A DNA stretch of 64,000 bases from Vampirovibrio chlorellavorus (GTDB lineage: Bacteria > Cyanobacteriota > Vampirovibrionia > Vampirovibrionales > Vampirovibrionaceae): contig CAIPMU010000014.1 in NCBI GenBank assembly GCA_903866275.1, forward strand, positions 1 to 64,000, written 5' to 3'. Below the pieces are notes generated by a model. The model made no database searches, was not told the origin of the DNA, and saw only the letters and a list, made by a program, of their open reading frames with translations. The translations under genes were made by a program, and so were the position numbers. This document shows, one piece after another, positions 1 to 64,000 of this stretch (its first letter is position 1; the number at the start of each line of letters is the position of its first letter).

Positions 1-123
1 CAAGTGGAGCGCGGTTTCGCTTGGCTAGACGGCTTTCGCAGACTGGTGACCCGTTGGGAATATTACCCTGAAATCTACCATGCGTTCCTCTCTGTCGCCA
101 TTATTTGCATCCTACTGCGCTAG
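1..123 (+). pseudogene. C-terminal end of an IS5-like transposase (cut by window edge)
   Basis: Frame 1 reads in from the left edge and ends with TAG at 121-123. The roughly 40 residues contain RGFAWLDGFRRLVTRWEYYP, which is the C-terminal signature of IS5-family DDE transposases (F-W-x-x-x-R-R-L-x-x-R-x-E). The final stretch AFLSVAIICILLR is also typical of that family. The rest of the gene is outside the window, so it cannot be told whether it is intact. It sits at the left of the island cargo described below. The family call rests on motif recognition only. Confidence 0.75.
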
Positions 124-143
124 TTTTGCAAAGGGTTCTAGGG
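1..143 (+). mobile_element. Right end of an IS5-family insertion sequence
   Basis: The transposase tail ends at 123 and is followed at once by TTTTGCAAAGGGTTCTAG (124-141). A short sequence directly after the stop codon is where the right terminal inverted repeat of an IS5-type element is expected. The matching left end is outside the window, so the repeat cannot be verified and the exact boundary is a guess. From 144 to 353 nothing recognisable is seen. Confidence 0.4.
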
Positions 144-353
144 AAAATTCTTTCAAAGTTGGTCCACGTTATAGGATAGAAGATGCCGCTTGATAATCTG
201 CGAAGGCTGTAATTCGAAATAGCAGATCTAAAAGTTCAGGCAAATGAGATGCTGAACTGGGGTGTGCTGGTCGGATTTTAATGTTTATAAAACTAAAAAG
301 ATAACTAAGCGCGTGGCAACACCTTCAGCCGGAACTGCTTCATTAGCCCTCTT

Positions 354-689
354 TTAAAGCTTTTTGGGAACAATTTTCACAAGAGAGGGTATCTCATGGC
401 AATAAACTATCTCATCAAAGGCACAGTAGCCAGCAAACTCGTCTTCTATTAGCAAGACACTGCCAACCCCAAGGACTTGTTGTTGATTGTTCTTACAAAC
501 TAATTGGATTTCTAAAGAGTCGGACAAGTTGCGAGAGGTAGAACTAAGAACCTCTCCCTTAATGGAGACTTCAAACTTTCCATCATACGGATCTGCTGAA
601 GTATCTACTAGAATGCCACATATAGTGATGCCATATGCTTGCTCAATGTTCTGCATACGTTCGTACGGTATGACTTGTTGTTTCAACAT
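354..689 (-). CDS. Hypothetical protein, 111 aa
   Basis: This is a 111-residue protein with no family I recognise. The start ATG at 689 is well supported: the minus strand reads TAGGAGCAAT directly before it, a good Shine-Dalgarno at normal spacing. The composition is that of a soluble mixed alpha/beta protein, with a predicted beta-rich middle and no membrane segment or signal peptide. It is divergent from hsdM (starts at 906) and lies between an IS remnant and the restriction operon. It may be island cargo of unknown role or a regulator of the neighbouring operon, but no helix-turn-helix is evident. Confidence 0.6.
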   Translation of the reverse strand: MLKQQVIPYERMQNIEQAYGITICGILVDTSADPYDGKFEVSIKGEVLSSTSRNLSDSLEIQLVCKNNQQQVLGVGSVLLIEDEFAGYCAFDEIVYCHEIPSLVKIVPKKL

Positions 690-905
690 ATTGCTCCTAG
701 CTGAAGTATTAATGGGAGGAATCGTAGCACAGCGGTAGCTGCTCAGCTAGGTGGAGTGAATCCTATTCCACTAAAGTGGCTATTTGCCATGGCAACTATG
801 GGTAAAAGGGGTTAATGGTGCCTCTCCTCTCTCTTTGTCGTATTATGAGGAACCTTTAATGGTGATATCTATAGTCCCCAAAGCGTTTAACGTGGAGTCC
901 TCATT

Positions 906-2561
906 ATGGCTGGCGCCTCAAATCCTTCCAAGAACAAAACAGCCTCGTTAGGCTTTGAGCAGCAGCTTTGGCTGGCGGCGGATAAGATGCGCGGCCATAT
1001 GGATCCTTCGGAATACAAGCATATTGCCTTAGGGCTGATATTCCTGAAGTATATTTCGGATGCCTTTGAGGAGCAGTACCAGAAGCTGAAAGCCCAAGAA
1101 GACGAGGGCGCAGATCCCGAGCATAAAGACGAATATCAAGCGGATAACGTGTTTTGGGTGCCGAAAGAGGCCCGGTGGCAGTTCATTCTGGATAAAGCCA
1201 AGACCCCTGAAGTAGGTAAACTTCTGGATGAGGCCATGCTGGCCATTGAGCGGGAAAACGTTTCTTTGAAAGGTATTTTACCGAGGGATTACAACCGGCC
1301 TACCTTGGATAAGCAACGCCTGGGCGAGTTAATCGATCTGATTGGCAATATGGGGCTGGGCGATTCTGTCAGCCGCCAAAAAGATTTGCTGGGCCGGGTT
1401 TATGAATACTTTCTTGGGCGCTTTGCGAGTGCCGAAGGTAAGGGCGGCGGAGAGTTCTATACCCCGCCTTCCGTGGTTCAGGTTTTGGTGGAAATGCTGG
1501 AGCCTTACAAAGGCCGCATCTATGACCCCTGTTGTGGTTCGGGTGGTATGTTCGTACAGTCTGAGAAGTTTATTTCGGCGCATGGTGGCGGCCTTGGAGA
1601 TATTTCTATCTACGGACAGGAGAGCAACCCGACCACTTGGCGCTTGTGCAAGATGAACCTTGCCATTCGCGGCATTGATGGGGATATTGGCAAGCAAAAC
1701 GCCGATAGCTTCCACAATAACTTGCATAAAGACTTGGTGGCTGATTTCATTCTGGCCAACCCGCCCTTCAATATTAGCGATTGGGGCGGTCAACACTTGC
1801 GGGATGATATCCGCTGGCAACATGGTACCCCGCCGGTGGGTAATGCCAACATGGCTTGGGTGCAACACATGGTACACCATCTTTCCCCCCGAGGGTTTGC
1901 CGGATTTGTTCTGGCCAATGGTTCTATGAGTTCCAATACCGGTGGAGAAGGTGAGATTCGCAAAAACCTGATTGAATCCAATCTGGTGGATTGCATGGTG
2001 GCTTTGCCTGGACAGTTGTTCTATACCACACAAATCCCGGTTTGCCTTTGGTTTTTGGCAAAAGACCGCAGTAATGGGCTCATCAAGTACCCCTACAATG
2101 GCGATGCCAAGCTGAGGGATCGCCGGGGAGAAATCCTCTTCATTGATGCCCGCAAGCTGGGCTATCTGGAAGACCGAGTACACCGCAACCTGAGCAAGGA
2201 AGACATTTATAAAATTGCTGATGCTTACCACGCTTGGCGAGGCGAGCCACTCAAAGATCCCTACAGACTGGATGAGCAAGGCAATCCTTTTCAAACGGAG
2301 TTCCCGGAAGGCTATCGGGACATTCCCGGCTTTTGCAAAAGTGCTACGTTGGAAGAAGTGCGCCAGCATGGCCATGTACTTACACCCGGCCGCTATGTGG
2401 GAGCAGCAGAGGAAGAAGAGGACAGTGAACCCTTTGCAGAAAAGATGACTCATCTAACGCAAACTTTGAAAGAGCAAATGGCCGAAGGTGCTAAACTAGA
2501 CTTTGAAATTAAAAAACAATTAGCTAAAATAGGGTTTAGCCTGGGCGGGAATCAGACATGA
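906..2561 (+). CDS. hsdM: Type I restriction-modification DNA methyltransferase subunit HsdM
   Basis: The protein (551 aa) methylates adenine in the recognition site as part of the HsdM2S1 methylase and HsdR2M2S1 nuclease complexes, using S-adenosylmethionine. Visible marks are the HsdM N-terminal helical domain ([20 protein letters not shown] near residue 18), the SAM-binding motif [10 protein letters not shown] near residue 208 and the catalytic motif NPPF near residue 287. The length is normal for the family. The start has GGAG eight bases upstream. The stop overlaps the next start by 4 bases (ATGA type), so it heads a translationally coupled operon running to hsdR at 8466. The operon is unusual because toxin-antitoxin type genes sit between hsdM and hsdS. 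Confidence 0.97.
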
Positions 2562-2983
2562 TTGATATTTCATCTTTAGAAAATGCCATTAAACAATTAG
2601 AAATCAGCCTTTCCTATACTGAATCTGATCTAGCGGAAAAAGATGGAGGCATTGCTTTACAGTTTCGAGCGGCCTCAATTCAAGCTTTTGAATATACTTA
2701 TGAGCTTGCACATAAGATGTTAAAACGCTATTTGGAAGATACAGAGCCTAGCCCGGACTTGATTGAGTCAATGACATTCCAAGAATTGATCCGTACCGGG
2801 GCTGAGCGTGGGCTCTTACTGAACTCTTGGGATATTTGGAAAGCTTATAGAAAAGCAAGAGGGTCGACTAGCCATACCTATAATGAAGATTCAGCAGTCA
2901 GCGTTTTCTCTAACATTCCACAATTCCTTGAGGAAGTTCGTTTTCTTCGTGATCAAATCAATACAAGACAACAAGCCAAATGA
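2558..2983 (+). CDS. HepT-like HEPN toxin (HI0074-type nucleotidyltransferase substrate-binding protein)
   Basis: This 141-residue helical protein carries R101-GSTS-H106-T-Y108, an exact RX4HXY motif. That motif is the active site of HepT-type HEPN ribonucleases, and in characterised HepT/MntA pairs the Tyr is the residue AMPylated by the antitoxin. The N-terminal region (LENAIKQLE..., [17 protein letters not shown]) is typical of the HI0074 family. It overlaps hsdM by 4 bases and the next gene by 4 bases, so it is co-translated with both. The next gene begins with the cognate MntA-type domain. A role as RNase toxin held in check within the restriction operon is inference from the motif and order. 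Confidence 0.9.
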
Positions 2984-4578
2984 TCGACTTAAAACCTAAA
3001 GATTTTGAAATCATTGCAGATATTATTAAACGTTATGTGCCGGATAGAAGGGTTGTAGCGTTTGGCTCACGGGTAAAGTGGACAGCGAAAACAGGATCGG
3101 ATTTGGATCTTTGCGTAATTGGCAAACATCCATTATCTTTGCAGGAAATAGCGAGCCTTGAAGAAGCCTTTTCAGAATCTGATTTGCCCATGAAAATAGA
3201 TGTAGTGGATTGGGCAACCATTAGTGAAGAATTTCGGAAAATCATTGAAAAAGATGCCGTTGAAATCCAAAAGCCTGTTGAAAAGTGGCATTCCATCAAG
3301 CTTTCTGATGCTTGCGTGAAAAATGGTGGTATTCAAACCGGCCCATTTGGAAGCCAATTACATCAAAGCGATTATGTGGAAACAGGCACTCCAATTATTA
3401 CGGTTGAGCATTTAGGGGATAATCGAATCACTCGTCAAAATCTCCCTCTTATTACCGATGCTGACCGGGATAGGCTCAAAAAATACTCGTTAAAAGCAGG
3501 TGATATTGTTTTTAGTCGAGTTGGTTCTGTCGATAGAAGGGCCTTAGTAAGAAAAGAAGAAGATGGTTGGCTGTTTTCTGGACGCTGCTTGAGAGTAAGA
3601 CTAGATGAAACTAAAGCTAATCCTGCATTTGTTTCTTTTCAGTTTGGTCTTGAGTCATTTAAAGAGTATATTCGCTCAATCGCAGTTGGGGCAACTATGC
3701 CCAGCTTAAACACCCAAATATTGAGTGACGTGCAAATCATTCTGCCATCTCTTGCTGAACAAAAATCAATAGCCAATATCCTTTCTGCCGTAGACGACAA
3801 AATTGAACTCAACCGGCGGATGAACGAAACGCTGGAAGCCATGGCCAAGGCGCTGTTTAAAAGCTGGTTTGTGGATTTTGACCCCGTTCGTGCCAAAACC
3901 GAAGGCCGCCAGCCGGAAGGTTTGGCTCCTGAAATTGCCGCACTCTTCCCTGATGGGTTTGTAGAGAGCAAGATAGGTCAAATCCCTATAGGTTGGTCAA
4001 TTGCAAAACTCGGCGAAGAATTTAATTTGACCATGGGACAATCACCGCCGGGTGAAACCTATAATGAACTTCAAATTGGCTTACCTTTCTATCAAGGCCG
4101 TACAGATTTTGGATTTCGTTATCCTTCTCCAAGGATATATTGTTCAGCTCCTACCCGCATTGCCGAAACAGGAGATACGTTAATAAGTGTACGCGCCCCC
4201 GTTGGTGATATTAATATGGCTTTTGAAAAGTGTTGCTTAGGACGTGGCGTAGCAAGTGTTAGGCATAAAACAGGTGCAATATCATACACTTACTATTCGC
4301 TTATAAATATTCAATCTTCTTTTAACTCATTTGAAGCTGAGGGAACTGTTTTTGGCTCTATTAACAAGAAAGACTTTGAATGCCTATCATTAATTACGCC
4401 TACAAAATCTTTAATTGATGAGTTTGAAAATATTATCATGCCGATTGATCTCAAAATACGGCTTGCCTCTGAACAAATAACATCACTTATTCAAATCCGG
4501 GACACTCTCCTTCCCAAGCTGATGAGCGGTGAGATTCGCGTTCAGGAGGCAGAGGCCTTGGTGGAGGCTATTGCATGA
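2980..4578 (+). CDS. hsdS: Fusion: MntA-type nucleotidyltransferase antitoxin + HsdS specificity subunit
   Basis: Two normally separate proteins share one uninterrupted 532-residue frame. Residues 1-98 are a minimal nucleotidyltransferase with G29-S30...D41-L-D43, an exact GSX10DXD motif, and a third acidic residue near D75 (KIDVVD); this is the MntA antitoxin/AMPylase signature. Residues 99-532 are a full-length HsdS: two target-recognition domains (about 100-250 and 335-500) separated by conserved helical regions (AEQKSIANILSAVDDKIELN, then LFKSWFVDFDPVRAK), with a C-terminal helix ending LLPKLMSGEIRV. There is no Met, GTG or TTG at the junction with a ribosome site that would make a separate HsdS obvious. 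It overlaps the HEPN gene by 4 bases. The two halves recall an ancestral hepT-mntA-hsdS order in which the mntA stop was lost. Confidence 0.9.
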   Translation: MIDLKPKDFEIIADIIKRYVPDRRVVAFGSRVKWTAKTGSDLDLCVIGKHPLSLQEIASLEEAFSESDLPMKIDVVDWATISEEFRKIIEKDAVEIQKPVEKWHSIKLSDACVKNGGIQTGPFGSQLHQSDYVETGTPIITVEHLGDNRITRQNLPLITDADRDRLKKYSLKAGDIVFSRVGSVDRRALVRKEEDGWLFSGRCLRVRLDETKANPAFVSFQFGLESFKEYIRSIAVGATMPSLNTQILSDVQIILPSLAEQKSIANILSAVDDKIELNRRMNETLEAMAKALFKSWFVDFDPVRAKTEGRQPEGLAPEIAALFPDGFVESKIGQIPIGWSIAKLGEEFNLTMGQSPPGETYNELQIGLPFYQGRTDFGFRYPSPRIYCSAPTRIAETGDTLISVRAPVGDINMAFEKCCLGRGVASVRHKTGAISYTYYSLINIQSSFNSFEAEGTVFGSINKKDFECLSLITPTKSLIDEFENIIMPIDLKIRLASEQITSLIQIRDTLLPKLMSGEIRVQEAEALVEAIA

Positions 4579-5165
4579 GCGTAACAACCCCGCTTTTAAT
4601 TGTGATTGGTGGCCCCAATGGAGCAGGCAAAACCACGGCGGCCATGGCCGTATTGCCTGAAGCGCTTTCCTTGGTTGAGTTTCTGAATGCGGATGAGATT
4701 GCCAAGGGGCTTTCCCCGCTCAATCCCGGTTCGGTTGATATCCAAGCTGGCCGTCTTCTGCTAGAACGAGCGAACCACTTCCTTCAAAAGGGCACGCCCT
4801 TCGGCTTTGAAAGCACCTTGGCGGCATCCACCCCCATTAAGCTAATGAAAGCGGCCAAAGTAAAGGGCTATCAGGTGGTATTACTCTATTTTTGGCTATC
4901 CTCTCCCCAATTGGCCATGGAGCGAGTTCGGGAGAGAGTGAATAAGGGCGGGCATAACATCCCGGAAGCGGTCATTATGCGCCGCTATAACAGGAGTATC
5001 CAGAATTTAACCGCTAACTATATCCCTCTGGCCGATGTTTGGATGGTTTTTGATAACTCGAACGATAATCCTGCCCTGATTGCCGAGGGTGAGCAAGAAT
5101 CGGCAATGATTCACGTTTATAATGATAGTATCTGGCAGCAATTGATGAAAGGAGCCGAAACATGA
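4575..5165 (+). CDS. Zeta-toxin-like P-loop kinase/ATPase
   Basis: The 196-residue protein has a Walker A motif GGPNGAGKTT at residues 12-21. It continues as zeta toxins do: FLNADEIAKGLSP and a later conserved FESTLA segment, plus a basic helix (MERVRERVNKGGHNIPE) in the lid position. Zeta proteins phosphorylate UDP-N-acetylglucosamine, but many family members of this short AAA type have unknown substrates, so the toxin role is inference. No epsilon-type antitoxin gene is next to it. It overlaps hsdS by 4 bases (ATGA) and the next small gene by 4 bases, so it is a built-in member of the restriction operon. Confidence 0.85.
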   Translation: MSVTTPLLIVIGGPNGAGKTTAAMAVLPEALSLVEFLNADEIAKGLSPLNPGSVDIQAGRLLLERANHFLQKGTPFGFESTLAASTPIKLMKAAKVKGYQVVLLYFWLSSPQLAMERVRERVNKGGHNIPEAVIMRRYNRSIQNLTANYIPLADVWMVFDNSNDNPALIAEGEQESAMIHVYNDSIWQQLMKGAET

Positions 5166-5335
5166 GTCAATCCTCTGGGAACGCTTCTGGAAACGGGCAA
5201 TTCGGTGACATGCGGAAGAAAATCACGCAGGTCGCCACTAAAGCGCTCCGTGATGCTGCTAAATCATCTAAAGCTATCGCTGGTAGCAGTCTTAAGTCTT
5301 CAAAATCCGTTACAAGCAAACGTTCTGGCAAATAA
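5162..5335 (+). CDS. Small basic Ser/Lys-rich protein, 57 aa
   Basis: A short frame begins with an ATG that overlaps the stop of the zeta-like gene (ATGA) and encodes MSQSSGNASGNG..., ending in a Lys/Ser/Ala-rich tail (KSSKSVTSKRSGK). The 57 residues hold about a dozen Lys/Arg and almost no acidic residues, so it would be a nucleic-acid-binding or HsdR-interacting peptide if expressed. Translational coupling and the 32-base gap to hsdR support a real gene. Its function is unknown; a partner or inhibitor of the zeta-like protein is one possibility, and nothing in the sequence proves it. Confidence 0.65.
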   Translation: MSQSSGNASGNGQFGDMRKKITQVATKALRDAAKSSKAIAGSSLKSSKSVTSKRSGK

Positions 5336-5367
5336 AACGCTCTTGAACCCCAATTGAAAGAAGTCGG

Positions 5368-8300
5368 ATGTCATTTACTGAAAGCGTGGTGGAGGATGCC
5401 AACCTAGCATGGTTGGAAGAGCTTGGCTATGAAGTGGTTTTTGGCCCTTCCATAGCGCCTGAGGAAATGTGGGCCGAGCGGGACAAGTATGAGCAGACCA
5501 TTCTGGTCAATCGGCTGAAACGGGCTTTGGAAACCATTAATCCGGGCATCTCACCGGAGCTGATTGAGGAATGTATTCGCCAACTCAACCGGCTGGAGCT
5601 TCCGAGCCTGATTGAAACTAATCGGGCCTTCTATGACCTGCTGATTAATGGCGTTTCCCTGGAAACCCGGCGGGAAGATGGCACGTTGGGCTTTGTGCCG
5701 GTGCATCTGGTCGACTTTGAAAACCCGGAGAATAACAACTGGCTGGCTGTAAATCAGTTTACAGTAATCCAAGGCCCTAAAAATAGGCGTCCTGATATCG
5801 TTGTTTTCCTCAATGGCTTGCCGGTCGCTGTTATTGAGCTTAAAAACCCCGGAGATGAGAACGCCACAATTAATAAGGCGTTTACACAGCTTCAGAATTA
5901 CAAAAACGATATTTCCTCGCTGTTCCATACCAATGGCCTGCTAGTCATCTCAGATGGGATGGAAGCGCGGGTGGGAACTATCTCTGCTGACTTTGAACGC
6001 TTCATGCCCTGGCGCACCATAGATGGTCAAACCATTGCCTCCAAGGGTATCTCTGAACTGGAAACCCTCATCAAAGGGGTATTCAATCAGCGGGTATTTC
6101 TGGACATGTTGCGCCATTTCAGCGTTTTTGAAGATGACGGCAAGAAAATCATCAAGAAAATCGCAGGCTATCACCAGTATCATGCGGTGAATAAAGCCAT
6201 TGAGCGCACTATTGAAGCCACTCAAGGCGAACATCGGGCCGGTGTCGTTTGGCACACCCAAGGTTCAGGCAAGAGCCTAACCATGGCATTCTATTCTGGC
6301 AAGGTCATTCAGCATCCGGCCATGAAAAACCCCACGTTGGTGATTCTCACGGATCGCAATGATCTCGATGATCAGTTGTTTGGCACGTTTGGCAATTGTC
6401 ATGAGCTGCTGAGACAAAAGCCCACGCAAGCTGATGATCGGGATGATATCCGAAAGTTACTACAAACTGGCTCGGGCGGCGTTATTTTTACCACCATTCA
6501 AAAGTTTTCCTTGCTGGAAGGGGAAAAAGAGTTTCCCAAGCTATCTGAGCGCTCTAATATCGTGGTGATTGCGGATGAAGCACACCGGAGCCAGTACGGC
6601 TTTAAAACCAAAATTGATGCAAAGACCGGCGAAAAGTCAGTAGGCTTTGCCGCTATGATTCGCCAAGCCTTGCCCAATGCCTCTTTCATTGGTTTTACGG
6701 GTACTCCGGTTGCTGGCACCGATAAGAATACTCAGCAGGTCTTTGGGGATTATATTGATATCTATGACATTCAACGGGCTGTTGAGGATGGGGCGACCGT
6801 TCGCATTTACTATGAAAGCCGCCTAGCCAAAATTGAGCTGGATGAGAATGAGAAGCCCAAGCTCGATGAAGACTTTGAGGAAATAACCGAAGGCGAGGAA
6901 GATAGCCGCAAGGAAAAAGAAAAATCCAAGTGGTCTCGCATGGAAGCCTTGGTGGGCGCTGAAAAGCGGGTAGATCTCATTGCTCAGGATATTGTGACCC
7001 ACTTTGAAGACCGCACGGCGGCCATGGCCGGAAAAGGGATGATTGTAGGCATGAGCCGCCGGATTTGTGTGGCCTTGTACGAAGCAATAAAGACACTTCG
7101 GCCTCACTGGCATAGTGATGATGATACCCAAGGGGCCATCAAGGTCATTATGACGGGTTCCTCTTCCGATCATGAGAACTGGCAAAGGCATATACGAAGC
7201 AAAGACCGGCGAGATGCTTTAGCCAAGCGCTTGAAAGACCCTAAAGACCCTTTGAAGCTAGTTATTGTTCGGGATATGTGGCTAACTGGCTTTGATGCCC
7301 CCTGTCTTCATACCATGTATGTGGATAAGCCCATGAAGGGCCATAACCTGATGCAGGCAATTGCACGGGTGAACCGAGTCTTCAAAGACAAGCAAGGTGG
7401 CTTGGTAGTCGATTATATAGGCATTGCCGACCTCCTCAAGAAAGCCTTGATGGAATACACCGAAGGCGACCGCAAAGAAGCGGGCATCCCTATTGAGGAT
7501 GCGATTGCTATCATGCTGGAAAAGCTGGAGCTGGCTCGATATCTCCTCAAAGCTTATGACTATACCAAAGGCTTGGATGGAACACCTTCACAACGTTTGA
7601 CCTCTATCGCAGAAGCCATGGAGCATATTCTCGGGCTGGATGACGGGAAGCAACGGTTTATGCAGATTGTGTTGGAGCTTTCTCACGGCTTTGCTTTGGC
7701 CTCCACTACGGATGAAGCCATAGAAATCCGGGATGTGGTTGGATTCTTCCAGACTATCCGTGCGGCCTTTGCGAAAAGTACCGCTGGAACTGGTAAGACC
7801 ATTGAGCAATTGGATACCGCACTTCAGCAAATTGTTTCTAAAGCCGTATCCTCCACTGAGATTGTGGATATTTTCTCGGCGGCTGGCCTGAAGACCCCGG
7901 ATATTTCTATTCTCTCGGATGAGTTTTTGGCCGAAGTGCAAGGCATGGAGAAAAAGAACCTTGCCTTGGAACTCCTACGAAAGCTTTTGACCGATGCCAT
8001 CAAGACCCGCGCCAAAAAGAACGTAGTGCAGGCCCGCAAGTTTTCTGAGATGCTGGAAAGCGCCATTAAGCGATACTATGCCAAGCAAGTGGAAACCGCT
8101 CAAGTGATTCAAGAGCTGGTGGAGATGGCCAAAGACTTTCAAGCCGCCAGTCGTCGGGGTGATGAATTAGGTCTTCAAGAAGATGAAGCCGCCTTCTATG
8201 AGGCTTTAGAAGTGAATGAGAGTGCTGTTTTGGAGCTGGGCGATGAGATTCTCAAGACCATTGCACGGGAGTTAGTGGCCACTGTGAAACGCACGGCCAC

Positions 8301-8466
8301 AATTGACTGGACAAAAAAGGAAAGCGTCCGGGCAAAGCTTCGGGTCATGGTTAGGCGAATACTGAGGAAGTATAACTATCCCCCTGATAAACAAGAAGCC
8401 GCCACTCAGACGGTTTTAGAGCAAGCTGAAGCTTTGACTGAGGAAGAATTGGGAAGTTACGCGTAG
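5368..8466 (+). CDS. hsdR: Type I restriction enzyme R subunit (translocase/endonuclease)
   Basis: The 1032-residue HsdR cuts unmethylated DNA after ATP-driven translocation. Visible domains are an N-terminal PD-(D/E)XK nuclease (RPDIVVF then IELKNP near residues 141-160), an SF2 helicase with Walker A (TQGSGKS near residue 299), DEAH (near 402) and FTGTPV, the second RecA domain with the [10 protein letters not shown] and QAIARVNR motifs, and a helical C-terminal region for HsdM/S binding. The length is normal and no disruption is seen. The start follows AAGAAGTCGG. It ends the plus-strand operon and converges on zorD. Confidence 0.97.
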
Positions 8467-8507
8467 GTCTTTAGTGGGCTACTAGACGACAGCTCTTCAC
8501 CCTATGG

Positions 8508-8537
8508 CCTTCTTTTAAAGAAGGGGCCTGCCCCTTC
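8508..8537. terminator. Overlapping hairpins between convergent hsdR and zorD
   Basis: Two perfect inverted repeats share bases: CCTTCTTTTAAAGAAGG (8508-8524) and GAAGGGGCCTGCCCCTTC (8520-8537, 8-bp stem, 2-base loop). They lie in the 87-base gap between two converging operons, the expected place for a bidirectional terminator. T-runs after the stems are short, so strength is uncertain. The overlap means only one stem can form at a time. Confidence 0.55.
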
Positions 8538-8553
8538 AAAGCTAAGCAGAATT

Positions 8554-11500
8554 TTAAAGTGCCCCTACCGGAGCGTGTAGAGTCTTTAACAATAGAGCTA
8601 AATCTTCCATATTATCCAAACGTTCACTTTCTTTCTGTAGAATATCCTGAAATGTCAGATCAGAACTAGTAAGCATTGCCTGTATTTGATGTTTATCAAT
8701 GATTTTAATGCCAGCATCACTCAGAGAACGTTTTAATCCATTCTCAATTTCTAAAGGCGTAAAAAGGAGCATTTCAATAGATAGGCCAAGATCTGCAAGG
8801 TATCTGTTGCGATAATATGTTAAAGAGATCTTCATCTCTTCGGCAATATCAAGACTAAGCCCTTGATTGGCGGTAAAGGGTTTGCATATAAGTAATTGTG
8901 CCTGTTGGCCTTTATACAGAAGGGCATCTATGCCTCGGCTTGCCATAGTCGGGGGTAAAATTGTATTAAACCCTTGCTTGCCCATCAATGCTGCACAGAA
9001 ACTGGCAAATCGTTGGGAATCCAATTGTATCAAGTCGTTCATAGTGAAGTGCGGCCCACTTTCTGGGGCTACTTCTTTCGAGAAGATACTCATAAGGCTA
9101 CTGGTTACATCTAGTGCTGCAATCGGTGTAAGGATATCGCGTCGTAATTCGGACTTCTGCCTTAAAAGGGCGTCCAATTTTTGTTCGAAAGTTTCCTGGG
9201 TGGGGTCTGGAGCCCTTCCAATCGGATAGTAAACCTTAACTGGTCGTGTTTGCCCGATTCGATAGGCTCTACATGTGGCTTGGTCTTCCGTCGCTGGATT
9301 CCACCAACGCCCATAATGGATCACATGATTAGCTTCTACAATAGTAAGTCCGACTCCTGCCACATCAGGAGAAAGAATCAAAGCGTTAAAGCCAGCAGTC
9401 TCTTCAAATTCACGAATTAATCTAAAGCGATCGGACTCTTCGTCATTAGTACGCTTGTTTCCCTTGGTACTACCATTAATAATAGCAGCCTTAATCCCAA
9501 ATTTATACGCAAGCACTACTTTTAGAATATTCTGCATGGGTAATGAACGTGTAAAGATCAAGACTTTTTCGCCTTTTTCCTTGATGGTTTCCAAATGCTC
9601 ACAAACCACTTGGAGTTTAGGAGAATGGTCAATTAGCTGTTGTGGTGAATAATCAAGATCCATATTCATTAAAAGCAGAGGATGTTCATATAATTTTTTG
9701 AGTTGATGGAGTGCGATTAATGAAGCTCCTAGTTTTTCAGATTGCTGTGCTGTTTTTATAATAGCGGCCTGAAGTTGCCATTGTCTTTCTGAAACAGGGT
9801 AATAAAGACGAATTTCTTCTTTAGTAGGCAATTCATCGCTTCCCAAATAATCTTCTTTGTAGCGATTTAATACAAAAGTCCGATGTAGTTCACCCATGCC
9901 CAAACGATCTTTCAATGCTTGAGCACTGCCAGGTTCATTGTTTATAATTTTCTTTTCATATTGGTGTGCGAATTCTTTGTCAGTCCCTAATAAAGTACCT
10001 GGGCAGACAAAATCCATAATACACCACAGATCCATCAGTCCATTTTCAATGGGGGTGCCACTCATAGCAATCTTAAAACGAGCATTGGATGCTAATCCTT
10101 TCATTGCATGGGTGATAGCAGTTTTTTCATTTTTAAGTTCTTGAGCCTCATCGGCGATCACGATTGACCATTTTATTGTTTCGAAGGAGTGCTGGTAATT
10201 TTTAAGAGTGTCATAATTGGTAATAATGATTCTATTACGTTTTAGTTTCTCTAGATCGAGAACCGTTCTCCCAATTTTATATTCTCGTCCTTTGATAGTG
10301 GGATCTGCAATAAATTGTTTAATGCTTTTACTATTAAGAATGGCAACAGGCGAAAAAATACTGCCATTATTATCAAAGAACTTTTCGATCTCCTTTTTCC
10401 AATTTTCAAGGAGAATTAAAGGGGCAACAATAAGAATAGGTCGGCGAGGATCGTCATCAGAATTACGCTCTAATATATCAGGAAATGATTCTGGAGAGCC
10501 AGATTCGATTAGCCAAGCTAAAAATGTAAGCACTTGAAGCGTTTTACCAAGACCCATGTCATCGGCTAATAACACTCCCGATCGATGGGTTTTAAAGGAG
10601 CCTTGAAGCCAGCTCACGCCTTGTTGCTGATAAGGCTTCAGTTGAAATGGGGTCTCTTTGAATGTTGTTATTAGGTTTTTTGGAGGATGGTATGTTAATT
10701 CAATCGAACGGTGAACACCGAGGGATTCAGAATAAGCAAGAAAATCCTCGGAGTTTTCAGCGATATGGAGGAAGTAGTCTCCGCTTGACTTTTTCGTAGC
10801 AGTCGTTGAAGGTTCCGGCGTGTTTGCGTTTAAGTCTGAGATGTTGTTAGCGGTACGCTCTTTCCATTCGTTAATATTGCGATTCAGTTGGTCACATAAT
10901 CCTTCGGAAATCGGAACAAATAAAGTTTCCTTATTATCACCTTGGATAGGTATAGCAACTAACCCTTTTTTAAGCCCTTCGATTACATCGTAAAGGACAT
11001 TTTCTGCCTTCGCAACTGTATTTAGAGGGATGTTTATGTTGTTCCCACTGGGTGTTAAGGCATCAATATCTATATATAAGTCACTAGATTCATCATTTAG
11101 GAATTTAGGACGGTTTTCATTTTTAAGTCTAGGTATAGGGTGGAATATATAAGGGCCAATATCAATGACTCGATCACCAAAACCGTCCAGATTCTTTGAT
11201 GTATTTTGCAGAATCTCTGTGGCTGAATGATTATAGTGTTCACGCTCTCTTGAAAAAGAGTCCAATGAGATTCTGTCAGTGGCGCAAATTCCTTCAAATG
11301 CGGAAAGGGGATTCAGCATAATCTGATCCTTTGCAGGTCCCGAGATACTGGTTAAGTTTTCTCTCATATGCGTTAATGCGGTCTGAAGCTCTTCATTTAT
11401 AACCAACCTGATGCGTGCACCAGATGATGTCTTGACATCATAAAAAGGTTGGCCTTCAGCATGTTGATAAAAGGCTTGTTTCAGTACTTCCTCTTCTACA

Positions 11501-12198
11501 CCTTCAAACTGAGGAACGCAACTGATACGGCCTTCAGAATCTACTGTTAGGCCAATACTAAATTGCTCAGGGATCAGTGCCGTTTCATTGGCCATTGTTT
11601 TGGTCATGCTCACGGATTCAGGATCGCAAAAGAGCTTGATTTTTGAGAAATGACGAAGATTTTGGCCTTTCCCTTTGCTGGCAGTAGGGAGTTGGTTAAA
11701 TTCGTCAATTGACTCCAGAAGGTTGAAGATATCTTGAGGGAGTATATAAAGCTGTTTGCCAGTTTTCAAAAAACAACCGATCCGGGTTGGAAATACCTGT
11801 TTTGGACCGATAAAAAAAGAATATTCAAACAAAAGATCAGGGCTTGCCAAATGAAGTGTATTTTGAAGGTCTAAAGTAAATGGTGAAAAGCTTGGTAGTA
11901 ATTGAGCAAAGCCAAAATCTTCCCCATGCTCTTCTTCAGGGTTGAGCAAGTGATAGAACTGCTCATTAGTAATCAAAAGTGTTTGATCAGGTGCAATCTC
12001 TGCAATCCCAATAGAAAGAAAGGTAGGTAGCCACCGGAGGAGCTGTTTACCTAGTGGCGTATGAGCTGGGCTCTTTGTGCAGATGTCATCAATGTTTTCA
12101 TAGGAAAAGCCTACTGTTCCTTCAATTTGCAAGCCCTGATCGGTTATATTACAGTAGAGTTCAGAGTTGATTTCGGTTAAAAAAGTTTTCATTGACAT
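8554..12198 (-). CDS. zorD: Zorya type I effector ZorD: SNF2-family helicase with C-terminal nuclease-like domain
   Basis: The 1214-residue protein has the SNF2/SWI2 motor: Walker A LLADDMGLGKTLQVL near residue 540, DEAQ near 681, a SGTPIENGLMDLW motif, and the C-terminal helicase half ending in GRWWNPATEDQATCRAYRIG. About 540 residues precede the motor. After it, near residue 1086, the stretch GIDALLYKGQQAQLLICKP looks like the core of a restriction-endonuclease-like (Mrr-type) domain. In studied type I Zorya systems ZorD is the DNA-degrading effector. It is the last gene of the minus-strand zorABCD operon, 14 bases after zorC. The order and full set make the assignment firm; the nuclease domain call is less sure. 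Confidence 0.92.
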   Translation of the reverse strand: MSMKTFLTEINSELYCNITDQGLQIEGTVGFSYENIDDICTKSPAHTPLGKQLLRWLPTFLSIGIAEIAPDQTLLITNEQFYHLLNPEEEHGEDFGFAQLLPSFSPFTLDLQNTLHLASPDLLFEYSFFIGPKQVFPTRIGCFLKTGKQLYILPQDIFNLLESIDEFNQLPTASKGKGQNLRHFSKIKLFCDPESVSMTKTMANETALIPEQFSIGLTVDSEGRISCVPQFEGVEEEVLKQAFYQHAEGQPFYDVKTSSGARIRLVINEELQTALTHMRENLTSISGPAKDQIMLNPLSAFEGICATDRISLDSFSREREHYNHSATEILQNTSKNLDGFGDRVIDIGPYIFHPIPRLKNENRPKFLNDESSDLYIDIDALTPSGNNINIPLNTVAKAENVLYDVIEGLKKGLVAIPIQGDNKETLFVPISEGLCDQLNRNINEWKERTANNISDLNANTPEPSTTATKKSSGDYFLHIAENSEDFLAYSESLGVHRSIELTYHPPKNLITTFKETPFQLKPYQQQGVSWLQGSFKTHRSGVLLADDMGLGKTLQVLTFLAWLIESGSPESFPDILERNSDDDPRRPILIVAPLILLENWKKEIEKFFDNNGSIFSPVAILNSKSIKQFIADPTIKGREYKIGRTVLDLEKLKRNRIIITNYDTLKNYQHSFETIKWSIVIADEAQELKNEKTAITHAMKGLASNARFKIAMSGTPIENGLMDLWCIMDFVCPGTLLGTDKEFAHQYEKKIINNEPGSAQALKDRLGMGELHRTFVLNRYKEDYLGSDELPTKEEIRLYYPVSERQWQLQAAIIKTAQQSEKLGASLIALHQLKKLYEHPLLLMNMDLDYSPQQLIDHSPKLQVVCEHLETIKEKGEKVLIFTRSLPMQNILKVVLAYKFGIKAAIINGSTKGNKRTNDEESDRFRLIREFEETAGFNALILSPDVAGVGLTIVEANHVIHYGRWWNPATEDQATCRAYRIGQTRPVKVYYPIGRAPDPTQETFEQKLDALLRQKSELRRDILTPIAALDVTSSLMSIFSKEVAPESGPHFTMNDLIQLDSQRFASFCAALMGKQGFNTILPPTMASRGIDALLYKGQQAQLLICKPFTANQGLSLDIAEEMKISLTYYRNRYLADLGLSIEMLLFTPLEIENGLKRSLSDAGIKIIDKHQIQAMLTSSDLTFQDILQKESERLDNMEDLALLLKTLHAPVGAL

Positions 12199-12212
12199 TT
12201 AATTGTAAACCT

Positions 12213-13586
12213 TTATGGTCTTATTCCATGGGCTGCCAGTACATTGGAAAGATTATCCAACCAAATATTTTGGTGATGAGGCACAGACTCTTTTGCCAGA
12301 GTTGGGTTTTTTAAAGAGCGAACATCAAAACTGCCAATTGTTTTTCCATTCTTTCCGGTGTATATAGATTGTGCATTATTTTGGAGTCTTAAAAAAGTAT
12401 CTTTTTCGTAGAGATAAGCACAGCCTACCCGCGAAAAATCTACAATCACATATTTTCCAAAATCAAGAATAAAGGCACTGTTATGGCTGGAATCCTTCTC
12501 AAGGGAGGCGTAATAATAGCCCTCTTTCTTCAGTTCACTTAATTGATATGTATTAGCACTATTATCACTAGGCCCAATGGCAATGGTAGAGCCTTTGATA
12601 CATTTTAAATAACGCAACCAAAAGCGTTTTCGCTTTTGCGTGTCATTTTTAATGATCATATTAAAAAAAAGTTCAATATCGGCTTGAGATAGCCATCCAA
12701 CAAAGGCTTCTCGGGCTCTTGCTTCAATATTCACCCACTTGCCTGGAGAGATTCGTGGGTCCCCATAAGCATTACTCGCTAGAAACCATCGCTGTAGAAA
12801 GCTAATGCCTTGTTCTCTTGCTTCAGCTGGATAGTTATCAACAAGTAATATCAGTTTGCTTAAAGTATCAAATTGTGTGGTTTCAATAAAATTGGAAAAT
12901 AAGTAAGTCCATTCGACAGGGTTAAAAGTATGGGACACTTGGATAATGCGTTTCAATAATTGCCCAACCACTTCATCACGGAGTGCTTCAGCGAATTGAC
13001 TAGTCGCTGAAAAGTAATAACGCTCTGCTGTTATCTCAAGGGTCTCACCCTTATGGATTACCGTAGGAGCTAATTGAGCTGGTCCTTCTTTAGCTAATAG
13101 GAACTCTTGATGCTCCTTCCAGGCTAATAGTTTCCTGTTTCGACCGTTATAGCGTCGTAGAAACCAAGCGAGAAAGTCCCGAATTAGAATATGGTTTTCG
13201 TTCGTTTTCCAAGTCTCATGGAATGCATTTTGAAAAGGCATAAGGATGCTGGGGGTGAAAATAGCCTGTCTGCGCTTTAGTAAACCTCTGATTTCTGGGC
13301 TTCTAATCACGGAAGATTGAGAGCAAAGTATACGGATTTCCCTGCGAGTTAATCGGTCAAAATCATCGGTCTTGATCGCCTCTGTCCATGCCTCTAACGC
13401 TTTTTCTCGCTGTTCTCCGGTGAACATTACCGTTTTAGTAAAGCCTGCTTTTTTTTCAAGATTCCTTTGAAATTTTTCAATCTCAGGACAAGCGAGAGTC
13501 ATTGTGGAGCGTGTTAAAAGATTTGAGAAACTCCTTAAATCCTGAAGTGTTTCAAGTAAAGGGTGCTGGCTTCTCGAATCAGTCAT
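12213..13586 (-). CDS. zorC: Zorya type I protein ZorC (EH-signature family)
   Basis: A 457-residue soluble protein without membrane segments, rich in helices in its middle and with a basic, aromatic C-terminal third (FILDFGKYVIVDFSRVGCAY). It sits between zorB (2-base gap) and zorD (14-base gap), where ZorC is found in type I Zorya. ZorC is the component that links the membrane motor to ZorD and binds DNA in characterised systems. The assignment rests on position plus the general look of the EH-signature family; I cannot name single diagnostic residues with confidence. Confidence 0.85.
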   Translation of the reverse strand: MTDSRSQHPLLETLQDLRSFSNLLTRSTMTLACPEIEKFQRNLEKKAGFTKTVMFTGEQREKALEAWTEAIKTDDFDRLTRREIRILCSQSSVIRSPEIRGLLKRRQAIFTPSILMPFQNAFHETWKTNENHILIRDFLAWFLRRYNGRNRKLLAWKEHQEFLLAKEGPAQLAPTVIHKGETLEITAERYYFSATSQFAEALRDEVVGQLLKRIIQVSHTFNPVEWTYLFSNFIETTQFDTLSKLILLVDNYPAEAREQGISFLQRWFLASNAYGDPRISPGKWVNIEARAREAFVGWLSQADIELFFNMIIKNDTQKRKRFWLRYLKCIKGSTIAIGPSDNSANTYQLSELKKEGYYYASLEKDSSHNSAFILDFGKYVIVDFSRVGCAYLYEKDTFLRLQNNAQSIYTGKNGKTIGSFDVRSLKNPTLAKESVPHHQNIWLDNLSNVLAAHGIRP

Positions 13587-13588
13587 TT

Positions 13589-14263
13589 TTATTCCACCGA
13601 TTGCTCGACAGCTTTCATTTGCTGTCTTTGTTCAACCGATTTTACCCGAATTTTGAATTCCACTCGACGGCTGGCGTCTTGGTTCTCTTTTTTATTTGTA
13701 TAAACGAGGTCGCGCTCTCCTCGGCCATTAGTAGAGGCAACATTGAGCAAGCAATCTCGCTCCTGTTTTAGCAAGTTAGTGTTATTTAGGGTGTACTTCA
13801 TGACTGCAAATGACCGATTTTGAGACAGCGAGAGGTTGTTTTCATCAGTGTCGCGAGAATCCGTAAAACCTTGAATGAAGACGGATTCCACATCTTTCTT
13901 ATATTCGGGGCTGCAAATAATGCCGGTTAAGCGTGGGCCAAGCCATTTTAAAAAATCTTGTCCGGTGGGCTTTATTTGGTCAGCTCCAGTATCGAAAGAT
14001 AAATGCTTATCTCTAACTCGCACAGTGCAAGAAAGTGGATCTTTTTTCTCGTCATATTCACATTCGATATTTTTAACTTTAAGTCCGGCATCAATTTTGT
14101 TTTTTAGAGCAAGTAATCTATTGTGGCTGCCTCGTTGTGTATCTTCGAAGTTCTGGTTCATATAACAGACAAGAAGCAAAATAAAAATTACTGCTAGAGA
14201 GGTCATCAAGTCAGTCATAGAGTGTGATAGTGGATCACCGGAATGCCGCTGTTTATTTTGCAT
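13589..14263 (-). CDS. zorB: Zorya motor protein ZorB (MotB/OmpA-like)
   Basis: The 224-residue protein has one N-terminal membrane helix, TDLMTSLAVIFILLLVCYMN, with an Asp at its start as in MotB-type ion-conducting stators. A periplasmic OmpA/MotB-like peptidoglycan-binding domain follows: QGFTDSRDTDENN, LSLSQNRS and the closing ASRRVEFKIRV. Two ZorB and five ZorA subunits are expected to form the inner-membrane stator that senses phage infection. It overlaps zorA by 11 bases and precedes zorC by 2 bases, so the operon is tightly coupled. Confidence 0.93.
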   Translation of the reverse strand: MQNKQRHSGDPLSHSMTDLMTSLAVIFILLLVCYMNQNFEDTQRGSHNRLLALKNKIDAGLKVKNIECEYDEKKDPLSCTVRVRDKHLSFDTGADQIKPTGQDFLKWLGPRLTGIICSPEYKKDVESVFIQGFTDSRDTDENNLSLSQNRSFAVMKYTLNNTNLLKQERDCLLNVASTNGRGERDLVYTNKKENQDASRRVEFKIRVKSVEQRQQMKAVEQSVE

Positions 14264-16322
14264 GAGTTACAAGCTTTTTCTCTAACATGTCAGTCAGACT
14301 CGACAATTGATCGTCAAGGGTCTCCACCGTTCCTCCGAGCATATTTAAGGAGCCTTTTAAGTGAGCATCAAGATCGGTTGTATATGTCTGAATGCCAGCA
14401 TGAGTGGTATTGCTGTAGTCTTGAAGAGCTTTTTGAATTTGCGATAAAACGTTTCCTAGTGAGCTATCGAGTGTCTCATAGACTCTCCGCTGATTGACTT
14501 GGAGGTTTTCCAGGTCCTGAAGTAAGGTTGAGAATTGCGAGGTAATTGAAACCACTCGGTCCATGTTGTCTTTGAGATGCTGCCTACCATTGTCGGCCTC
14601 TTTAGATACAGCGCTGAGGTTATTAGTACTGGTCTCTAACTGAGAAATACTGCCTTGAAGTTGCCTGAAGAGGTTACTATTGCCTGCCAGAGCTTGATCA
14701 AATGATCCGGTAGACGCTTCCAGCTTTTGGCCCGCTATGCTCAGGCTGTCAGCTAAGGAGATTTGCTTATTTAAAATCTCTTCTAACGAGTTTCTGGATT
14801 TGGCCAACCATTCTTCATTCTGAGAATTTAATGCTTGATGATGCGCCGAAAGATGATTGGTTTGGGACTCTGTAGTTGTTTGTATTTGTTGTAAGAGGAT
14901 TTCAATGCTACTGGATAAGCCTTCTTGCTGGGTATTCGCAGAGCCTTCAATTTTTTGCACCAATTGCGCAACGGTATCAGATAAAGCTTGTGTCTGACTC
15001 AGTAGTTGCTCTTTCTGGTGATTATTAGAATCGCTAAAAGCACCAGTCATCTCCTGCATCCGCTCTTCCATTTGTGCACTCCATTGCGAGGTTTGTAGGA
15101 GTACGTTTTGAATGTTTTGTTGAAAGGCGTCCATAGAATCAGATGAAGATCCCGCCAATCGATCCATAATATGCCCCATCGCATCTTGTAATTCATTAGC
15201 ATGAGTACTCGATTGCTGACGTTGTTGATTTAGCGTATCTTCGAGCTGTTTGAACAGATTGCCCATGTAGTCGTCTAAAAGTTGATTTTTTGCATCTAAG
15301 CCTGCCAAAAATGTAGAGGCTTTGCTGAGAGATTCCGCTAAGCCTTGGATTTCTGAGTTTGCAGCGCCTGTCATTGATTGTCTAAACTCGTCCATGACTT
15401 CTTTCATGGTTGCTCCAAAGGACTCAGCTAATGTATCAGACTTTTGCTGTCTCAATGCTTCAGTAGTCTTATTTAGGTCTTCTATGGCTCTGATCATCTT
15501 ACCAATTTCAGGTGTTATATTCTGAGTAACACTTTCCGTAAGTTTTTCAGCAACAGTAAGACCAAACTCCTCTAATGGTTCTGTTTGTCGTTCTAGCTGG
15601 GTTAGCGATTCTGAAAGTAGCTTTTCTGAGGTAATGCGGGGAAAAATTTGATTCAAAGTATGCTGCACTGTATATAAATGTCGATTAAGACCGTTTAGGC
15701 AGACTGTTTCAGCTCCTGTAAATAGTAATGCGCCTAGTAGACCTACAATGGAAGAAGAAAATTTACCCGATAAACTGTTAATTAGGATATCAATTCCTTC
15801 AACCTTGCCGCCAGTCATGACATTCAAATGTGCCAGCCCTAGGAGCAGTGCGCAAAAAGTCCCCAATAACCCAAGTCCTGTCAAAATAGCTGGAATACTA
15901 GAAAGCCACCCAGGAATAGAATGATAGATGGTCTCTGGGGTGAAAAATGCTTCGGCCTGAAGTGTGTTGTGGAAGAAATAAGCATTCTTTCTTTTTAGCT
16001 TGATGATGGTTTCTTGCATCTCACTCCAAGAATACTTAAGAGAAGGTTTAGAAAGTAAGAATTCTCCAATAGCCTCATATTGTTCATCTGTGAGTACTTG
16101 CTCTTGGATCTGAGCATTTAAATCTTCAAGAAATCTTTTGGCACTGGTGAGCTGATGCTGTGTATCTACCCATGTTTTTACAAGTTGATAAAAGGAATAT
16201 ACAAAAATAATAATAGCTATAAATGAGATCGCTGTGGAAATAATTGGAATCTCAATACCCAGCCATGTAGATGCATAGGGCGTTGGCTTGGCGAAGGCAG
16301 ATAGCCAATTGTGAGCTTGCAT
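14253..16322 (-). CDS. zorA: Zorya motor protein ZorA (MotA-like with long coiled-coil tail)
   Basis: The 689-residue protein has membrane helices near residues 25-48, 138-165 (AILTGLGLLGTFCALLLGL) and 185-210 (SSSIVGLLGALLFTGAE), matching the MotA/TolQ/ExbB stator fold. The remaining roughly 470 residues are a Gln/Ser/Asn/Leu-rich coiled coil, the cytoplasmic tail known in type I ZorA. It is the first gene of zorABCD. The ATG at 16322 has AAAGGAAC about 8 bases upstream. AT-rich sequence further upstream contains TATAAT on the minus strand (16439-16444), a possible -10 element without a clear -35. Confidence 0.93.
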   Translation of the reverse strand: MQAHNWLSAFAKPTPYASTWLGIEIPIISTAISFIAIIIFVYSFYQLVKTWVDTQHQLTSAKRFLEDLNAQIQEQVLTDEQYEAIGEFLLSKPSLKYSWSEMQETIIKLKRKNAYFFHNTLQAEAFFTPETIYHSIPGWLSSIPAILTGLGLLGTFCALLLGLAHLNVMTGGKVEGIDILINSLSGKFSSSIVGLLGALLFTGAETVCLNGLNRHLYTVQHTLNQIFPRITSEKLLSESLTQLERQTEPLEEFGLTVAEKLTESVTQNITPEIGKMIRAIEDLNKTTEALRQQKSDTLAESFGATMKEVMDEFRQSMTGAANSEIQGLAESLSKASTFLAGLDAKNQLLDDYMGNLFKQLEDTLNQQRQQSSTHANELQDAMGHIMDRLAGSSSDSMDAFQQNIQNVLLQTSQWSAQMEERMQEMTGAFSDSNNHQKEQLLSQTQALSDTVAQLVQKIEGSANTQQEGLSSSIEILLQQIQTTTESQTNHLSAHHQALNSQNEEWLAKSRNSLEEILNKQISLADSLSIAGQKLEASTGSFDQALAGNSNLFRQLQGSISQLETSTNNLSAVSKEADNGRQHLKDNMDRVVSITSQFSTLLQDLENLQVNQRRVYETLDSSLGNVLSQIQKALQDYSNTTHAGIQTYTTDLDAHLKGSLNMLGGTVETLDDQLSSLTDMLEKKLVTHAK

Positions 16323-17487
16323 TTATAGTTCCTTTGAAATTGTGTATAAAGAGTGGGGATGGGGAAGGCGGGAAGTCTTTGGAGATTACATGCGAATTGA
16401 TTGATTTTATAATAAATTGATTGTTTTAAACTGAATTTATTATAACTTAACCAAGCCCAATATAGTAAACATGTAACTATATGTTATAGGTAAAGCTCAG
16501 GCTCGCTAAGGATTGCTGATTTATATGGGCAATGATCAAAATAAAAGGTCCCTATATTGTTATAAGGTTCATAAAAGGTTGTTAATAGTTGATAGGGATT
16601 GCCCTTCCCCTCTGGTAGGACTATCCATAATTGGAATTACTGGTGGTTTAAGGGAAGAAAACGCCACAAGTGAACAGTTTATTATTATGTGATCAGGTCT
16701 ATCCAAGTGCCCGTTAATGGTTTTTCATGGCACATTAAATGGAATATGCCAGTAGTTTTCTACAAGAGGTTTTAAAATTTCATATCAAAATAAGAGCCAA
16801 TATGAAAAATCCAAAATGGTAAGTGAGTTAGGATTTTTTAGGGGTGGGGGGTCTTTCTGTACCTTGTTCAAAGAGTATCCAACCCATGCTCCTCAGCCCT
16901 TAATTGCAATGTCAAATCTCCAAATATAAACAATCCTGAAAAAAGTTTTGCAGGAACTTGCAAAACTTTTCAAGAGCGTATACTAGCCCTTGGTGATAAG
17001 AGCCATACTTTTGCATTTTTAAGCTGACTTATCTCTAATTCTTCCAACTGTCTAGAATTAGTGCTGAGGAGAATGAACAGAAACATAAGCCCAGAGGCCT
17101 CTGGAAGGCTTGTGAAGAGACGAAATTTCATTTTAGGCGTAATAGTATCTGGCTTGAAAATTAAAAGGCCAGCCAAAAGGAATTTTTTTGGAAATCGCCT
17201 TAATGACTGACCTTTATGGGCCGAGTATTCCTTTGTGTTTTTATAGGGGTAAGTATTTCTATTTTAGATAGACTGCTGCGATCAGTGTTGTCGATAGACA
17301 ACGCAAACCGTTAGTTTGTTTGCTCTTTATATTTGGTGTTCTTATATTGATCTCTTTATGTCTAAAGAATCTTAAGCAAGGCTAAAAAAATGAGGGTAGT
17401 GGGATGTGAATTTTTGGCCCTGTTCTTAAAATTCTTTAGTGAGTCTGTCACAACATGACCCAGGCTTCTATGAAGGAGTTGTCCAGT
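16323..17487. other. AT-rich 1.1-kb stretch without a convincing gene
   Basis: This is the longest gene-poor stretch of the window, between zorA and the small phage-type genes. It is visibly lower in GC than the flanks. Open frames here are short; one of 68 codons (16970-17176, minus, TTG start) lacks a ribosome site and ends exactly at the hairpin described at 16941-16970. The stretch holds the zorA promoter region and probably a long 3' untranslated region or a small RNA. No tRNA, CRISPR repeat or IS end is seen. Confidence 0.6.
16941..16970 (-). terminator. Perfect 12-bp inverted repeat with minus-strand T-run
   Basis: AAAAGTTTTGCA (16941-16952) and TGCAAAACTTTT (16959-16970) form a perfect 12-bp stem with a 6-base loop. 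Read on the minus strand the stem runs into TTTTTTC, the form of a Rho-independent terminator. It would end a transcript coming from the small genes at 17488-18731 after an untranslated tail of about 500 bases, or end an unannotated small RNA. Confidence 0.7.
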
Positions 17488-18186
17488 CTAGTTTGGGGTG
17501 CTTTTCTTCTTTGGACGGTATCGCTTAATACCCATATTCATACTGATAAGGGCTTGGTTTATACTTTCAATACTGACTTTGTAAACTGTGCCATTGTAGG
17601 TATCTCTGGTCTGCAAGATGCCGTAATCGCACAAGCGTTTCAGTGCTTTATTGATCGTGGGTTCAGAAAGGCCAATACCTCCAGTCACATTGGGTATTCC
17701 TTTAGTAAAGTGTGTTTTACGTATTCTCTCTTGAGACTTACCCCACCCATAGGTTCTATCAACGATGAACTCAAGAACAATGCGTTCGTTAGGTTTCAGA
17801 AGAGGGTATAAAAATCGAGAGAAATATTTTCGGATCATGCATTCACAGATCTTGCTTTTAAGATCGTGGGTTTCATTGCCCCATCTTGGTTGCCGTGACT
17901 TTTTGTCGAAGCTCACAAACTGAAATTTATTACCCGGCAGAGAACGAATGCCAATACCGTAATGGGTGCATTCTGCATCCTCAGAAAATGGGGCTTCTTC
18001 ATCGCTGAGGTCATCATACTCTTCATAGTCGTATTCATCATCAGTATCAAAGGATTCTTCCAAACTTTCAGATATGATTCGCAGTTTTTCTTGATAAGGC
18101 TCAGGATCAGCCAGGATCATGTTCAGCTGTTCTTCGGTGCAGAGTTTTCTCAGTGCGTTTTTCATGGCAGGTGTAATAGGGATCAT
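17488..18186 (-). CDS. Phage replication-protein-O-like winged-helix protein
   Basis: The 232-residue protein has an acidic middle (EESFDTDDEYDYEEYDDLSD near residues 45-65). Its C-terminal winged helix-turn-helix, about residues 130-215, includes VDRTYGWGKSQERI and LSEPTINKALKRLCDYGIL. That arrangement resembles the N-terminal domain of phage replication protein O and plasmid Rep-type initiators. The start has AAGGA upstream. It follows the 82-residue gene by 14 bases and is probably co-transcribed with it. It could be a replication or excision factor of the island or a transcription regulator; the sequence does not decide. Confidence 0.6.
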   Translation of the reverse strand: MIPITPAMKNALRKLCTEEQLNMILADPEPYQEKLRIISESLEESFDTDDEYDYEEYDDLSDEEAPFSEDAECTHYGIGIRSLPGNKFQFVSFDKKSRQPRWGNETHDLKSKICECMIRKYFSRFLYPLLKPNERIVLEFIVDRTYGWGKSQERIRKTHFTKGIPNVTGGIGLSEPTINKALKRLCDYGILQTRDTYNGTVYKVSIESINQALISMNMGIKRYRPKKKSTPN

Positions 18187-18200
18187 TTTCTTAATTCCTT

Positions 18201-18449
18201 TTAGTAATCTATGTCTAAAATGTTGAGGAACGCTTGGACATTAATCATTCTCTTTCGAAGTCTGTGCTTGCCCGGCTCAAGAGGAAAGATGGATGAGTGG
18301 TCTGAACAGAGAAGATGAGCGATCATGTCCTCTAGCTCTCGGCTTGTGGGTGTTTCGAAGTATTCTGGCCATTCCGAGGGATAGATAAAACATGGGATAT
18401 GTTGGCCACTTTTTTCATGAAAAAATAAACTAGAGTTTTCACTAGTCAT
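18201..18449 (-). CDS. Hypothetical island protein, 82 aa
   Basis: An 82-residue protein without a recognised domain; it has a Pro/aromatic-rich N-terminus and a basic Arg/Lys-rich stretch near residues 55-65. The start ATG at 18449 has an excellent ribosome site (AAGGAGAACCTC just upstream), so translation is likely. It lies between the AlpA-like gene and the winged-helix gene in one minus-strand run, fitting a small island-maintenance protein. Function unknown. Confidence 0.6.
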   Translation of the reverse strand: MTSENSSLFFHEKSGQHIPCFIYPSEWPEYFETPTSRELEDMIAHLLCSDHSSIFPLEPGKHRLRKRMINVQAFLNILDIDY

Positions 18450-18530
18450 GAGGTTCTCCTTGCCCGTGGGCTTTGTTATTGGCGATTACGGTATTGAAAA
18501 TGGATCTGAAAGGGAAGGGTATCTTGGGTT

Positions 18531-18731
18531 CTAACTGATCTTTCCCACTTGATCTGCCCACGCAAAAAATGCTTTTTCGTCAATCAGTACGCGACGGCCA
18601 ATGCGCCGAATGACTTTTTTAAACCCATTTGTTTCTGCAAAAAATATGAGGTGCCGCAAGCCACTTACGGTGGGCCATGGATGAGGCCATTGGGTAACGG
18701 GAATCAGTCGGGTGTTACTTTCCGGTGTCAT
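18531..18731 (-). CDS. AlpA/excisionase-like small DNA-binding protein
   Basis: From the ATG at 18731, preceded by AGAGAGGATATCAA, the frame gives 66 residues. A longer reading from a TTG at 18770 is possible but has no ribosome site. The core (SGLRHLIFFAETNGFKKVIR, then RIGRRVLIDEKAFFAWADQ) has the pattern of AlpA/Xis-type helix-turn-helix proteins, in which a helix-turn-helix is followed by 'R-x-G-R-R-x-x-I-D-x-x-x-F'. Such proteins regulate integrase expression or direct excision. Its place about 0.7 kb from the integrase on the same strand fits that role. Confidence 0.75.
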   Translation of the reverse strand: MTPESNTRLIPVTQWPHPWPTVSGLRHLIFFAETNGFKKVIRRIGRRVLIDEKAFFAWADQVGKIS

Positions 18732-18797
18732 TTGATATCCTCTCTTGTTGTGAATTAACCTTAACAACAATAATGGTAATCTAATATTGCAAATAAA

Positions 18798-18834
18798 AAT
18801 AGGTAGTTTATTAGCACCTAATAAACTACCTATT
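18798..18834 (-). terminator. Perfect 16-bp inverted repeat, terminator of the integrase operon
   Basis: AATAGGTAGTTTATTA (18798-18813) is followed by a 5-base loop and its exact complement (18819-18834). On the minus strand the stem is followed by TTTTATTT. It lies 15 bases beyond the stop of the 188-residue gene, so it most simply ends the int operon transcript. Its location just upstream of the AlpA-like gene would also suit an operator or silencing site. Confidence 0.75.
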
Positions 18835-18848
18835 CTTGGGTTGTCTGT

Positions 18849-19415
18849 TTAAAGGCCTTTTAGCCTCATGTCATGCATTAAGTAGGGAGTATCTTTTCCA
18901 TTCAAGACGTTATTGCATGCTCTTTGGTAGTCGTCATCGCAATGTATTTTTTGACGCCAATCTTCAGTATTCTCTAAGTGCTTAAAAGGTGATTCATTAT
19001 ATTCTTTCCTTAAGCGTCCAGGCCATTGATCACAATGACCTTCAACGTTAGCTATAGTTAGCTTTGTGTCCTCAGCGACTTGTTTACAAGCTTTAATTTT
19101 CGAAAGCTCATATTTTTCCATGAGATAAACAACCATTCTTGCAACATCAAAGAAGATTTGTACTCGACCTGGCGTTCTTTGATGGGACTGGGTAAGTACA
19201 CTAATATCATTGTGTTTATCCAGCTTAATGGCTTTGTGGGAAAAATAAAGTAGAAATTCTTCAGGTATCATAGGAGAAGGCTCGACATAACGTGCTATTC
19301 GGCTGAAAATGAATTTAATGGCTTCTGGATCTCCATCATTTGCTCTAATACTTATTTCTTTAATTTCTGAGAAGCTGAGTATTTTATCCGGTTGGGGAAG
19401 GCCGCTATATGTCAT
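18849..19415 (-). CDS. Hypothetical protein coupled to the integrase, 188 aa
   Basis: A 188-residue mainly helical soluble protein with no recognised family. Its start overlaps the integrase stop by 4 bases (ATGA type), so it is translated with the integrase. The C-terminal third is charged and contains Cys, His and Trp residues (CDDDYQRACNNVL) but no clear zinc site. A stretch near residues 100-130 could form a weak helix-turn-helix. Coupling to int suggests a role in island integration or control. Confidence 0.6.
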   Translation of the reverse strand: MTYSGLPQPDKILSFSEIKEISIRANDGDPEAIKFIFSRIARYVEPSPMIPEEFLLYFSHKAIKLDKHNDISVLTQSHQRTPGRVQIFFDVARMVVYLMEKYELSKIKACKQVAEDTKLTIANVEGHCDQWPGRLRKEYNESPFKHLENTEDWRQKIHCDDDYQRACNNVLNGKDTPYLMHDMRLKGL

Positions 19416-20506
19416 GGATGCTTTTCCTTTTTGTATTCAAATTGTCGGGCATTCATTTTCTCCAAGACACTAACTGTATGCTGCTCACCAAGGTGGGCGT
19501 ACCGTTTTACCATTTGTAACTGCTTATGGCCAAGAACATCAGCTATTTCAAGTAGAGTGGCTCCCTCCATAGCAAGGTAACTAGCAGCTGTGTGGCGGAG
19601 ATCGTGAAAGCGAAAGTCTTCGATTTTGGCATCTTTGACCGCTTTTTCCCAATGTTTCCTTATCTCCATTGGCTTCTGGCCATCTTGACGAGGGAATAGA
19701 TAGGGTGTGTCGGTTCGTCTATTGCTTCTGAGTTGTTGAAGCTCTTCCCAGCCATGGCCAACAATGGGAATGGAGCGCCTTTCCCCATTCTTTGTTTTCT
19801 CAAGCCGGATCATTCGTTGTTGAAGGTCGATATTATCCCACTTCAGGTTTAAAAGTTCGCTCCAACGCGCTCCAGTTGATAAGGCAAGCACGACAAGCGG
19901 GTATAGAAAAGGGTGGATATCCTTTTTTTGGCATTGTGTGAGAAGGTCTTGTCTTTCCTCATTGGTCAGGAATCGGACTCGGCCTCTTGGCTCGATGGGC
20001 TTTCTCACTTTCAGCACAGGGTTTTCATCCATCCAGGCCCATTCTTTAACAGCATAGGAGACGGCGACCGACAAAGAACTGAGGTATCGTACCACTGTGG
20101 CAGGGCTTCTCAGCTTTTCCTTGGTTTTTGCTTTTTCAGATTTCTCCGTGAGGAGTTTATCTCGATACTCGGCTATTAAGGTTGGTCGAAGGTCATAGAG
20201 CTTGTAATATCCAAGATTTGCTTTCCACCACTCCAAGTGAAGCTTAATGTCGGCTTTTCCGGTACTTCTTTGGGGTAGAACATCAGAAATATAACGCTCT
20301 ATAAGGTCAGAGACGGTCTTTTTCTTTGACTGGCTTGTGCCGGAATGCTTGCCCTCCCGCATGGCTGCTTCTGTTTTCTGCATCCAGAGCTTGGCATCGG
20401 TCTTGCGTTCAAAGGTAGCAGTGGCAGGAGGATGACCTTTAATGCGAACTTCTACCGTATAGCGGGTTTGCCCAGCACTGTTTTTGCGTTCCTTAATGCG
20501 AGCCAT
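19412..20506 (-). CDS. int: Tyrosine recombinase / phage-type integrase
   Basis: The 364-residue protein has an N-terminal arm-binding domain, a core-binding helical domain (about 60-165), and a catalytic domain. Catalytic residues are visible: Arg in TGARWSE (near 212), H-x-x-R in FHDLRHTAAS (near 300), His in LGHKQ (near 325) and the nucleophile Tyr in VKRYAHLG (near 335). I choose ATG 20506 (MARIKERKN) over an in-frame ATG at 20557 because the extra 17 residues are unlike family N-termini and come from a repetitive stretch. It sits directly beside the tRNA-Thr attachment site and should integrate and excise the island. Confidence 0.95.
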   Translation of the reverse strand: MARIKERKNSAGQTRYTVEVRIKGHPPATATFERKTDAKLWMQKTEAAMREGKHSGTSQSKKKTVSDLIERYISDVLPQRSTGKADIKLHLEWWKANLGYYKLYDLRPTLIAEYRDKLLTEKSEKAKTKEKLRSPATVVRYLSSLSVAVSYAVKEWAWMDENPVLKVRKPIEPRGRVRFLTNEERQDLLTQCQKKDIHPFLYPLVVLALSTGARWSELLNLKWDNIDLQQRMIRLEKTKNGERRSIPIVGHGWEELQQLRSNRRTDTPYLFPRQDGQKPMEIRKHWEKAVKDAKIEDFRFHDLRHTAASYLAMEGATLLEIADVLGHKQLQMVKRYAHLGEQHTVSVLEKMNARQFEYKKEKHP

Positions 20507-20529
20507 TATGCATCTATCCTCTTGAGTCG

Positions 20530-20556
20530 TGTCCCATTCTTGTCCCATTTGTCCCA
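20530..20556 (+). repeat. Three direct TGTCCCA(TT) repeats upstream of int
   Basis: TGTCCCATT occurs at 20530-20538 and 20541-20549, and TGTCCCA again at 20550-20556. They lie between the integrase start and the tRNA fragment, where arm-type integrase sites are often found. A fourth TGTCCCATT occurs at 20843-20851, inside the next gene. The role as integrase binding sites is a guess from position and repetition. Confidence 0.5.
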
Positions 20557-20666
20557 CAAAAATGAGGATAAGTCACGAGCCTCTTGGATATGTATAATGG
20601 CTAAAAGCTTTGCTGGTTCTTATCCTTAAATATCCTTCTGTTTCCTGCTGAGTCTATTATTACAGA

Positions 20667-20711
20667 TTCGTAAACTGTAGGTCGCCGGTTCGATTCCGGC
20701 CATCGGCTCCA
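20667..20711 (+). other. Attachment site: 3' fragment of tRNA-Thr(CGT)
   Basis: The segment starts in the anticodon loop TTCGTAA (20667-20673, anticodon CGT at 20669-20671). It continues with the 3' anticodon stem ACTGT, a perfect T arm (GCCGG-TTCGATT-CCGGC), the acceptor strand CATCGGC, a discriminator T and CCA (20709-20711). The 5' half is absent: no GCCGATG acceptor strand or D arm lies upstream. The 5' anticodon stem strand here (ACAGA) mismatches at the loop end, as expected where element DNA replaces tRNA DNA. This is the att remnant left when the island integrated into the tRNA 3' half; the intact gene should be at the other end of the island, left of the window. Confidence 0.85.
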
Positions 20712-20722
20712 GTATTTTGAAA

Positions 20723-20757
20723 GGTTTCAGCGATTCAGCTGGAACCTCATTTTTTAT
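20723..20757 (+). terminator. Rho-independent terminator of the original tRNA-Thr gene
   Basis: GGTTTCAGC (20723-20731) pairs with GCTGGAACC (20738-20746) around a 6-base loop, followed by TCATTTTTTATT. It lies 11 bases after the tRNA CCA end. A tRNA terminator in this place indicates that the sequence to the right is the chromosome originally downstream of tRNA-Thr. Confidence 0.75.
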
Positions 20758-20824
20758 TAAGTATATAAGTGGTTTAGCAAGTTGGTTGATATACTTCAAA
20801 TCGATTTAGCATAGAGAGAGTGCT

Positions 20825-21799
20825 TTGCCAGTGTTAACTATTTGTCCCATTTCGGGAGATCAAACGAATGAAAAATCGACAGATGGGGATTATAGGGATA
20901 TAGCCTGTCCAAGTTGCGGTGAGTATAAGATTTCTGGCTCCTTAGCGGTATCCTTGCCAATGGACAGCAACATTAACACACGGGAGCGGGCGATTCTTAG
21001 CCATTACATCAGGCAGAAAAATGAAGCAAAGGAACACCCCTTTTTCAGGGGAAATTTAATTGACCGGATTATTCAAGAGCACGCACTTCCTGAACTGCCA
21101 GAGCAAATTGATAATTTGGTTCTTTATTTAGGACGAAATACTAATATTGGACAAACTGCGCCTTTTCATATTTCTGCATTGAAAGCGGTGGCTGGAGCTT
21201 TAGATGATAGGAATATATCATTTGTTTGTAGTTGTCTTTTTGAGCAAAACTATTTAGTAACAGGCCATAAGCATCTAATTTTCACTAATGGTCAGGCAGC
21301 TTTAGGTCTTCATATGAAAGGTTGGCAGAGGTACTATGAATTGGAGAAAGGTAAGGTTGACCATCGCTTAGCCTTTATGGCGATGCCTTTCAGGAATGAC
21401 CGATTGGATGAAATTTATTTGAAATGGTTTAAACCTGCTTGTAGAGCGGTAGGGTTTGAGCTTCGGCGAGTCGATGAAAGACCAGAAGCAGGAATTATCA
21501 ATAACAAAATGTTGGTTGATATTCGTAAATCCCGTTTTGTTATTGCAGAACTCACAACAGAAAATAGAGGGGTATATTGGGAGGCAGGTTTTGCTGAAGG
21601 AATGAATAGGCCAGTTATTTATACTTGTGATGAGGAGTATAAGAAGAATAACCCTCTCCACTTTGATATACAGCAGCATCATACTGTATTTTGGGAAGAT
21701 ACTAATATGTTAGATGCTGCTAAAAGGCTGGTCGTTACTATACAGGCAACAATTCCTGAAGCGAAGTCGATAGATGTCGATGAAATAGTCTGGGATTAG
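20825..21799 (+). CDS. Protein with N-terminal Cys cluster and deoxyribosyltransferase/TIR-like C-terminal domain
   Basis: The 324-residue frame starts with TTG after GAGAGAG; the start is kept because it includes two Cys groups (CPIS and CPSCGEYKIS) that may bind zinc. A helical middle follows. From about residue 183 the C-terminal half reads FMAMPFRNDRLDEIY, then SRFVIAELTTENRGVYWEAG and RPVIYTC. This pattern (AMPF, I-A-D/E-L-T-x-x-N-x-x-V-Y-x-E-x-G) marks nucleoside 2-deoxyribosyltransferase-like and TIR-like Rossmann folds, with the Glu of YWEAG at the catalytic position. Stand-alone proteins of this design are often linked to phage defence or signalling, which is inference here. It is the first gene outside the island edge. 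Confidence 0.75.
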   Translation: MPVLTICPISGDQTNEKSTDGDYRDIACPSCGEYKISGSLAVSLPMDSNINTRERAILSHYIRQKNEAKEHPFFRGNLIDRIIQEHALPELPEQIDNLVLYLGRNTNIGQTAPFHISALKAVAGALDDRNISFVCSCLFEQNYLVTGHKHLIFTNGQAALGLHMKGWQRYYELEKGKVDHRLAFMAMPFRNDRLDEIYLKWFKPACRAVGFELRRVDERPEAGIINNKMLVDIRKSRFVIAELTTENRGVYWEAGFAEGMNRPVIYTCDEEYKKNNPLHFDIQQHHTVFWEDTNMLDAAKRLVVTIQATIPEAKSIDVDEIVWD

Positions 21800-21822
21800 T
21801 AAGTTTGACTATCTGCGTATGC

Positions 21823-23415
21823 CTAGCTGGTTACCCGATAAGCCGCAGCCTGCCCGGATTTAACACATTCATTGAGGGCGATGCCGTGGAGGTGGTTGCC
21901 GCAGAGATGAATGCGGGGGTGCTGGCTGGCTAGTGCATTTTCGGCGGTGGCGATGCGGGCTTTATGGCCAAAGGTATACTGGGGGATGGCTTTTTCGTAC
22001 TTCAGGATCTTGCAGAAGGTGGGTTGTAAAGCCTGCGGGGCGTTGAACAGATGTTGTAATTCTTCAAGCACCAGTTGCTGAATGGCTTCGGGGGGCTGGT
22101 TGAAAATCTCGGGGTGGTGGGCACCGCCTGCAAAGCAACTGAGCAATACTTGCCCACTCGGGGCGCGCTCCGGGAATAAGCTGCTGGCCCAGATGACGCC
22201 CAGCAAGGGGCGTTTTTCCCGCTGGGGAATCAGGCAGCCAAAGCCGTCCAGCGGATGGGGCAGGGCCGTCTGGGGCAAGCCCACATGTGTCACGGTCAGG
22301 CTGTTGTAGGGAATCTCGCCCAGTGCCTGACTGGCGACAGGGCACAAGGCGGCCAGTAATGGGCTGGCCACATGGGCGGGGGTGGCCAGAATCACGTGGG
22401 ACGCGCAAAATGTTTCGCCCGTTTGCGTGGTAATGGTGTAGCCGGGCGTGTTTGCACTGGGGGCTATGGGTTCTTTGCCGGTCGACTCTTTATCTGCAAG
22501 ATCGTCTGTCGTGGGTGGTTTGGTTTGGGGCGGGTAGTCCAGTGGGGTGGCGCTGATGGCACTCACGGTGCGGCCGTATAAAATTTGTTCTGCCGGAATG
22601 GCCATGGCCAGCGCCTGAGGCAATGCCCCTAAGCCTTGCGCGAAGCTGAGGAGTGTCATGGGGGGGCGCGTGGGTTGACCGCTTTCTCGTCGGGCTTGAT
22701 GGGCTTTTTTCTGGGCTTGTCTGGCCCCTTGGAGTAGACTGCCACCGGCTTGCTCCCACTCCCACAGTTTGGGGAATACCGCAGGTAAGCTCAATTTGGT
22801 GACATCTCCCGCATAAATGCCACTGATGAATGGATCCACCAGATGATTCAACACCTCTTTGCCCAGCCGCTGCGAGACAAAGTCTGCCACGCTGATGTCC
22901 TCAGTCTGTGTGCGGGGTTGAAAGGGCTCCAGCAAGACACGCAACTTGCCCGCCAGCGATAACACCGGCGTAGTGAGTGCCTCCGGCGGTTTTCCTGGCA
23001 ACGCGGTCAGTTGTCCGTGTAGATAGAGATACCTTTTATTGGCCTTGGGGCTGGCGGGTTGTGGGCTTAATTCTAGCTGGTGCGCCAATTCTAGCAATTC
23101 TTTGGCCGTGCTGGGGAAGGTATTCGGCCCGGCCTCCATCTGGAAGCAGCCTTCTTCCGTGCTTCCCTCCCGAATGCTTTGAATCAGTCCGCCCGGCGTC
23201 TGCCCCGCTTCCACTACCAGTACCTTCCGCCCGGCCTGATGCAGCGTGTAAGCTGCCGTCAAACCGCTAATCCCTGCCCCGATGACAATGGCGTCCCATT
23301 GCGGGGGACTGGCGTTATTGGGTGTCTGGGTGTCTTCTGGGTTGGGCATGGGTGGTGCGCTTATCTTCAACGATTGAGGGGAGCATAAACCTTCGCGGGC
23401 TGGCCTTCGGGCCAT
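21823..23415 (-). CDS. hemY: Protoporphyrinogen oxidase, HemY/PPOX type
   Basis: The FAD enzyme oxidises (copro/proto)porphyrinogen to the porphyrin. The dinucleotide-binding site DAIVIGAGISGLTAAYTL is followed by VVEAGQTPGGLIQS and MEAGPNTFPS, all classic for the amine-oxidase-like PPOX family, and the protein ends CGNHLHGIALNECVKSGQAA. The 530-residue length is somewhat long; a Pro/Ser-rich insert near residue 300 (linker with GKEPIAPSANTPG) explains part of it. Neither ATG 23415 nor ATG 23349 has a clear ribosome site; the FAD motif begins after both. It is the last gene of the heme operon, 41 bases after hemH. Confidence 0.93.
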   Translation of the reverse strand: MARRPAREGLCSPQSLKISAPPMPNPEDTQTPNNASPPQWDAIVIGAGISGLTAAYTLHQAGRKVLVVEAGQTPGGLIQSIREGSTEEGCFQMEAGPNTFPSTAKELLELAHQLELSPQPASPKANKRYLYLHGQLTALPGKPPEALTTPVLSLAGKLRVLLEPFQPRTQTEDISVADFVSQRLGKEVLNHLVDPFISGIYAGDVTKLSLPAVFPKLWEWEQAGGSLLQGARQAQKKAHQARRESGQPTRPPMTLLSFAQGLGALPQALAMAIPAEQILYGRTVSAISATPLDYPPQTKPPTTDDLADKESTGKEPIAPSANTPGYTITTQTGETFCASHVILATPAHVASPLLAALCPVASQALGEIPYNSLTVTHVGLPQTALPHPLDGFGCLIPQREKRPLLGVIWASSLFPERAPSGQVLLSCFAGGAHHPEIFNQPPEAIQQLVLEELQHLFNAPQALQPTFCKILKYEKAIPQYTFGHKARIATAENALASQHPRIHLCGNHLHGIALNECVKSGQAAAYRVTS

Positions 23416-23456
23416 GGCCGACCGTGGGGTTTAGCTATTGGTATGGCGCGGGGCTG

Positions 23457-24509
23457 CTATTGGGCCGAAGCGCTCAACAGCTCTGGGAAGCTGGGAAATA
23501 GTGCCGTGTTGGGCTGCATTTTTTCCAGCGCCGTCACCGTGAGATCGGCCAGGGAGCGGATGAACGTGGGGTGCATATTCAGCGACGGGGCCCGGTAGCA
23601 ATGCTCAATCCCCAGCTCATGGGCCAGTGTGATGTACTCATTGTCGATCTCGACCAGTGTCTCCACGTGATCCGACACAAAGCTGATGGCCACCAGCAGC
23701 AGGTTATCTTGCCGAATGCCCGAGTAGTAATGCAAAATCCCGTCCACCGAAGGGCCGAGCCAGGCCTTGCGTCCCACTTTGCTCTGAAAAGACAGCTCCC
23801 ACGGGTTCTTGGGGAAGTATTTCTCCGCGATGGCCTTGGCGCACTCGTAAATTTGCTCCGGGTAGGGGTCTTGGGTGCGTTTCACGTGCTCTACCGGCAA
23901 GCTGTGCGCGCTGAATACAATCTGCACGTCCTCTTGCGGGCAAGTCCACGGGTTTTCCGCCAGCCCTCGGGCAATCATCTCGCCCATCGCTTGCAGGTAA
24001 ACTGGGTTGTCCGCGTACGGGGGCACCACCGCCATGCTGTTGAACTGCACGTTCTTTTCGGCCATCACCCGCTTCAGCTCATTCAGGCTGCTCCCTGTGG
24101 AGGTATAGGAGAAGTGCGGGTACAGCGGCATGACCACTACCCGTTCAATGCCGTCTTGCACCATCTGATGCAGCGCTTCGGCGGTAAATGGCTTCCAGTA
24201 GCGCATGGCGATATACACGCCTGCAATCTCGTGGCCGCGCTGGGCCAGTTCCGTTTTCAGCAGCTCGCCCTGTGCTTGGGTGAACTTGAGAATGGGGGAG
24301 GCCCCGCCCATCATCTTGTAGTTTTCCTGGGCCTCATGCTCGCGGTTGCTGGCGATATAGTAGGCCAGCGGCTTCTGAAACAGCCAGGAGAGGGGCAGGC
24401 GAATAATGTCCGGGTCGGAGAACAGGTTGTAAAGGAAGGGTTTGACGCTTTCCAGGCAATCCGGCCCACCCAGGTTTAAAAATAAAATGCCGGTTTTGGG
24501 AGAACTCAT
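23457..24509 (-). CDS. hemH: Ferrochelatase
   Basis: The 350-residue enzyme inserts ferrous iron into protoporphyrin IX, the last step to heme. Family marks include GILFLNLGGPDCLESVKPFL at the N-terminus, YWKPFTAEAL, MPLYPHFSYTSTGSS and FSAHSLPVEHV (with the catalytic-site His), then SKVGRKAWLGPS and ISFVSDHVETLVEID. The length is standard. AAGGAG lies about 11 bases before the ATG at 24509. It is in one minus-strand run with hemE, hemN and the hemY-type oxidase. Confidence 0.97.
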   Translation of the reverse strand: MSSPKTGILFLNLGGPDCLESVKPFLYNLFSDPDIIRLPLSWLFQKPLAYYIASNREHEAQENYKMMGGASPILKFTQAQGELLKTELAQRGHEIAGVYIAMRYWKPFTAEALHQMVQDGIERVVVMPLYPHFSYTSTGSSLNELKRVMAEKNVQFNSMAVVPPYADNPVYLQAMGEMIARGLAENPWTCPQEDVQIVFSAHSLPVEHVKRTQDPYPEQIYECAKAIAEKYFPKNPWELSFQSKVGRKAWLGPSVDGILHYYSGIRQDNLLLVAISFVSDHVETLVEIDNEYITLAHELGIEHCYRAPSLNMHPTFIRSLADLTVTALEKMQPNTALFPSFPELLSASAQ

Positions 24510-24592
24510 CTGGGGTGCGCTCCTTACGGGGGTTAAGGGAAGGGAAAATCCGCACTGATTAGATTGAAAAAGTGAAAATTAGATGTGTGGAT

Positions 24593-25993
24593 TTAAACGG
24601 TTTTGGAGAACGTGGGCTTGGTGGTGCTCATCTGCGGCAGATAGGCATCAAACGGCATGGCCACGTTGCGGCTGAACAGTCGGCCCAGCGGGGTCACTTG
24701 TAAACCGGTGGCGGAGAGAATGACCAGCCCATCTTCAATCATGCCGGTCAACTGCGCCAGTGAATCTGCGAAATGTGAGTTGAAGTCGATGCCGAACTGC
24801 TGGTTCAACTGGGCGAAATCCAGTTGGCCCTGACAGAGGATGTTCATAATCACCCGCTGGCGCAGGCGATCTTCCTCGCTGAGGATGTATCCCCGCATGG
24901 TGGGCAGCTGGCCCGCGTCAATGGCCTCATAATACTGCGGTAGCTTGCGCTGGTTCTGGGCAAACTGCCCCTGAAACCCGCTGATGGCGCTGACCCCAAA
25001 GCCATACAGATCGCTGGGCAAGACCTTGCCTTGTTGAACCGTATACCCCATAAAGTTGCGGTGCAGATTGCCGTTTTTCAGGGCCTGGCTTAACTCATCA
25101 TGCGGACGGGCAAAGTGATCCATGCCAATGTACAGATAACCGGCATCAGTCAGCAGATCCAGCGCGGTTTGCAGGATGCGGAACTTGGTCTCGGTTTCGG
25201 GCATGGCCGCTTCCGGGATTTGATTCTGGTGTGGGCTGAGCCACGGCACATGCGCGTAGCTGTAGAGGGCAATGCGATCCGGGTTGAGCGCGATGACTTC
25301 GTTGACCGTCTGGGTGAAGCTCTCCACCGTTTGATAAGGCAGCCCGTAGATCAGATCGAAGTTCAGGCCTTCAAAGCCCAGGTCGCGAATCTGTTCCACC
25401 ATGCGGGTGGTCATATCCAGCGGCTGCACCCGGTGAATGGTCTCTTGTACTAAGGGGTTAAAATCCTGCACGCCCAAGCTGATGCGGTTAAAGCCCAAAT
25501 CCTTGAGAAGCGAGATTTGCCCACGGGTGGTCACGCGGGGATCCACTTCGATGGCCACTTCGGCCTCGGGGGCCAACTTGAAAAATTTCGTCTGGTACTC
25601 AAACAGCCGGGTCATCTGTTCTTCGCTGAGGTAGGTGGGTGTGCCACCGCCCCAATGGAACTGCACCACAGGGCGCCGGGTATCGACCAGATCGGCCACT
25701 TGCTCAATTTCCCGGAAGAGATAGCCCAGATACTTTTCCGCGTGCTCCCGTTGCTGGGTGATCACCACGTTACAGCCGCAAAATAGGCACCGTTGCTCGC
25801 AAAAGGGCAGGTGCGCGTACAGCGAGAGCGGATGGGGGTTGGGGTTCGCTCGGTCGTTGGTTTCTCGAATGGTGCGCTCGTGCGTGGGCGCATCATAGCT
25901 GTCCTGCCAGATGGGCGCGGTGGGGTAGCTGGTATACCGGGGGCCAGCGGTGTTGTACTTGTGCAGCAAGGTTTGGGTGGCAGATGCTTCCAT
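24593..25993 (-). CDS. hemN: Oxygen-independent coproporphyrinogen III oxidase (radical SAM)
   Basis: The 466-residue enzyme converts coproporphyrinogen III to protoporphyrinogen IX without oxygen. The radical-SAM cluster motif is CEQRCLFCGC near residues 64-73, with the extra Cys typical of HemN. It is preceded by the HemN N-terminal segment (LLHKYNTAGPRYTSYPTAP) and followed by HWGGGTPTYLS and GVQDFNPLVQ. The length fits true HemN rather than the shorter HemW. GGAAGG precedes the ATG at 25993. The operon thus pairs an anaerobic decarboxylase with a flavin oxidase. Confidence 0.97.
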   Translation of the reverse strand: MEASATQTLLHKYNTAGPRYTSYPTAPIWQDSYDAPTHERTIRETNDRANPNPHPLSLYAHLPFCEQRCLFCGCNVVITQQREHAEKYLGYLFREIEQVADLVDTRRPVVQFHWGGGTPTYLSEEQMTRLFEYQTKFFKLAPEAEVAIEVDPRVTTRGQISLLKDLGFNRISLGVQDFNPLVQETIHRVQPLDMTTRMVEQIRDLGFEGLNFDLIYGLPYQTVESFTQTVNEVIALNPDRIALYSYAHVPWLSPHQNQIPEAAMPETETKFRILQTALDLLTDAGYLYIGMDHFARPHDELSQALKNGNLHRNFMGYTVQQGKVLPSDLYGFGVSAISGFQGQFAQNQRKLPQYYEAIDAGQLPTMRGYILSEEDRLRQRVIMNILCQGQLDFAQLNQQFGIDFNSHFADSLAQLTGMIEDGLVILSATGLQVTPLGRLFSRNVAMPFDAYLPQMSTTKPTFSKTV

Positions 25994-26047
25994 GTCGGGA
26001 AAGCCTTCCGGTGGTTGGGTTGAGGGAAATTGGTGGGTGTCTGAAGT

Positions 26048-27103
26048 TTAGTGCGTTGCTGGGGTGAGTGCGCTTTCTTTTACCAGATTGACCAGCAGGC
26101 GAACGTTTTCGACGGGCGTGGGGGGCAAAATGCCGTGTCCCAGGTTGAAAATATACCCCTGATTGCCACCTTCGGCCAGCAGCGATTGCACCATAGGCTT
26201 CAAAGTTTCGGGTTTCAAAAAGAGCGCGGTGGGCTCTAAATTGCCTTGCAGGGCAAAGCGTGAGCCCAAAATTTGGCGGGCATCGGAAAGGGTGGTGAGC
26301 GTGTCCACGCTGATCACATCCGGGTTGGCTTTGGCCATGAGGGGCAACAAGCCCCGGCTGTTGTTCACATACAGGATGGCGGGGGCTTTGTCCCGGTGCA
26401 GGGCTTCCATAATGCGCTGATGGTAGGGCATTATGAATTGCCGGTACTCTTTTTCGTTGAGGATGCCGCCCCAGGTGTCAAAGAGTTGCACCACTTGCGC
26501 GCCCGCTTCAATCTGGGCGTTCAGGTACAAAATCACGGTTTGGGTGAGTTTTTCCAGCAGGCGATGCAGTACGTCGGGTTGCTCGTACATCATGCCTTTA
26601 ATCTTGGCGAAGTTCTTGCTGCCGCCGCCTTCCACCATATAAGTGGCCAGTGTCCAGGGGGCTCCGGCAAAGCCAACCAGCGCGGTCTCCGGCGAGCTGG
26701 ACAGTTCGCGGCGCAGCTTGCGCAGTAGTTCCATCACAAAACCCGTTTTTTCCATGGGGTCGGGAATGATCAGCCGGTCCACATCCGCCGCGCTCTGAAT
26801 GGTGCGGGGGAAGGTGGGGCCGCCATCGCCAAAGGTCACGGGTAGACCCATCGCTTCCGGCGGAATCAGAATATCGCAGAACATAATCACGGCATCCATG
26901 CCAAAGGCGTGGAAGGGTTGCAGGCTCACTTCAGCGGCGAGATCCGGGTTTTTGCACAGATCCAGAAAGCTCACTTTTTCCCGCACGGCGCGATATTCGG
27001 GCATATACCGGCCAGCCTGACGCATCAGCCATACGGGCGGGCGATCCAGGACTTCCTGACGACAGGCGCGAACCAGACGGGGAGAGGAGTGATCAGTGCT
27101 CAC
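26048..27103 (-). CDS. hemE: Uroporphyrinogen III decarboxylase
   Basis: HemE decarboxylates uroporphyrinogen III to coproporphyrinogen III. The signature PPVWLMRQAGRYMPEYRAVR is near the N-terminus, followed by FCDILIPPEAMG, the substrate-binding VGFAGAPWTLATYMVEGG and FNLGHGILPPTPVENV at the end. I place the start at GTG 27103 because AAAGGAAA lies 7 bases upstream and the product (351 aa) has the family length. The frame is open to an ATG at 27199, but a likely promoter -10 at 27205-27210 leaves no room for that start. First gene of the heme operon. Confidence 0.95.
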   Translation of the reverse strand: MSTDHSSPRLVRACRQEVLDRPPVWLMRQAGRYMPEYRAVREKVSFLDLCKNPDLAAEVSLQPFHAFGMDAVIMFCDILIPPEAMGLPVTFGDGGPTFPRTIQSAADVDRLIIPDPMEKTGFVMELLRKLRRELSSSPETALVGFAGAPWTLATYMVEGGGSKNFAKIKGMMYEQPDVLHRLLEKLTQTVILYLNAQIEAGAQVVQLFDTWGGILNEKEYRQFIMPYHQRIMEALHRDKAPAILYVNNSRGLLPLMAKANPDVISVDTLTTLSDARQILGSRFALQGNLEPTALFLKPETLKPMVQSLLAEGGNQGYIFNLGHGILPPTPVENVRLLVNLVKESALTPATH

Positions 27104-27204
27104 GGGCAATTTCCTTTGCATTGGCGGGTAGGGGAGGGAGTGGGTGATTTCGCAAGCCTGAGCGCTTGCGCTGGCGGCCGTTGGGCCAGTGGGAGTCACT
27201 GGTC

Positions 27205-27232
27205 ATCATACCGCAAAGTCGGGCGAATACAA
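27205..27232 (-). promoter_or_regulatory. Candidate sigma70 promoter of the heme operon
   Basis: On the minus strand TTGTAT (27227-27232) and TATGAT (27205-27210) are separated by 16 bases, a fair -35/-10 pair. Transcription would start near 27198, giving hemE a leader of about 95 bases before the GTG start at 27103. Confidence 0.5.
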
Positions 27233-27398
27233 AAACTTGAACCCAAAAAACAAAAGTGGGTTTGGCTTTTGGAGGTGTAATTTTTATGAGTGCGAAATAG
27301 GCAAACTCTGGCCGTGACTTGTTTTGATATTACCGGGATAGTATATTGGAGCCGTCTAACGCGCTGTGTTTATTCTCCCGATTCTGTTTCGTCACCTT

Positions 27399-27468
27399 GT
27401 TTGATGCTCCGGGTTTGATGCTCCGGGTTTGATGCCCTGGGTTTTATGATCCAGGTTTTATGATCTGG
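27399..27468 (+). repeat. Five tandem 14-bp repeats
   Basis: Five head-to-tail 14-base units fill 27399-27468. Units 1 and 2 are identical (GTTTGATGCTCCGG), unit 3 is GTTTGATGCCCTGG, unit 4 is GTTTTATGATCCAG and unit 5 GTTTTATGATCTGG. The array lies in the roughly 320-base divergent gap between the heme operon and the gene at 27555, about 86 bases before its start. Nothing else is recognisable in that gap. Confidence 0.85.
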
Positions 27469-27554
27469 GCAACACTCAACAGTCGGTTCTGTTCGTCATT
27501 TGCCTGCCCCTAAAATCTATTAAAGTTAAGACCTATTAGATTGAGATCCACTTG

Positions 27555-28469
27555 ATGTCACCCTCTGCGGCTTCCTCGGAACCTTCCTCCGGGCTTTCTA
27601 CCCACCAGGCCAACCAGATGTACTGGTTGACTGGCATGGCGCCGATGGCCACCAATCTCGTCACGCCGCTGATGGTGTTCTGGCGCATGCGCTCCATGCC
27701 CAAACCCCTGATGGTGAAATATAACCAGCAGGTCAACGAGGTGGGCCGTCAGTTTATTGGGGGCAGTATTGGCCTGCTATCCTATTTTGGCGGCGGGGAG
27801 CTGACCCGTGGCCTGCTGAAGGCGTTGGGGTGGCATAAGACACCCGACTCCAAAAACGAGTCCAATCAGCAGGTGGGCATGATGCTGGGCGGCACTGTGA
27901 TGAACTTTCTGGGCTTTGCCATTGTGCGCCCCCTTATTAGTACCCCGATTATCTGTAAATTCCTGAAAAAAGAGGGGCAACAGCAAGCCTTGACGGCTGC
28001 TCAGGTGGATCAGTTGATGCAGGCCGTGCATGGCAAAGGTAATTCGATGGTGGATGCGTCGCAGCGGCTGTCGTTTTTGGAAACCGAGATGCGCAAGCTG
28101 GATCAGGATGCCACTCAGCCGCAAAAAGTGGATGGTTTTCCCATTCGCAATATGCAGCGCTGGATTGATACCCATCTGTTTGATACTGCGAGTAAGACGG
28201 CTAAGCCCTTATTGGGTAAAACCGCTGCAGTGGCGACGGTGGCCCTGAGTATTTGGTTTGCTGGTTTGTCTTCTTCGTTGTATCTGCTCAATCGGGCGTT
28301 GGGCAAGTCCAAGTCCATTGAGGCCAATTCGGCCCCCTTGCCGGTGCTCCAAAAGCCGCTGCCCTTGATGATGCCCTCTTACTCGCCGCTATTTTCCAGA
28401 ATGGCTTCAGTCCCGCCGCTTCCTGCGACGGGTTCGACTGCTGCCAATTTATACCCGTATGGATTTTGA
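27555..28469 (+). CDS. Hypothetical protein with hydrophobic segments
   Basis: The 304-residue protein has no family I recognise. It has hydrophobic, possibly membrane-inserting segments (LIGGSIGLLSYFGGG-like region near residue 70, GGTVMNFLGFAIVRPLIS near 110, and VATVALSIWFAGLSSSLYLL near 225-245). A helical, charged middle and a Pro-rich tail follow. The ATG at 27555 is preferred over a TTG one codon earlier; no good ribosome site is visible for either. It stands alone, divergent from the heme operon. A membrane-associated protein peculiar to this lineage is the safest description. Confidence 0.7.
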   Translation: MSPSAASSEPSSGLSTHQANQMYWLTGMAPMATNLVTPLMVFWRMRSMPKPLMVKYNQQVNEVGRQFIGGSIGLLSYFGGGELTRGLLKALGWHKTPDSKNESNQQVGMMLGGTVMNFLGFAIVRPLISTPIICKFLKKEGQQQALTAAQVDQLMQAVHGKGNSMVDASQRLSFLETEMRKLDQDATQPQKVDGFPIRNMQRWIDTHLFDTASKTAKPLLGKTAAVATVALSIWFAGLSSSLYLLNRALGKSKSIEANSAPLPVLQKPLPLMMPSYSPLFSRMASVPPLPATGSTAANLYPYGF

Positions 28470-28607
28470 TGCGTTAGGGTTTGCTTCATTTTGAGCGGGA
28501 TGCGGAATAAAGCCTGAGGGCCATAGGCATAGGGAATTAGCAGTATTCGAAGCCTCATAGAATATCCCGCCCCGCATGGAGCAGAGGGGAATGCGATTGG
28601 CTAGGGC

Positions 28608-30092
28608 TTATCCCAGTTCGGCCATGGCCGGCAGTGGCTCGCTTGTCTCTGTTGAAGGCGATGCTTCGAGGGCTTCTTGCTTGATTTTACTATGGGCGCG
28701 TTGACGAGAAAGGGCGTAGCCGATGGCGTAACCCAGTCCGCTTAAGGCGGTGCCGAGCAACGTGGAATAGGGCCAGCCCGGCCAGTGCAGCACATTGGGC
28801 ATTAGTCCGTTTTGGGTCAGGGCGCTGAGGATCACGCTGAGGCTACCCAGGCTCATGGCCAGGATGCCGCTGAGTCGGCCCGGCCGCTTGAGGTAGAGCA
28901 TGCCCACCACCGGGAAAAACATGCTACAGGCGTAAATATCCGCCGAAATCCACAAAATGCGGATGAGATCCTGAAAATAGAGGGCGATGGCCATGGCCGG
29001 AATCACAATCAAGGCAGTGGTGATGCGGCCGACCCAGATCAGTTCTGTATTCGGGGCTTGCGGGCGAAAGAAGCCTTGATACAGATCCCGCGTGATGGTC
29101 AGGCTGCCCACATTCATGGAGGAATCCATGGTGGAGGTCACAGCAGCCAGAAAGCCCAACAGCACCAGCCCGCTTAAAAACTGTTGCGGCATTTTTAGCG
29201 CCAGCGCCACCAGCACCGCATCATGCTTGCCAATCAGTTGGGTACTCAGGAGCCCGATGCCGATAATGAGCGAGAACAGGAAAATCATGATCAGCGTGGC
29301 TTGCCAGCCTGCCCGAAAGGCCAGGTCCGGGCTGCGAGTAGAAGACATGCGCTGCCACATCTCCGGGGCAATGCTCCAGGCCAGTACAAAGGTGAGGGTT
29401 AAGAAGAGATTCTTCTGCCAGCCATCGCTCAAATCCCAGAAACGCGGGGGCTGGTGACTCAGAAAATGCTGCCATGACGCCGAATCGGGCACGGCATGGG
29501 TGGCCGTGAACCAGAATAAAATGGAAAAGCCCAGCACTATCAGCACCACTTGGGCGATATCGGTGACCACTACGGTAAAATAGCCGCCCCACATGGCGTA
29601 ACTGACCACCACGGCGGTACTAATCAGCGTCGACCAGAAAATATCCAGCCCAAAGACCAGGTGGAAAAACTTGCCCGCCATCACCATTTGCGAGCCCAAC
29701 AGCACAATCACCGAAGTCAGGATGATCAGCGAGAGCAGCATACGCCCGAGCCGCCCGTAGTGAGCTTCCACGGCTTCGGGTTGAGACATGTGATCCTGCT
29801 GGGCTACGCGTTTGGCCATAAACAGGGTGATCATCATAAACGAAAGCACCGAGGGGATCACGATTTGCCACGCCCCGCTGACTCCATGATCGTGAAAGGC
29901 GTTGATCGATCCCATGGTGGAAGCCGCCCCAAACCAGGAGGCCACAAAGGTGAGGGCCACTGGGAAAGCGCCCAGTCGCCTGCCCGCCAAAAAGAACTCC
30001 TTGAGCGTGTGGGCGCGGCTGGCAAACACACGGGCCACCACTAAAATGGCCACAAAGTAGGCAACCAGAAAAACAATGGGTAACGTGATCAT
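28608..30092 (-). CDS. Sodium:solute symporter (SSS family)
   Basis: The 494-residue membrane protein has about 13 hydrophobic helices and the SSS fold hallmarks: the N-terminal FFLAGRRLGAFPVALTFVAS followed by WFGAASTMGS (sodium-site region), VVSYAMWGGYFTVVVTDIAQ, and FLAAVTSTMDSSMNVGSLTI (second sodium-site region). Family members import solutes such as proline, pantothenate or carboxylates with sodium; the substrate cannot be read from the sequence. It is followed on the same strand, after 28 kb-side non-coding bases, by nothing closer than the divergent region, so it may be the last gene of the run starting at 30840. Confidence 0.9.
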   Translation of the reverse strand: MITLPIVFLVAYFVAILVVARVFASRAHTLKEFFLAGRRLGAFPVALTFVASWFGAASTMGSINAFHDHGVSGAWQIVIPSVLSFMMITLFMAKRVAQQDHMSQPEAVEAHYGRLGRMLLSLIILTSVIVLLGSQMVMAGKFFHLVFGLDIFWSTLISTAVVVSYAMWGGYFTVVVTDIAQVVLIVLGFSILFWFTATHAVPDSASWQHFLSHQPPRFWDLSDGWQKNLFLTLTFVLAWSIAPEMWQRMSSTRSPDLAFRAGWQATLIMIFLFSLIIGIGLLSTQLIGKHDAVLVALALKMPQQFLSGLVLLGFLAAVTSTMDSSMNVGSLTITRDLYQGFFRPQAPNTELIWVGRITTALIVIPAMAIALYFQDLIRILWISADIYACSMFFPVVGMLYLKRPGRLSGILAMSLGSLSVILSALTQNGLMPNVLHWPGWPYSTLLGTALSGLGYAIGYALSRQRAHSKIKQEALEASPSTETSEPLPAMAELG

Positions 30093-30150
30093 GGTGGGAA
30101 AAAAACCGCGCGAACTTGGGGATTGCGTAACGAAAGAACGGAGGGGCGCG

Positions 30151-30840
30151 CTAAACGGGGCCTAGGTTTAAAGGGATATCCAGGCGCAGAAGGCAGTTTT
30201 TAAAATCGTCCGGCAGCTTTTGGGCGCATTCAGCGGGGCTAGCATAGCGGGGTAGTTTGCCTACCAGACGCACCTGATGCTGAACCAGTGCTGCCTCTAA
30301 TGCCGTGGGCAATGGCTCCCGGTCGTAGCGGTTTAAAATCAGCGCGGGCGTGTGCAGGGTTTCGGCTTCATGGGGCGGTTGCCAGTCGGCCAATTCGTCG
30401 GGGGTGAGCAAAATCAGCGAGCGCAGATGTTCAACCGGCAGGCATTGGCGAATCAGGGTGTGGTGGCCGTCGATGATGATGTATTTATAGTTCTCAATCA
30501 GGCGGTTCAGGCCGTAGCGCAGCTTGGCCATGGCGCTGTCCGGCAAGGTTTGGGGCAGGTCGCCTACGCTGATGAGTTCGTTGTCCTCGCCCACGGGCAC
30601 GGCCAAATCGTGAAAGGCCCAGTCCACGGCCTCGCGGATGGTTGTGCCTTCGGACGGCTTCGAAAAAAGCGCACCCAGGGTCAATTCGGGGGGCTCCGGG
30701 GCCAGATCGTGGGTCAGTTTTTGATCGGGGGAAGCATCAATAAACAGCACCGAGGCGCGGGCCAACTCTTCGCTGAACAGCGTAGCGAGCGTGGTTTTTC
30801 CGGAACCGGCTGGGCCGGTCAGTTCAATAATGGCCTGCAT
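30151..30840 (-). CDS. P-loop ATPase, MinD/CooC-like
   Basis: The 229-residue protein begins with the P-loop LTGPAGSGKTTLATLFSEEL (GPAGSGKT at residues 9-16). FIDASPDQKLTHDL follows, where SIMIBI-class ATPases have the switch Asp, and then YKYIIIDGHHTLIRQCL in the Walker B/switch II position. The C-terminal part (ALILNRYDREPLP) has the N-R-Y-D motif that MinD/CooC proteins use for base recognition. Possible roles are metal-centre maturation or protein positioning; the partner is not evident among its neighbours. Confidence 0.75.
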   Translation of the reverse strand: MQAIIELTGPAGSGKTTLATLFSEELARASVLFIDASPDQKLTHDLAPEPPELTLGALFSKPSEGTTIREAVDWAFHDLAVPVGEDNELISVGDLPQTLPDSAMAKLRYGLNRLIENYKYIIIDGHHTLIRQCLPVEHLRSLILLTPDELADWQPPHEAETLHTPALILNRYDREPLPTALEAALVQHQVRLVGKLPRYASPAECAQKLPDDFKNCLLRLDIPLNLGPV

Positions 30841-30929
30841 GGGGATGGGGTGGTCACTCTCTCAACAAGGGTGCTGAAAAACAGAAGTTTTAAAACACGC
30901 ATACTTAAAACGAATTGATTAAACGAACT

Positions 30930-31304
30930 TTAGTGGCTCAGCTTGAGGGCTTGGCTCAAGGCGGTTTCCAGGGTCTGGATTTTACTTTCCAGCACTTTGA
31001 CCTTTTCCACAGCCTCTTCGCGAGATACATCCTGACGTTCCAGCTCCCGGCTGGTTTTTTGGTAGGCTTGCCCCAAGCTGAGCAAGCGCACCCACATCAT
31101 CAGCAGCATGGCCCCGCCCAGCATCAGGCTGGCTAAACCCATCAGGCTGCCCAGCGAGATCGATTGCTCTGTCCATGAGAACCACTGCACCGAGACGCCG
31201 GTGTGCCAGTTCTGCACTATCAAGGCCACCGTGGCGGCCAGTAACAGGACGGCCAGCAGGCTTAACAACAAGCGTTGAACTTTGTGCGATGGATACATGG
31301 ACAT
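30930..31304 (-). CDS. LapA-like (DUF1049) small membrane protein
   Basis: The 124-residue protein has two membrane helices near residues 11-27 (LLLSLLAVLLLAATVALIV) and 48-72 (SLMGLASLMLGGAMLLMMW), joined by the short loop QNWHTGVSVQWF. A coiled coil follows (VEKVKVLESKIQTLETALS). The NW...V.....W loop and the two-helix plus coiled-coil layout match the LapA/DUF1049 family, inner-membrane proteins linked to lipopolysaccharide assembly. The symbol is withheld since family members differ in role. Confidence 0.75.
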   Translation of the reverse strand: MSMYPSHKVQRLLLSLLAVLLLAATVALIVQNWHTGVSVQWFSWTEQSISLGSLMGLASLMLGGAMLLMMWVRLLSLGQAYQKTSRELERQDVSREEAVEKVKVLESKIQTLETALSQALKLSH

Positions 31305-31431
31305 GCGATTCCGCCTTCGAGGGTTCGGGGCAGGGTGCTCAGGCCGTCTTCGATGGGGTTCTCAATTGAATTAATAGAACCCCGAAGATCTTGCCGCATT
31401 ATTTTCCCCTAAAGCGGGTTGGGTTTCAACT

Positions 31432-32409
31432 TTATTGTAAAGTTGAAAGTTCGCTCAGCCATTGCCACACGCGGCTGATTTCAGGATCTTCCGGAATTTC
31501 AAAGGTGACACGCTCTTCACTGATCGGATGGATAAAGCTCAGCCGGAAGGCTTGCAGCAATTGCCCCTGCGTTTTGAGTTTCAAAATCTTTTCCACCCCG
31601 CTGCCATAGAGGGGGTCGCCCAGCAGGGGATGGCCAATGTGGGCCATGTGTACCCGGATTTGATGGGTTCTCCCGGTTTCCAGGCTGAGGTCCATCAGGG
31701 CAAACTTGTTGGCGATGCGGTCTTGAACAGCCCAGTGGGTGACGGCCACTCGGCCATCGGGTACGACCGCCATTTTGTCCCGGTTTTTGGGGTTGCGACC
31801 GATAGGGGCATTGACTGTGCCGGTGTCTTGCAGGAATTGTCCTTGCACAATGGCCCGGTAATTGCGGCGGGCGGTTTTGTCTTTTAGTTGCGCGGAGAGA
31901 TGAAAGTGTGCCGCATCGGTTTTGGCCACCATTAGCAGGCCAGAGGTTTCCCGGTCGAGTCGATGCACGATGCCGGGGCGAATCATGCCATTAATGCCGG
32001 ATAAACTATTGCCGCAGTGGGCCAGCAGGGCATTCACCAGCGTTCCTTCACGCTCCCGGCCGGTGGGGTGGGTGAGCATGCCGCTGGGTTTGTTCACCAC
32101 CAGCAGGGCTGTATCCTCGTACACCACGTCTAGCGGTATGGCTTGGGGTTGCAAGGGAATCGGCTGCGCCTCGGGGATATGTACCTGAATGCGATCGCCT
32201 TCTTTCAGTTTGGTGGCGGCTTTGGTTTCGGCTTTATCATTGAGCTGAACCTGCGCGCTTTTAATCAACCCTTGCAGGCGCTCCCGAGACAAGGCGAATT
32301 CCTCCAGCGTGGTGGCCAGATACTTATCCAGCCGCTCGCCCTGTTCGTCTTCAGTCACCAGCAGGTGATGAACGGCTTCGGTTAGGTTTGGAGGGTGGTT
32401 CATGGTCAA
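31432..32409 (-). CDS. rluD: Large-subunit rRNA pseudouridine synthase, RluD/RluA family
   Basis: The 325-residue protein has an N-terminal S4 RNA-binding domain (GERLDKYLATTL to VQLNDKAE, about residues 18-60) and the RluA catalytic domain. The catalytic motif is HRLDRETSGLLMVAKT with the essential Asp in HRLDRETS; VNKPSGMLTHP and LETGRTHQIRVHMAHIGHPL are also family signatures. S4 plus RluA is the architecture of RluD, which modifies helix 69 of 23S rRNA, though RluC shares it. It follows lspA by 4 bases, a common bacterial arrangement. Confidence 0.92.
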   Translation of the reverse strand: MTMNHPPNLTEAVHHLLVTEDEQGERLDKYLATTLEEFALSRERLQGLIKSAQVQLNDKAETKAATKLKEGDRIQVHIPEAQPIPLQPQAIPLDVVYEDTALLVVNKPSGMLTHPTGREREGTLVNALLAHCGNSLSGINGMIRPGIVHRLDRETSGLLMVAKTDAAHFHLSAQLKDKTARRNYRAIVQGQFLQDTGTVNAPIGRNPKNRDKMAVVPDGRVAVTHWAVQDRIANKFALMDLSLETGRTHQIRVHMAHIGHPLLGDPLYGSGVEKILKLKTQGQLLQAFRLSFIHPISEERVTFEIPEDPEISRVWQWLSELSTLQ

Positions 32410-32413
32410 GGAA

Positions 32414-32929
32414 TCACGGGGTGGGTTGGTCGGTGGTGGTGGTGGGCTGTCTCAGATACAGCACTACGAGCCAGAAGACGCCAATAAAAATCAGGCTGTC
32501 GGCCACGTTAAACACGGGGTAATGAATCGCCACCACGTCGAAGAAATCCGTGACCCGTCCTAATAGCAATCGATCCAGCAAGTTCCCTAGTGCACCACCC
32601 AGAATCAGGCCCATGGCGGTGACTTCACCCTTGAAGAAGTAGGGCTTGCGGAGCCCATAGATCAATAAAATCAGAAACAGCAGGCTGGTGAACCCGGCCA
32701 GAAGGGCGGGTTGGCTTTTGAACAGGCTGAAGGCGGCCCCGGTATTAAAACTGAGTGAGAGCTGAAAAACATTGGGAATAACCGGCAGGGGATGGGCGAC
32801 GTCCAGTTGGGTTTTGGCCAGCCATTTAGTGCCCTGATCCAGCAGGGTGCCAAATAGCATTAAGCTGATGAGCGTCCAGTGACGGCGTTGAGAGGACATA
32901 GGGGAACTTTCGGATCTGGGGTGGGACAT
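32414..32929 (-). CDS. lspA: Lipoprotein signal peptidase II
   Basis: The 171-residue inner-membrane aspartyl protease cleaves signal peptides of lipoproteins. Four membrane helices are visible, with the two catalytic Asp motifs GGALGNLLDRLLLGRVTDF and FNVADSLIFIGV. The extension to ATG 32929 gives ten extra residues over an ATG at 32899 (MSSQRRH); neither has a good ribosome site. It is coupled to the pseudouridine synthase gene downstream. Confidence 0.95.
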   Translation of the reverse strand: MSHPRSESSPMSSQRRHWTLISLMLFGTLLDQGTKWLAKTQLDVAHPLPVIPNVFQLSLSFNTGAAFSLFKSQPALLAGFTSLLFLILLIYGLRKPYFFKGEVTAMGLILGGALGNLLDRLLLGRVTDFFDVVAIHYPVFNVADSLIFIGVFWLVVLYLRQPTTTTDQPTP

Positions 32930-32989
32930 GCAGAGGACGTTAAACCGGGCCCCGTCGGGGGCATCAGTTATGATCGCATCGGGACTAGT

Positions 32990-34033
32990 TTAGTCTTGTC
33001 CCGGCGGGTTGTCCATATCGGGCTGATTGACGTCGCCGCCATCCCCATCGTCCGGGTTGGGGGATTTTTGGGCATCGATTTTAATCTTGCCGTCTACGGA
33101 ATTGTTGACCACTTTCTCGGTTTTATCGGCCTGGAAGGTGCTTTTGGGAATGACGTTCACCCGCTTGACGACCGTCATAATGCCCTTGAGGTTGATGGTG
33201 GGCCGCTCCTGATCGTCCTGCCCGATTTCGGTGAAACCCACGGTGGCAGTGATCACTTCGTTGTTGTTGGTGTTATTGGCCTTGAAAATGCGTTCCAGAT
33301 CGGTTTTGTCCGAGGATAAGGTACGAAATTTGTCCTTGCTGGCGTGTTGCGGGTAGATGAGGGGTTCTTGAGACAAGGTGGCAAAGGCAATACTCCCGGC
33401 CGGTACGCCGACTTTGACCTTCGCGGTGTAGGAGTCTCCGGCAAAGACTTGTTCCGGGCTTTCCACATCAATGTTCACGCTGTCGAAGGGACCATAAATA
33501 ATGGTGGCCTTCTCATACAGGGTGGCGTCGCTGAGGATTTCCCATGCCTTGCCGACCTTGTGCAGGTACAACATACCCCGAGAGCGGCTTTTCATGGCGC
33601 CGGGCTTGTTGCTCACCACCGGGTCCAGTTTGCCCGTGGCGCTGGCGGTATCGATGCTTTCCACGGTGGCCCAGTTGCCACTGGTGCGAATTTCCAGGAT
33701 CTGGCTATCGTAATGAATGTCCGGGAACATTTGCCAGGTGTCCTGGATCAGACCGCGCACATCCTTCAGGCTCAGGCTGTCGCCGCTGGTAAAGCTGGGT
33801 GCGTAATGCTTGAGCACGCCATCAATATCATGTTTATTGGAGGCGTTGATTAAATCCTGTAGCACTGCCTGAACGGCTTGCACCGCTGCCGCGTCCTGAT
33901 TGTCGATTTTGGGCAGTGCCAGATGGCTAGCGGCAGAAGGTAGCACTTTGCCCGCCGCCATTGCGGACAAGGGCAAAGTCAGGCTGGAGGCCATCAAGGC
34001 CGTCAGACAGAGGGTAAAGACGATTTTGCGCAT
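32990..34033 (-). CDS. Exported protein with NTF2/SnoaL-like domain
   Basis: The 347-residue protein starts with a signal peptide (lysine/arginine then LCLTALMASSLTLPLSAMAA). Residues about 50-165 look like an NTF2-like cone: VLQDLINASNKHDIDGVLKH YAPSF opening, then WATVESIDTASA and the closing GKAWEILSDAT strand. The second half contains a beta-rich segment (about 175-290) and a low-complexity Asp/Pro/Gly-rich tail. NTF2-like domains bind small ligands or serve as scaffolds; no catalytic residues can be claimed. It probably acts in the periplasm or outer envelope. Ribosome site GAGTGA precedes the ATG. Confidence 0.7.
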   Translation of the reverse strand: MRKIVFTLCLTALMASSLTLPLSAMAAGKVLPSAASHLALPKIDNQDAAAVQAVQAVLQDLINASNKHDIDGVLKHYAPSFTSGDSLSLKDVRGLIQDTWQMFPDIHYDSQILEIRTSGNWATVESIDTASATGKLDPVVSNKPGAMKSRSRGMLYLHKVGKAWEILSDATLYEKATIIYGPFDSVNIDVESPEQVFAGDSYTAKVKVGVPAGSIAFATLSQEPLIYPQHASKDKFRTLSSDKTDLERIFKANNTNNNEVITATVGFTEIGQDDQERPTINLKGIMTVVKRVNVIPKSTFQADKTEKVVNNSVDGKIKIDAQKSPNPDDGDGGDVNQPDMDNPPGQD

Positions 34034-34188
34034 AATTCACTCAATTCGAAAGCTAACGAAGGTCACCCTATTGTACCCGAAGATGAATGCGCTGCATCTT
34101 TCAGTTCTGTTGAACCTGATCGGAGGGGAAGATGGGTTCTGTTGATGAATCGGTGAACAGGTTTGGGTTTCCAGTTTTTTGAGTTTTT

Positions 34189-35157
34189 TTACTTGATGTA
34201 ATCCAGCAGGCTGACAGATAGCAGGCGGCCTGTTACAGCCAGGGACGCCTGAAAGGCGTTCTGTTGCTGGTTTAAATTGGCCACGGTTTTGGGCATGTCA
34301 ATATCCTGAATGGCCGCGTACTGCTGGGTCAGTACCGACTTGCGATCGGCGATGCGGCTTTGGGTCAGATTCAGTCGGTTGGCGATGGCGCCGACGTTGG
34401 ATTGCTGAGCCAGTACCGTATTCAAGCCGGTGCCCAATTCATCCAGTCGGGCGCGGATTTCGCTGAGCTGAATGGGATCGCCACTGGCCTGCAAGTCCTG
34501 TTTGAGATTGATCAGGGTCTGGAATAAGCCGTGCGAGCTGGCGCTGAAGCTGCCGGGCAACGGTGGACCTGCTGCCGTCACCTGAACCTGTCCCAGTAGT
34601 GTGTCGCCGTTGATGTTGACAGGGACTTGCGTGTTGGGCGAGATCTCCGTGGAGCGTTGCCAGGTTTCCGTGGTGGGCGTGCCGTTGTAGGTAATGTCGT
34701 CGCCCGTTCTTACAAAGGGCGGGCTGTCGGTTTTGAAGCCGCCGAAAATGTACTTGCCGCTGATGTCCGTATTACCCAGTTGCACCATCTGATTAATGAT
34801 CTGGTCCATTTCCAGCGCGATAGAATTGCGACCGTCCTGATTGTTGGTAAAGTTGGCCGCCTGGGTGGTCAATTCCTGGGCGCGCTGGATTAAGTTGGTC
34901 ATATTGCTGAGTACGGTATCGGTGGTGCTGGTTTCGGAAACTGCATCACTGATGTTGCTGGCGTAGCGGTCATCGGCGCGAATGGTGTTGGAGACATCCA
35001 GCAGCCGGGTCAAGCCCACAGGATCATCGGAGGGTTTGTTGATGTTTTGCTGGGACGCCATTTTCTTTTGCAAATCAGACAGCGACATCATGTTCTGGCT
35101 GAGGTAGTAGATGGATTGTTGGCTCAGTGAACCGGATGTGACACGGTTAATGCCCAT
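34189..35157 (-). CDS. flgL: Flagellar hook-filament junction protein FlgL (HAP3)
   Basis: The 322-residue protein joins hook-associated FlgK to the flagellin filament. Its N-terminus (RVTSGSLSQQSIYYLSQNMM, then LQKKMASQQNINKPSDDPVG) and C-terminal helix (LTQQYAAIQDIDMPKTVANL, NAFQASLAVTGRLLSVSLLDYI) are the flagellin-like coiled-coil ends of FlgL. AAGGAG precedes the ATG. It directly follows flgK and closes the flagellar cluster. Confidence 0.95.
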   Translation of the reverse strand: MGINRVTSGSLSQQSIYYLSQNMMSLSDLQKKMASQQNINKPSDDPVGLTRLLDVSNTIRADDRYASNISDAVSETSTTDTVLSNMTNLIQRAQELTTQAANFTNNQDGRNSIALEMDQIINQMVQLGNTDISGKYIFGGFKTDSPPFVRTGDDITYNGTPTTETWQRSTEISPNTQVPVNINGDTLLGQVQVTAAGPPLPGSFSASSHGLFQTLINLKQDLQASGDPIQLSEIRARLDELGTGLNTVLAQQSNVGAIANRLNLTQSRIADRKSVLTQQYAAIQDIDMPKTVANLNQQQNAFQASLAVTGRLLSVSLLDYIK

Positions 35158-35204
35158 AACGGCTTACTCCTTGTTTTTGGTCGGGATACTTTCAAACGCT
35201 GGAA

Positions 35205-36734
35205 TTAATTAACCATGTTGATGATGGTTTGCATGACTTCATCGAAAGCTTTCATGGTTTTGGAGGTGGCCTCAAAGGCTCGCTGGTAGCGCATTAGGTC
35301 AATGGTTTCTTCATCCACATTGACCCCGGAGACCGATTGCCGGTTAGCATCAATGGACTGGAGCTGGTTATTTTGCGCGGTGGTGCTGTTCTGGTAGCTT
35401 TGGGTGTCGATCCCCAATTTGGAAATTGCGCCGTTGAAATAATCGGTGACGTTGGTGCCCAGTGCTCCAAAGTTTTGGGCTTTGATTTGCGCCATTTGCA
35501 ATGCGTTTCGACCGTCACCCACACCTGCAAAGCCGGTGCCGCTGGTGGCGTCATCAATGGCGGCAGCCACCTGGGTCGGGTCGGCAATAATGGCTGAGTT
35601 GACCGTCCAGTGGAAAATATTCAGTGCTTGTCCGGGGTTGAGGGTGGGATCGTTGATAAACAGAGCCGCCGGGCCTAAGTTCCCGTTTTGATCCCGGCCG
35701 CCGGTTTGCAGGGTGTTGAGCTGGGTGACAATGGTATCCAGCAGGGTGTCCAGTTTGCCGATCATACCGCGCGCAGTGGTCAGGGTGGGGTCGTTGCCCC
35801 CCATATCAATAATGCCTTTGATAATCCCGCTGCTAATTTCGGTACCCGCCCCATCGTTCAGCACAGCGCCGCCGTTGACGGTTTGTACCAGTGCCGGGAC
35901 ATCATCCGGTAGGGGCGCTGCGCCCAAATTTTGTACGACTTGCAGGCTATCTACCTGATTGACGCTGCGAATCATGGTTTCGCCGCCAATGCTGATGTCA
36001 ATCTGGCCACTGTCGTAATTGGTCACTTGAATGTCTACCAGCTTGGACAGGTCATCCAGCAGCTTGTCCCGTTGATCCAGCAAGTCGTTGGGCTGGGCCC
36101 CGGAGGCTTTGACGCTGACGATGTTCTGGTTCAGGTTGGCGATGGTGGCCAGTTTCTGGTTGACATCATTGACGTTAATGGCCAGCTGGCTGGTGGCAAA
36201 GCTAGCCGGGACCAGCGGATCCCCCACCAGATTCTTACGGAGATCGGAGAGTTGCAGGGCTTGCTGTTGAAAGATATTGGTCAGATCAACTGCCTGTTGT
36301 AGAAAACTGGCCCGTGTGGCAGCGGTTTCCGGGTGCAGGCTCATGGCTTGCGCGGAATCGAAAAAGTTTTGCATGGCCGTGTTAATGCCACTGTTCGAGG
36401 GCTCGTTGATGATGCCCTGCAATTGTTGTAGTGCGCTTTGGGTCATGTTGTTCATGCCCAGTTTGCCGTTGGAAAGCCGATATTGCGCATCCAGAAACTG
36501 ATCCCGGCTACGGGTGATCTGTTGGACAACGGGACCCTGGCCAATTTGCCCCCTTGAGATTTGGCTGAGATTGGGTTTGTTGTAGGCGTCCGCCATACTG
36601 AGATCGATTCTTTGGCGGCTATAGCCCGGGGTGTTCACATTGCTGATGTTCTGGTTGATCACGCTCATGGCGTTTTGCGCGGCCATGAGGCCACGGTGCG
36701 CGTTAAAGTAGTTGAAAAAGCCGGGGGTAATCAT
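35205..36734 (-). CDS. flgK: Flagellar hook-associated protein FlgK (HAP1)
   Basis: The 509-residue protein has the rod/hook N-terminal signature (RGLMAAQNAMSVINQNISNV NTPGYSRQRID) and the C-terminal helix SGVNVDEETIDLMRYQRAFE ASSKT-like region (ATSKTMKAFDEVMQTIINMV), which polymerise at the hook tip. Ribosome site AGAGAGG precedes the ATG at 36734. It sits between flgN, the gene of its export chaperone, and flgL, as in many flagellar operons. Confidence 0.97.
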   Translation of the reverse strand: MITPGFFNYFNAHRGLMAAQNAMSVINQNISNVNTPGYSRQRIDLSMADAYNKPNLSQISRGQIGQGPVVQQITRSRDQFLDAQYRLSNGKLGMNNMTQSALQQLQGIINEPSNSGINTAMQNFFDSAQAMSLHPETAATRASFLQQAVDLTNIFQQQALQLSDLRKNLVGDPLVPASFATSQLAINVNDVNQKLATIANLNQNIVSVKASGAQPNDLLDQRDKLLDDLSKLVDIQVTNYDSGQIDISIGGETMIRSVNQVDSLQVVQNLGAAPLPDDVPALVQTVNGGAVLNDGAGTEISSGIIKGIIDMGGNDPTLTTARGMIGKLDTLLDTIVTQLNTLQTGGRDQNGNLGPAALFINDPTLNPGQALNIFHWTVNSAIIADPTQVAAAIDDATSGTGFAGVGDGRNALQMAQIKAQNFGALGTNVTDYFNGAISKLGIDTQSYQNSTTAQNNQLQSIDANRQSVSGVNVDEETIDLMRYQRAFEATSKTMKAFDEVMQTIINMVN

Positions 36735-36884
36735 CGATATAACCTCTCTGGAGGGTCAATTTGGCCTGATGAGCCGGTTAATTCGTTTTGATGCAATTTC
36801 TCTGGATGAATTGAATCAGTGATGAACTGGAAAGCGGATGAACGGGAATAAGAAATCACTGGGATCGAAATTTGTTTTGAAGGC

Positions 36885-37430
36885 TTATGCGGAATGGTTA
36901 ACCGTCGATTGAAGGGCTGCGGGTGTGCTTTGGCCTTTGTGCTTGCCACCGGCCTTATTGCCTTGGGCGGTGTAACTGGCGGCTTCGGGGGTGAGTACGT
37001 TGGCAATCAGCTCCACGGTGTCCTGAATCCATTGCAGGGATAAATTCAGCAAGTCCTGGGTATCCTGATTCTGTTGCCGGGCATCCAGGGCGGCTCGCAT
37101 CAACTGATCCCGGCTGCGGGAAAATTCGGAGGCCGCTTTGGGCTCCAGGGTTTCAATCAGTTGGCTCAGGGTGTGATTGGGGTGTCCCAGTGCCGCCATC
37201 AGGGTCATCCGCTTTTGTTCGGTTTGGGCGGCCTTGCGGCTGATGGCCATCAGTTCCTGATCAATGCGGCCCAGCAGCTTGGGTTTGCCCGCGATTAAAA
37301 TGTCCTGCTTTTCCCGTAGTTTTTGCACCACGGCTTCATATTGGGCGGTTTCTTCATCCAGCGTGTTCAGCAGGCTCACCAACTGATGGGTGGCCGGGCT
37401 GGTATTTTGAGAATGAAATGCATCGTTCAT
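36885..37430 (-). CDS. flgN: FlgN-like flagellar export chaperone
   Basis: The 181-residue protein is almost all helical, with the FlgN pattern of an N-terminal helix LVSLLNTLDEETAQYEAVVQ, a middle IDQELMAISRKAAQTEQKRM and a C-terminal helix ending before a low-complexity basic tail (GNKAGGKHKGQS). FlgN holds FlgK and FlgL for export. Placement between flgM and flgK supports the call; sequence conservation in this family is weak. Confidence 0.8.
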   Translation of the reverse strand: MNDAFHSQNTSPATHQLVSLLNTLDEETAQYEAVVQKLREKQDILIAGKPKLLGRIDQELMAISRKAAQTEQKRMTLMAALGHPNHTLSQLIETLEPKAASEFSRSRDQLMRAALDARQQNQDTQDLLNLSLQWIQDTVELIANVLTPEAASYTAQGNKAGGKHKGQSTPAALQSTVNHSA

Positions 37431-37444
37431 TGTTGCTCTCCTTC

Positions 37445-37780
37445 CTAAACCCGATAATCAGCCAGCAGGCTGTCGCCTTGCACGTATGCCCGGCGAATGT
37501 CCTGTTCGCTCACCCCCAGAAAGCCCGCTTTGGCGGCGATATTCTGAATGTCCTGCACCTTGCGGCTCCATTGGGGAGAGTTGCTGGGCAGGGTGGGCGA
37601 TTGGCTGTTCAGGGATAAATTTTCCAGCACCGGTTGGGTGTTGGGCGTTTGGGGTGCGCTGGGTGCTTCGGGTGCAATCAGCTCCACCTGGGGGGCTTGG
37701 GCCTTGCTGGCGCGACGGGCCTCCCAGGCCTGTTGCGCTTTGAGTGTTTGAATGGCGGATGCGCCAGGGGTAATTTGCAT
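37445..37780 (-). CDS. flgM: FlgM-like anti-sigma28 factor
   Basis: The 111-residue protein has a low-complexity Pro/Gln/Ala N-terminal half and a C-terminal helical part (VQDIQNIAAKAGFLGVSEQD IRRAYVQGDSLLADYRV) resembling the sigma-binding region of FlgM. FlgM inhibits FliA until it is exported through the finished hook. The start overlaps the flgJ stop by one base (TAATG) and has GAGGTGG upstream. The position between flgJ and flgN supports the call. Confidence 0.78.
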   Translation of the reverse strand: MQITPGASAIQTLKAQQAWEARRASKAQAPQVELIAPEAPSAPQTPNTQPVLENLSLNSQSPTLPSNSPQWSRKVQDIQNIAAKAGFLGVSEQDIRRAYVQGDSLLADYRV

Positions 37781-38220
37781 TAGAGTTCCACCTCACCTGT
37801 TTTCCTTGAACCACTAGAACCGTTGCTATTGATTGGCGTTGGCGAATTCATCGTGCCAGCGCCTGCCTGGGGTTTGATTTGACCGGCCATTTGTCGGTAA
37901 ATGGCGTCTGCTAGACCAAAGCCGCTACCACCGAGGCGGTTGGTCATGGACTTGGAGATTTCTTCGTTCAGCATGCTGCGGAAGTACTGTTCGCTGCTGC
38001 CGCCGCTGAGGATGCTGTTTTCCCGGTCCACGGTCTTGTCCATGGCTTCCAGCATCTGCTGTACAAAAATGGCTTCAAAATCCTTGGCGGCTTGTTTGAG
38101 TTTTTTTTCATCGTGAGACCCTGCTTGCGTTTGCAGCCCACTCAATTTGGACGCCTGCGCCTGGCCGGAACCCGGTAAGGCGGTAAGCGAGAGGCTAGTG
38201 CTGTTCATCAGAGGGTCCAT
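37780..38220 (-). CDS. flgJ: Rod-cap protein, FlgJ N-terminal domain only
   Basis: The 146-residue protein carries the FlgJ rod-binding domain: LKQAAKDFEAIFVQQMLEAM near residues 41-60, then YFRSMLNEEISKSM and GGSGFGLADAIYRQM. The muramidase half of enterobacterial FlgJ is absent. In this cluster a separate lytic transglycosylase (42636-43205) probably opens the peptidoglycan for the rod. AAGGAA precedes the ATG. Confidence 0.93.
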   Translation of the reverse strand: MDPLMNSTSLSLTALPGSGQAQASKLSGLQTQAGSHDEKKLKQAAKDFEAIFVQQMLEAMDKTVDRENSILSGGSSEQYFRSMLNEEISKSMTNRLGGSGFGLADAIYRQMAGQIKPQAGAGTMNSPTPINSNGSSGSRKTGEVEL

Positions 38221-38250
38221 GGGTAAGCGTTCCTTTTGCGTGCTTGATGT

Positions 38251-39381
38251 TTAGATGATCTCTAACGTGGCTTCCAGGCTACCGGCGGCTTTCAGCGCCT
38301 GCAACACGGAGATTAAATCACTGGGGGTAACACCCAGGGCGTTCAGGGCCGCCACTAAGTCCTGTAAGGTGGCGTTGGGTCCAAGCTGTACCAGGCTGCC
38401 CTGCCCTTTTTCAATGGAGATCTGGCTGTTGCTGACGCCCACGGCTTGCCCACCGGTGGTGGCGCTATTGGGTTGAGACACACTGTTGGTGGTTGCTACG
38501 CTGACGGTAATGCCGCCGTGGGCTACGGCAGCAGGCAGCAGCTTTACGTTGTTGCCAATCACAATGGTGCCGGTGCGCTCGTTGACCACCACCTTGGCGA
38601 TCTCTTCGGTGGCGTCCACGGTCACGTTTTCCACTTTGGCCAGAAATGACACCCGGTTATCAATGTACTGATCCGGGAAAAGCACCCGAATGGTGCTGCC
38701 GTCGATGGCGCGGGCCGGGCCCACGCTGCGGCTCAGGGCTTCAGCAACCCGGCTGGCCAGCGTGTAATCGGTGCGGTTTAGCACCAGATCCATCCCGCTC
38801 TCATCGCCGATTTCGGTGTGAATTTCACGCTCCATAATGGCTCCGCCGGGAATGCGGGCCGAGGTGGTAATGCCGGTGCGCTTGGAAGAACCGCCCGCAT
38901 CCACCGAGGTAGACCCTGTGGATAGCGGCCCTTGGGCCAGCGCCACGATTTCGCCGTTGGGAGCGCGCAGTTCGGTATTGATCAAAACGCCGCCTTCCAG
39001 GCTCCCCGCATCTGCCATTGAGGACACGATTACATCCAGCGGGTCGCCTTCCTTGGCAAAGGGTGGCACCAACGCAGTCACAATGACGGCGGCCGCGTTG
39101 GTGGGACGAATGTCGTTGTCGTTGATCAGACGGCCGTTAAAGTTGGTAATCAGGTTGGCCGTGGTGGTTTGGGTTGATTTGCTCTTGTCACCGGTTTTGG
39201 CCAGACCGACCACCAGTCCGTAGCCCACCAGCTGGTTGTTCCGGACGCCTTTCACATGGGTGATGTCCTTAATGCGCAGTCGGGCGGCCTCTACCGTGGT
39301 GTTCGCCATGCTGAACGCGCCCAGCAGTCCAATCAGGCCAAGGGCGATGGTGCTTTTCAGAGTCTGAGCTGCGGTGTTCAT
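38251..39381 (-). CDS. flgI: Flagellar P-ring protein FlgI
   Basis: The 376-residue periplasmic ring protein has a signal peptide (STIALGLIGLLGAFSMA) and the FlgI signatures RLRIKDITHVKGVRNNQLVG YGLVVGL and RTGTIVIGNNVKLLPAAVAH. ATG 39381 is chosen because GAGG lies 9 bases upstream and the signal peptide then has normal length; the frame is open back to 39471, which would overlap flgH. It is next to flgH and flgJ as usual. Confidence 0.96.
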   Translation of the reverse strand: MNTAAQTLKSTIALGLIGLLGAFSMANTTVEAARLRIKDITHVKGVRNNQLVGYGLVVGLAKTGDKSKSTQTTTANLITNFNGRLINDNDIRPTNAAAVIVTALVPPFAKEGDPLDVIVSSMADAGSLEGGVLINTELRAPNGEIVALAQGPLSTGSTSVDAGGSSKRTGITTSARIPGGAIMEREIHTEIGDESGMDLVLNRTDYTLASRVAEALSRSVGPARAIDGSTIRVLFPDQYIDNRVSFLAKVENVTVDATEEIAKVVVNERTGTIVIGNNVKLLPAAVAHGGITVSVATTNSVSQPNSATTGGQAVGVSNSQISIEKGQGSLVQLGPNATLQDLVAALNALGVTPSDLISVLQALKAAGSLEATLEII

Positions 39382-39433
39382 ACAGGGGAACCTCATGTCT
39401 CCGCTGGAACCAACGGGTTGGGTGAATACCGGG

Positions 39434-40144
39434 TTAGTTAAAGAACTGGTAGATCTTGTTGGCGATGCCATCGGTTTGTTGACGGCTAATCACGCCCTTG
39501 CCTGCCTGTAACATCTGGAAGTTGGCCACCAGCTTGGAGGAGATCTGGTTGTTGCGATCCAGATAGTAGGGTTTCACGATGCCGGTGACCATCAGGTTGC
39601 CGCGCTCCTTGTTGGCTTGCACGGTTTTCTGGCCCTGCACCACCAAATCACCGTTGGGCAGTACCTGAACCACCTGACAGGTGATGTTGTCGGTAATGGT
39701 GGTGGTGCGGGTGCTTTCTGCCTTGCTGGATAGGGTGTTGCTGTTGTCCAGCCCGTTAAAGTTGGGCGCGCTGAGGGTGTTTTTAATGGCGCCAGCGCCC
39801 ACCTTGCCCAGCATAAAGCCCATCATGTTGTTAAACAGGCTGCTGCCGTTCTGGGTGATGGCCTGGGTGCGGGTGACTTTCAGTTCGGCGTTGGTCACGT
39901 CGCTGGTCACTTCGTTGACGGTGATGGTGACTAAATCGCCCACTTCGCGGGAAATCGGGGGGGTGAACAAAGAGCGGGGCTTCAGGGGTTCCTGGCTGTT
40001 ATATTTGGCCGTGACCCGAAACAGGGATTCCGCTTGCGCTGCGGGGATGGTTTCCAGCAGCAGAAACGACAACAGCAGAACAGCCGCCGCAGTCGCCACG
40101 GGGCGGGTCTGCCGGGGTTTAGATTGTTGCGTTGCTGGTTTCAT
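39434..40144 (-). CDS. flgH: Flagellar L-ring protein FlgH
   Basis: The 236-residue protein forms the outer-membrane ring. ATG 40144 has GGGAG 7 bases upstream. FlgH marks are SLFTPPISREVGDLVTITVN E, SKAESTRTTTITDNITCQVV, LPNGDLVVQGQKTVQANKER and the closing GVISRQQTDGIANKIYQFF. The signal region (AAAVLLLSFLLLETIPAAQA) has no Cys at its end, so this FlgH does not appear to be a lipoprotein as in enteric bacteria. Confidence 0.95.
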   Translation of the reverse strand: MKPATQQSKPRQTRPVATAAAVLLLSFLLLETIPAAQAESLFRVTAKYNSQEPLKPRSLFTPPISREVGDLVTITVNEVTSDVTNAELKVTRTQAITQNGSSLFNNMMGFMLGKVGAGAIKNTLSAPNFNGLDNSNTLSSKAESTRTTTITDNITCQVVQVLPNGDLVVQGQKTVQANKERGNLMVTGIVKPYYLDRNNQISSKLVANFQMLQAGKGVISRQQTDGIANKIYQFFN

Positions 40145-40213
40145 TGGATTCTCCCTGATGCTTGGTTTTGCCTGATGGGGTTCACATACTCTCACTGGAT
40201 TTTGATTTTTTGC

Positions 40214-40984
40214 TTAAATTTCTACGAGCACCCGGTTTTTATCGATGACTTTGGCGCTGTAGTACTTTTGCTGATAAATGGACTGGCGCACCCGGATGGT
40301 CTCACCGATGCGCCCGTTGGCCATGGCGACGCCCGGCACGGTTAAGGTCATGCCGTTGTTGCTGTTGATTAAAATGCGGACTTCGGCGTTGTAAGTCACA
40401 TCCGGCGGAATCACGATTTTGCGGTTGTCCAGCACTTCGCCGGGTTGCAGGTTGATGCGGGCCACGTAGTCGCCCAGTTTGGTTTCCTCTCCCACCGCGT
40501 AGCGGTAAATGTAGCTCACGTCCTTGGTTTGCAGCACAAAGTCGGATAAGCGCAGCGGCTGTTGGGCCATCACTGCGTTTTTGGCGACCCAAACGGGCTT
40601 TTGTACCGTGATGTGTACCGGCACGCCCAAGTCCCGGCGGGTGCCCTGAGGGCTTTCCAGATGGACCCGGACAATGGTGCGTTCCGAGTACATGTCGCCC
40701 AGATTGCTTTCGGTGCTGATTTTGATGGCGTGGGCATCGGTATCCTGCGGGAAGCTGAGCGAGGTGGATGGGATGCTCATTACTTCCACACTCACGAATG
40801 GCTGATCCGCCGGGTTGATTTGGGTTTGCAGCTTTTCTTGTACATGCGCCACCACCTGTTGCTGAATCCGGGTGGCGGAGAGTTCGACCGCAGGGCTGGA
40901 CGATGTCCATCCGGTGACACACGCCAAAACACCTGCCAGCAGCAGGGGGAGGGTTTTTGCGGTGTTGTAACGGATGGTGTTCAT
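40214..40984 (-). CDS. flgA: P-ring assembly chaperone FlgA
   Basis: The 256-residue protein has a signal peptide (TLPLLLAGVLACVTGWTSSS) and a C-terminal SAF-type domain: VAKNAVMAQQPLRLSDFVLQ, VARINLQPGEVLDNRKIVIP and the end INSNNGMTLTVPGVAMANGR IGETIRVR. FlgA stabilises FlgI during P-ring formation in the periplasm. AAGG lies before the ATG. It is between flgG and flgH. Confidence 0.93.
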   Translation of the reverse strand: MNTIRYNTAKTLPLLLAGVLACVTGWTSSSPAVELSATRIQQQVVAHVQEKLQTQINPADQPFVSVEVMSIPSTSLSFPQDTDAHAIKISTESNLGDMYSERTIVRVHLESPQGTRRDLGVPVHITVQKPVWVAKNAVMAQQPLRLSDFVLQTKDVSYIYRYAVGEETKLGDYVARINLQPGEVLDNRKIVIPPDVTYNAEVRILINSNNGMTLTVPGVAMANGRIGETIRVRQSIYQQKYYSAKVIDKNRVLVEI

Positions 40985-41008
40985 AGAAACCTTTCTGATT
41001 CAGACTGC

Positions 41009-41800
41009 TTAGACGGTGTTATTGGCGGTTTTCAGGATCTCGTCGGAGGCCTGAATGACTTTGGAATTGGCTTCAAAGGCGCGCTGGGCACTGATCAGGT
41101 TGATCAGCTCTTCCACGATTTGGACGTTGGAGCCTTCCAGAAAGCCTTGGGTGATGGTGGTCTTGGCAAAATCGCCCTGACCGGCTGAACCCACAATGGC
41201 CGCCCCGGATGCGGGTGTGACCTGAAACATGTTGCGGCCAATGCTCTCCATCCCGGCGGGATTCGAGAAACGGGCCAACTGGAGCTGACCGACCTGGTTC
41301 AGGTTGCTGGAACCGGATTGACGCACCGAGACTGAGCCGTTGAGGCCAATCACGATCTCCACGGCATCGCTGGGCACGGTGATGTTGGGTTGCACCGGGT
41401 AGCCGTCGGAGGTGACCAGTGTGCCGTTGGCGTCGCGCTTGAAGCTGCCGTCGCGGGTGTAACCAATATCACCGCTGTCGGTCTGCACCTGAAAGAAGCC
41501 ATCGCCCTGAATGGCCAAGTCCAGAGAGTTGCCGGTCTGCTGAATAGAGCCGGGGAGGAAAATACGTTGGGTGGCGGCCACTTTGACGCCCAAACCGACC
41601 TGCGTACCGATGGGATCGGTGGTGCCTTGGGGGCCCAGTGCGCCAGGCGAGGAGTAGGTTTGGCTCAACAGATCCTGAAATTCGGCGCGAGCTTTTTTGT
41701 ACCCCGTGGTGTTCACGTTGGAGACGTTGTTGGCGATGACGTCGATGTTGAACTGCTGGCTCTGTGAACCTGTGGCGGCGGTGTAAAGGGCTCTGAGCAT
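41009..41800 (-). CDS. flgG: Distal rod protein FlgG
   Basis: The 263-residue rod protein begins MLRALYTAATGSQSQQFNID and continues with VIANNVSNVNTTGYKKARAE FQDLL, the FlgG N-terminus. It ends GFLEGSNVQIVEELINLISA QRAFEANSKVIQASDEIL, the polymerising C-terminal helix. The length of 263 matches the very constant family size. GGAGG precedes the ATG. Confidence 0.96.
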   Translation of the reverse strand: MLRALYTAATGSQSQQFNIDVIANNVSNVNTTGYKKARAEFQDLLSQTYSSPGALGPQGTTDPIGTQVGLGVKVAATQRIFLPGSIQQTGNSLDLAIQGDGFFQVQTDSGDIGYTRDGSFKRDANGTLVTSDGYPVQPNITVPSDAVEIVIGLNGSVSVRQSGSSNLNQVGQLQLARFSNPAGMESIGRNMFQVTPASGAAIVGSAGQGDFAKTTITQGFLEGSNVQIVEELINLISAQRAFEANSKVIQASDEILKTANNTV

Positions 41801-41870
41801 GTGGGCCTCCGATTGCGGGGTTTTTGAAATGTTTTAAAAATGGATCAACTGATTGTGTGGATTTCTGAAT

Positions 41871-42629
41871 CTATCTGTAGCGCCCGACTTCGTTGACGGT
41901 CTTTCCCAGGGCGTCGTTGTGCATGTGAATGTTCTTTTGCAGGGCCTCATACAGGCGCATACCCTGAATGTTATTGACCAGTTCGCTGATGGGGTTTACG
42001 TTGGATTGCTCCAGAGCGCCCTGTTGAATGACAGATTTTGGGGGATCGGTCGATACTACGCTGGCTGAAGTGGCCTGATACAGGTTGTCGCTGAGTTTTT
42101 GCAGGGTTTGCTTGTCCTGAAATTCGACGAGGCCAATTTGGTTGACATTTTGTCCTTTCGCTGAAATGGTGCCGTTCTCGCTGATGGTAAAAGGGCCATC
42201 GGCCATATTGAGTTGAATATTGCCGGATTGTCCCTGTACAAATTCCCCGCCGGGCGTGACCAGATAGCCGTTACTATCCATCGTGAAATTGCCAGCGCGG
42301 GTATAGAGCGATGTACCGTCGGCGGTTTTAACATGGAAAAAACCGTTGCCGTGAATGGCCAGATCCAGCGGGTTACCGGTCTGTTGAATGCCACCGGGGG
42401 CAAAATTGACATAGCTGCCATAGATCTGGCTGCCGTTAACCAGACTGCCGATGGCGGTTTTTTCGTTGTTTTCCACCTTGTTCAGCATCATCTCCGGAAA
42501 GGTCTGGTAGCTGAGGCGGTTGGCTTTAAAGCCCACGGTGTTCACGTTGGCCAGGTTATTGGCCAAGGTATCAATGGCGGTGTTGGTGGTCAACATGCCA
42601 GCCGCTGCGGTGTAAATGCCCTTCAGCAT
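41871..42629 (-). CDS. flgF: Proximal rod protein FlgF (FlgG paralog)
   Basis: The 252-residue protein shares the FlgG layout: MLKGIYTAAAGMLTTNTAID TLANNLANVNTVGFKANRLS at the start and QGALEQSNVNPISELVNNIQ GMRLYEALQKNI near the end. It lies just upstream of flgG in the same operon, the usual place of flgF. FlgF and FlgG are hard to tell apart by eye, so the name rests on length and order. It follows the transglycosylase gene by 6 bases. Confidence 0.88.
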   Translation of the reverse strand: MLKGIYTAAAGMLTTNTAIDTLANNLANVNTVGFKANRLSYQTFPEMMLNKVENNEKTAIGSLVNGSQIYGSYVNFAPGGIQQTGNPLDLAIHGNGFFHVKTADGTSLYTRAGNFTMDSNGYLVTPGGEFVQGQSGNIQLNMADGPFTISENGTISAKGQNVNQIGLVEFQDKQTLQKLSDNLYQATSASVVSTDPPKSVIQQGALEQSNVNPISELVNNIQGMRLYEALQKNIHMHNDALGKTVNEVGRYR

Positions 42630-42635
42630 CGGGGG

Positions 42636-43205
42636 TTAGCTCCCATCGGCGTTTTGGTACGCCTTGTAAGACTGCATGACTTTTTGCACATAGTTCGTGG
42701 TCTCTGCATAGGGGGGAATGCCGTTATAGCGATCCACCGCGCCGGGGCCGGCATTGTAGGCGGCCAAGGCCTTGGGCACGGACTGATGGTATTTTTCTAG
42801 CAGGCCTTTCACGTATTTGGCCCCACCGGCAATGTTCTGGGCGGGATCAAAACTGTTGTGCACGCCCAGGCCTGCGGCGGTGCCGGGCATTAGTTGCATC
42901 AGGCCTTGTGCGCCTACCGAGGAAACCGCCTTGGGGTTAAAGTTGGATTCATTTTTGATAATGGCCTTAATCAGGCTGGCGTCCACGCCCTGGGTGTTGG
43001 CCTGATTGTCGATCAGATCATCGAGTTCGCCGGGCACTGGGGGGGCACCGTTACTGCTCCCTTGCGTGTTGGAGAGTGCCTGATTCAACGCGTTATCGAA
43101 GCGGTTTGCTTCCGGGCCGCCCTGAGGCAGGGGTGCTGTCGGCTCAAAGCGATCACGGATTTCCGCGATACGATCCAGCGTCGATTGCAAACTCTCAAGG
43201 GTCAC
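42636..43205 (-). CDS. Soluble lytic transglycosylase (SLT), likely rod-associated
   Basis: The 189-residue protein has a lysozyme-like SLT domain: GVDASLIKAIIKNESNFNPK with the catalytic Glu in KNESNF, then SVGAQGLMQLMPGTAAGLGV and ALAAYNAGPGAVDRYNGIPP YAETTNYVQKV. No signal peptide is evident, which would fit export by the flagellar apparatus. It is the first gene of the flagellar cluster and starts with GTG (AGGTAG upstream). With the short FlgJ it makes a two-gene equivalent of enterobacterial FlgJ. Confidence 0.9.
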   Translation of the reverse strand: MTLESLQSTLDRIAEIRDRFEPTAPLPQGGPEANRFDNALNQALSNTQGSSNGAPPVPGELDDLIDNQANTQGVDASLIKAIIKNESNFNPKAVSSVGAQGLMQLMPGTAAGLGVHNSFDPAQNIAGGAKYVKGLLEKYHQSVPKALAAYNAGPGAVDRYNGIPPYAETTNYVQKVMQSYKAYQNADGS

Positions 43206-43635
43206 AATAACTACCTACATCTCTTTATCAGTGTTGATTAAACGGTGATGAACCTTTGCCTGATGAGGACCGGGGTGGGTTCCGGGATTGCCGGGAGAAG
43301 GCGCTAACGCAAATCATGTTATGGTCAGGGCTTTCCTTATTCAGGGTATCGGGTTACTCAGCCCTTTTCATCCGCCAGCTACAGGAATGATTGGGGTCGA
43401 GTCCTCTATCTCTGGTATTTTTCCCGTGGCGGTTCCTCCAGAAACTTGACCATGAGGTTGATCTTCCGGTGGTGCGTTTATCGGCCAACTGGTGGAGGAA
43501 GGCGGTGCATGTTGGCTGACAGGGGTGCACGGCGGGGGTTGCGAAATCGGGTGCGTTGGGTGGTCAAGAGGCTGAATTTTCGATAAAGTAGAGGAGAGAG
43601 GTGGATATTGCAGAGCAACAGCACCCCTTGCAATC
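43206..43635. other. Divergent intergenic region, flagellar operon / ArgZ-like pair
   Basis: These 430 bases hold the start regions of two divergent transcripts. A minus-strand frame here (43368-43733) encodes a Pro-rich low-complexity product that overlaps the plus-strand gene and is not believed. No clear sigma28 or sigma54 promoter was found by eye, and no repeat or RNA gene is seen. Confidence 0.5.
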
Positions 43636-44169
43636 ATGACCCTAACCCCGGAAAGGATGTCTTTTAAGATGAGTGGCCCCGTAGAACCCAGTGCCTTGCC
43701 TGCCAGTGTTTTGACAGCAACCGTCGAACTCAAAGGCCATCTGATCGACTCCTTGACCCTGTCGAAGGTGGTGGATTTGATTCAGCAGCTGGGCGGAGAC
43801 TATCTGGTCAACGATTTGCGGGTGGGGAATCTGAAAAAAGACATTAGCTTTGCCAATATGACCTTGTGGGCACCCACTGAAGCCGTGATGGCTGAGTTGC
43901 TGGAGGCGATCGCGCCTTACGGGGCCGTGGCCTCCATTGCGCCGGAAAATCCGAAAACAGTGACCTGCACAGCAGCGGGTAGTTTACCCGATGGTGCTTT
44001 TGCCGTAAAGCTGCCTCAGCAGGTGTTCATGGCGGGGGCTTGGCATCCGGTGGCCTCGGGTGGTCTTTGGGCCTTGGTACTCACGGATGGCGCGCCGCGC
44101 ATGGTATCGGTGCGGGACTTGCAGCCGGGTGATATTCTGGTCAGCGGCTCGCAAGGCTTGCAGTGGTAG
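43636..44169 (+). CDS. LOR/SDH-type domain protein (ArgZ/AgrE middle-domain homolog)
   Basis: The 177-residue protein matches the N-terminal part of the LOR/SDH conserved-domain family: ATVELKGHLIDSLTLSKVVD, then GGDYLVNDLRVGNLKKDISF ANMTL and the closing PRMVSVRDLQPGDILVSGSQ G. In cyanobacterial ArgZ/AgrE this domain links the arginine dihydrolase domain to an ornithine-cyclodeaminase-like domain. Here it stands alone, 13 bases before a gene for an ArgZ-like hydrolase domain. The start is uncertain: ATG 43636 has no ribosome site and ATG 43669 has AAAGGA at long spacing. A regulatory or substrate-handling partner of the next gene product is the simplest idea. Confidence 0.8.
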   Translation: MTLTPERMSFKMSGPVEPSALPASVLTATVELKGHLIDSLTLSKVVDLIQQLGGDYLVNDLRVGNLKKDISFANMTLWAPTEAVMAELLEAIAPYGAVASIAPENPKTVTCTAAGSLPDGAFAVKLPQQVFMAGAWHPVASGGLWALVLTDGAPRMVSVRDLQPGDILVSGSQGLQW

Positions 44170-44182
44170 GGGGCGGGTTCTG

Positions 44183-45058
44183 ATGCATTCCATTTCCCCG
44201 AACATTAACTGTCAGTGGACGTCCCCGGTGGGCGTCACGCCGTATTCTGCCAAGGGCAAGCCCACTATTTTAATGTGTCCGCCCACTTACTTTAAAGTCG
44301 AATACGCCATCAATCCCTGGATGGAAGAGGCGACCCCCTGTGATGAAGACTTGGCCAAGCGTCAGTGGGAACAGTTGTATATCGCCATCACCGAGCAGGC
44401 CGGGGCGGATGTGGAACTCATGGAGCCTGTCGAGGGCTTGCCGGATCTGGTATTTACGGCCAACGCGGCGCTGGTGCATCACGATGTGGCCGTGATTGCC
44501 CACTACAAGCATCCGGAACGTCGCCCGGAAGAGCCCCATTGCGCCCGCTGGTTTGAAGAACATGGTTTTAACGTGGTGACCATGCCCGAACACGTCTTTT
44601 TTGAAGGCGCGGGCGATGCGCTCATCTGGCAAGATAGGGTATTCGCCGGGTATAAAACCCGCACGGATATTGCGTCTCATAGTTTGCTGACGGCGGCTAC
44701 GGATCTGCCGGTACTGTCGCTGGAGTTGATCAACCCCCGGTTTTATCATGTGGATGTCTGCCTGTGTCCGCTGGCGGATGGGCACCTGATTTACTCTCCC
44801 GATGCCTTTGACGAGTACGGGCGCGCGGTGATTGAGGCCAACGTGCCTGCCGACAAGCTGATTCCGGTCAGCGCCGAAGAGGCTGCCCGTTTTGCCTGTA
44901 ACGCGGTGAATATCAACGACACCGTGATCTTCAATCAGGGTTCCACCCAGTTGACCGATGACTTGAAAGCGCGTGGCTTTCAGGTGATACCGGTGGATCT
45001 CAGTGAATTCCTGAAGTCCGGCGGCTCTTCCAAGTGCCTCACCTTGCGTCTGGGGTAA
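44183..45058 (+). CDS. Amidinohydrolase/arginine dihydrolase-like protein (GME superfamily)
   Basis: The 291-residue protein belongs to the guanidino-group-modifying superfamily (arginine deiminase, DDAH, ArgZ). PDLVFTANAALVHHDVAVIA contains the F-x-A-N motif with N94, the Asn that separates arginine dihydrolases from deiminases in ArgZ. FEGAGDAL, NPRFYHVDVCLCPL and the C-terminal GGSSKCLTL with catalytic Cys285 complete the active site. Starting at ATG 44183 (GGGGGCGGG upstream) avoids the overlap with the preceding gene that a longer reading would need. It may convert arginine to ornithine, ammonia and CO2, but DDAH or citrulline-forming activity is also possible. Confidence 0.85.
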   Translation: MHSISPNINCQWTSPVGVTPYSAKGKPTILMCPPTYFKVEYAINPWMEEATPCDEDLAKRQWEQLYIAITEQAGADVELMEPVEGLPDLVFTANAALVHHDVAVIAHYKHPERRPEEPHCARWFEEHGFNVVTMPEHVFFEGAGDALIWQDRVFAGYKTRTDIASHSLLTAATDLPVLSLELINPRFYHVDVCLCPLADGHLIYSPDAFDEYGRAVIEANVPADKLIPVSAEEAARFACNAVNINDTVIFNQGSTQLTDDLKARGFQVIPVDLSEFLKSGGSSKCLTLRLG

Positions 45059-45097
45059 TGGTGCGTTTGGGGTAACTGCTTACCGGTTCAGTAAAAC

Positions 45098-45814
45098 TTA
45101 AATGACCCGATGCCCGGTGCTGGTGTCATCCTGAAGCAACTCTTCTGGTGGTTGCGGCGCGTTGGGCGCTCCGGGAGCCTCTGGAGCAAGTGGTGGTGCC
45201 AGTTTGCTGTTGCCTTGGCCGGGGTGCTGCTTGGGAACCGTAATCACCAGCTCGGTTTTGGAGCCCGTTTTCTGGATGGCTTGAGTCACTTTATCGGGTA
45301 ATACGGTCTGAGAGGTCGAAAACGATTGCACAAAGCTGGAGCTAAAGGAGACGCTTTGCTCTCTGCGACCAATCTTGCCAGACACTTCAATATGATGGGG
45401 CGTGACGTTGACTTTCACGTTGCGGGCATCTGCCGGATCGGTCAGGGGAATGCGCAGCACATAGTTGGCGGCGTACTCCTGCACATCCACGCCACTATCG
45501 GGCACATTGCCCGCCAGCGGGTTGGGAATGGGCAGGCCCAGAAAACCCGGCGGTGCTGAGGCGAGTGGATTGGAACCTAACGGGTCAGTGGTGTTTGGCG
45601 TTTCGTTCGGATTTTCATTGGGCGCGTCCAGCGGAATACGTTCGGAAGGGCCGTTTTCGGCAAAGGGGAGCGTGTCCGCTTGTCCCAGCAGGTTATCCAG
45701 TTTTTGGCGGGCTGCCGTCTCTTCGGTATGGTTGCTCAGTCCCAGCAGGGACCAAAGGACCAGTGTTAGCAGGCCCGCAAAGAAGAGGAGTGCCGCTTTA
45801 CGCCGCTTGCTCAT
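45098..45814 (-). CDS. Membrane-anchored alpha-crystallin/Hsp20-like protein
   Basis: The 238-residue protein has an N-terminal membrane helix (KAALLFFAGLLTLVLWSLLG), an Asn/Pro/Thr-rich linker, and from about residue 110 an alpha-crystallin-like beta domain: VDVQEYAANYVLRIPLTDPA, VNVTPHHIEVSGKI, then SFSTSQTVLPDKVTQAI and TELVITVPKQ. The tail is Pro/Ala-rich. Cytosolic Hsp20 proteins are holdase chaperones; the anchor would place this domain in the periplasm. It overlaps queF by 4 bases. Confidence 0.75.
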   Translation of the reverse strand: MSKRRKAALLFFAGLLTLVLWSLLGLSNHTEETAARQKLDNLLGQADTLPFAENGPSERIPLDAPNENPNETPNTTDPLGSNPLASAPPGFLGLPIPNPLAGNVPDSGVDVQEYAANYVLRIPLTDPADARNVKVNVTPHHIEVSGKIGRREQSVSFSSSFVQSFSTSQTVLPDKVTQAIQKTGSKTELVITVPKQHPGQGNSKLAPPLAPEAPGAPNAPQPPEELLQDDTSTGHRVI

Positions 45815-46245
45815 GGCTCAAAATGGAAACCTTCCTGACGATGGCTGGTGCGAATGGTACTGGACACACCGCCGCGCGCAGTGAATTCGCCGGTGACTTC
45901 CATGAAGCGGGGCTGGCAGGCCGCCACGAGATCATCCAGAATTTCGTTGACCACGGCCTCGTAAAAAATGCCCCGGTTGCGGAAGCTGAGGAAGTAGTAT
46001 TTTAGCGACTTTAACTCGATGCAGGTCTTATCAGCCACATAGTCGATTTCGATGGTGCCAAAATCCGGCAAGCCGGTTTTGGGGCAAACCGATGTGAATT
46101 CCTGTACAGAGATGGAAATGGTGTAATTGCGCTGGGGATTCGGGTTATCGAATACGTCCAGTTGAGGTTTTACGCTGTAAATGGAACGGTCTTGTTCCGG
46201 GGTATCGGCCAGGCTGCCTGCGGTGCTCATAAACATCCCTTCCAT
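45811..46245 (-). CDS. queF: NADPH-dependent 7-cyano-7-deazaguanine reductase QueF
   Basis: QueF reduces preQ0 to preQ1 in queuosine biosynthesis. The 144-residue short form carries FTSVCPKTGLPDFGTIEIDY with the catalytic Cys (SVCPKTG) and Asp (PDFG), then CIELKSLKYYFLSFRNRGIF YEAVVNEI (the ELKS-K motif) and the end GEFTARGG. The length is standard for unimodular QueF. It is followed by the Hsp20-like gene with a 4-base overlap. No preQ1 riboswitch was recognised upstream. Confidence 0.95.
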   Translation of the reverse strand: MEGMFMSTAGSLADTPEQDRSIYSVKPQLDVFDNPNPQRNYTISISVQEFTSVCPKTGLPDFGTIEIDYVADKTCIELKSLKYYFLSFRNRGIFYEAVVNEILDDLVAACQPRFMEVTGEFTARGGVSSTIRTSHRQEGFHFEP

Positions 46246-46306
46246 CTTGTCATTTTGTACGACAAGCTATTATACGGAATGCCGGAGGTAAAAACCACCC
46301 CTGATT

Positions 46307-48280
46307 TCAGGTATGGTCTGGATCTTGCTGGGCAAAGTAGCGATCCACCAGGTTATTGATGCTCTGTTTCACAAAGCGTGCCTCATTGAGAATGGTTTCA
46401 TGTCCAAAATGATTGATGGCCTGGGACGGGGTGCGCGGCATGTCCGGGACAACGGGGTTATTCTGGTATGCCGGTATAGAAACCGGTTTGACAGGGTTGG
46501 GTGGTATGGCCTGAGCGGATTCATCAAGCCCATGAGCAGGTTCGACGACTTCCATGACAGGCACTGGTTTTGCGGGCTCGGTCATCAGGGTTTCGGTTTG
46601 AGGCGCTGGTGACGCTGGCTGTTCCTGTGCGGCCTGCGTTAATTCTGGCGCTGATTTGGCACGAGCAATGAAGGCGGCATTCAGGACGTTTTCCGGACTC
46701 ATGACAGGCATACCTGGCAGCCCCTTGGGTTCGATAACTGGCTCAACCACGGATTCAGGGTCCATGGTCAACATTGGATCTTCGTGGGTTTCGACAGCAT
46801 GGGTGAGGGCGCTGGTGTTTGGGGTTTCGTCAGTCGCGGCCTCCTCTGAAAAATCCAGTATGGCCGGGGAGATGTCGGTGCTGGGCTCATAGAAGGGCAA
46901 GGGTGTTTCCAGCATCTCCGAGAAGTTGACTTCAGCCGGATCGGTATCGGAAAAATTATTGGAGGTTTCCCACTCGGTAGCGTCATAGGTTGCGCTGAAG
47001 TCGGTATTCAAGCTGTCATGCAGACTCCCCTCGGTTAGTGCCGACCATGAGTCCTCGGTGGTTTCAGGAATATTTTGCGCGACCTGATCCGCCAGGGCCT
47101 GAAGGTGACTCAGTCCCCCGTCGAATGGGGTCGATTCTGTATCGGTGCTGAGATCTATGCTGGCCATGGGCTGGTCTGGGTCATCGTAGTGGTTTAGATC
47201 ATAAGCAGCGTCGCTGCTGTTCAGGTTGGCCGATTCCGGTATGTACTCCTCGGCGTTGCTCCAGTTATCTTCGTCCCTGAAACCCGATTCGGGGAGGCTC
47301 TCGGCGGGTAGTAAGTCACTGTCGGGTACAGGGCTTGCTGGTGTTTCCTGGGGTTCATCCTGATGGAATCCCTGAAGGGTGCTATCCATCTGCATAGTCC
47401 AGGCACCAGCTCCAGGGTCATCCGTGGGGTCAAACGTCCCAAAATCGCAAAACGCATTCAATTCAGCAGTATCAACGGGTGGTGCTAGTCCTAAATCCCA
47501 ACTGGAAAAAGCATCGGGGCTGCTAACGGTTTCGTCGGCTGCTGTAATATCGGGAGTCAGTGGGGAGATGTCAGCGCTTAGATTGGTTTGTGGCGTTGTT
47601 TCGGGGGTGCTCAATTCGATAGGGGCTGCCTGCATGGCTTCGATGGGAGTCAGGTGATGCTCCGTGGGAGGCATCAGCTCATTGAACCCCTGAGTGAGCA
47701 TCTCGGGAGAGATGGGTTGATGCTCGATTGTGCTGAAATCGTAAGCGGCAGAGGCTTCAGCAGCGGCAGCTGGCATTCCCCAAGAGGACTCTGCTGCTTC
47801 GGTTGATAAGAGGTTGGGTGCATCGATGGCTGGTGTAAGCGCTTCAGTCTGCAGGGATGGTGGGGCCAGGGCTTCGTCTGAGGCCAGTAAGGGCATGGTC
47901 GTGTTGAGCAGATCGAGCTCCGGGGGGATGTTGCTATGGGTGCCCCAGGGCACGGGTGGTTGCGTGTTCTGTGTGGCGGTATCCAGATTAACAGCGCCCA
48001 GGTCAAGGGTGGGTGACAGCCCGGATGTTTCACCAGATAGATTCACGGGTTCAAACAGCATATGGTTTTCTTTGGGGATGGCTGCTGCGGGATCGATCAA
48101 CGGTGCTTCGGCGTGAGGGGCTTCGGTTTCCCGAGCGATGGGGGCGGGTGTGTTAAAGGCAGCCGTGGCATCGTCGTCTGGAGAAGCCAGCATGACCCCA
48201 TCGGGCAGCTCACAGTCCGGGCTTAGGGGTTCAATTTCCAAATCTGCTTCAGATTTTTTTCCAAAAGGCCAGAGTCTCAC
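46307..48280 (-). CDS. Large acidic, low-complexity protein of unknown function
   Basis: From the GTG at 48280, which has AGGAG 10 bases upstream, the protein is 657 residues; the frame is open to a TTG at 48346 without a ribosome site. It starts RLWPFGKKSEADLEIEPL and then is very rich in Ala, Pro, Glu, Asp, Ser and Thr with scattered aromatic residues and almost no Lys or Arg. The C-terminal end is different: QAINHFGHETILNEARFVKQ and SINNLVDRYFAQQ form a likely helical segment. It is probably intrinsically disordered with a folded tail. No family is recognised. Confidence 0.7.
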   Translation of the reverse strand: MRLWPFGKKSEADLEIEPLSPDCELPDGVMLASPDDDATAAFNTPAPIARETEAPHAEAPLIDPAAAIPKENHMLFEPVNLSGETSGLSPTLDLGAVNLDTATQNTQPPVPWGTHSNIPPELDLLNTTMPLLASDEALAPPSLQTEALTPAIDAPNLLSTEAAESSWGMPAAAAEASAAYDFSTIEHQPISPEMLTQGFNELMPPTEHHLTPIEAMQAAPIELSTPETTPQTNLSADISPLTPDITAADETVSSPDAFSSWDLGLAPPVDTAELNAFCDFGTFDPTDDPGAGAWTMQMDSTLQGFHQDEPQETPASPVPDSDLLPAESLPESGFRDEDNWSNAEEYIPESANLNSSDAAYDLNHYDDPDQPMASIDLSTDTESTPFDGGLSHLQALADQVAQNIPETTEDSWSALTEGSLHDSLNTDFSATYDATEWETSNNFSDTDPAEVNFSEMLETPLPFYEPSTDISPAILDFSEEAATDETPNTSALTHAVETHEDPMLTMDPESVVEPVIEPKGLPGMPVMSPENVLNAAFIARAKSAPELTQAAQEQPASPAPQTETLMTEPAKPVPVMEVVEPAHGLDESAQAIPPNPVKPVSIPAYQNNPVVPDMPRTPSQAINHFGHETILNEARFVKQSINNLVDRYFAQQDPDHT

Positions 48281-48636
48281 GAGGCTGTGTCTCCTATTGA
48301 TTTCCCGCTTTATTCTGTTGTTCGGCAAGTTCAAACATATCTTCAATTTATTTTTGAAACATCCTTCAAAAAGGGCTTAAAAGGACTGCATGGTGCCTGA
48401 TTAGACAACGTGAAGATGTTTACAAACCGTTATTATTGCGGTACAACAGAGTCGATCAGGGGCTGGAGCCTGCCATTTTGCATGTCAAGCGAAAGAAATC
48501 CCGATTCGATAAGCGCGCATCTTTAGTGGATGGGTGGTGTTTATTACAAAGAGCAATAGATACTTGAGGAAGATGATAGTGCTTATGATGGAACAATGGG
48601 TGGCTGGCGGTTGCTGGTCTGTGGAGGGTTAAGTCG
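48281..48636. other. Divergent gap before the symporter gene
   Basis: These 356 bases separate the acidic-protein gene (minus) from the symporter (plus). The first part is AT-rich and may hold both promoters. No convincing gene, RNA or repeat is seen; short minus-strand frames here lack ribosome sites. Confidence 0.5.
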
Positions 48637-49962
48637 TTGGGAATCGCGTTTCCAAACTTGAAAAAACCGAATCTGGTCAGCCAGGTGGTGGTCGGGATGT
48701 TGCTGGGGATAGCCATTGGTCATTTTTCGCCGCAATTAGGCATTGAGATTAAGCCCTTGGCCGACATGTTCTTGCGGATGATCAAAATGTTGATTGCGCC
48801 GCTGATTTTTGCCACGCTGGTGATTGGCATTGCTGGGACGGGCAGTCATAAAAATCTTGGGCGTCTGGGGGCTAAAACCCTGATTTATTTTGAGTTGGCG
48901 ACCATTCCGGCCCTGATTATCGGGATGACCGTGGCCAATATCCTGCGTCCGGGGGACGGGGTGAACATGGCTGCGCTCAGCGCCAAAGGGGCCGAGCAGC
49001 TGACGGCGATTACCGGCAATGTGGCCGTGGTTCAGCACCATACGCATTGGGATACGCTGGTCAACATGATCCCCACCAGTGTGGTGGACGCGATGGCCAA
49101 GGGTGAGATTCTGCAGTTGGTGGTCTTTGCTATCTTCTTCTCGCTGGCGATTTTGTCGGCGGGCGAGAAAGCGCGTCCGGTTCTGGGCGTGTTGCAGTCG
49201 CTATCCGAAATCATGTTTGAATTTGTGAACAAGGTGATGGCTTTTGCGCCTTTGGGCGTGATGGCAGCCATTGCCGCCACGGTGGGCACCAATGGACTGA
49301 ATATTTTAGCCGTTTATGCCAAATTGGTGGGTTCTTTGTATCTGGCGTTGGCCATTTTTGTGGTGACGGTGCTGTGTAGCGCTTGCGCTATTGCCCGTAT
49401 CCCCTTTATTAAACTGATGAAAGCCATCAAGGAACCCTTCCTGCTGGCATTCTCTACTGCCAGTAGCGAATCTGCCCTGCCCAAGGCAATGGAAGTGATG
49501 GAGCGCTTTGGGGTGCCCAAGAGTGTGGTGAGTTTTGTCATTCCCACGGGTTACAGTTTCAATCTGGATGGCAGTACGCTCTATATCGCATTGGCGGCTT
49601 TGTTCATCGCCCAAATGGCTCATCATGAGATGTCTTTGGGTGATCAGGCCCTGATGCTGGGGACGTTGATTATTACTACCAAGGGGGTGGCTGCGGTGCC
49701 CAAAGCATCCTTGGTGGTGCTGGCCGCGACTTTGGCCGCGTTTAACCTGCCGATGGAAGGCATTGCGGTGATTCTGGGGATCGATCACTTCCTGGATATG
49801 GGCCGCACGTCGATTAACCTGGTGGGCAACTGTGTGGCATCCGCCGTGGTGGCACGCTGGGAAGGCGTTTTTGATGATCAGAAAATGGCCGTCTATGGCA
49901 CCGAGGATGAGGTGTTTGAGAGTGCCGAGGGGGAGCCTCTGGGTGAGCCGCTGCTCGCCTAG
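48637..49962 (+). CDS. Dicarboxylate/amino acid:cation symporter (DAACS family, GltP/DctA-like)
   Basis: The 441-residue membrane protein has the fold of the glutamate transporter family. Signatures are ADMFLRMIKMLIAPLIFATL near residue 47, the Ser-rich hairpin AFSTASSESALPKAMEVMER, PTGYSFNLDGSTLYIALAAL FIAQ (the cation/substrate helix), the second hairpin TTKGVAAVPKASLVVLAATL, and FLDMGRTSINLVGNCVASAV VARWE at the end. It imports C4-dicarboxylates or acidic amino acids with protons or sodium; the exact substrate is not readable. The start is TTG with GGAGG 9 bases upstream. Confidence 0.93.
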   Translation: MGIAFPNLKKPNLVSQVVVGMLLGIAIGHFSPQLGIEIKPLADMFLRMIKMLIAPLIFATLVIGIAGTGSHKNLGRLGAKTLIYFELATIPALIIGMTVANILRPGDGVNMAALSAKGAEQLTAITGNVAVVQHHTHWDTLVNMIPTSVVDAMAKGEILQLVVFAIFFSLAILSAGEKARPVLGVLQSLSEIMFEFVNKVMAFAPLGVMAAIAATVGTNGLNILAVYAKLVGSLYLALAIFVVTVLCSACAIARIPFIKLMKAIKEPFLLAFSTASSESALPKAMEVMERFGVPKSVVSFVIPTGYSFNLDGSTLYIALAALFIAQMAHHEMSLGDQALMLGTLIITTKGVAAVPKASLVVLAATLAAFNLPMEGIAVILGIDHFLDMGRTSINLVGNCVASAVVARWEGVFDDQKMAVYGTEDEVFESAEGEPLGEPLLA

Positions 49963-49982
49963 CACTCGTTCCTGAAAGTTCA

Positions 49983-50010
49983 AAAACGGACACCTCCGGG
50001 TGTCCGTTTT
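49983..50010 (+). terminator. Rho-independent terminator after the symporter gene
   Basis: AAAACGGACACC (49983-49994), loop TCCG, and GGTGTCCGTTTT (49999-50010) form a perfect 12-bp stem ending in T4, 21 bases after the symporter stop. It separates that gene from folD. Confidence 0.88.
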
Positions 50011-50153
50011 GTATTAGAGCCTGAGCATTGGCGCGACTGGGGCTGCTTCTGATAAACTGAGGCAGGCTGACTTGTGTCTGGCGGTTCTTCCAGCGACAAT
50101 AAATAGAGTCGCCCCTTAAACAGATATATACAGGTATAAAGGAAGCCCAGCCC

Positions 50154-51023
50154 ATGACCCAATCCACAACCTCCCAGATTTTGGACGGTAAGCAAGTATC
50201 CCAACAGGTGGTGGAGGGCCTTAGTCAGGAATTGCAGGCTATTCATGCCAGCGGTGCGGTGATACCCAAGCTGGTGGTGGTTTTGGTGGGCGACGATCCG
50301 GCCAGTCAGGTGTATGTGGGTAAAAAGGCAAAAATGGCCCAAAAAATCGGCATGCTGTCCGAGTTGCTGACCTTTCCCGCTGACTTGAGCCAAGGCGAGT
50401 TGCTCGCAGTGATTCATCGCCTGAATACGGATGCGTCGGTGCATGGTATTCTGGTGCAATTGCCCTTGCCGAAGCATCTGGATACGCTGGCGGTGATTAC
50501 GGCGGTCGATCCGAAAAAGGATGTCGACGGGTTGCACCCTTTGAATCTGGGGTTGCTGTTGACCGGGGATCCGCTGGCTTGCAAGCCATGTACACCGGCT
50601 GGGGTAATCACTTTGCTGAAAGCGTATGATGTTCCTTTGGCCGGTAAACATGCCGTGGTGTTGGGGCGTTCCAACATTGTGGGCAAGCCGATGGGCTTGC
50701 TGTTGCTTCAGGAAAACGCCACGGTGAGCTATTGCCACAGCAAAACCCCGGATTTAGCGGCGTTTACCCGCCAGGCCGATATTCTGGTGGCTGCGGTGGG
50801 GGTGCCCAAGCTGGTGACTGCTGAATTCGTCAAGCCGGGCGCAACCGTGGTGGATGTGGGCATCAACCGGCTGGATGGTAAGCTGGTCGGTGATGTCGAT
50901 TTTGAGAGTGTGGTAGAACAGGCGGGTTATATTACCCCGGTTCCTGGTGGTGTAGGCCCCATGACCATTGCCACTTTAATGGCCAACACGCTGGCCCTCT
51001 ATAAGCGGAGCTTACGCGCCTAG
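50154..51023 (+). CDS. folD: Methylenetetrahydrofolate dehydrogenase/cyclohydrolase FolD
   Basis: The bifunctional 289-residue enzyme interconverts methylene-, methenyl- and 10-formyl-tetrahydrofolate. Visible signatures are [28 protein letters not shown] (with the catalytic Lys in YVGKK), [28 protein letters not shown], the NADP site [20 protein letters not shown] and the end [27 protein letters not shown] precedes the ATG. Confidence 0.97.
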
Positions 51024-51161
51024 ATTTTTGCTTTCAAAAAGGGCAGATCGATCCGGCTGGAAGGCTATCAGGACGGGCCTCTGAGGACAAAAATGGGGGT
51101 TTGTGCTATAGTGACCCCAACAGAAGGATACTCAACTGGTTTGTATTGAGAGGAGGCCATC

Positions 51162-51758
51162 ATGCCTGTAACCCAAGTAAAGCCCTATGAGGCCAAAACA
51201 TTCAGCCTGCAGCTCGACGGGATTTCCGCCGAACAGCTGGAACAGCACTACAAGCTGTACCAAGGGTATGTGACCAACACGAACGTGTTGAACGATAAAA
51301 TTGCCGAACTGCGCGAAGCGGGCAAAGTGGGCACGCCGGAGTACAACGAACTGCGCCGCCGCTTTGGCTTTGAGTACGACGGGATGCGTCTGCACGAGTA
51401 CTACTTCGACAACCTGATCGCCAATGGCGGGGCTGCCCCCACCAGCGGCAAACTGGCCGAACTGCTGAAAGAAAACTTTGGCAGCGTGGAAGCCTTTGAA
51501 GCGGATTTCCGGGCCACGGGCCTGATGCGCGGCATCGGCTGGGCCATTCTGTATCAGGATCCCAACAATGGCCGTCTGCAAAACTTCTGGATCACGGATC
51601 ATGAATTCGGCCACCCGGCTGGCTTCACCCCGATCCTGGTGATGGACGTGTGGGAACACGCCTACTGCGTGGACTTCAAACCCACCGAGCGCGCCAAATA
51701 CATCGACGCCTTCTTCCGGAACATCAACTGGAAAGCGGTTGAGTCCCGTCTGAAGTAG
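51162..51758 (+). CDS. sodB: Fe/Mn-type superoxide dismutase, atypical active-site shell
   Basis: The 198-residue protein dismutates superoxide. All four metal ligands can be placed against E. coli FeSOD: H29 (QHY), H78 (RLHEYY), D162 and H166 (MDVWEHAY). The second shell differs. The K-H-H before the gateway Tyr is missing with a one-residue deletion (HYKLYQGYV), the position of FeSOD Gln69 is Gly74, and the position of FeSOD Ala141 / MnSOD Gln146 is His147 (TDHEF). Metal preference therefore cannot be inferred from the usual Gln rule. GAGGAGG precedes the ATG. Confidence 0.93.
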   Translation: MPVTQVKPYEAKTFSLQLDGISAEQLEQHYKLYQGYVTNTNVLNDKIAELREAGKVGTPEYNELRRRFGFEYDGMRLHEYYFDNLIANGGAAPTSGKLAELLKENFGSVEAFEADFRATGLMRGIGWAILYQDPNNGRLQNFWITDHEFGHPAGFTPILVMDVWEHAYCVDFKPTERAKYIDAFFRNINWKAVESRLK

Positions 51759-51784
51759 ACCCTGTAGGTCATTCAAAAAAATCA

Positions 51785-51819
51785 AAAACGCCCTGATTCC
51801 AATTGAGTCAGGGCGTTTT
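51785..51819 (+). terminator. Rho-independent terminator after sodB
   Basis: AAAACGCCCTGA (51785-51796) pairs perfectly with TCAGGGCGTTTT (51808-51819) around an 11-base loop; the stem ends in a T-run continuing TTTTCTT. It starts 27 bases after the sodB stop. Confidence 0.88.
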
Positions 51820-51883
51820 CTTACGTCTGGTTTTACAGCAAGCCTTTAAAGCGTTCCATCAAAAAAAGTTTGCCCTCTCTCCA

Positions 51884-52018
51884 AAAAGAGGCAAAGCCTC
51901 TTTTCCTAAGCAAAAAAGCGCATCTACAACCCACTAGAAAAACGATCTCTGGCGGGGTTTGGGGGGCGCCAGCTGCCCCCCAAATGGAGGGAGTTTGAGG
52001 GAGGCTAGCCTCCCTCAA
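51884..52018. repeat. Block of three strong palindromes between sodB and mlaD
   Basis: Three perfect stems follow one another: AAAAGAGGC/GCCTCTTTT with loop AAA (51884-51904); TTTGGGGGGC/GCCCCCCAAA with a 7-base loop (51958-51984); and the 24-bp palindrome TTGAGGGAGGC-TA-GCCTCCCTCAA (51995-52018). The region lies between two convergent genes, just before the mlaD stop at 52035. One stem would do as an mlaD terminator; three in a row with G/C-rich arms look more like an interspersed palindromic repeat (REP/BIME or MITE type). No second copy is seen in this window. Confidence 0.75.
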
Positions 52019-52034
52019 GTCCACCAGCTACAAA

Positions 52035-53411
52035 TTAAAACAACAGCTTAAACAGCGTAAAATGCCCATTAAACTTACGCGAGAGTTGTTTCAAATTCTG
52101 GGCGCTGGCGCGGGTATCGCTCAGGATGGCTTGAATTTCCTGATTTTTGTTGCCGTCGGTCAGCTGGTTGACGTTGTTCATCACGGCATCCAGTTTGTTC
52201 AGGGAGACATCCAGCTGGGTGACAATATGGCCCATTCTATTTTGCAAATCCTGATCCTGGGCGGTTTTACGCAGGGTGAGCATCAGCTGGGAGGCATTGC
52301 GCGAGGTATCGCGGGTATTCACAATGGTTTCTTTCAGGGCGGGGTCGTTCAAGAGACTTTGCATGGCATCAGAGGACTGGCGCAGGGACACAATGGTTTC
52401 CTGAACTTCCTGCTTGAGCTTGGGATCGCCGATGAGGGCGTTTACGTTTTTGCTGACGGTGGAGACATCCTGCATGAGGTGCTGACTGACGCCCACCAGA
52501 CTGCTCAGGTCTTCGCGGGTACTTTTGAAGAGGAGGTTGGCGTTTTCCATGACTTCACCGGCGCGAGCGGTTAACACTTCGGTGTTTTTAATGGTGCCGT
52601 GCAGGCTATCAATGGTTTCATCGGAAAGAAGCTGGTTGATCTTGTCGTTGGTCAGCTTCAGGGCCACTGCGGACTCCATTTGGATGTCCATAAAGCGCTT
52701 GAAGCGCATGGGGTCTTCCACGGTGTAAACCAGATCGCGATCCGGGGCTTTGGCGACGACGGGTTCGCGAGGGAGAATGCGTAAATAGTATTGCCCAGCC
52801 TGATCCACGGTTAACTCAAACAGGGGATCTTCCGGCATTTCCGCGCCCGGCAGGGTAATCAGGTAAGACAACCGGTAGCGAACCAGATTGTTGTCTTTGG
52901 TTTTTTCCACATGCTTGACACTGCCGACTTGCTTATAGCCGGTTTCATACAGGAACTTGACCGGGATGCCTTCCACGATGGCTTTGGCAGGTTCTTTAAA
53001 GGTGGTTAAGGTTACCTGATGCAGTTGGGGCGGCGTGATTTCCATAAACTGTTCGCCGATGAGGCCCGATTGCTCGATGGAGAGGCGGGAGCCTTTGGGG
53101 ATTTGCAGGTGCAGATCCTTGTTGATGGAAAAGCTGACATCCACATAGTAGTTGTTATCCTTGTACACTGGGGTAATGTCGGTGACAGTGCCGACTCGAA
53201 TCCCCATCATCTGCACGACGGAGCCTTCTCGCATGCCGTTGACGTCGTGGAAGCGTACAGTTTCCTTCGGGCCGTTGGCCACCCCCCAGCCGCGCAGCCA
53301 GATAAATGAGAACACCAGCAAACTGATGCTCAATAGGGTGAGAACCCCCACCTTGACCGTTGCCGTGCGTTGTTTTGCTGCGATGCTCATGAACCGTAAG
53401 CTGTATTCCAT
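52035..53411 (-). CDS. mlaD: MlaD/MCE-family lipid transport protein
   Basis: The 458-residue protein has an N-terminal membrane helix (GVLTLLSISLLVFSFIWLRG) and an MCE domain: VRFHDVNGMREGSVVQMMGI RVGTVTDI, and GLIGEQFMEITP. A long helical, coiled-coil C-terminal part follows, so it is longer than E. coli MlaD and more like extended MCE proteins that bridge the periplasm. It binds phospholipids and works with MlaF and MlaE. The start may be ATG 53390 instead (MSIAAKQRT); neither has a strong ribosome site. The 89-base gap to mlaF indicates one operon. Confidence 0.9.
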   Translation of the reverse strand: MEYSLRFMSIAAKQRTATVKVGVLTLLSISLLVFSFIWLRGWGVANGPKETVRFHDVNGMREGSVVQMMGIRVGTVTDITPVYKDNNYYVDVSFSINKDLHLQIPKGSRLSIEQSGLIGEQFMEITPPQLHQVTLTTFKEPAKAIVEGIPVKFLYETGYKQVGSVKHVEKTKDNNLVRYRLSYLITLPGAEMPEDPLFELTVDQAGQYYLRILPREPVVAKAPDRDLVYTVEDPMRFKRFMDIQMESAVALKLTNDKINQLLSDETIDSLHGTIKNTEVLTARAGEVMENANLLFKSTREDLSSLVGVSQHLMQDVSTVSKNVNALIGDPKLKQEVQETIVSLRQSSDAMQSLLNDPALKETIVNTRDTSRNASQLMLTLRKTAQDQDLQNRMGHIVTQLDVSLNKLDAVMNNVNQLTDGNKNQEIQAILSDTRASAQNLKQLSRKFNGHFTLFKLLF

Positions 53412-53500
53412 CCGACGGATAATAGGGTCATTATACCTTTAAACACCGATTGGCGCACGGTATAGCCGGGATGCGCCTGTGCTGTGGCTTTTTTGCCTGT

Positions 53501-54310
53501 TTAATGCTGCTCCAGGGCCATAGGGCCTTTCAGACTGGCGTGTGCAAATTGCTGAGCATAAGCATTATCGGTGCTCATCAGTTCCTTGGGGGTGCCAGTC
53601 CATTGCACTTCGCCCTCGTGAAGCAGAATCACGCGATCGGTGCGGTTGATGGTGGAGAACTGGTGCGTGACCACCACGCTGGCCGCGTTCAACTCATCGC
53701 GGAGCTTGCGAATGTAATCTTCAATCACGGTCGAAGCAATGGGGTCGAGTCCTGCGGTGGGCTCATCGTAGAGAATAATGCGGGGGTTGCTGACAATGGC
53801 GCGGGCAAAGCTGACCCGTTTTTTCATCCCGCCCGAGAGGGAGTTGGGGTACTGGTCTTCGATGCCTTCCAACCCAACCATACGCAGCTTTTCCGCCACA
53901 ATGTCCCGAATTTCAGCCACTGAATACTTTTTGCGACGCTGGGCACCTTGCCCCAAGGCTTTTTCATAGTCGCCGTCCGGGCGTTCCAGCAGGGAGAAAG
54001 CAACGTTCTCCAAAACGGTCAGGGAGTCAAACAGGGCGGAATACTGGAAGACCAGGCTGTAATTGGGATTAGACAAATGAACTTCACCCACATCCGGGGT
54101 TTCCAGCCCGCTGATGATGCGTAAGAGTGTGCTTTTACCGCATCCGCTGACCCCGATAATGCCCAAGGTTTCGTGCGCCTTGACCTCAAAGCTGATGTCC
54201 TTGAGGACGGGGCGGCCCCCAAAGGACTTGCCCACATGCGAGACCTGAATCAGGACTTCGCCGTCGCGGGGGTTCTCATTCTGGACTTCAAACTGTTCTT
54301 CTTCGGTCAT
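53501..54310 (-). CDS. mlaF: MlaF-type ABC transporter ATP-binding protein
   Basis: The 269-residue ATPase has Walker A GVSGCGKSTLL, the ABC signature LSGGMKKRVSFARAI, Walker B RIILYDEPTAGLDPI and the H-loop VVVTHQ. The LSGGM-K-K-R form of the signature is typical of the Mla/Ttg2 family. It powers lipid transport through MlaE. It lies one base from mlaE and upstream of mlaD. Confidence 0.95.
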   Translation of the reverse strand: MTEEEQFEVQNENPRDGEVLIQVSHVGKSFGGRPVLKDISFEVKAHETLGIIGVSGCGKSTLLRIISGLETPDVGEVHLSNPNYSLVFQYSALFDSLTVLENVAFSLLERPDGDYEKALGQGAQRRKKYSVAEIRDIVAEKLRMVGLEGIEDQYPNSLSGGMKKRVSFARAIVSNPRIILYDEPTAGLDPIASTVIEDYIRKLRDELNAASVVVTHQFSTINRTDRVILLHEGEVQWTGTPKELMSTDNAYAQQFAHASLKGPMALEQH

Positions 54311-54311
54311 T

Positions 54312-55148
54312 TTAGCTGCGGGTTCCGTAAATCATATAGGTTAGCACATAGTCCATCAGGGCCATCAGGATGAACGACCAGACCACGGCTCGGGTGGTGG
54401 CCAGACCCACTTCCCGCGAACCTCCCGTGGTGTTTATGCCAATGGTGGTGGACATAATAAAGATGATAAAGCCAAACACCCCGGACTTCAGGAGCATGGC
54501 CACCAGATCCTTGGTTTGGGTCTGTGTCCAGACTGAATCCAGATACTGCCCGTAACTCACCCCGGCCAGCAGATTGCTGACCAGCATGCCGCCCATAATG
54601 CCGGCAAAGGCGGTAATAATGTTCATCAGCGGCAGAGCCACGATCCCGGCCAATACGCGGGGCATGACCAGATAGCGAATCGGGCTGACGTGCAGTACTT
54701 CCAGTGCGCTGACCTGGCTCGTGATTTGCATGGCGCTGAGTTCAGCAGCGTAGGCCGAGCCGGCCATGGCGATCACGGCAAAGGCGGTCATAATCGGGGC
54801 CAATTCCCGGATTAAGGCCATCGATACCAGCGCGCCCACATAATCGCCCGCGCCCTGATTGACCATCTCCTTGGCAATTTGCAGGGAGATGACCATGCCG
54901 GCAAAAATGGTCATAATCAGTGAAATGCCCAGCGTATCAATGCCTACAAAAGCCAGTTGTTGCAAGAAGTGCCTAAAGTTGAACTGTCCGGTGGCGATAA
55001 AGCGAATCACCTGGGCGCTGTACTGTACCGCGCTGCCGATGGTATCCAGTAAAAAACGCCACTCCCATTTCACCGCGGCCAAGGCTTTGCGGGTGTAGGG
55101 AAAGAGCACCATTTTTTCAGGCGGTGGCGTTAATTCTGGTGTGGTCAT
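54312..55148 (-). CDS. mlaE: MlaE-type ABC transporter permease
   Basis: The 278-residue inner-membrane permease has the MlaE family pattern: GIDTLGISLIMTIFAGMVIS LQIAKE, then VSMALIRELAPIMTAFAVIA MAGSAYAAELSAM, and the C-terminal TTIGINTTGGSREVGLATTR AVVWSFI. Six hydrophobic helices are visible. It is the first gene of mlaE-mlaF-mlaD on the minus strand. Confidence 0.95.
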   Translation of the reverse strand: MTTPELTPPPEKMVLFPYTRKALAAVKWEWRFLLDTIGSAVQYSAQVIRFIATGQFNFRHFLQQLAFVGIDTLGISLIMTIFAGMVISLQIAKEMVNQGAGDYVGALVSMALIRELAPIMTAFAVIAMAGSAYAAELSAMQITSQVSALEVLHVSPIRYLVMPRVLAGIVALPLMNIITAFAGIMGGMLVSNLLAGVSYGQYLDSVWTQTQTKDLVAMLLKSGVFGFIIFIMSTTIGINTTGGSREVGLATTRAVVWSFILMALMDYVLTYMIYGTRS

Positions 55149-55233
55149 GTATTTATTCTAACCGTTGCGGGCCTGAATCCCCAACACCCGATTCTATGTG
55201 CTTGGGTTGAGGGCACTGTTTCCGGGCTGGGAG

Positions 55234-56184
55234 TTATCCCACCAGCGCTTTTTGCAGGAGTACCAATAAAAAGACGCCGAGGCTGATTTTGCCGTTGATG
55301 TTAAAGAAGGCTTCGTTCACCTTCTCCAGCCGGATGGGCGTTTGCCCGTCGCCTTGAATCAGGCGATGTTCATAGATCAACATCCCGGCGGTCATGGCGA
55401 TGGCTACCCAGAAAAAGCCACTGGTTTGTGGGGACAGCAGCGCAAACAGGATCAGTAGGCCCACAGTCAGCGCATGAAAAATCCGGCTGACGGCCAAGGC
55501 CCGGTTCAGGCCCAAAGCCACGGGGATGCTTTTCAGGCCCGCCTGCTGATCAAAGCCGTAATCCTGACAGGCATAAATAATATCGAAGCCGGCCACCCAA
55601 AAGACGATGGCCCAGCCGAAAATCACCGGCAGCCAGGTGAGTTGCCCGGTGACCGCCAGCCATCCCCCCACTGCCGAAGAACCCAGCGCCACCCCCAGCA
55701 CCAAGTGGGCCAGCGGCGAGAAAAGCTTCATATAGGAATAGATGGTGAGCACCAAAAAAGCCACCGGCAACAATTGGCGACAGATCACGGGCAGCTGAAA
55801 CGTTGCGCCCACCAAGAGCGCCGCCGCAGCCAGAATCAAGGCCCAGGCCTCTCCGGTTTTCACTCGGCCTGCGGGCATGGAGCGGTTTTGCGTGCGTGGG
55901 TTTTTCCCGTCAATGCGGGTATCAATCAGGCGGTTTAGGCCCATCGCGTAAGTGCGCCCACCCACCATGGCCAAGACGATCCATAATACAGTGTGCCATG
56001 CTGGCCACTGGTGCAAGGGCGTGGCCAGCAACATCGCCGATAAGGCGAAGGGCAGCGCAAAAATGGTGTGCTCAAACTTGACCAGTTCGGCGTATTCGGC
56101 AATTCTGGCCCTCAGGCCAGTGGGCACGGGATGGACGTTTGGCGGCGTATAGGTCGACGGGGTGTCAGAAGCGGGTTGGGTCAC
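55234..56184 (-). CDS. UbiA-family prenyltransferase (UbiA/MqnP type)
   Basis: The protein (316 aa from GTG 56184) attaches a polyprenyl chain to an aromatic quinone precursor. The first Asp motif is NRLIDTRIDGKNPRTQNRSM PAG and the second lies in the loop CQDYGFDQQAGLKSIPVALG; about nine membrane helices are visible. I prefer GTG 56184 (GGAAAG five bases upstream) over TTG 56196. UbiA (4-hydroxybenzoate) and MqnP (futalosine-route menaquinone) look alike here, so the symbol is left open. It is divergent from the HtrA gene. Confidence 0.88.
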   Translation of the reverse strand: MTQPASDTPSTYTPPNVHPVPTGLRARIAEYAELVKFEHTIFALPFALSAMLLATPLHQWPAWHTVLWIVLAMVGGRTYAMGLNRLIDTRIDGKNPRTQNRSMPAGRVKTGEAWALILAAAALLVGATFQLPVICRQLLPVAFLVLTIYSYMKLFSPLAHLVLGVALGSSAVGGWLAVTGQLTWLPVIFGWAIVFWVAGFDIIYACQDYGFDQQAGLKSIPVALGLNRALAVSRIFHALTVGLLILFALLSPQTSGFFWVAIAMTAGMLIYEHRLIQGDGQTPIRLEKVNEAFFNINGKISLGVFLLVLLQKALVG

Positions 56185-56292
56185 AGGACTTTCCAATCTG
56201 CCGGGCAGTGCCTGAACGGCAACAGTTATTGTAAAATAGTGACCATATTTTAGGCATAAAGTGCGTTAAGGTGAAAGACGGAGCGTAACGGT

Positions 56293-57465
56293 ATGAACTG
56301 GATGCGTTGGAATGCACAACTGCGTCAGGCGGCCAAACTGCTGGGGTTTTCTTTTTCGGTCTGCCTGTTAAGTCTGTTGATGAGTTGTATGATCCAGTGG
56401 CCCTTAACCCCTCAGGGGCAGCCTGCTAGTGGGCTTCCTGCCGTGCTGGCCGCCGGAGAATTCACTGCCCTGTTGCCTCAAGAGAAGATTAACATCGCCG
56501 TGTATAAGCAAGTCAGTCCGGCGGTGGTCAACATCAGCAGCACCGTGCTGGCCGTGGATGTGTTTTCCAATGTGATCCCCGAAGAGGGTGCGGGTTCAGG
56601 CATCATTCTGACGCCCGACGGGTATATTCTCACCAACGCGCACGTGGTGGCCGACGCTCAGAAGCTGGAAGTCATGCTGCTGAACGGCAAAACTTACAAG
56701 GCCAAGCTCGTTGGTGGTGATGTCAGTCGCGATGTGGCCCTGATCAAGATTGATCCAGGCACCGTGAAACTGCCCACCATCAGCTTGGGCGATTCCTCAC
56801 ACTTGCAGGTGGGGCAGATGGTCTATGCCATCGGCAACCCTTTTGGCCTGAACAGTACCCTCACCACGGGTGTGATTAGCAGTCTGGGCCGGACGTTAAA
56901 GGCACAAAATGGTCGCCTGATGGAAAATATCATCCAGACCGATGCGGCCATTAACCCCGGCAACTCCGGCGGCCCACTCCTTAATAGTGCGGGCCAGCTG
57001 ATTGGTATTAATACAGCTATTTTCAGCCCCTCGGGGAGCAATGCGGGCATTGGCTTTGCCATTCCGGTTAATTCCGCTCGTCGCATCGCGCAAGATCTTA
57101 TTGCCACCGGGCATGTGGTTCGGCCCTATCTGGGGATTGAAATTGGGCTGGAAATTACCCCGCAAATCGCGGAAGCCTTGAGTTTGACCACCCAGCAAGG
57201 GCTGACCATTGCGCGTGTCCTGAAAGGGGCGCCTGCTGAAAAGGCTGGCCTGCATGGGGCCGGTAAAGTGCTGGTCCTCGGTAACCGACAAATCCCCGTG
57301 GGGGGTGATATTATTGTGGCTTATGATGGTCAGCCGGCTACCAGCGCAGAGCGCTTCATGAATTACATCGAATCCAAACGCCCCGGCGATTCAGTGCGCT
57401 TCAGCATCAATCGGAACGGTCAACTCCTGACCATCTCCCTCAAGCTGGAAGAGCGTCCTCGATAG
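56293..57465 (+). CDS. HtrA/Deg-family serine protease with one PDZ domain
   Basis: The 390-residue protein has an N-terminal membrane/signal segment (LLGFSFSVCLLSLLMSCMIQ) and a trypsin-like domain with the triad His (YILTNAHVVADA), Asp (SRDVALIKI) and Ser (INPGNSGGPLLNSAGQLIGI N). A single PDZ domain (about 285-385) contains GLTIARVLKGAPAEKAGLHG. One PDZ and an anchor make it closer to DegS or cyanobacterial HhoA/HhoB/HtrA proteins than to two-PDZ DegP. It acts in the periplasm on misfolded or regulatory proteins. It lies just upstream of a response regulator gene. Confidence 0.94.
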   Translation: MNWMRWNAQLRQAAKLLGFSFSVCLLSLLMSCMIQWPLTPQGQPASGLPAVLAAGEFTALLPQEKINIAVYKQVSPAVVNISSTVLAVDVFSNVIPEEGAGSGIILTPDGYILTNAHVVADAQKLEVMLLNGKTYKAKLVGGDVSRDVALIKIDPGTVKLPTISLGDSSHLQVGQMVYAIGNPFGLNSTLTTGVISSLGRTLKAQNGRLMENIIQTDAAINPGNSGGPLLNSAGQLIGINTAIFSPSGSNAGIGFAIPVNSARRIAQDLIATGHVVRPYLGIEIGLEITPQIAEALSLTTQQGLTIARVLKGAPAEKAGLHGAGKVLVLGNRQIPVGGDIIVAYDGQPATSAERFMNYIESKRPGDSVRFSINRNGQLLTISLKLEERPR

Positions 57466-57537
57466 TCAGTGTGATTTTAGTTTCCCCGGTTGAATCCCTT
57501 CAGTTTAGTGCCCTCTCAGGAAGGAAACCGCCCGATT

Positions 57538-58257
57538 ATGGCGAAAATCATCGTCGTCGATGACGACCCCTCGATTCAAACCCTGATTCGGGTCAATCTG
57601 GAGATGCAGGGGTATCAGGCACTCACGGCCAACGATGGCGTGGAAGGCTACGCCCTGATTCAGCAGGAAACCCCGGATTTGATCATTCTGGATGTGATGA
57701 TGCCCAATATGGACGGGTATAGCGTTTGCCAGCGGGTGCGCAAAAATCCGGGACTGGAGCATATTCCAGTGCTCATGCTGACCGCCCTGGGCGTGGTGGA
57801 AGACAAGGTCAAGGGCTTTGAAGTGGGCGCGGATGATTATCTGGTGAAGCCCTTTGACCTGTCTGAGCTGCAAGTGCGGGTGCGTGCCCTGTTGCGGCGT
57901 TCTGGCAAGCTGCCCAAGTCGGCGGTCAGTCAGGAGATCCTCTCAGTGGGCGATATTACGCTTATTCCCGAGAATTTAGAGGCCAAGATCAAGCAGCATA
58001 TTGTCAAGCTGACCCCCACCGAGTTTGAAATCCTGAACGCCCTGCTGCAAAACCATCATCAGGCCATCGCTTTGGGCAAGTTGCTGCAAGAGGTGTGGGG
58101 TTATTCCCCCGACGATGACGTGGAAACCATCCGGGTGCACGTGCGTCATCTGCGCGCCAAGCTGGAAAAGGTCTCGGATGGGAAGGTTTACATTGAGACC
58201 ATTTACGGCGGCGGCTATCGGCTGATCCCTGAAGGCATGGTCAAAGACAAGCGCTAG
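57538..58257 (+). CDS. OmpR/PhoB-type response regulator
   Basis: From ATG 57538 (MAKIIVVDDDPSIQTLIRVN) the protein is 239 residues; AGGAAGGAAA lies upstream, and an in-frame ATG at 57490 adds 16 residues unlike any receiver domain. The receiver domain has acidic D-D-D near residue 10, the phosphorylated Asp in LIILDVMMPNMDGY, Thr in LMLTALG and Lys in LVKPFD. The winged-helix DNA-binding domain ends VRHLRAKLEKV and YGGGYRLIPEG. No sensor kinase is adjacent. The 24-base spacing from the HtrA stop to the earlier ATG suggests co-transcription. Confidence 0.94.
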   Translation: MAKIIVVDDDPSIQTLIRVNLEMQGYQALTANDGVEGYALIQQETPDLIILDVMMPNMDGYSVCQRVRKNPGLEHIPVLMLTALGVVEDKVKGFEVGADDYLVKPFDLSELQVRVRALLRRSGKLPKSAVSQEILSVGDITLIPENLEAKIKQHIVKLTPTEFEILNALLQNHHQAIALGKLLQEVWGYSPDDDVETIRVHVRHLRAKLEKVSDGKVYIETIYGGGYRLIPEGMVKDKR

Positions 58258-58353
58258 CAGGCTTGGCATTTGGCGCATTTGGTGTATTCTGATGGCCATG
58301 CCATGATGACCCTGTGTTGGCTTTGCCTGTAGATCTTGCTACCGGGCGACAAG

Positions 58354-58382
58354 TTGACATTGATTTCTGCTTTGGCTACATT
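58354..58382 (+). promoter_or_regulatory. rpsL: Near-consensus sigma70 promoter of the str operon
   Basis: TTGACA (58354-58359) and TACATT (58377-58382) are spaced by exactly 17 bases in the 324-base gap between the response regulator gene and rpsL. Transcription would start near 58389, leaving an rpsL leader of about 190 bases. The leader is GC-rich and may fold, but no specific regulatory element was recognised. Confidence 0.8.
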
Positions 58383-58581
58383 AATCATCCAAGAAAGTGT
58401 ATGCTCACTTCCCTTGCCCCCTCGGAAACAGGATTGCAGAAGCGATAAGCCAAACCCCGCAGGCCAGCGGTCAGGCCCGCCCCCGACAAGCCAGATCCGG
58501 GAACACTTCTCATCTCAATCGATTGATCGTGTGAAATTCCCAGTGCAGATTTAACAAAAAACCGTTTTAGGAGGTTATCCC

Positions 58582-58977
58582 TTGCCAACAATCGCTCAAC
58601 TCGTCCGGAAGGAACGGAAAAAGGCCCAGTACAAAACGAAGTCGCCCGCGCTGGCTTCCAACCCGCAAAAACGTGGCGTTTGCACCCGTGTGTACACCAC
58701 GACCCCTAAAAAGCCGAACTCCGCGTTGCGCAAAGTGGCTCGTGTTCGCTTGACCAATGGCTTTGAAGTCACTTCTTACATTCCGGGCGTTGGCCACAAC
58801 CTGCAAGAGCACTCTGTGGTGTTGATTCGTGGCGGTCGGGTTAAGGATTTGCCCGGTGTGCGTTACCACATCATCCGTGGCACCCTGGACGCTGCTGGCG
58901 TGAAAGATCGCAAGCAAAGCCGCAGCAAGTATGGCGCCAAGAAAAATCAGCCTGCTGCTACGGGCAAAAAGAAATAA
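58582..58977 (+). CDS. rpsL: 30S ribosomal protein S12
   Basis: S12 lies in the decoding centre. The sequence [20 protein letters not shown], then [27 protein letters not shown] and [26 protein letters not shown] is unmistakable, and the Lys residues at the usual streptomycin-resistance positions ([15 protein letters not shown]) are wild type. The start codon is TTG, with AGGAGG 7 bases upstream. First gene of the str operon. Confidence 0.98.
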
Positions 58978-59023
58978 ATTTATTGAAGTCATTCAGAAGT
59001 AAGAAGCAAGGAGTTTTTAGTCT

Positions 59024-59494
59024 ATGTCGCGTCGCTCGAAGCCGAAAAAGCGCATTCCGATGCCAGATCCCCTCTTTAGTGATGTGGAAGTTGCCAAATT
59101 CATCAACCGTTTGATGACTCGCGGCAAGAAAAGCGTTGCTGAACGTATTTTTTACGAGGCAGTCGAATTGCTGGAAGGCAAAACCGAAGACAAAGGCATT
59201 GACGTTTTCCGCAAAGCCTTGCGTAAAGCCAAGCCCTTGGTTCGTGTTAAAGCCCGTCGTGTGGGTGGTTCCACGTATCAGGTGCCTATCGAAGTTCGTG
59301 AAGACGAAGGCTTGGCCATTGGGTCTCGCTGGCTGATTGAATACGCCCGCAAGCGTAAAGGCCGTTCCATGACCGACAAATTGGCGGCGGAATTGCTGGA
59401 TACCTACCGGGGCGCTGGTACGACCGTGAAGAAACGGGAAGACACGCACAAAATGGCGGAAGCCAACAAGGCATTTGCCCACTACCGCTTCTAA
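59024..59494 (+). CDS. rpsG: 30S ribosomal protein S7
   Basis: S7 nucleates assembly of the 30S head. The 156-residue protein begins MSRRSKPKKRIPMPDPLFSD and contains FINRLMTRGKKSVAERIFYE A and RRVGGSTYQVPIEVREDEGL A, with the end HKMAEANKAFAHYRF. AAGGAG precedes the ATG. It follows rpsL by 46 bases. Confidence 0.98.
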   Translation: MSRRSKPKKRIPMPDPLFSDVEVAKFINRLMTRGKKSVAERIFYEAVELLEGKTEDKGIDVFRKALRKAKPLVRVKARRVGGSTYQVPIEVREDEGLAIGSRWLIEYARKRKGRSMTDKLAAELLDTYRGAGTTVKKREDTHKMAEANKAFAHYRF

Positions 59495-59508
59495 TTGAAT
59501 TCACTGAG

Positions 59509-59535
59509 TGACACTTGTCCCCGGGACAGGTGTCA
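59509..59535 (+). promoter_or_regulatory. Strong hairpin between rpsG and fusA
   Basis: TGACACTTGTCC (59509-59520) pairs with GGACAGGTGTCA (59524-59535), a 12-bp stem with one G-T wobble and a 3-base loop, 15 bases after the rpsG stop. The following sequence ATTTGGCTTTT is only weakly T-rich, so partial termination or an mRNA processing/stability site that lowers or adjusts fusA transcription is more likely than full termination. Confidence 0.65.
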
Positions 59536-59613
59536 TTTGGCTTTTACCCATACTCTCCTCAAGCATTTTGATTCATTACAGCTCTATTTACAGCGACAAA
59601 CGAGGTTTACACC

Positions 59614-61713
59614 GTGGCCAGAAAGACCCCACTCGAGAAGATCCGCAACATCGGTATCGCCGCGCACATTGATGCCGGTAAAACCACTGCCACCGAGCGG
59701 ATTTTGTACTTCACCGGCAAAATTCACAAACTGGGCGAAGTTCATGAAGGAACCGCCGTAACCGATTGGATGGAACAAGAGCGCGAGCGCGGCATCACCA
59801 TCACTTCGGCTGCTATTACCTCCTACTGGAAAGATTACCAGATCAACATCATTGACACCCCAGGCCACGTGGACTTCACCATCGAAGTAGAACGCTCCTT
59901 GCGCGTACTGGACGGTGTGGTTGCTGTGTTCTGCGCGGTGGGCGGCGTTCAATCGCAATCCGAAACCGTGTGGCGTCAAGCCGATCGATATCAGGTTCCT
60001 CGTATGGTTTTCGTGAACAAGATGGATCGTACCGGCTCCAACTTCTACCGCGTGGTGGAGCAAATTCGCACCCGTTTGGGCGCCAACGCGCACCCCATTC
60101 AAATGCCCATCGGCGATGAAGAAGATCAAATCCGCGGGATTATCGATCTCTTGACCGAGCGCGCTTACATCTTCAAAAACGATGTCGGTACCGATATCGA
60201 AGAAACCGATATCCCCGCTGATTACGCTGAAAAAGCGGCTGCAGCCCGCGAGAGCCTCGTTGAAGGCATCGTGGAAACCGATGATGCCTTGATGGAAAAA
60301 TACTTCGGCGGTGAAGCCCTCTCTGTGGCTGAGCTGAAAGCCGCTTTGCGCAAAGCGGTCTGCGATGTAAAAATCGTGCCCGTGACCTGCGGTACGGCCT
60401 TCAAAAACAAAGGGATGCAGTTGTTGCTGGATAACGTTATCGACTTCCTGCCTTCTCCCTTGGAAGTTCCCAGTATTCAAGGTCGCAATATTGATGGCAC
60501 CGATACCGAGCGCAAGAGCGATGACAACGAGCCTTTCGCCGCGTTAGCGTTCAAAATCATGACCGACCCTTATGTGGGCCGTCTGACCTTCTGCCGCGTA
60601 TACAGCGGTGTGTTGAACGCCGGTAGCTATGTGTTGAACGCTACCAAAGGCAAAAAAGAACGCATCAGCCGCTTGCTGCAAATGGAAGCCGATGACCGCA
60701 AAGAGATCGATGAAGTTCGCGCCGGTGATATTTTCGCCGTGGTGGGCTTGAAAGATACCACCACCGGGGACACCCTGTGTGCGGAAAACTCGCCGGTTAT
60801 TTTGGAATCGATCCACATTCCCGATCCTGTAATCGAAGTGGCTATCGAACCCAAAACCAAAGCGGACCAAGAAAAACTGTCCAACTCCATGTCCAAATTG
60901 GCCGAAGAAGATCCCACCTTCCGGGTGCGGGTCGACCAGGAGACGGGTCAAACCGTTATCGCCGGGATGGGCGAGTTGCACTTGGAAATCATCGTGGATC
61001 GTCTGCTTCGTGAATTTAAAGTCGAAGCCAACGTGGGTAAACCCCAGGTTGCGTATCGAGAAACCATCACCAAAACGGTGGAAGCCGAAGGCAAATACGT
61101 CCGCCAGTCCGGTGGTCGGGGTCAATACGGTCACGTATGGATCCGCCTGGAGCCCCTGGAGCGCGGCAGCGGTTTCGTGTTCGAGAACAAAATTGTGGGC
61201 GGCACGGTACCCAAAGAATACGTGGGCCCCGCTTCCAAAGGGATCGAAGAAGCCCTGCAAGGCGGGATCATCGCCGGTTACGAGTTGATCGATGTGAAAG
61301 CCACCCTGTTTGATGGTAGCTACCACGATGTTGACTCCAACGAGATGGCCTTTAAAATCGCTGGCTCGATGGCTGCCAAAGCCGGGGTGCCTAAAGCGGG
61401 TCCTCAGTTGCTGGAGCCTGTCATGAAAGTTGAAATCGAAGTGCCGGATGACTTTATGGGTGATGTAATCGGTGACCTTTCCAGCCGTCGTGGCCGGATT
61501 GAAGGGATGGAGCCCATCGCCAACACTGGTATCCAGAAAATCCGCTCGATGGTGCCTTTGGCCGAGATGTTCGGTTACGCCACCGATATTCGCAGCAAGA
61601 CTCAAGGTCGCGGTACCTTCAGCATGGAGTTCGCTCACTACGAACCGATGCCGAACAACATCGCCGAAACCTTGATCGCCAAACACAGAGGCCAAGCGGC
61701 AGCGACTACCTAG
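59614..61713 (+). CDS. fusA: Translation elongation factor G
   Basis: EF-G drives ribosome translocation with GTP. The 699-residue protein starts with GTG and shows the G-domain motifs [40 protein letters not shown] and [12 protein letters not shown]. Domains II-V end with the conserved [33 protein letters not shown]. The length is standard. Third gene of the str operon; tufA would be expected next in many genomes but is not found here, and the operon ends with a terminator. Confidence 0.98.
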
Positions 61714-61735
61714 AGTCGATTCAAAACTACTTCAA

Positions 61736-61767
61736 AAAAGCGCCAGCTCAATCGAGTTGGCGCTTTT
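61736..61767 (+). terminator. Rho-independent terminator after fusA
   Basis: AAAAGCGCCAGCTC (61736-61749) pairs with GAGTTGGCGCTTTT (61754-61767), 14 bp with one G-T wobble and a 4-base loop, 22 bases after the fusA stop. It ends the str operon. Confidence 0.88.
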
Positions 61768-61922
61768 GTCATGTCGGCTTTTTGCCGAAATCCAGTATCA
61801 CCCAGGCTAAGCGCGGATTGCACAAAGTTTATCTTGTACAGCTTGTTCAAAACCAGAGTCTAAATACTGGCACGCATGCCGCATGAGCACCAGGTGAATG
61901 ATGTTTGGTTGTAACGGGCTTG

Positions 61923-63206
61923 TTAGTTTGAGGCGCCTTGGGTCTGACGAGTAGTGGTTTGATACATCTCGGGCATAAATTCGGCCAAAGTACGGCAGTG
62001 AATAACATCATTTTCCACGGTCAAAATCAGCGTATTGGAAGAGCCCCGACGGCGAGCGATCCGCCCAAGGCTGGTAAGTGGGGGTAAATTAGGGTCATCG
62101 CCGACATAGGCTAAGGCTTGCACGCTGGGAGGTTTCAGCCAGGTATTCAGATTTTGTCGCATGGCTCGAAAAAACCAAGCCCCTTCCAGCAGATCCGGTA
62201 GGGATTTTTTGAGGGCCCAGCGGGATTGAAACCCATCGGCCACTGCGCGTAAATCCGGCGCTTCAAACCAGCGGGTGGACCATTCAAAACGTTCCTGGCT
62301 GTGTAAAGAGCCATCGGGCTCCATGCGCGCGCATACCCCGGTTTTCATGCCTGATTCTTTGGCGCCATGCTGATTTTGCTGGTAAGCGGTTTGTGCTTCT
62401 TTAATCATCTTCCGCATGACGGCATGCGTGAGCTTGCTTGCCCCTGGATTGCGTTCGATCCGTCTGAGCACCGGTTGTGCACGGTGACTAATCTGCAGGG
62501 GCAGTTGATCGACCGGCTCATACGTGCTCATGCGTACGGGCTCGCTGCGGCCAATGTGTAAGGGGAGCATGTCTTTTACTGTCCGAATTCGGAGAAGATT
62601 GGTTCTCTTGTCAGGATCCTGCTCCAGGCTAACCACTTTAGTTTCGGGCGAACAAAAGCGGCTATTCATCCAGTCCTGACAATCGGCACAGGGGACGGGT
62701 TTTTCGCCATCGGGGGCTGCATTTACCAAAAAGATGGTTTTTACTCGCGGCGGCTGAGGCACTAGGCTGACCGGCTGGTCGGTAAATTGGGCTACATTCT
62801 GATTGAAAGCTTGCGTCATCGCGACTCGAAGATCGCAGAGAGAGGTCTGGCGACTAGCTTCGATGTTGGCGCCAATAGCCATGACCCCGTTTTCCAGCTC
62901 AACGGCGGCCCCGTAGTGCCGATGCGAAAAGTTGGGAAACAAGCGCTGAGCGGTGCGTGCGTGCGCGAGCGTTTTCATGAGTTGCGGGAGGTAATTTCTG
63001 CCGCTTTGGATGGAACCCCCTTTAATGCTCAGGGAGTTCATCGTGAATTCCAGCTGAACCAGATCTTCATCGGATGATTCCCGAATCGGCGGGAGGTTAG
63101 AGCGATAGGTACGCCTTGGATCAACGCGGCGGGAGTTTGGCGATGTCTGTAAGGGTGTTGAGGCAGTGTTTCCGCCGAACGTGAACAAGCTGGGTTGTAA
63201 GCGCAT
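61923..63206 (-). CDS. Tandem cytidine-deaminase-fold protein with degenerate active sites
   Basis: The 427-residue protein seems to contain two cytidine-deaminase-like halves. Half 1 (about 75-218) has HYGAAVELENG, GANIEASRQTSLCDLRVAM (C124-D-L where the enzyme has C/H-A-E), PCADCQDWM (C173, C176) and TVKDMLPLHIG, the T-x-x-x-LP end of the fold. Half 2 (about 257-415) repeats the outline: TGVCARMEPDGSL, EAPDLRAVADGF aligned to CDLRVA, TSLGRIARR in the PCxxC place and TLAEFMPEMY at the end. Half 1 keeps three Cys for zinc but lacks the catalytic Glu; half 2 lacks all. A nucleoside-binding or regulatory role is inference. The minus-strand GAACGGGATATACC precedes the ATG. Confidence 0.7.
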   Translation of the reverse strand: MRLQPSLFTFGGNTASTPLQTSPNSRRVDPRRTYRSNLPPIRESSDEDLVQLEFTMNSLSIKGGSIQSGRNYLPQLMKTLAHARTAQRLFPNFSHRHYGAAVELENGVMAIGANIEASRQTSLCDLRVAMTQAFNQNVAQFTDQPVSLVPQPPRVKTIFLVNAAPDGEKPVPCADCQDWMNSRFCSPETKVVSLEQDPDKRTNLLRIRTVKDMLPLHIGRSEPVRMSTYEPVDQLPLQISHRAQPVLRRIERNPGASKLTHAVMRKMIKEAQTAYQQNQHGAKESGMKTGVCARMEPDGSLHSQERFEWSTRWFEAPDLRAVADGFQSRWALKKSLPDLLEGAWFFRAMRQNLNTWLKPPSVQALAYVGDDPNLPPLTSLGRIARRRGSSNTLILTVENDVIHCRTLAEFMPEMYQTTTRQTQGASN

Positions 63207-63343
63207 GGTATATCCCGTTCAAAATTTGTTTTACAATTGAGCTTACCATAAGGGTAGAGTCCGCCCTACCTTATCCGTATACCTTTGGTTGAGCGTGTTT
63301 ACATGAAATCGGCCCCCGGGCCGTAGAGCAGTTGGAAGGTCTT

Positions 63344-64000
63344 GTGAAAAAAGCCGATCTCTTAATGATCCCGGGCCCGACGCCCTTGCCGGAAGCCGTT
63401 CGCGAGGTGCTTAGCCGCCCTGCCATTGGCCATCGCAGCGCTGAATTTAAAGAGGTGCTCAAACGGGTATTTCCCAATCTGCGCTGGATTTTTCAGTGCA
63501 AGAATCAGGTTTTCCTTTACACTGCCAGTGGTACTGGTGCGATGGAAGCGGCACTCTCTAACACGCATAACGCGGAAGACCGGATTCTGGTGTTGGTGAA
63601 TGGTGTGTTTAGCCAGCGTTGGGTGGAAATTGCCAAAACCTTGGGAATCACGGTAGAAAGTCTGGATGTGCCGCCGGGTGAGGCACATACGCCGGGCATG
63701 TTGCGGGAATATTTGCAGGCCAATGTGGGCACCCGGTATAAATCGGTGATGATGACCCACAGCGAGACATCAACCGGGGTGCTCAGCCCCATTCATGAGC
63801 TGACCGCCGTTTGCCGGGAAACACATCCGGAGACGCTGGTGATTGCTGACACCATTACCAGTCTGGGCGCGGCCCATTTTGATTTGGAAAGCTGGGATGT
63901 GGATATTGCCGTCTCTGGTAGTCAGAAGGGCTTTATGTTGCCGCCGGGCTTGTCCTTTTTGGCCTTGAGCGATCGTGCCTGGCAAGCGCATCAGCAGTGT
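63344..64000 (+). CDS. Class V aminotransferase (serine/alanine-glyoxylate aminotransferase type), N-terminal part
   Basis: The frame starts with GTG at 63344 (GGAAGG just upstream) and runs off the right edge after 219 codons. It opens LMIPGPTPLPEAVREVLSRP AIGHRSAEF, the N-terminus of the AGXT/SgaA family also annotated in cyanobacteria as the soluble hydrogenase 42-kDa subunit. LYTASGTGAMEAALSN binds the PLP phosphate, THSETSTGVLSPI is the substrate loop, ADTITSLGA has the pyridine-contacting Asp and VSGSQKGFMLPPG has the PLP Lys. The upstream gap of 137 bases separates it from the divergent CDA-fold gene. Confidence 0.92.
   Translation, partial: MKKADLLMIPGPTPLPEAVREVLSRPAIGHRSAEFKEVLKRVFPNLRWIFQCKNQVFLYTASGTGAMEAALSNTHNAEDRILVLVNGVFSQRWVEIAKTLGITVESLDVPPGEAHTPGMLREYLQANVGTRYKSVMMTHSETSTGVLSPIHELTAVCRETHPETLVIADTITSLGAAHFDLESWDVDIAVSGSQKGFMLPPGLSFLALSDRAWQAHQQC

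Follow-up and report, generated by a model that had tools for sequence, protein, structure and literature searches.

A two-domain cytidine deaminase-like protein of Vampirovibrio with leucine in place of the catalytic glutamate

In cytidine deaminases (CDAs), a glutamate is needed to activate the zinc-bound water and to protonate the leaving group, and an N-x-E motif contacts the nucleoside. On the helix that bears the C-A-E motif, the glutamate at the +2 position points at the substrate; the side chain at +1 does not. Tetrameric CDAs such as those of Bacillus subtilis and human are single-domain proteins, whereas the Escherichia coli, Vibrio and plant Cdd proteins consist of a zinc-bearing half followed by a zinc-less half of the same fold. 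A single sequence is often the sole basis on which a pseudoenzyme is proposed. In yeast ADAT3, Val218 stands in place of the glutamate, zinc is kept, and the subunit has a structural role (PMC7713142). We analyzed a window of 64,000 nucleotides from Vampirovibrio chlorellavorus, which is described as a predator of Chlorella (PMC4451040, PMC4913114). The window carries a CDA-like gene from a family that retains the glutamate in all members read outside the genus and has replaced it with leucine in every Vampirovibrio copy at hand.

Two cytidine deaminase domains in one protein

The open reading frame at 61923–63206 (minus strand) encodes 427 residues plus a stop codon and is the only member of its two-domain CDA-like family in the genome. 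It converges on fusA (59614–61713, plus strand) and diverges from a class-V aminotransferase gene (AGXT-like, assigned by reading the sequence; 63332–64000, plus strand) that runs off the window; both neighbors served as synteny markers. A scan for promoters and terminators around the gene gave no signal above chance, and PADLOC returned no match for it. By profile, model and dN/dS, half 1 (residues 75–225; 62532–62984) is a CDA domain with the zinc-ligand residues and without the catalytic glutamate. Its C124-D125-L126-R127 (62826–62837) aligns with a family consensus of C-[GAS]-E-R, and P172-C173-A-D-C176 (62679–62693) holds the second zinc-ligand pair, with both cysteines invariant in all rows. 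N114-I-E116 (62859–62867) is, by conservation, the counterpart of N-x-E, its role being taken from general knowledge of CDAs. Half 2 (residues 258–416; 61959–62435) has, by profile and model, a CDA fold without zinc ligands, and its P317-D318-L319-R320 (62247–62258) lies opposite the CDLR of half 1 in the profile alignment. The residues named in the initial annotation were all found where it had placed them. The N-terminal region (residues 1–74; 62985–63206) is fast-evolving and mostly disordered, as judged from pLDDT and dN/dS, and contains an F-x-G-like motif, FTFGG. All of these features lie on the minus strand.

Half 1 matched the NCBIfam model TIGR01354 with an E value of 1.4e-8 and 35 bits, which falls far short of the curated cut-off of 113.65 bits. 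Pfam gave no match for the window protein, and five of 13 relatives weakly matched dCMP_cyt_deam_1. When the profiles of the two halves were compared with hhalign, they matched each other with a probability of 96.8% (E 2.4e-10); in profile comparison, the canonical CDA encoded elsewhere in the genome was matched by half 1 (E 2.4e-8) and by half 2 (E 7e-5). An AlphaFold2 model built from a shallow 8-row alignment had a mean pLDDT of 71.8, with values mostly above 80 in half 1 and at the end of half 2, uncertainty in the central part of half 2 (near residues 300–360), and disorder (pLDDT below 50) in residues 1–57. A Foldseek search of the PDB with this model gave 65 matches at E ≤ 1e-3, the best reaching 3e-8; among the 50 of these 65 that were listed, all were CDAs or the CDA-fold blasticidin deaminase. 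They included the two-domain CDAs 4eg2 (Vibrio cholerae) and 6l08 (Arabidopsis) and the substrate-bound E56Q mutant of blasticidin S deaminase, 2z3i. Because the halves match each other and CDA profiles, and because the modeled fold matches CDAs in the PDB, we conclude that the protein is built of two predicted CDA domains; the double fold proposed in the initial annotation is upheld by structure prediction and fold search, with CDAs as the top PDB matches. Half 1 belongs to the tetrameric (three-cysteine) class; half 2, which has no zinc site, is the older of the two in its present form and resembles E. coli-type Cdd in this respect.

A family profile of 13 rows, the window protein included, was searched over 382 genomes of the class Vampirovibrionia. 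Matches at E ≤ 0.001 were found in 77 of them, about 40 being strong and full-length and the remainder weak and mostly of single-CDA length. The window protein, itself part of the profile, matched over its full length with an E value of 2.8e-144; used alone as query, it found most relatives at 2e-19 to 8e-81. In a wider scan of the phylum, strong matches were confined to the class. Relatives were not found in viral contigs or in plasmids at the sensitivity used. For the contig-pattern search, a 6-row alignment was employed, all 13 rows together being too diverse. The nearest named relatives, Vampirovibrio sp. (G002) and V. chlorellavorus NCIMB 11383 (G004), both belong to the genus of the window, and the literature searched contained no paper pairing "Vampirovibrio" with "cytidine deaminase." The two-domain CDA-like family of Vampirovibrionia to which the protein belongs is undescribed. 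In the sister genus represented by G009, three tandem family copies lie between AGXT and fusA (L072:8326-12946), one of them (L072:8326-9759) interrupted by an in-frame TAA. In another genus, a copy at G010:C70:8204-9831 (L018) appears split over two frames, with CGER in the first part, possibly a frameshifted pseudogene or a sequencing error.

A [hydrophobic/basic]-F-x-G motif recurs in otherwise disordered N termini, those of many family members and those at L033:1322-2587, L036:7667-9040 and L089:16219-17001; it is common to the family, to HAE-type CDA paralogs and to a few unrelated proteins of the order. The motif occurred in the first 75 residues of 58 of 346 open reading frames vs 26 in the last 80, in a set that is redundant, enriched in the two-domain family and includes chance frames. 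It is possibly a sorting signal.

Elsewhere in the window lies a complete type I Zorya anti-phage system (8557–16322, minus strand), comprising ZorA (14256–16322; E 8e-40), ZorB (13592–14263; E 7e-42), ZorC (12216–13586; E 1.5e-18) and ZorD (8557–12198; E 6e-194). It is adjoined by type I restriction-modification genes (906–8466, plus strand), with a methyltransferase at 906–2561 (E 2e-229) and a restriction subunit at 5368–8466 (E 0). Inspection by eye suggested a nucleotidyltransferase-like and a zeta-toxin-like frame between these two, and an integrase-like frame at 19415–20557. The low GC of the stretch from 8 to 20 kb suggests an acquired defence island.

Timing of the glutamate loss

At the position of L126, glutamate stands in 28/28 aligned rows from outside the genus and leucine in 4/4 Vampirovibrio rows, these four (one cut by a contig end) being the only copies from the genus in the collection. 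Two further, very divergent members from outside the genus also keep C-x-E. Position 125 is G, S or A in all 28 outside rows and aspartate in the four within. N114, C124, C173, C176 and P215 are conserved in 28/28 rows outside the genus and 4/4 inside, E116 is present in all four genus copies, and the glutamate is the only position identical in all 28 outside rows that is changed in all four inside. The loss of the catalytic glutamate and the retention of the cysteine ligands, both claimed in the initial annotation, are therefore borne out. The two motifs that it had singled out for a survey of homologs fared differently: the PCxxC cysteines are invariant, whereas CDLR occurs only in the genus, with C-x-E elsewhere.

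Maximum-likelihood analysis placed the CDLR rows, four in all, in a clade with 100/100 support among C-x-E rows; deep branching was poorly resolved, with several long rows, and the sister group of the clade is uncertain. In the three other genus genomes, the gene sits at the end of rpsL-rpsG-fusA, facing fusA. Two of them (G003 and G004) share with the window its divergence from the AGXT-like aminotransferase, and in G002 a contig break separates these two genes. Genomes of sister genera (G007 and G009) carry CGER copies at the same fusA/AGXT position, and AGXT-adjacent copies in G006 (CAER), G005 (CSEK) and G008 (CAE) likewise keep the glutamate, those of G005 and G008 being very divergent. 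The G001 assembly (76% complete) lacks both the gene and its AGXT neighbor, so that absence there is uninformative. Because C-x-E orthologs of other genera occupy the same locus and the glutamate is kept in 28/28 outside rows, the alignment indicates a single loss in the ancestor of Vampirovibrio, derived and genus-specific, after the two-domain family arose.

This order of events overturns the earlier proposal that an already altered domain was duplicated, since the two-domain protein was already in existence when the glutamate was lost. In half 2, [PA]-D-L is also found in relatives with an intact half 1 (ADL in L005, PDL in L014 and L053), other members having P-L-E or P-A-L. As the half 2 motif stands beside an intact glutamate, the identical D-L of the two halves does not stem from a common altered domain; the D-L of half 2 is older than the loss in half 1, in which the glutamate is kept in 28/28 rows outside the genus, same-locus orthologs included. 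Residue 320 differs even among the four genus copies (R, A, A, R), so the match of D-L-R between the halves is partly coincidence.

Selection on the gene and its possible roles

Between the closest genus pair, G003 and G004, dN/dS was 0.16 overall, 0.02 in the zinc core (residues 92–180), 0.06 in half 1, 0.14 in half 2 and 0.26 in the N terminus; these ratios rest on one pair, most others being saturated at synonymous sites. Codons for C, D, L and R varied only synonymously across the four species. That the gene is a decaying enzyme gene, intact by chance, would fit its fast overall divergence, the window copy being about 40–43% identical to the other genus copies vs 88–89% for fusA and 78–79% for AGXT, and would fit the interrupted tandem copy of G009. 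We nevertheless regard it as highly improbable and reject simple decay: four species keep frame, locus, synteny and zinc core, the core ratio is 0.02, and CDLR is invariant through synonymous codon change. The initial annotation had reasoned that homologs with a normal motif might reveal a merely decayed copy; such homologs exist, but frame, synteny and dN/dS argue against decay. Purifying selection on the glutamate-less copies agrees with its suggestion of a conserved non-deaminase job, with nucleotide sensing as one of several possible readings.

The window genome also encodes a canonical single-domain CDA (CAER, PCGAC; 145.7 bits, over the cut-off) and a separate two-domain CDA with HAE/PCGSC, and each of the three further Vampirovibrio genomes with the gene has both kinds. 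The cell would consequently keep cytidine deamination even if this protein had lost catalysis. The HAE/PCGSC protein of the window genome (L020:3164-4150, G000:C4; counterparts L022–L025) shares 42–45% identity with those of the rest of the genus and diverges as fast as the protein studied here.

We consider it fairly probable that the protein is a zinc-retaining pseudo-deaminase. It would work in the manner of ADAT3, or of the inactive half of E. coli Cdd, binding a nucleoside or a partner without catalysis, a role probably taken on by what was once an enzyme. The proton-shuttling glutamate would have become Leu126 and its neighbor Asp125 in the Vampirovibrio ancestor, while zinc, whose binding by half 1 is predicted from the retained residues, and the nucleoside pocket (N114, E116) would have been kept. 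The older, zinc-less half 2 would pack against half 1 like the C-terminal half of E. coli-type Cdd. Lacking the glutamate, the metal-bound water would not be activated nor the leaving group protonated, and the expected outcome would be the holding of a nucleoside-like ligand or a partner without turnover, as a binding, sensing or structural subunit. More tentatively, and with less than even confidence, we suggest that a whole genus of algal predators has made a deaminase of its ancestors, without change of chromosomal position, into a zinc-bearing pseudoenzyme under selection whose new role is that of a nucleoside sensor or sink, or of an obligate deaminase partner.

As a special case of the favored reading, unlikely though credible, the protein could function solely as the partner subunit of an active deaminase, in the way that ADAT3 pairs with ADAT2; the genome's own HAE/PCGSC CDA is one candidate. 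ADAT3 shows exactly such a loss, glutamate to valine with zinc kept (PMC7713142), and every one of the four genus genomes with the gene also has the two-domain paralog, which looks active; against this pairing, the two genes are not linked, and their families have different types of zinc ligand. Alternatively, the protein may still be an enzyme that copes with the leucine because its acid has shifted, Asp125 or a residue elsewhere activating the zinc water for an altered substrate. Asp125 is fixed with Leu126 in all four copies where the 28 others have G, A or S, all other active-site residues are kept, and purifying selection is strong; but the shift would require a rearranged helix, as the +1 side chain does not point at the substrate, and we know of no CDA with such an arrangement. 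We judge it quite unlikely. It is very unlikely, in our estimate, that members of the family, whether active or not, are secreted or delivered in the course of predation, the pseudoenzyme acting on the nucleotide pool or other targets of the prey. The predation of V. chlorellavorus on Chlorella (PMC4451040, PMC4913114), the disordered, fast-evolving N terminus with its F-x-G motif, which recurs also in some unrelated proteins of the order, and the tandem copies of G009 would suit such a role, whereas no signal peptide was seen by eye in the window protein, no secretion gene lies in the neighborhood, and several further lineages of the class have the family too.

Comparison with described deaminase-fold proteins

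What appears new is a Glu-less two-domain CDA-like pseudoenzyme, predicted to retain zinc and fixed in Vampirovibrio, that derives from a family with an intact motif; an uncharacterized two-domain deaminase-like family of Vampirovibrionia is thereby brought to notice. The C-[GAS]-E-R members of this family are orthologous and share locus and architecture, but keep the glutamate in all copies read outside the genus. With intact same-locus orthologs in sister genera, the loss of just one fully conserved residue, the catalytic one, and strong selection on the rest of the site, the two states form a clean natural before-and-after pair, in which one may ask what function a deaminase fold serves after catalysis has been lost.

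The best match in sequence and fold is the tetrameric CDA (TIGR01354; B. subtilis, human, EfCDA 8x6u), with which the protein shares the fold, the three-cysteine site (C-x-x-R...PCxxC) and N-x-E; it differs from that single-domain, glutamate-bearing enzyme in its two domains, its leucine and its score of 35 vs 113.65 bits. With the two-domain Cdd of E. coli, Vibrio and plants (4eg2, 6l08) it shares a zinc-bearing half 1, zinc being predicted here, followed by a zinc-less half 2 of CDA fold, but it has C-D-L where E. coli-type half 1 has H-A-E. ADAT3/Tad3 offers the closest parallel to the substitution itself, a hydrophobic residue (Val218) for the glutamate with the zinc site kept (PMC7713142), the site of the window protein being recognized from its residues. 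ADAT3 differs in belonging to the TadA-type tRNA deaminase branch, in its tRNA-binding N-lobe, in its heterodimer with ADAT2 and in being eukaryotic. If the genus did make its deaminase into a selected pseudoenzyme with a new role, the Vampirovibrio protein would parallel ADAT3 in bacteria, and intact orthologs at the same locus would allow comparison.
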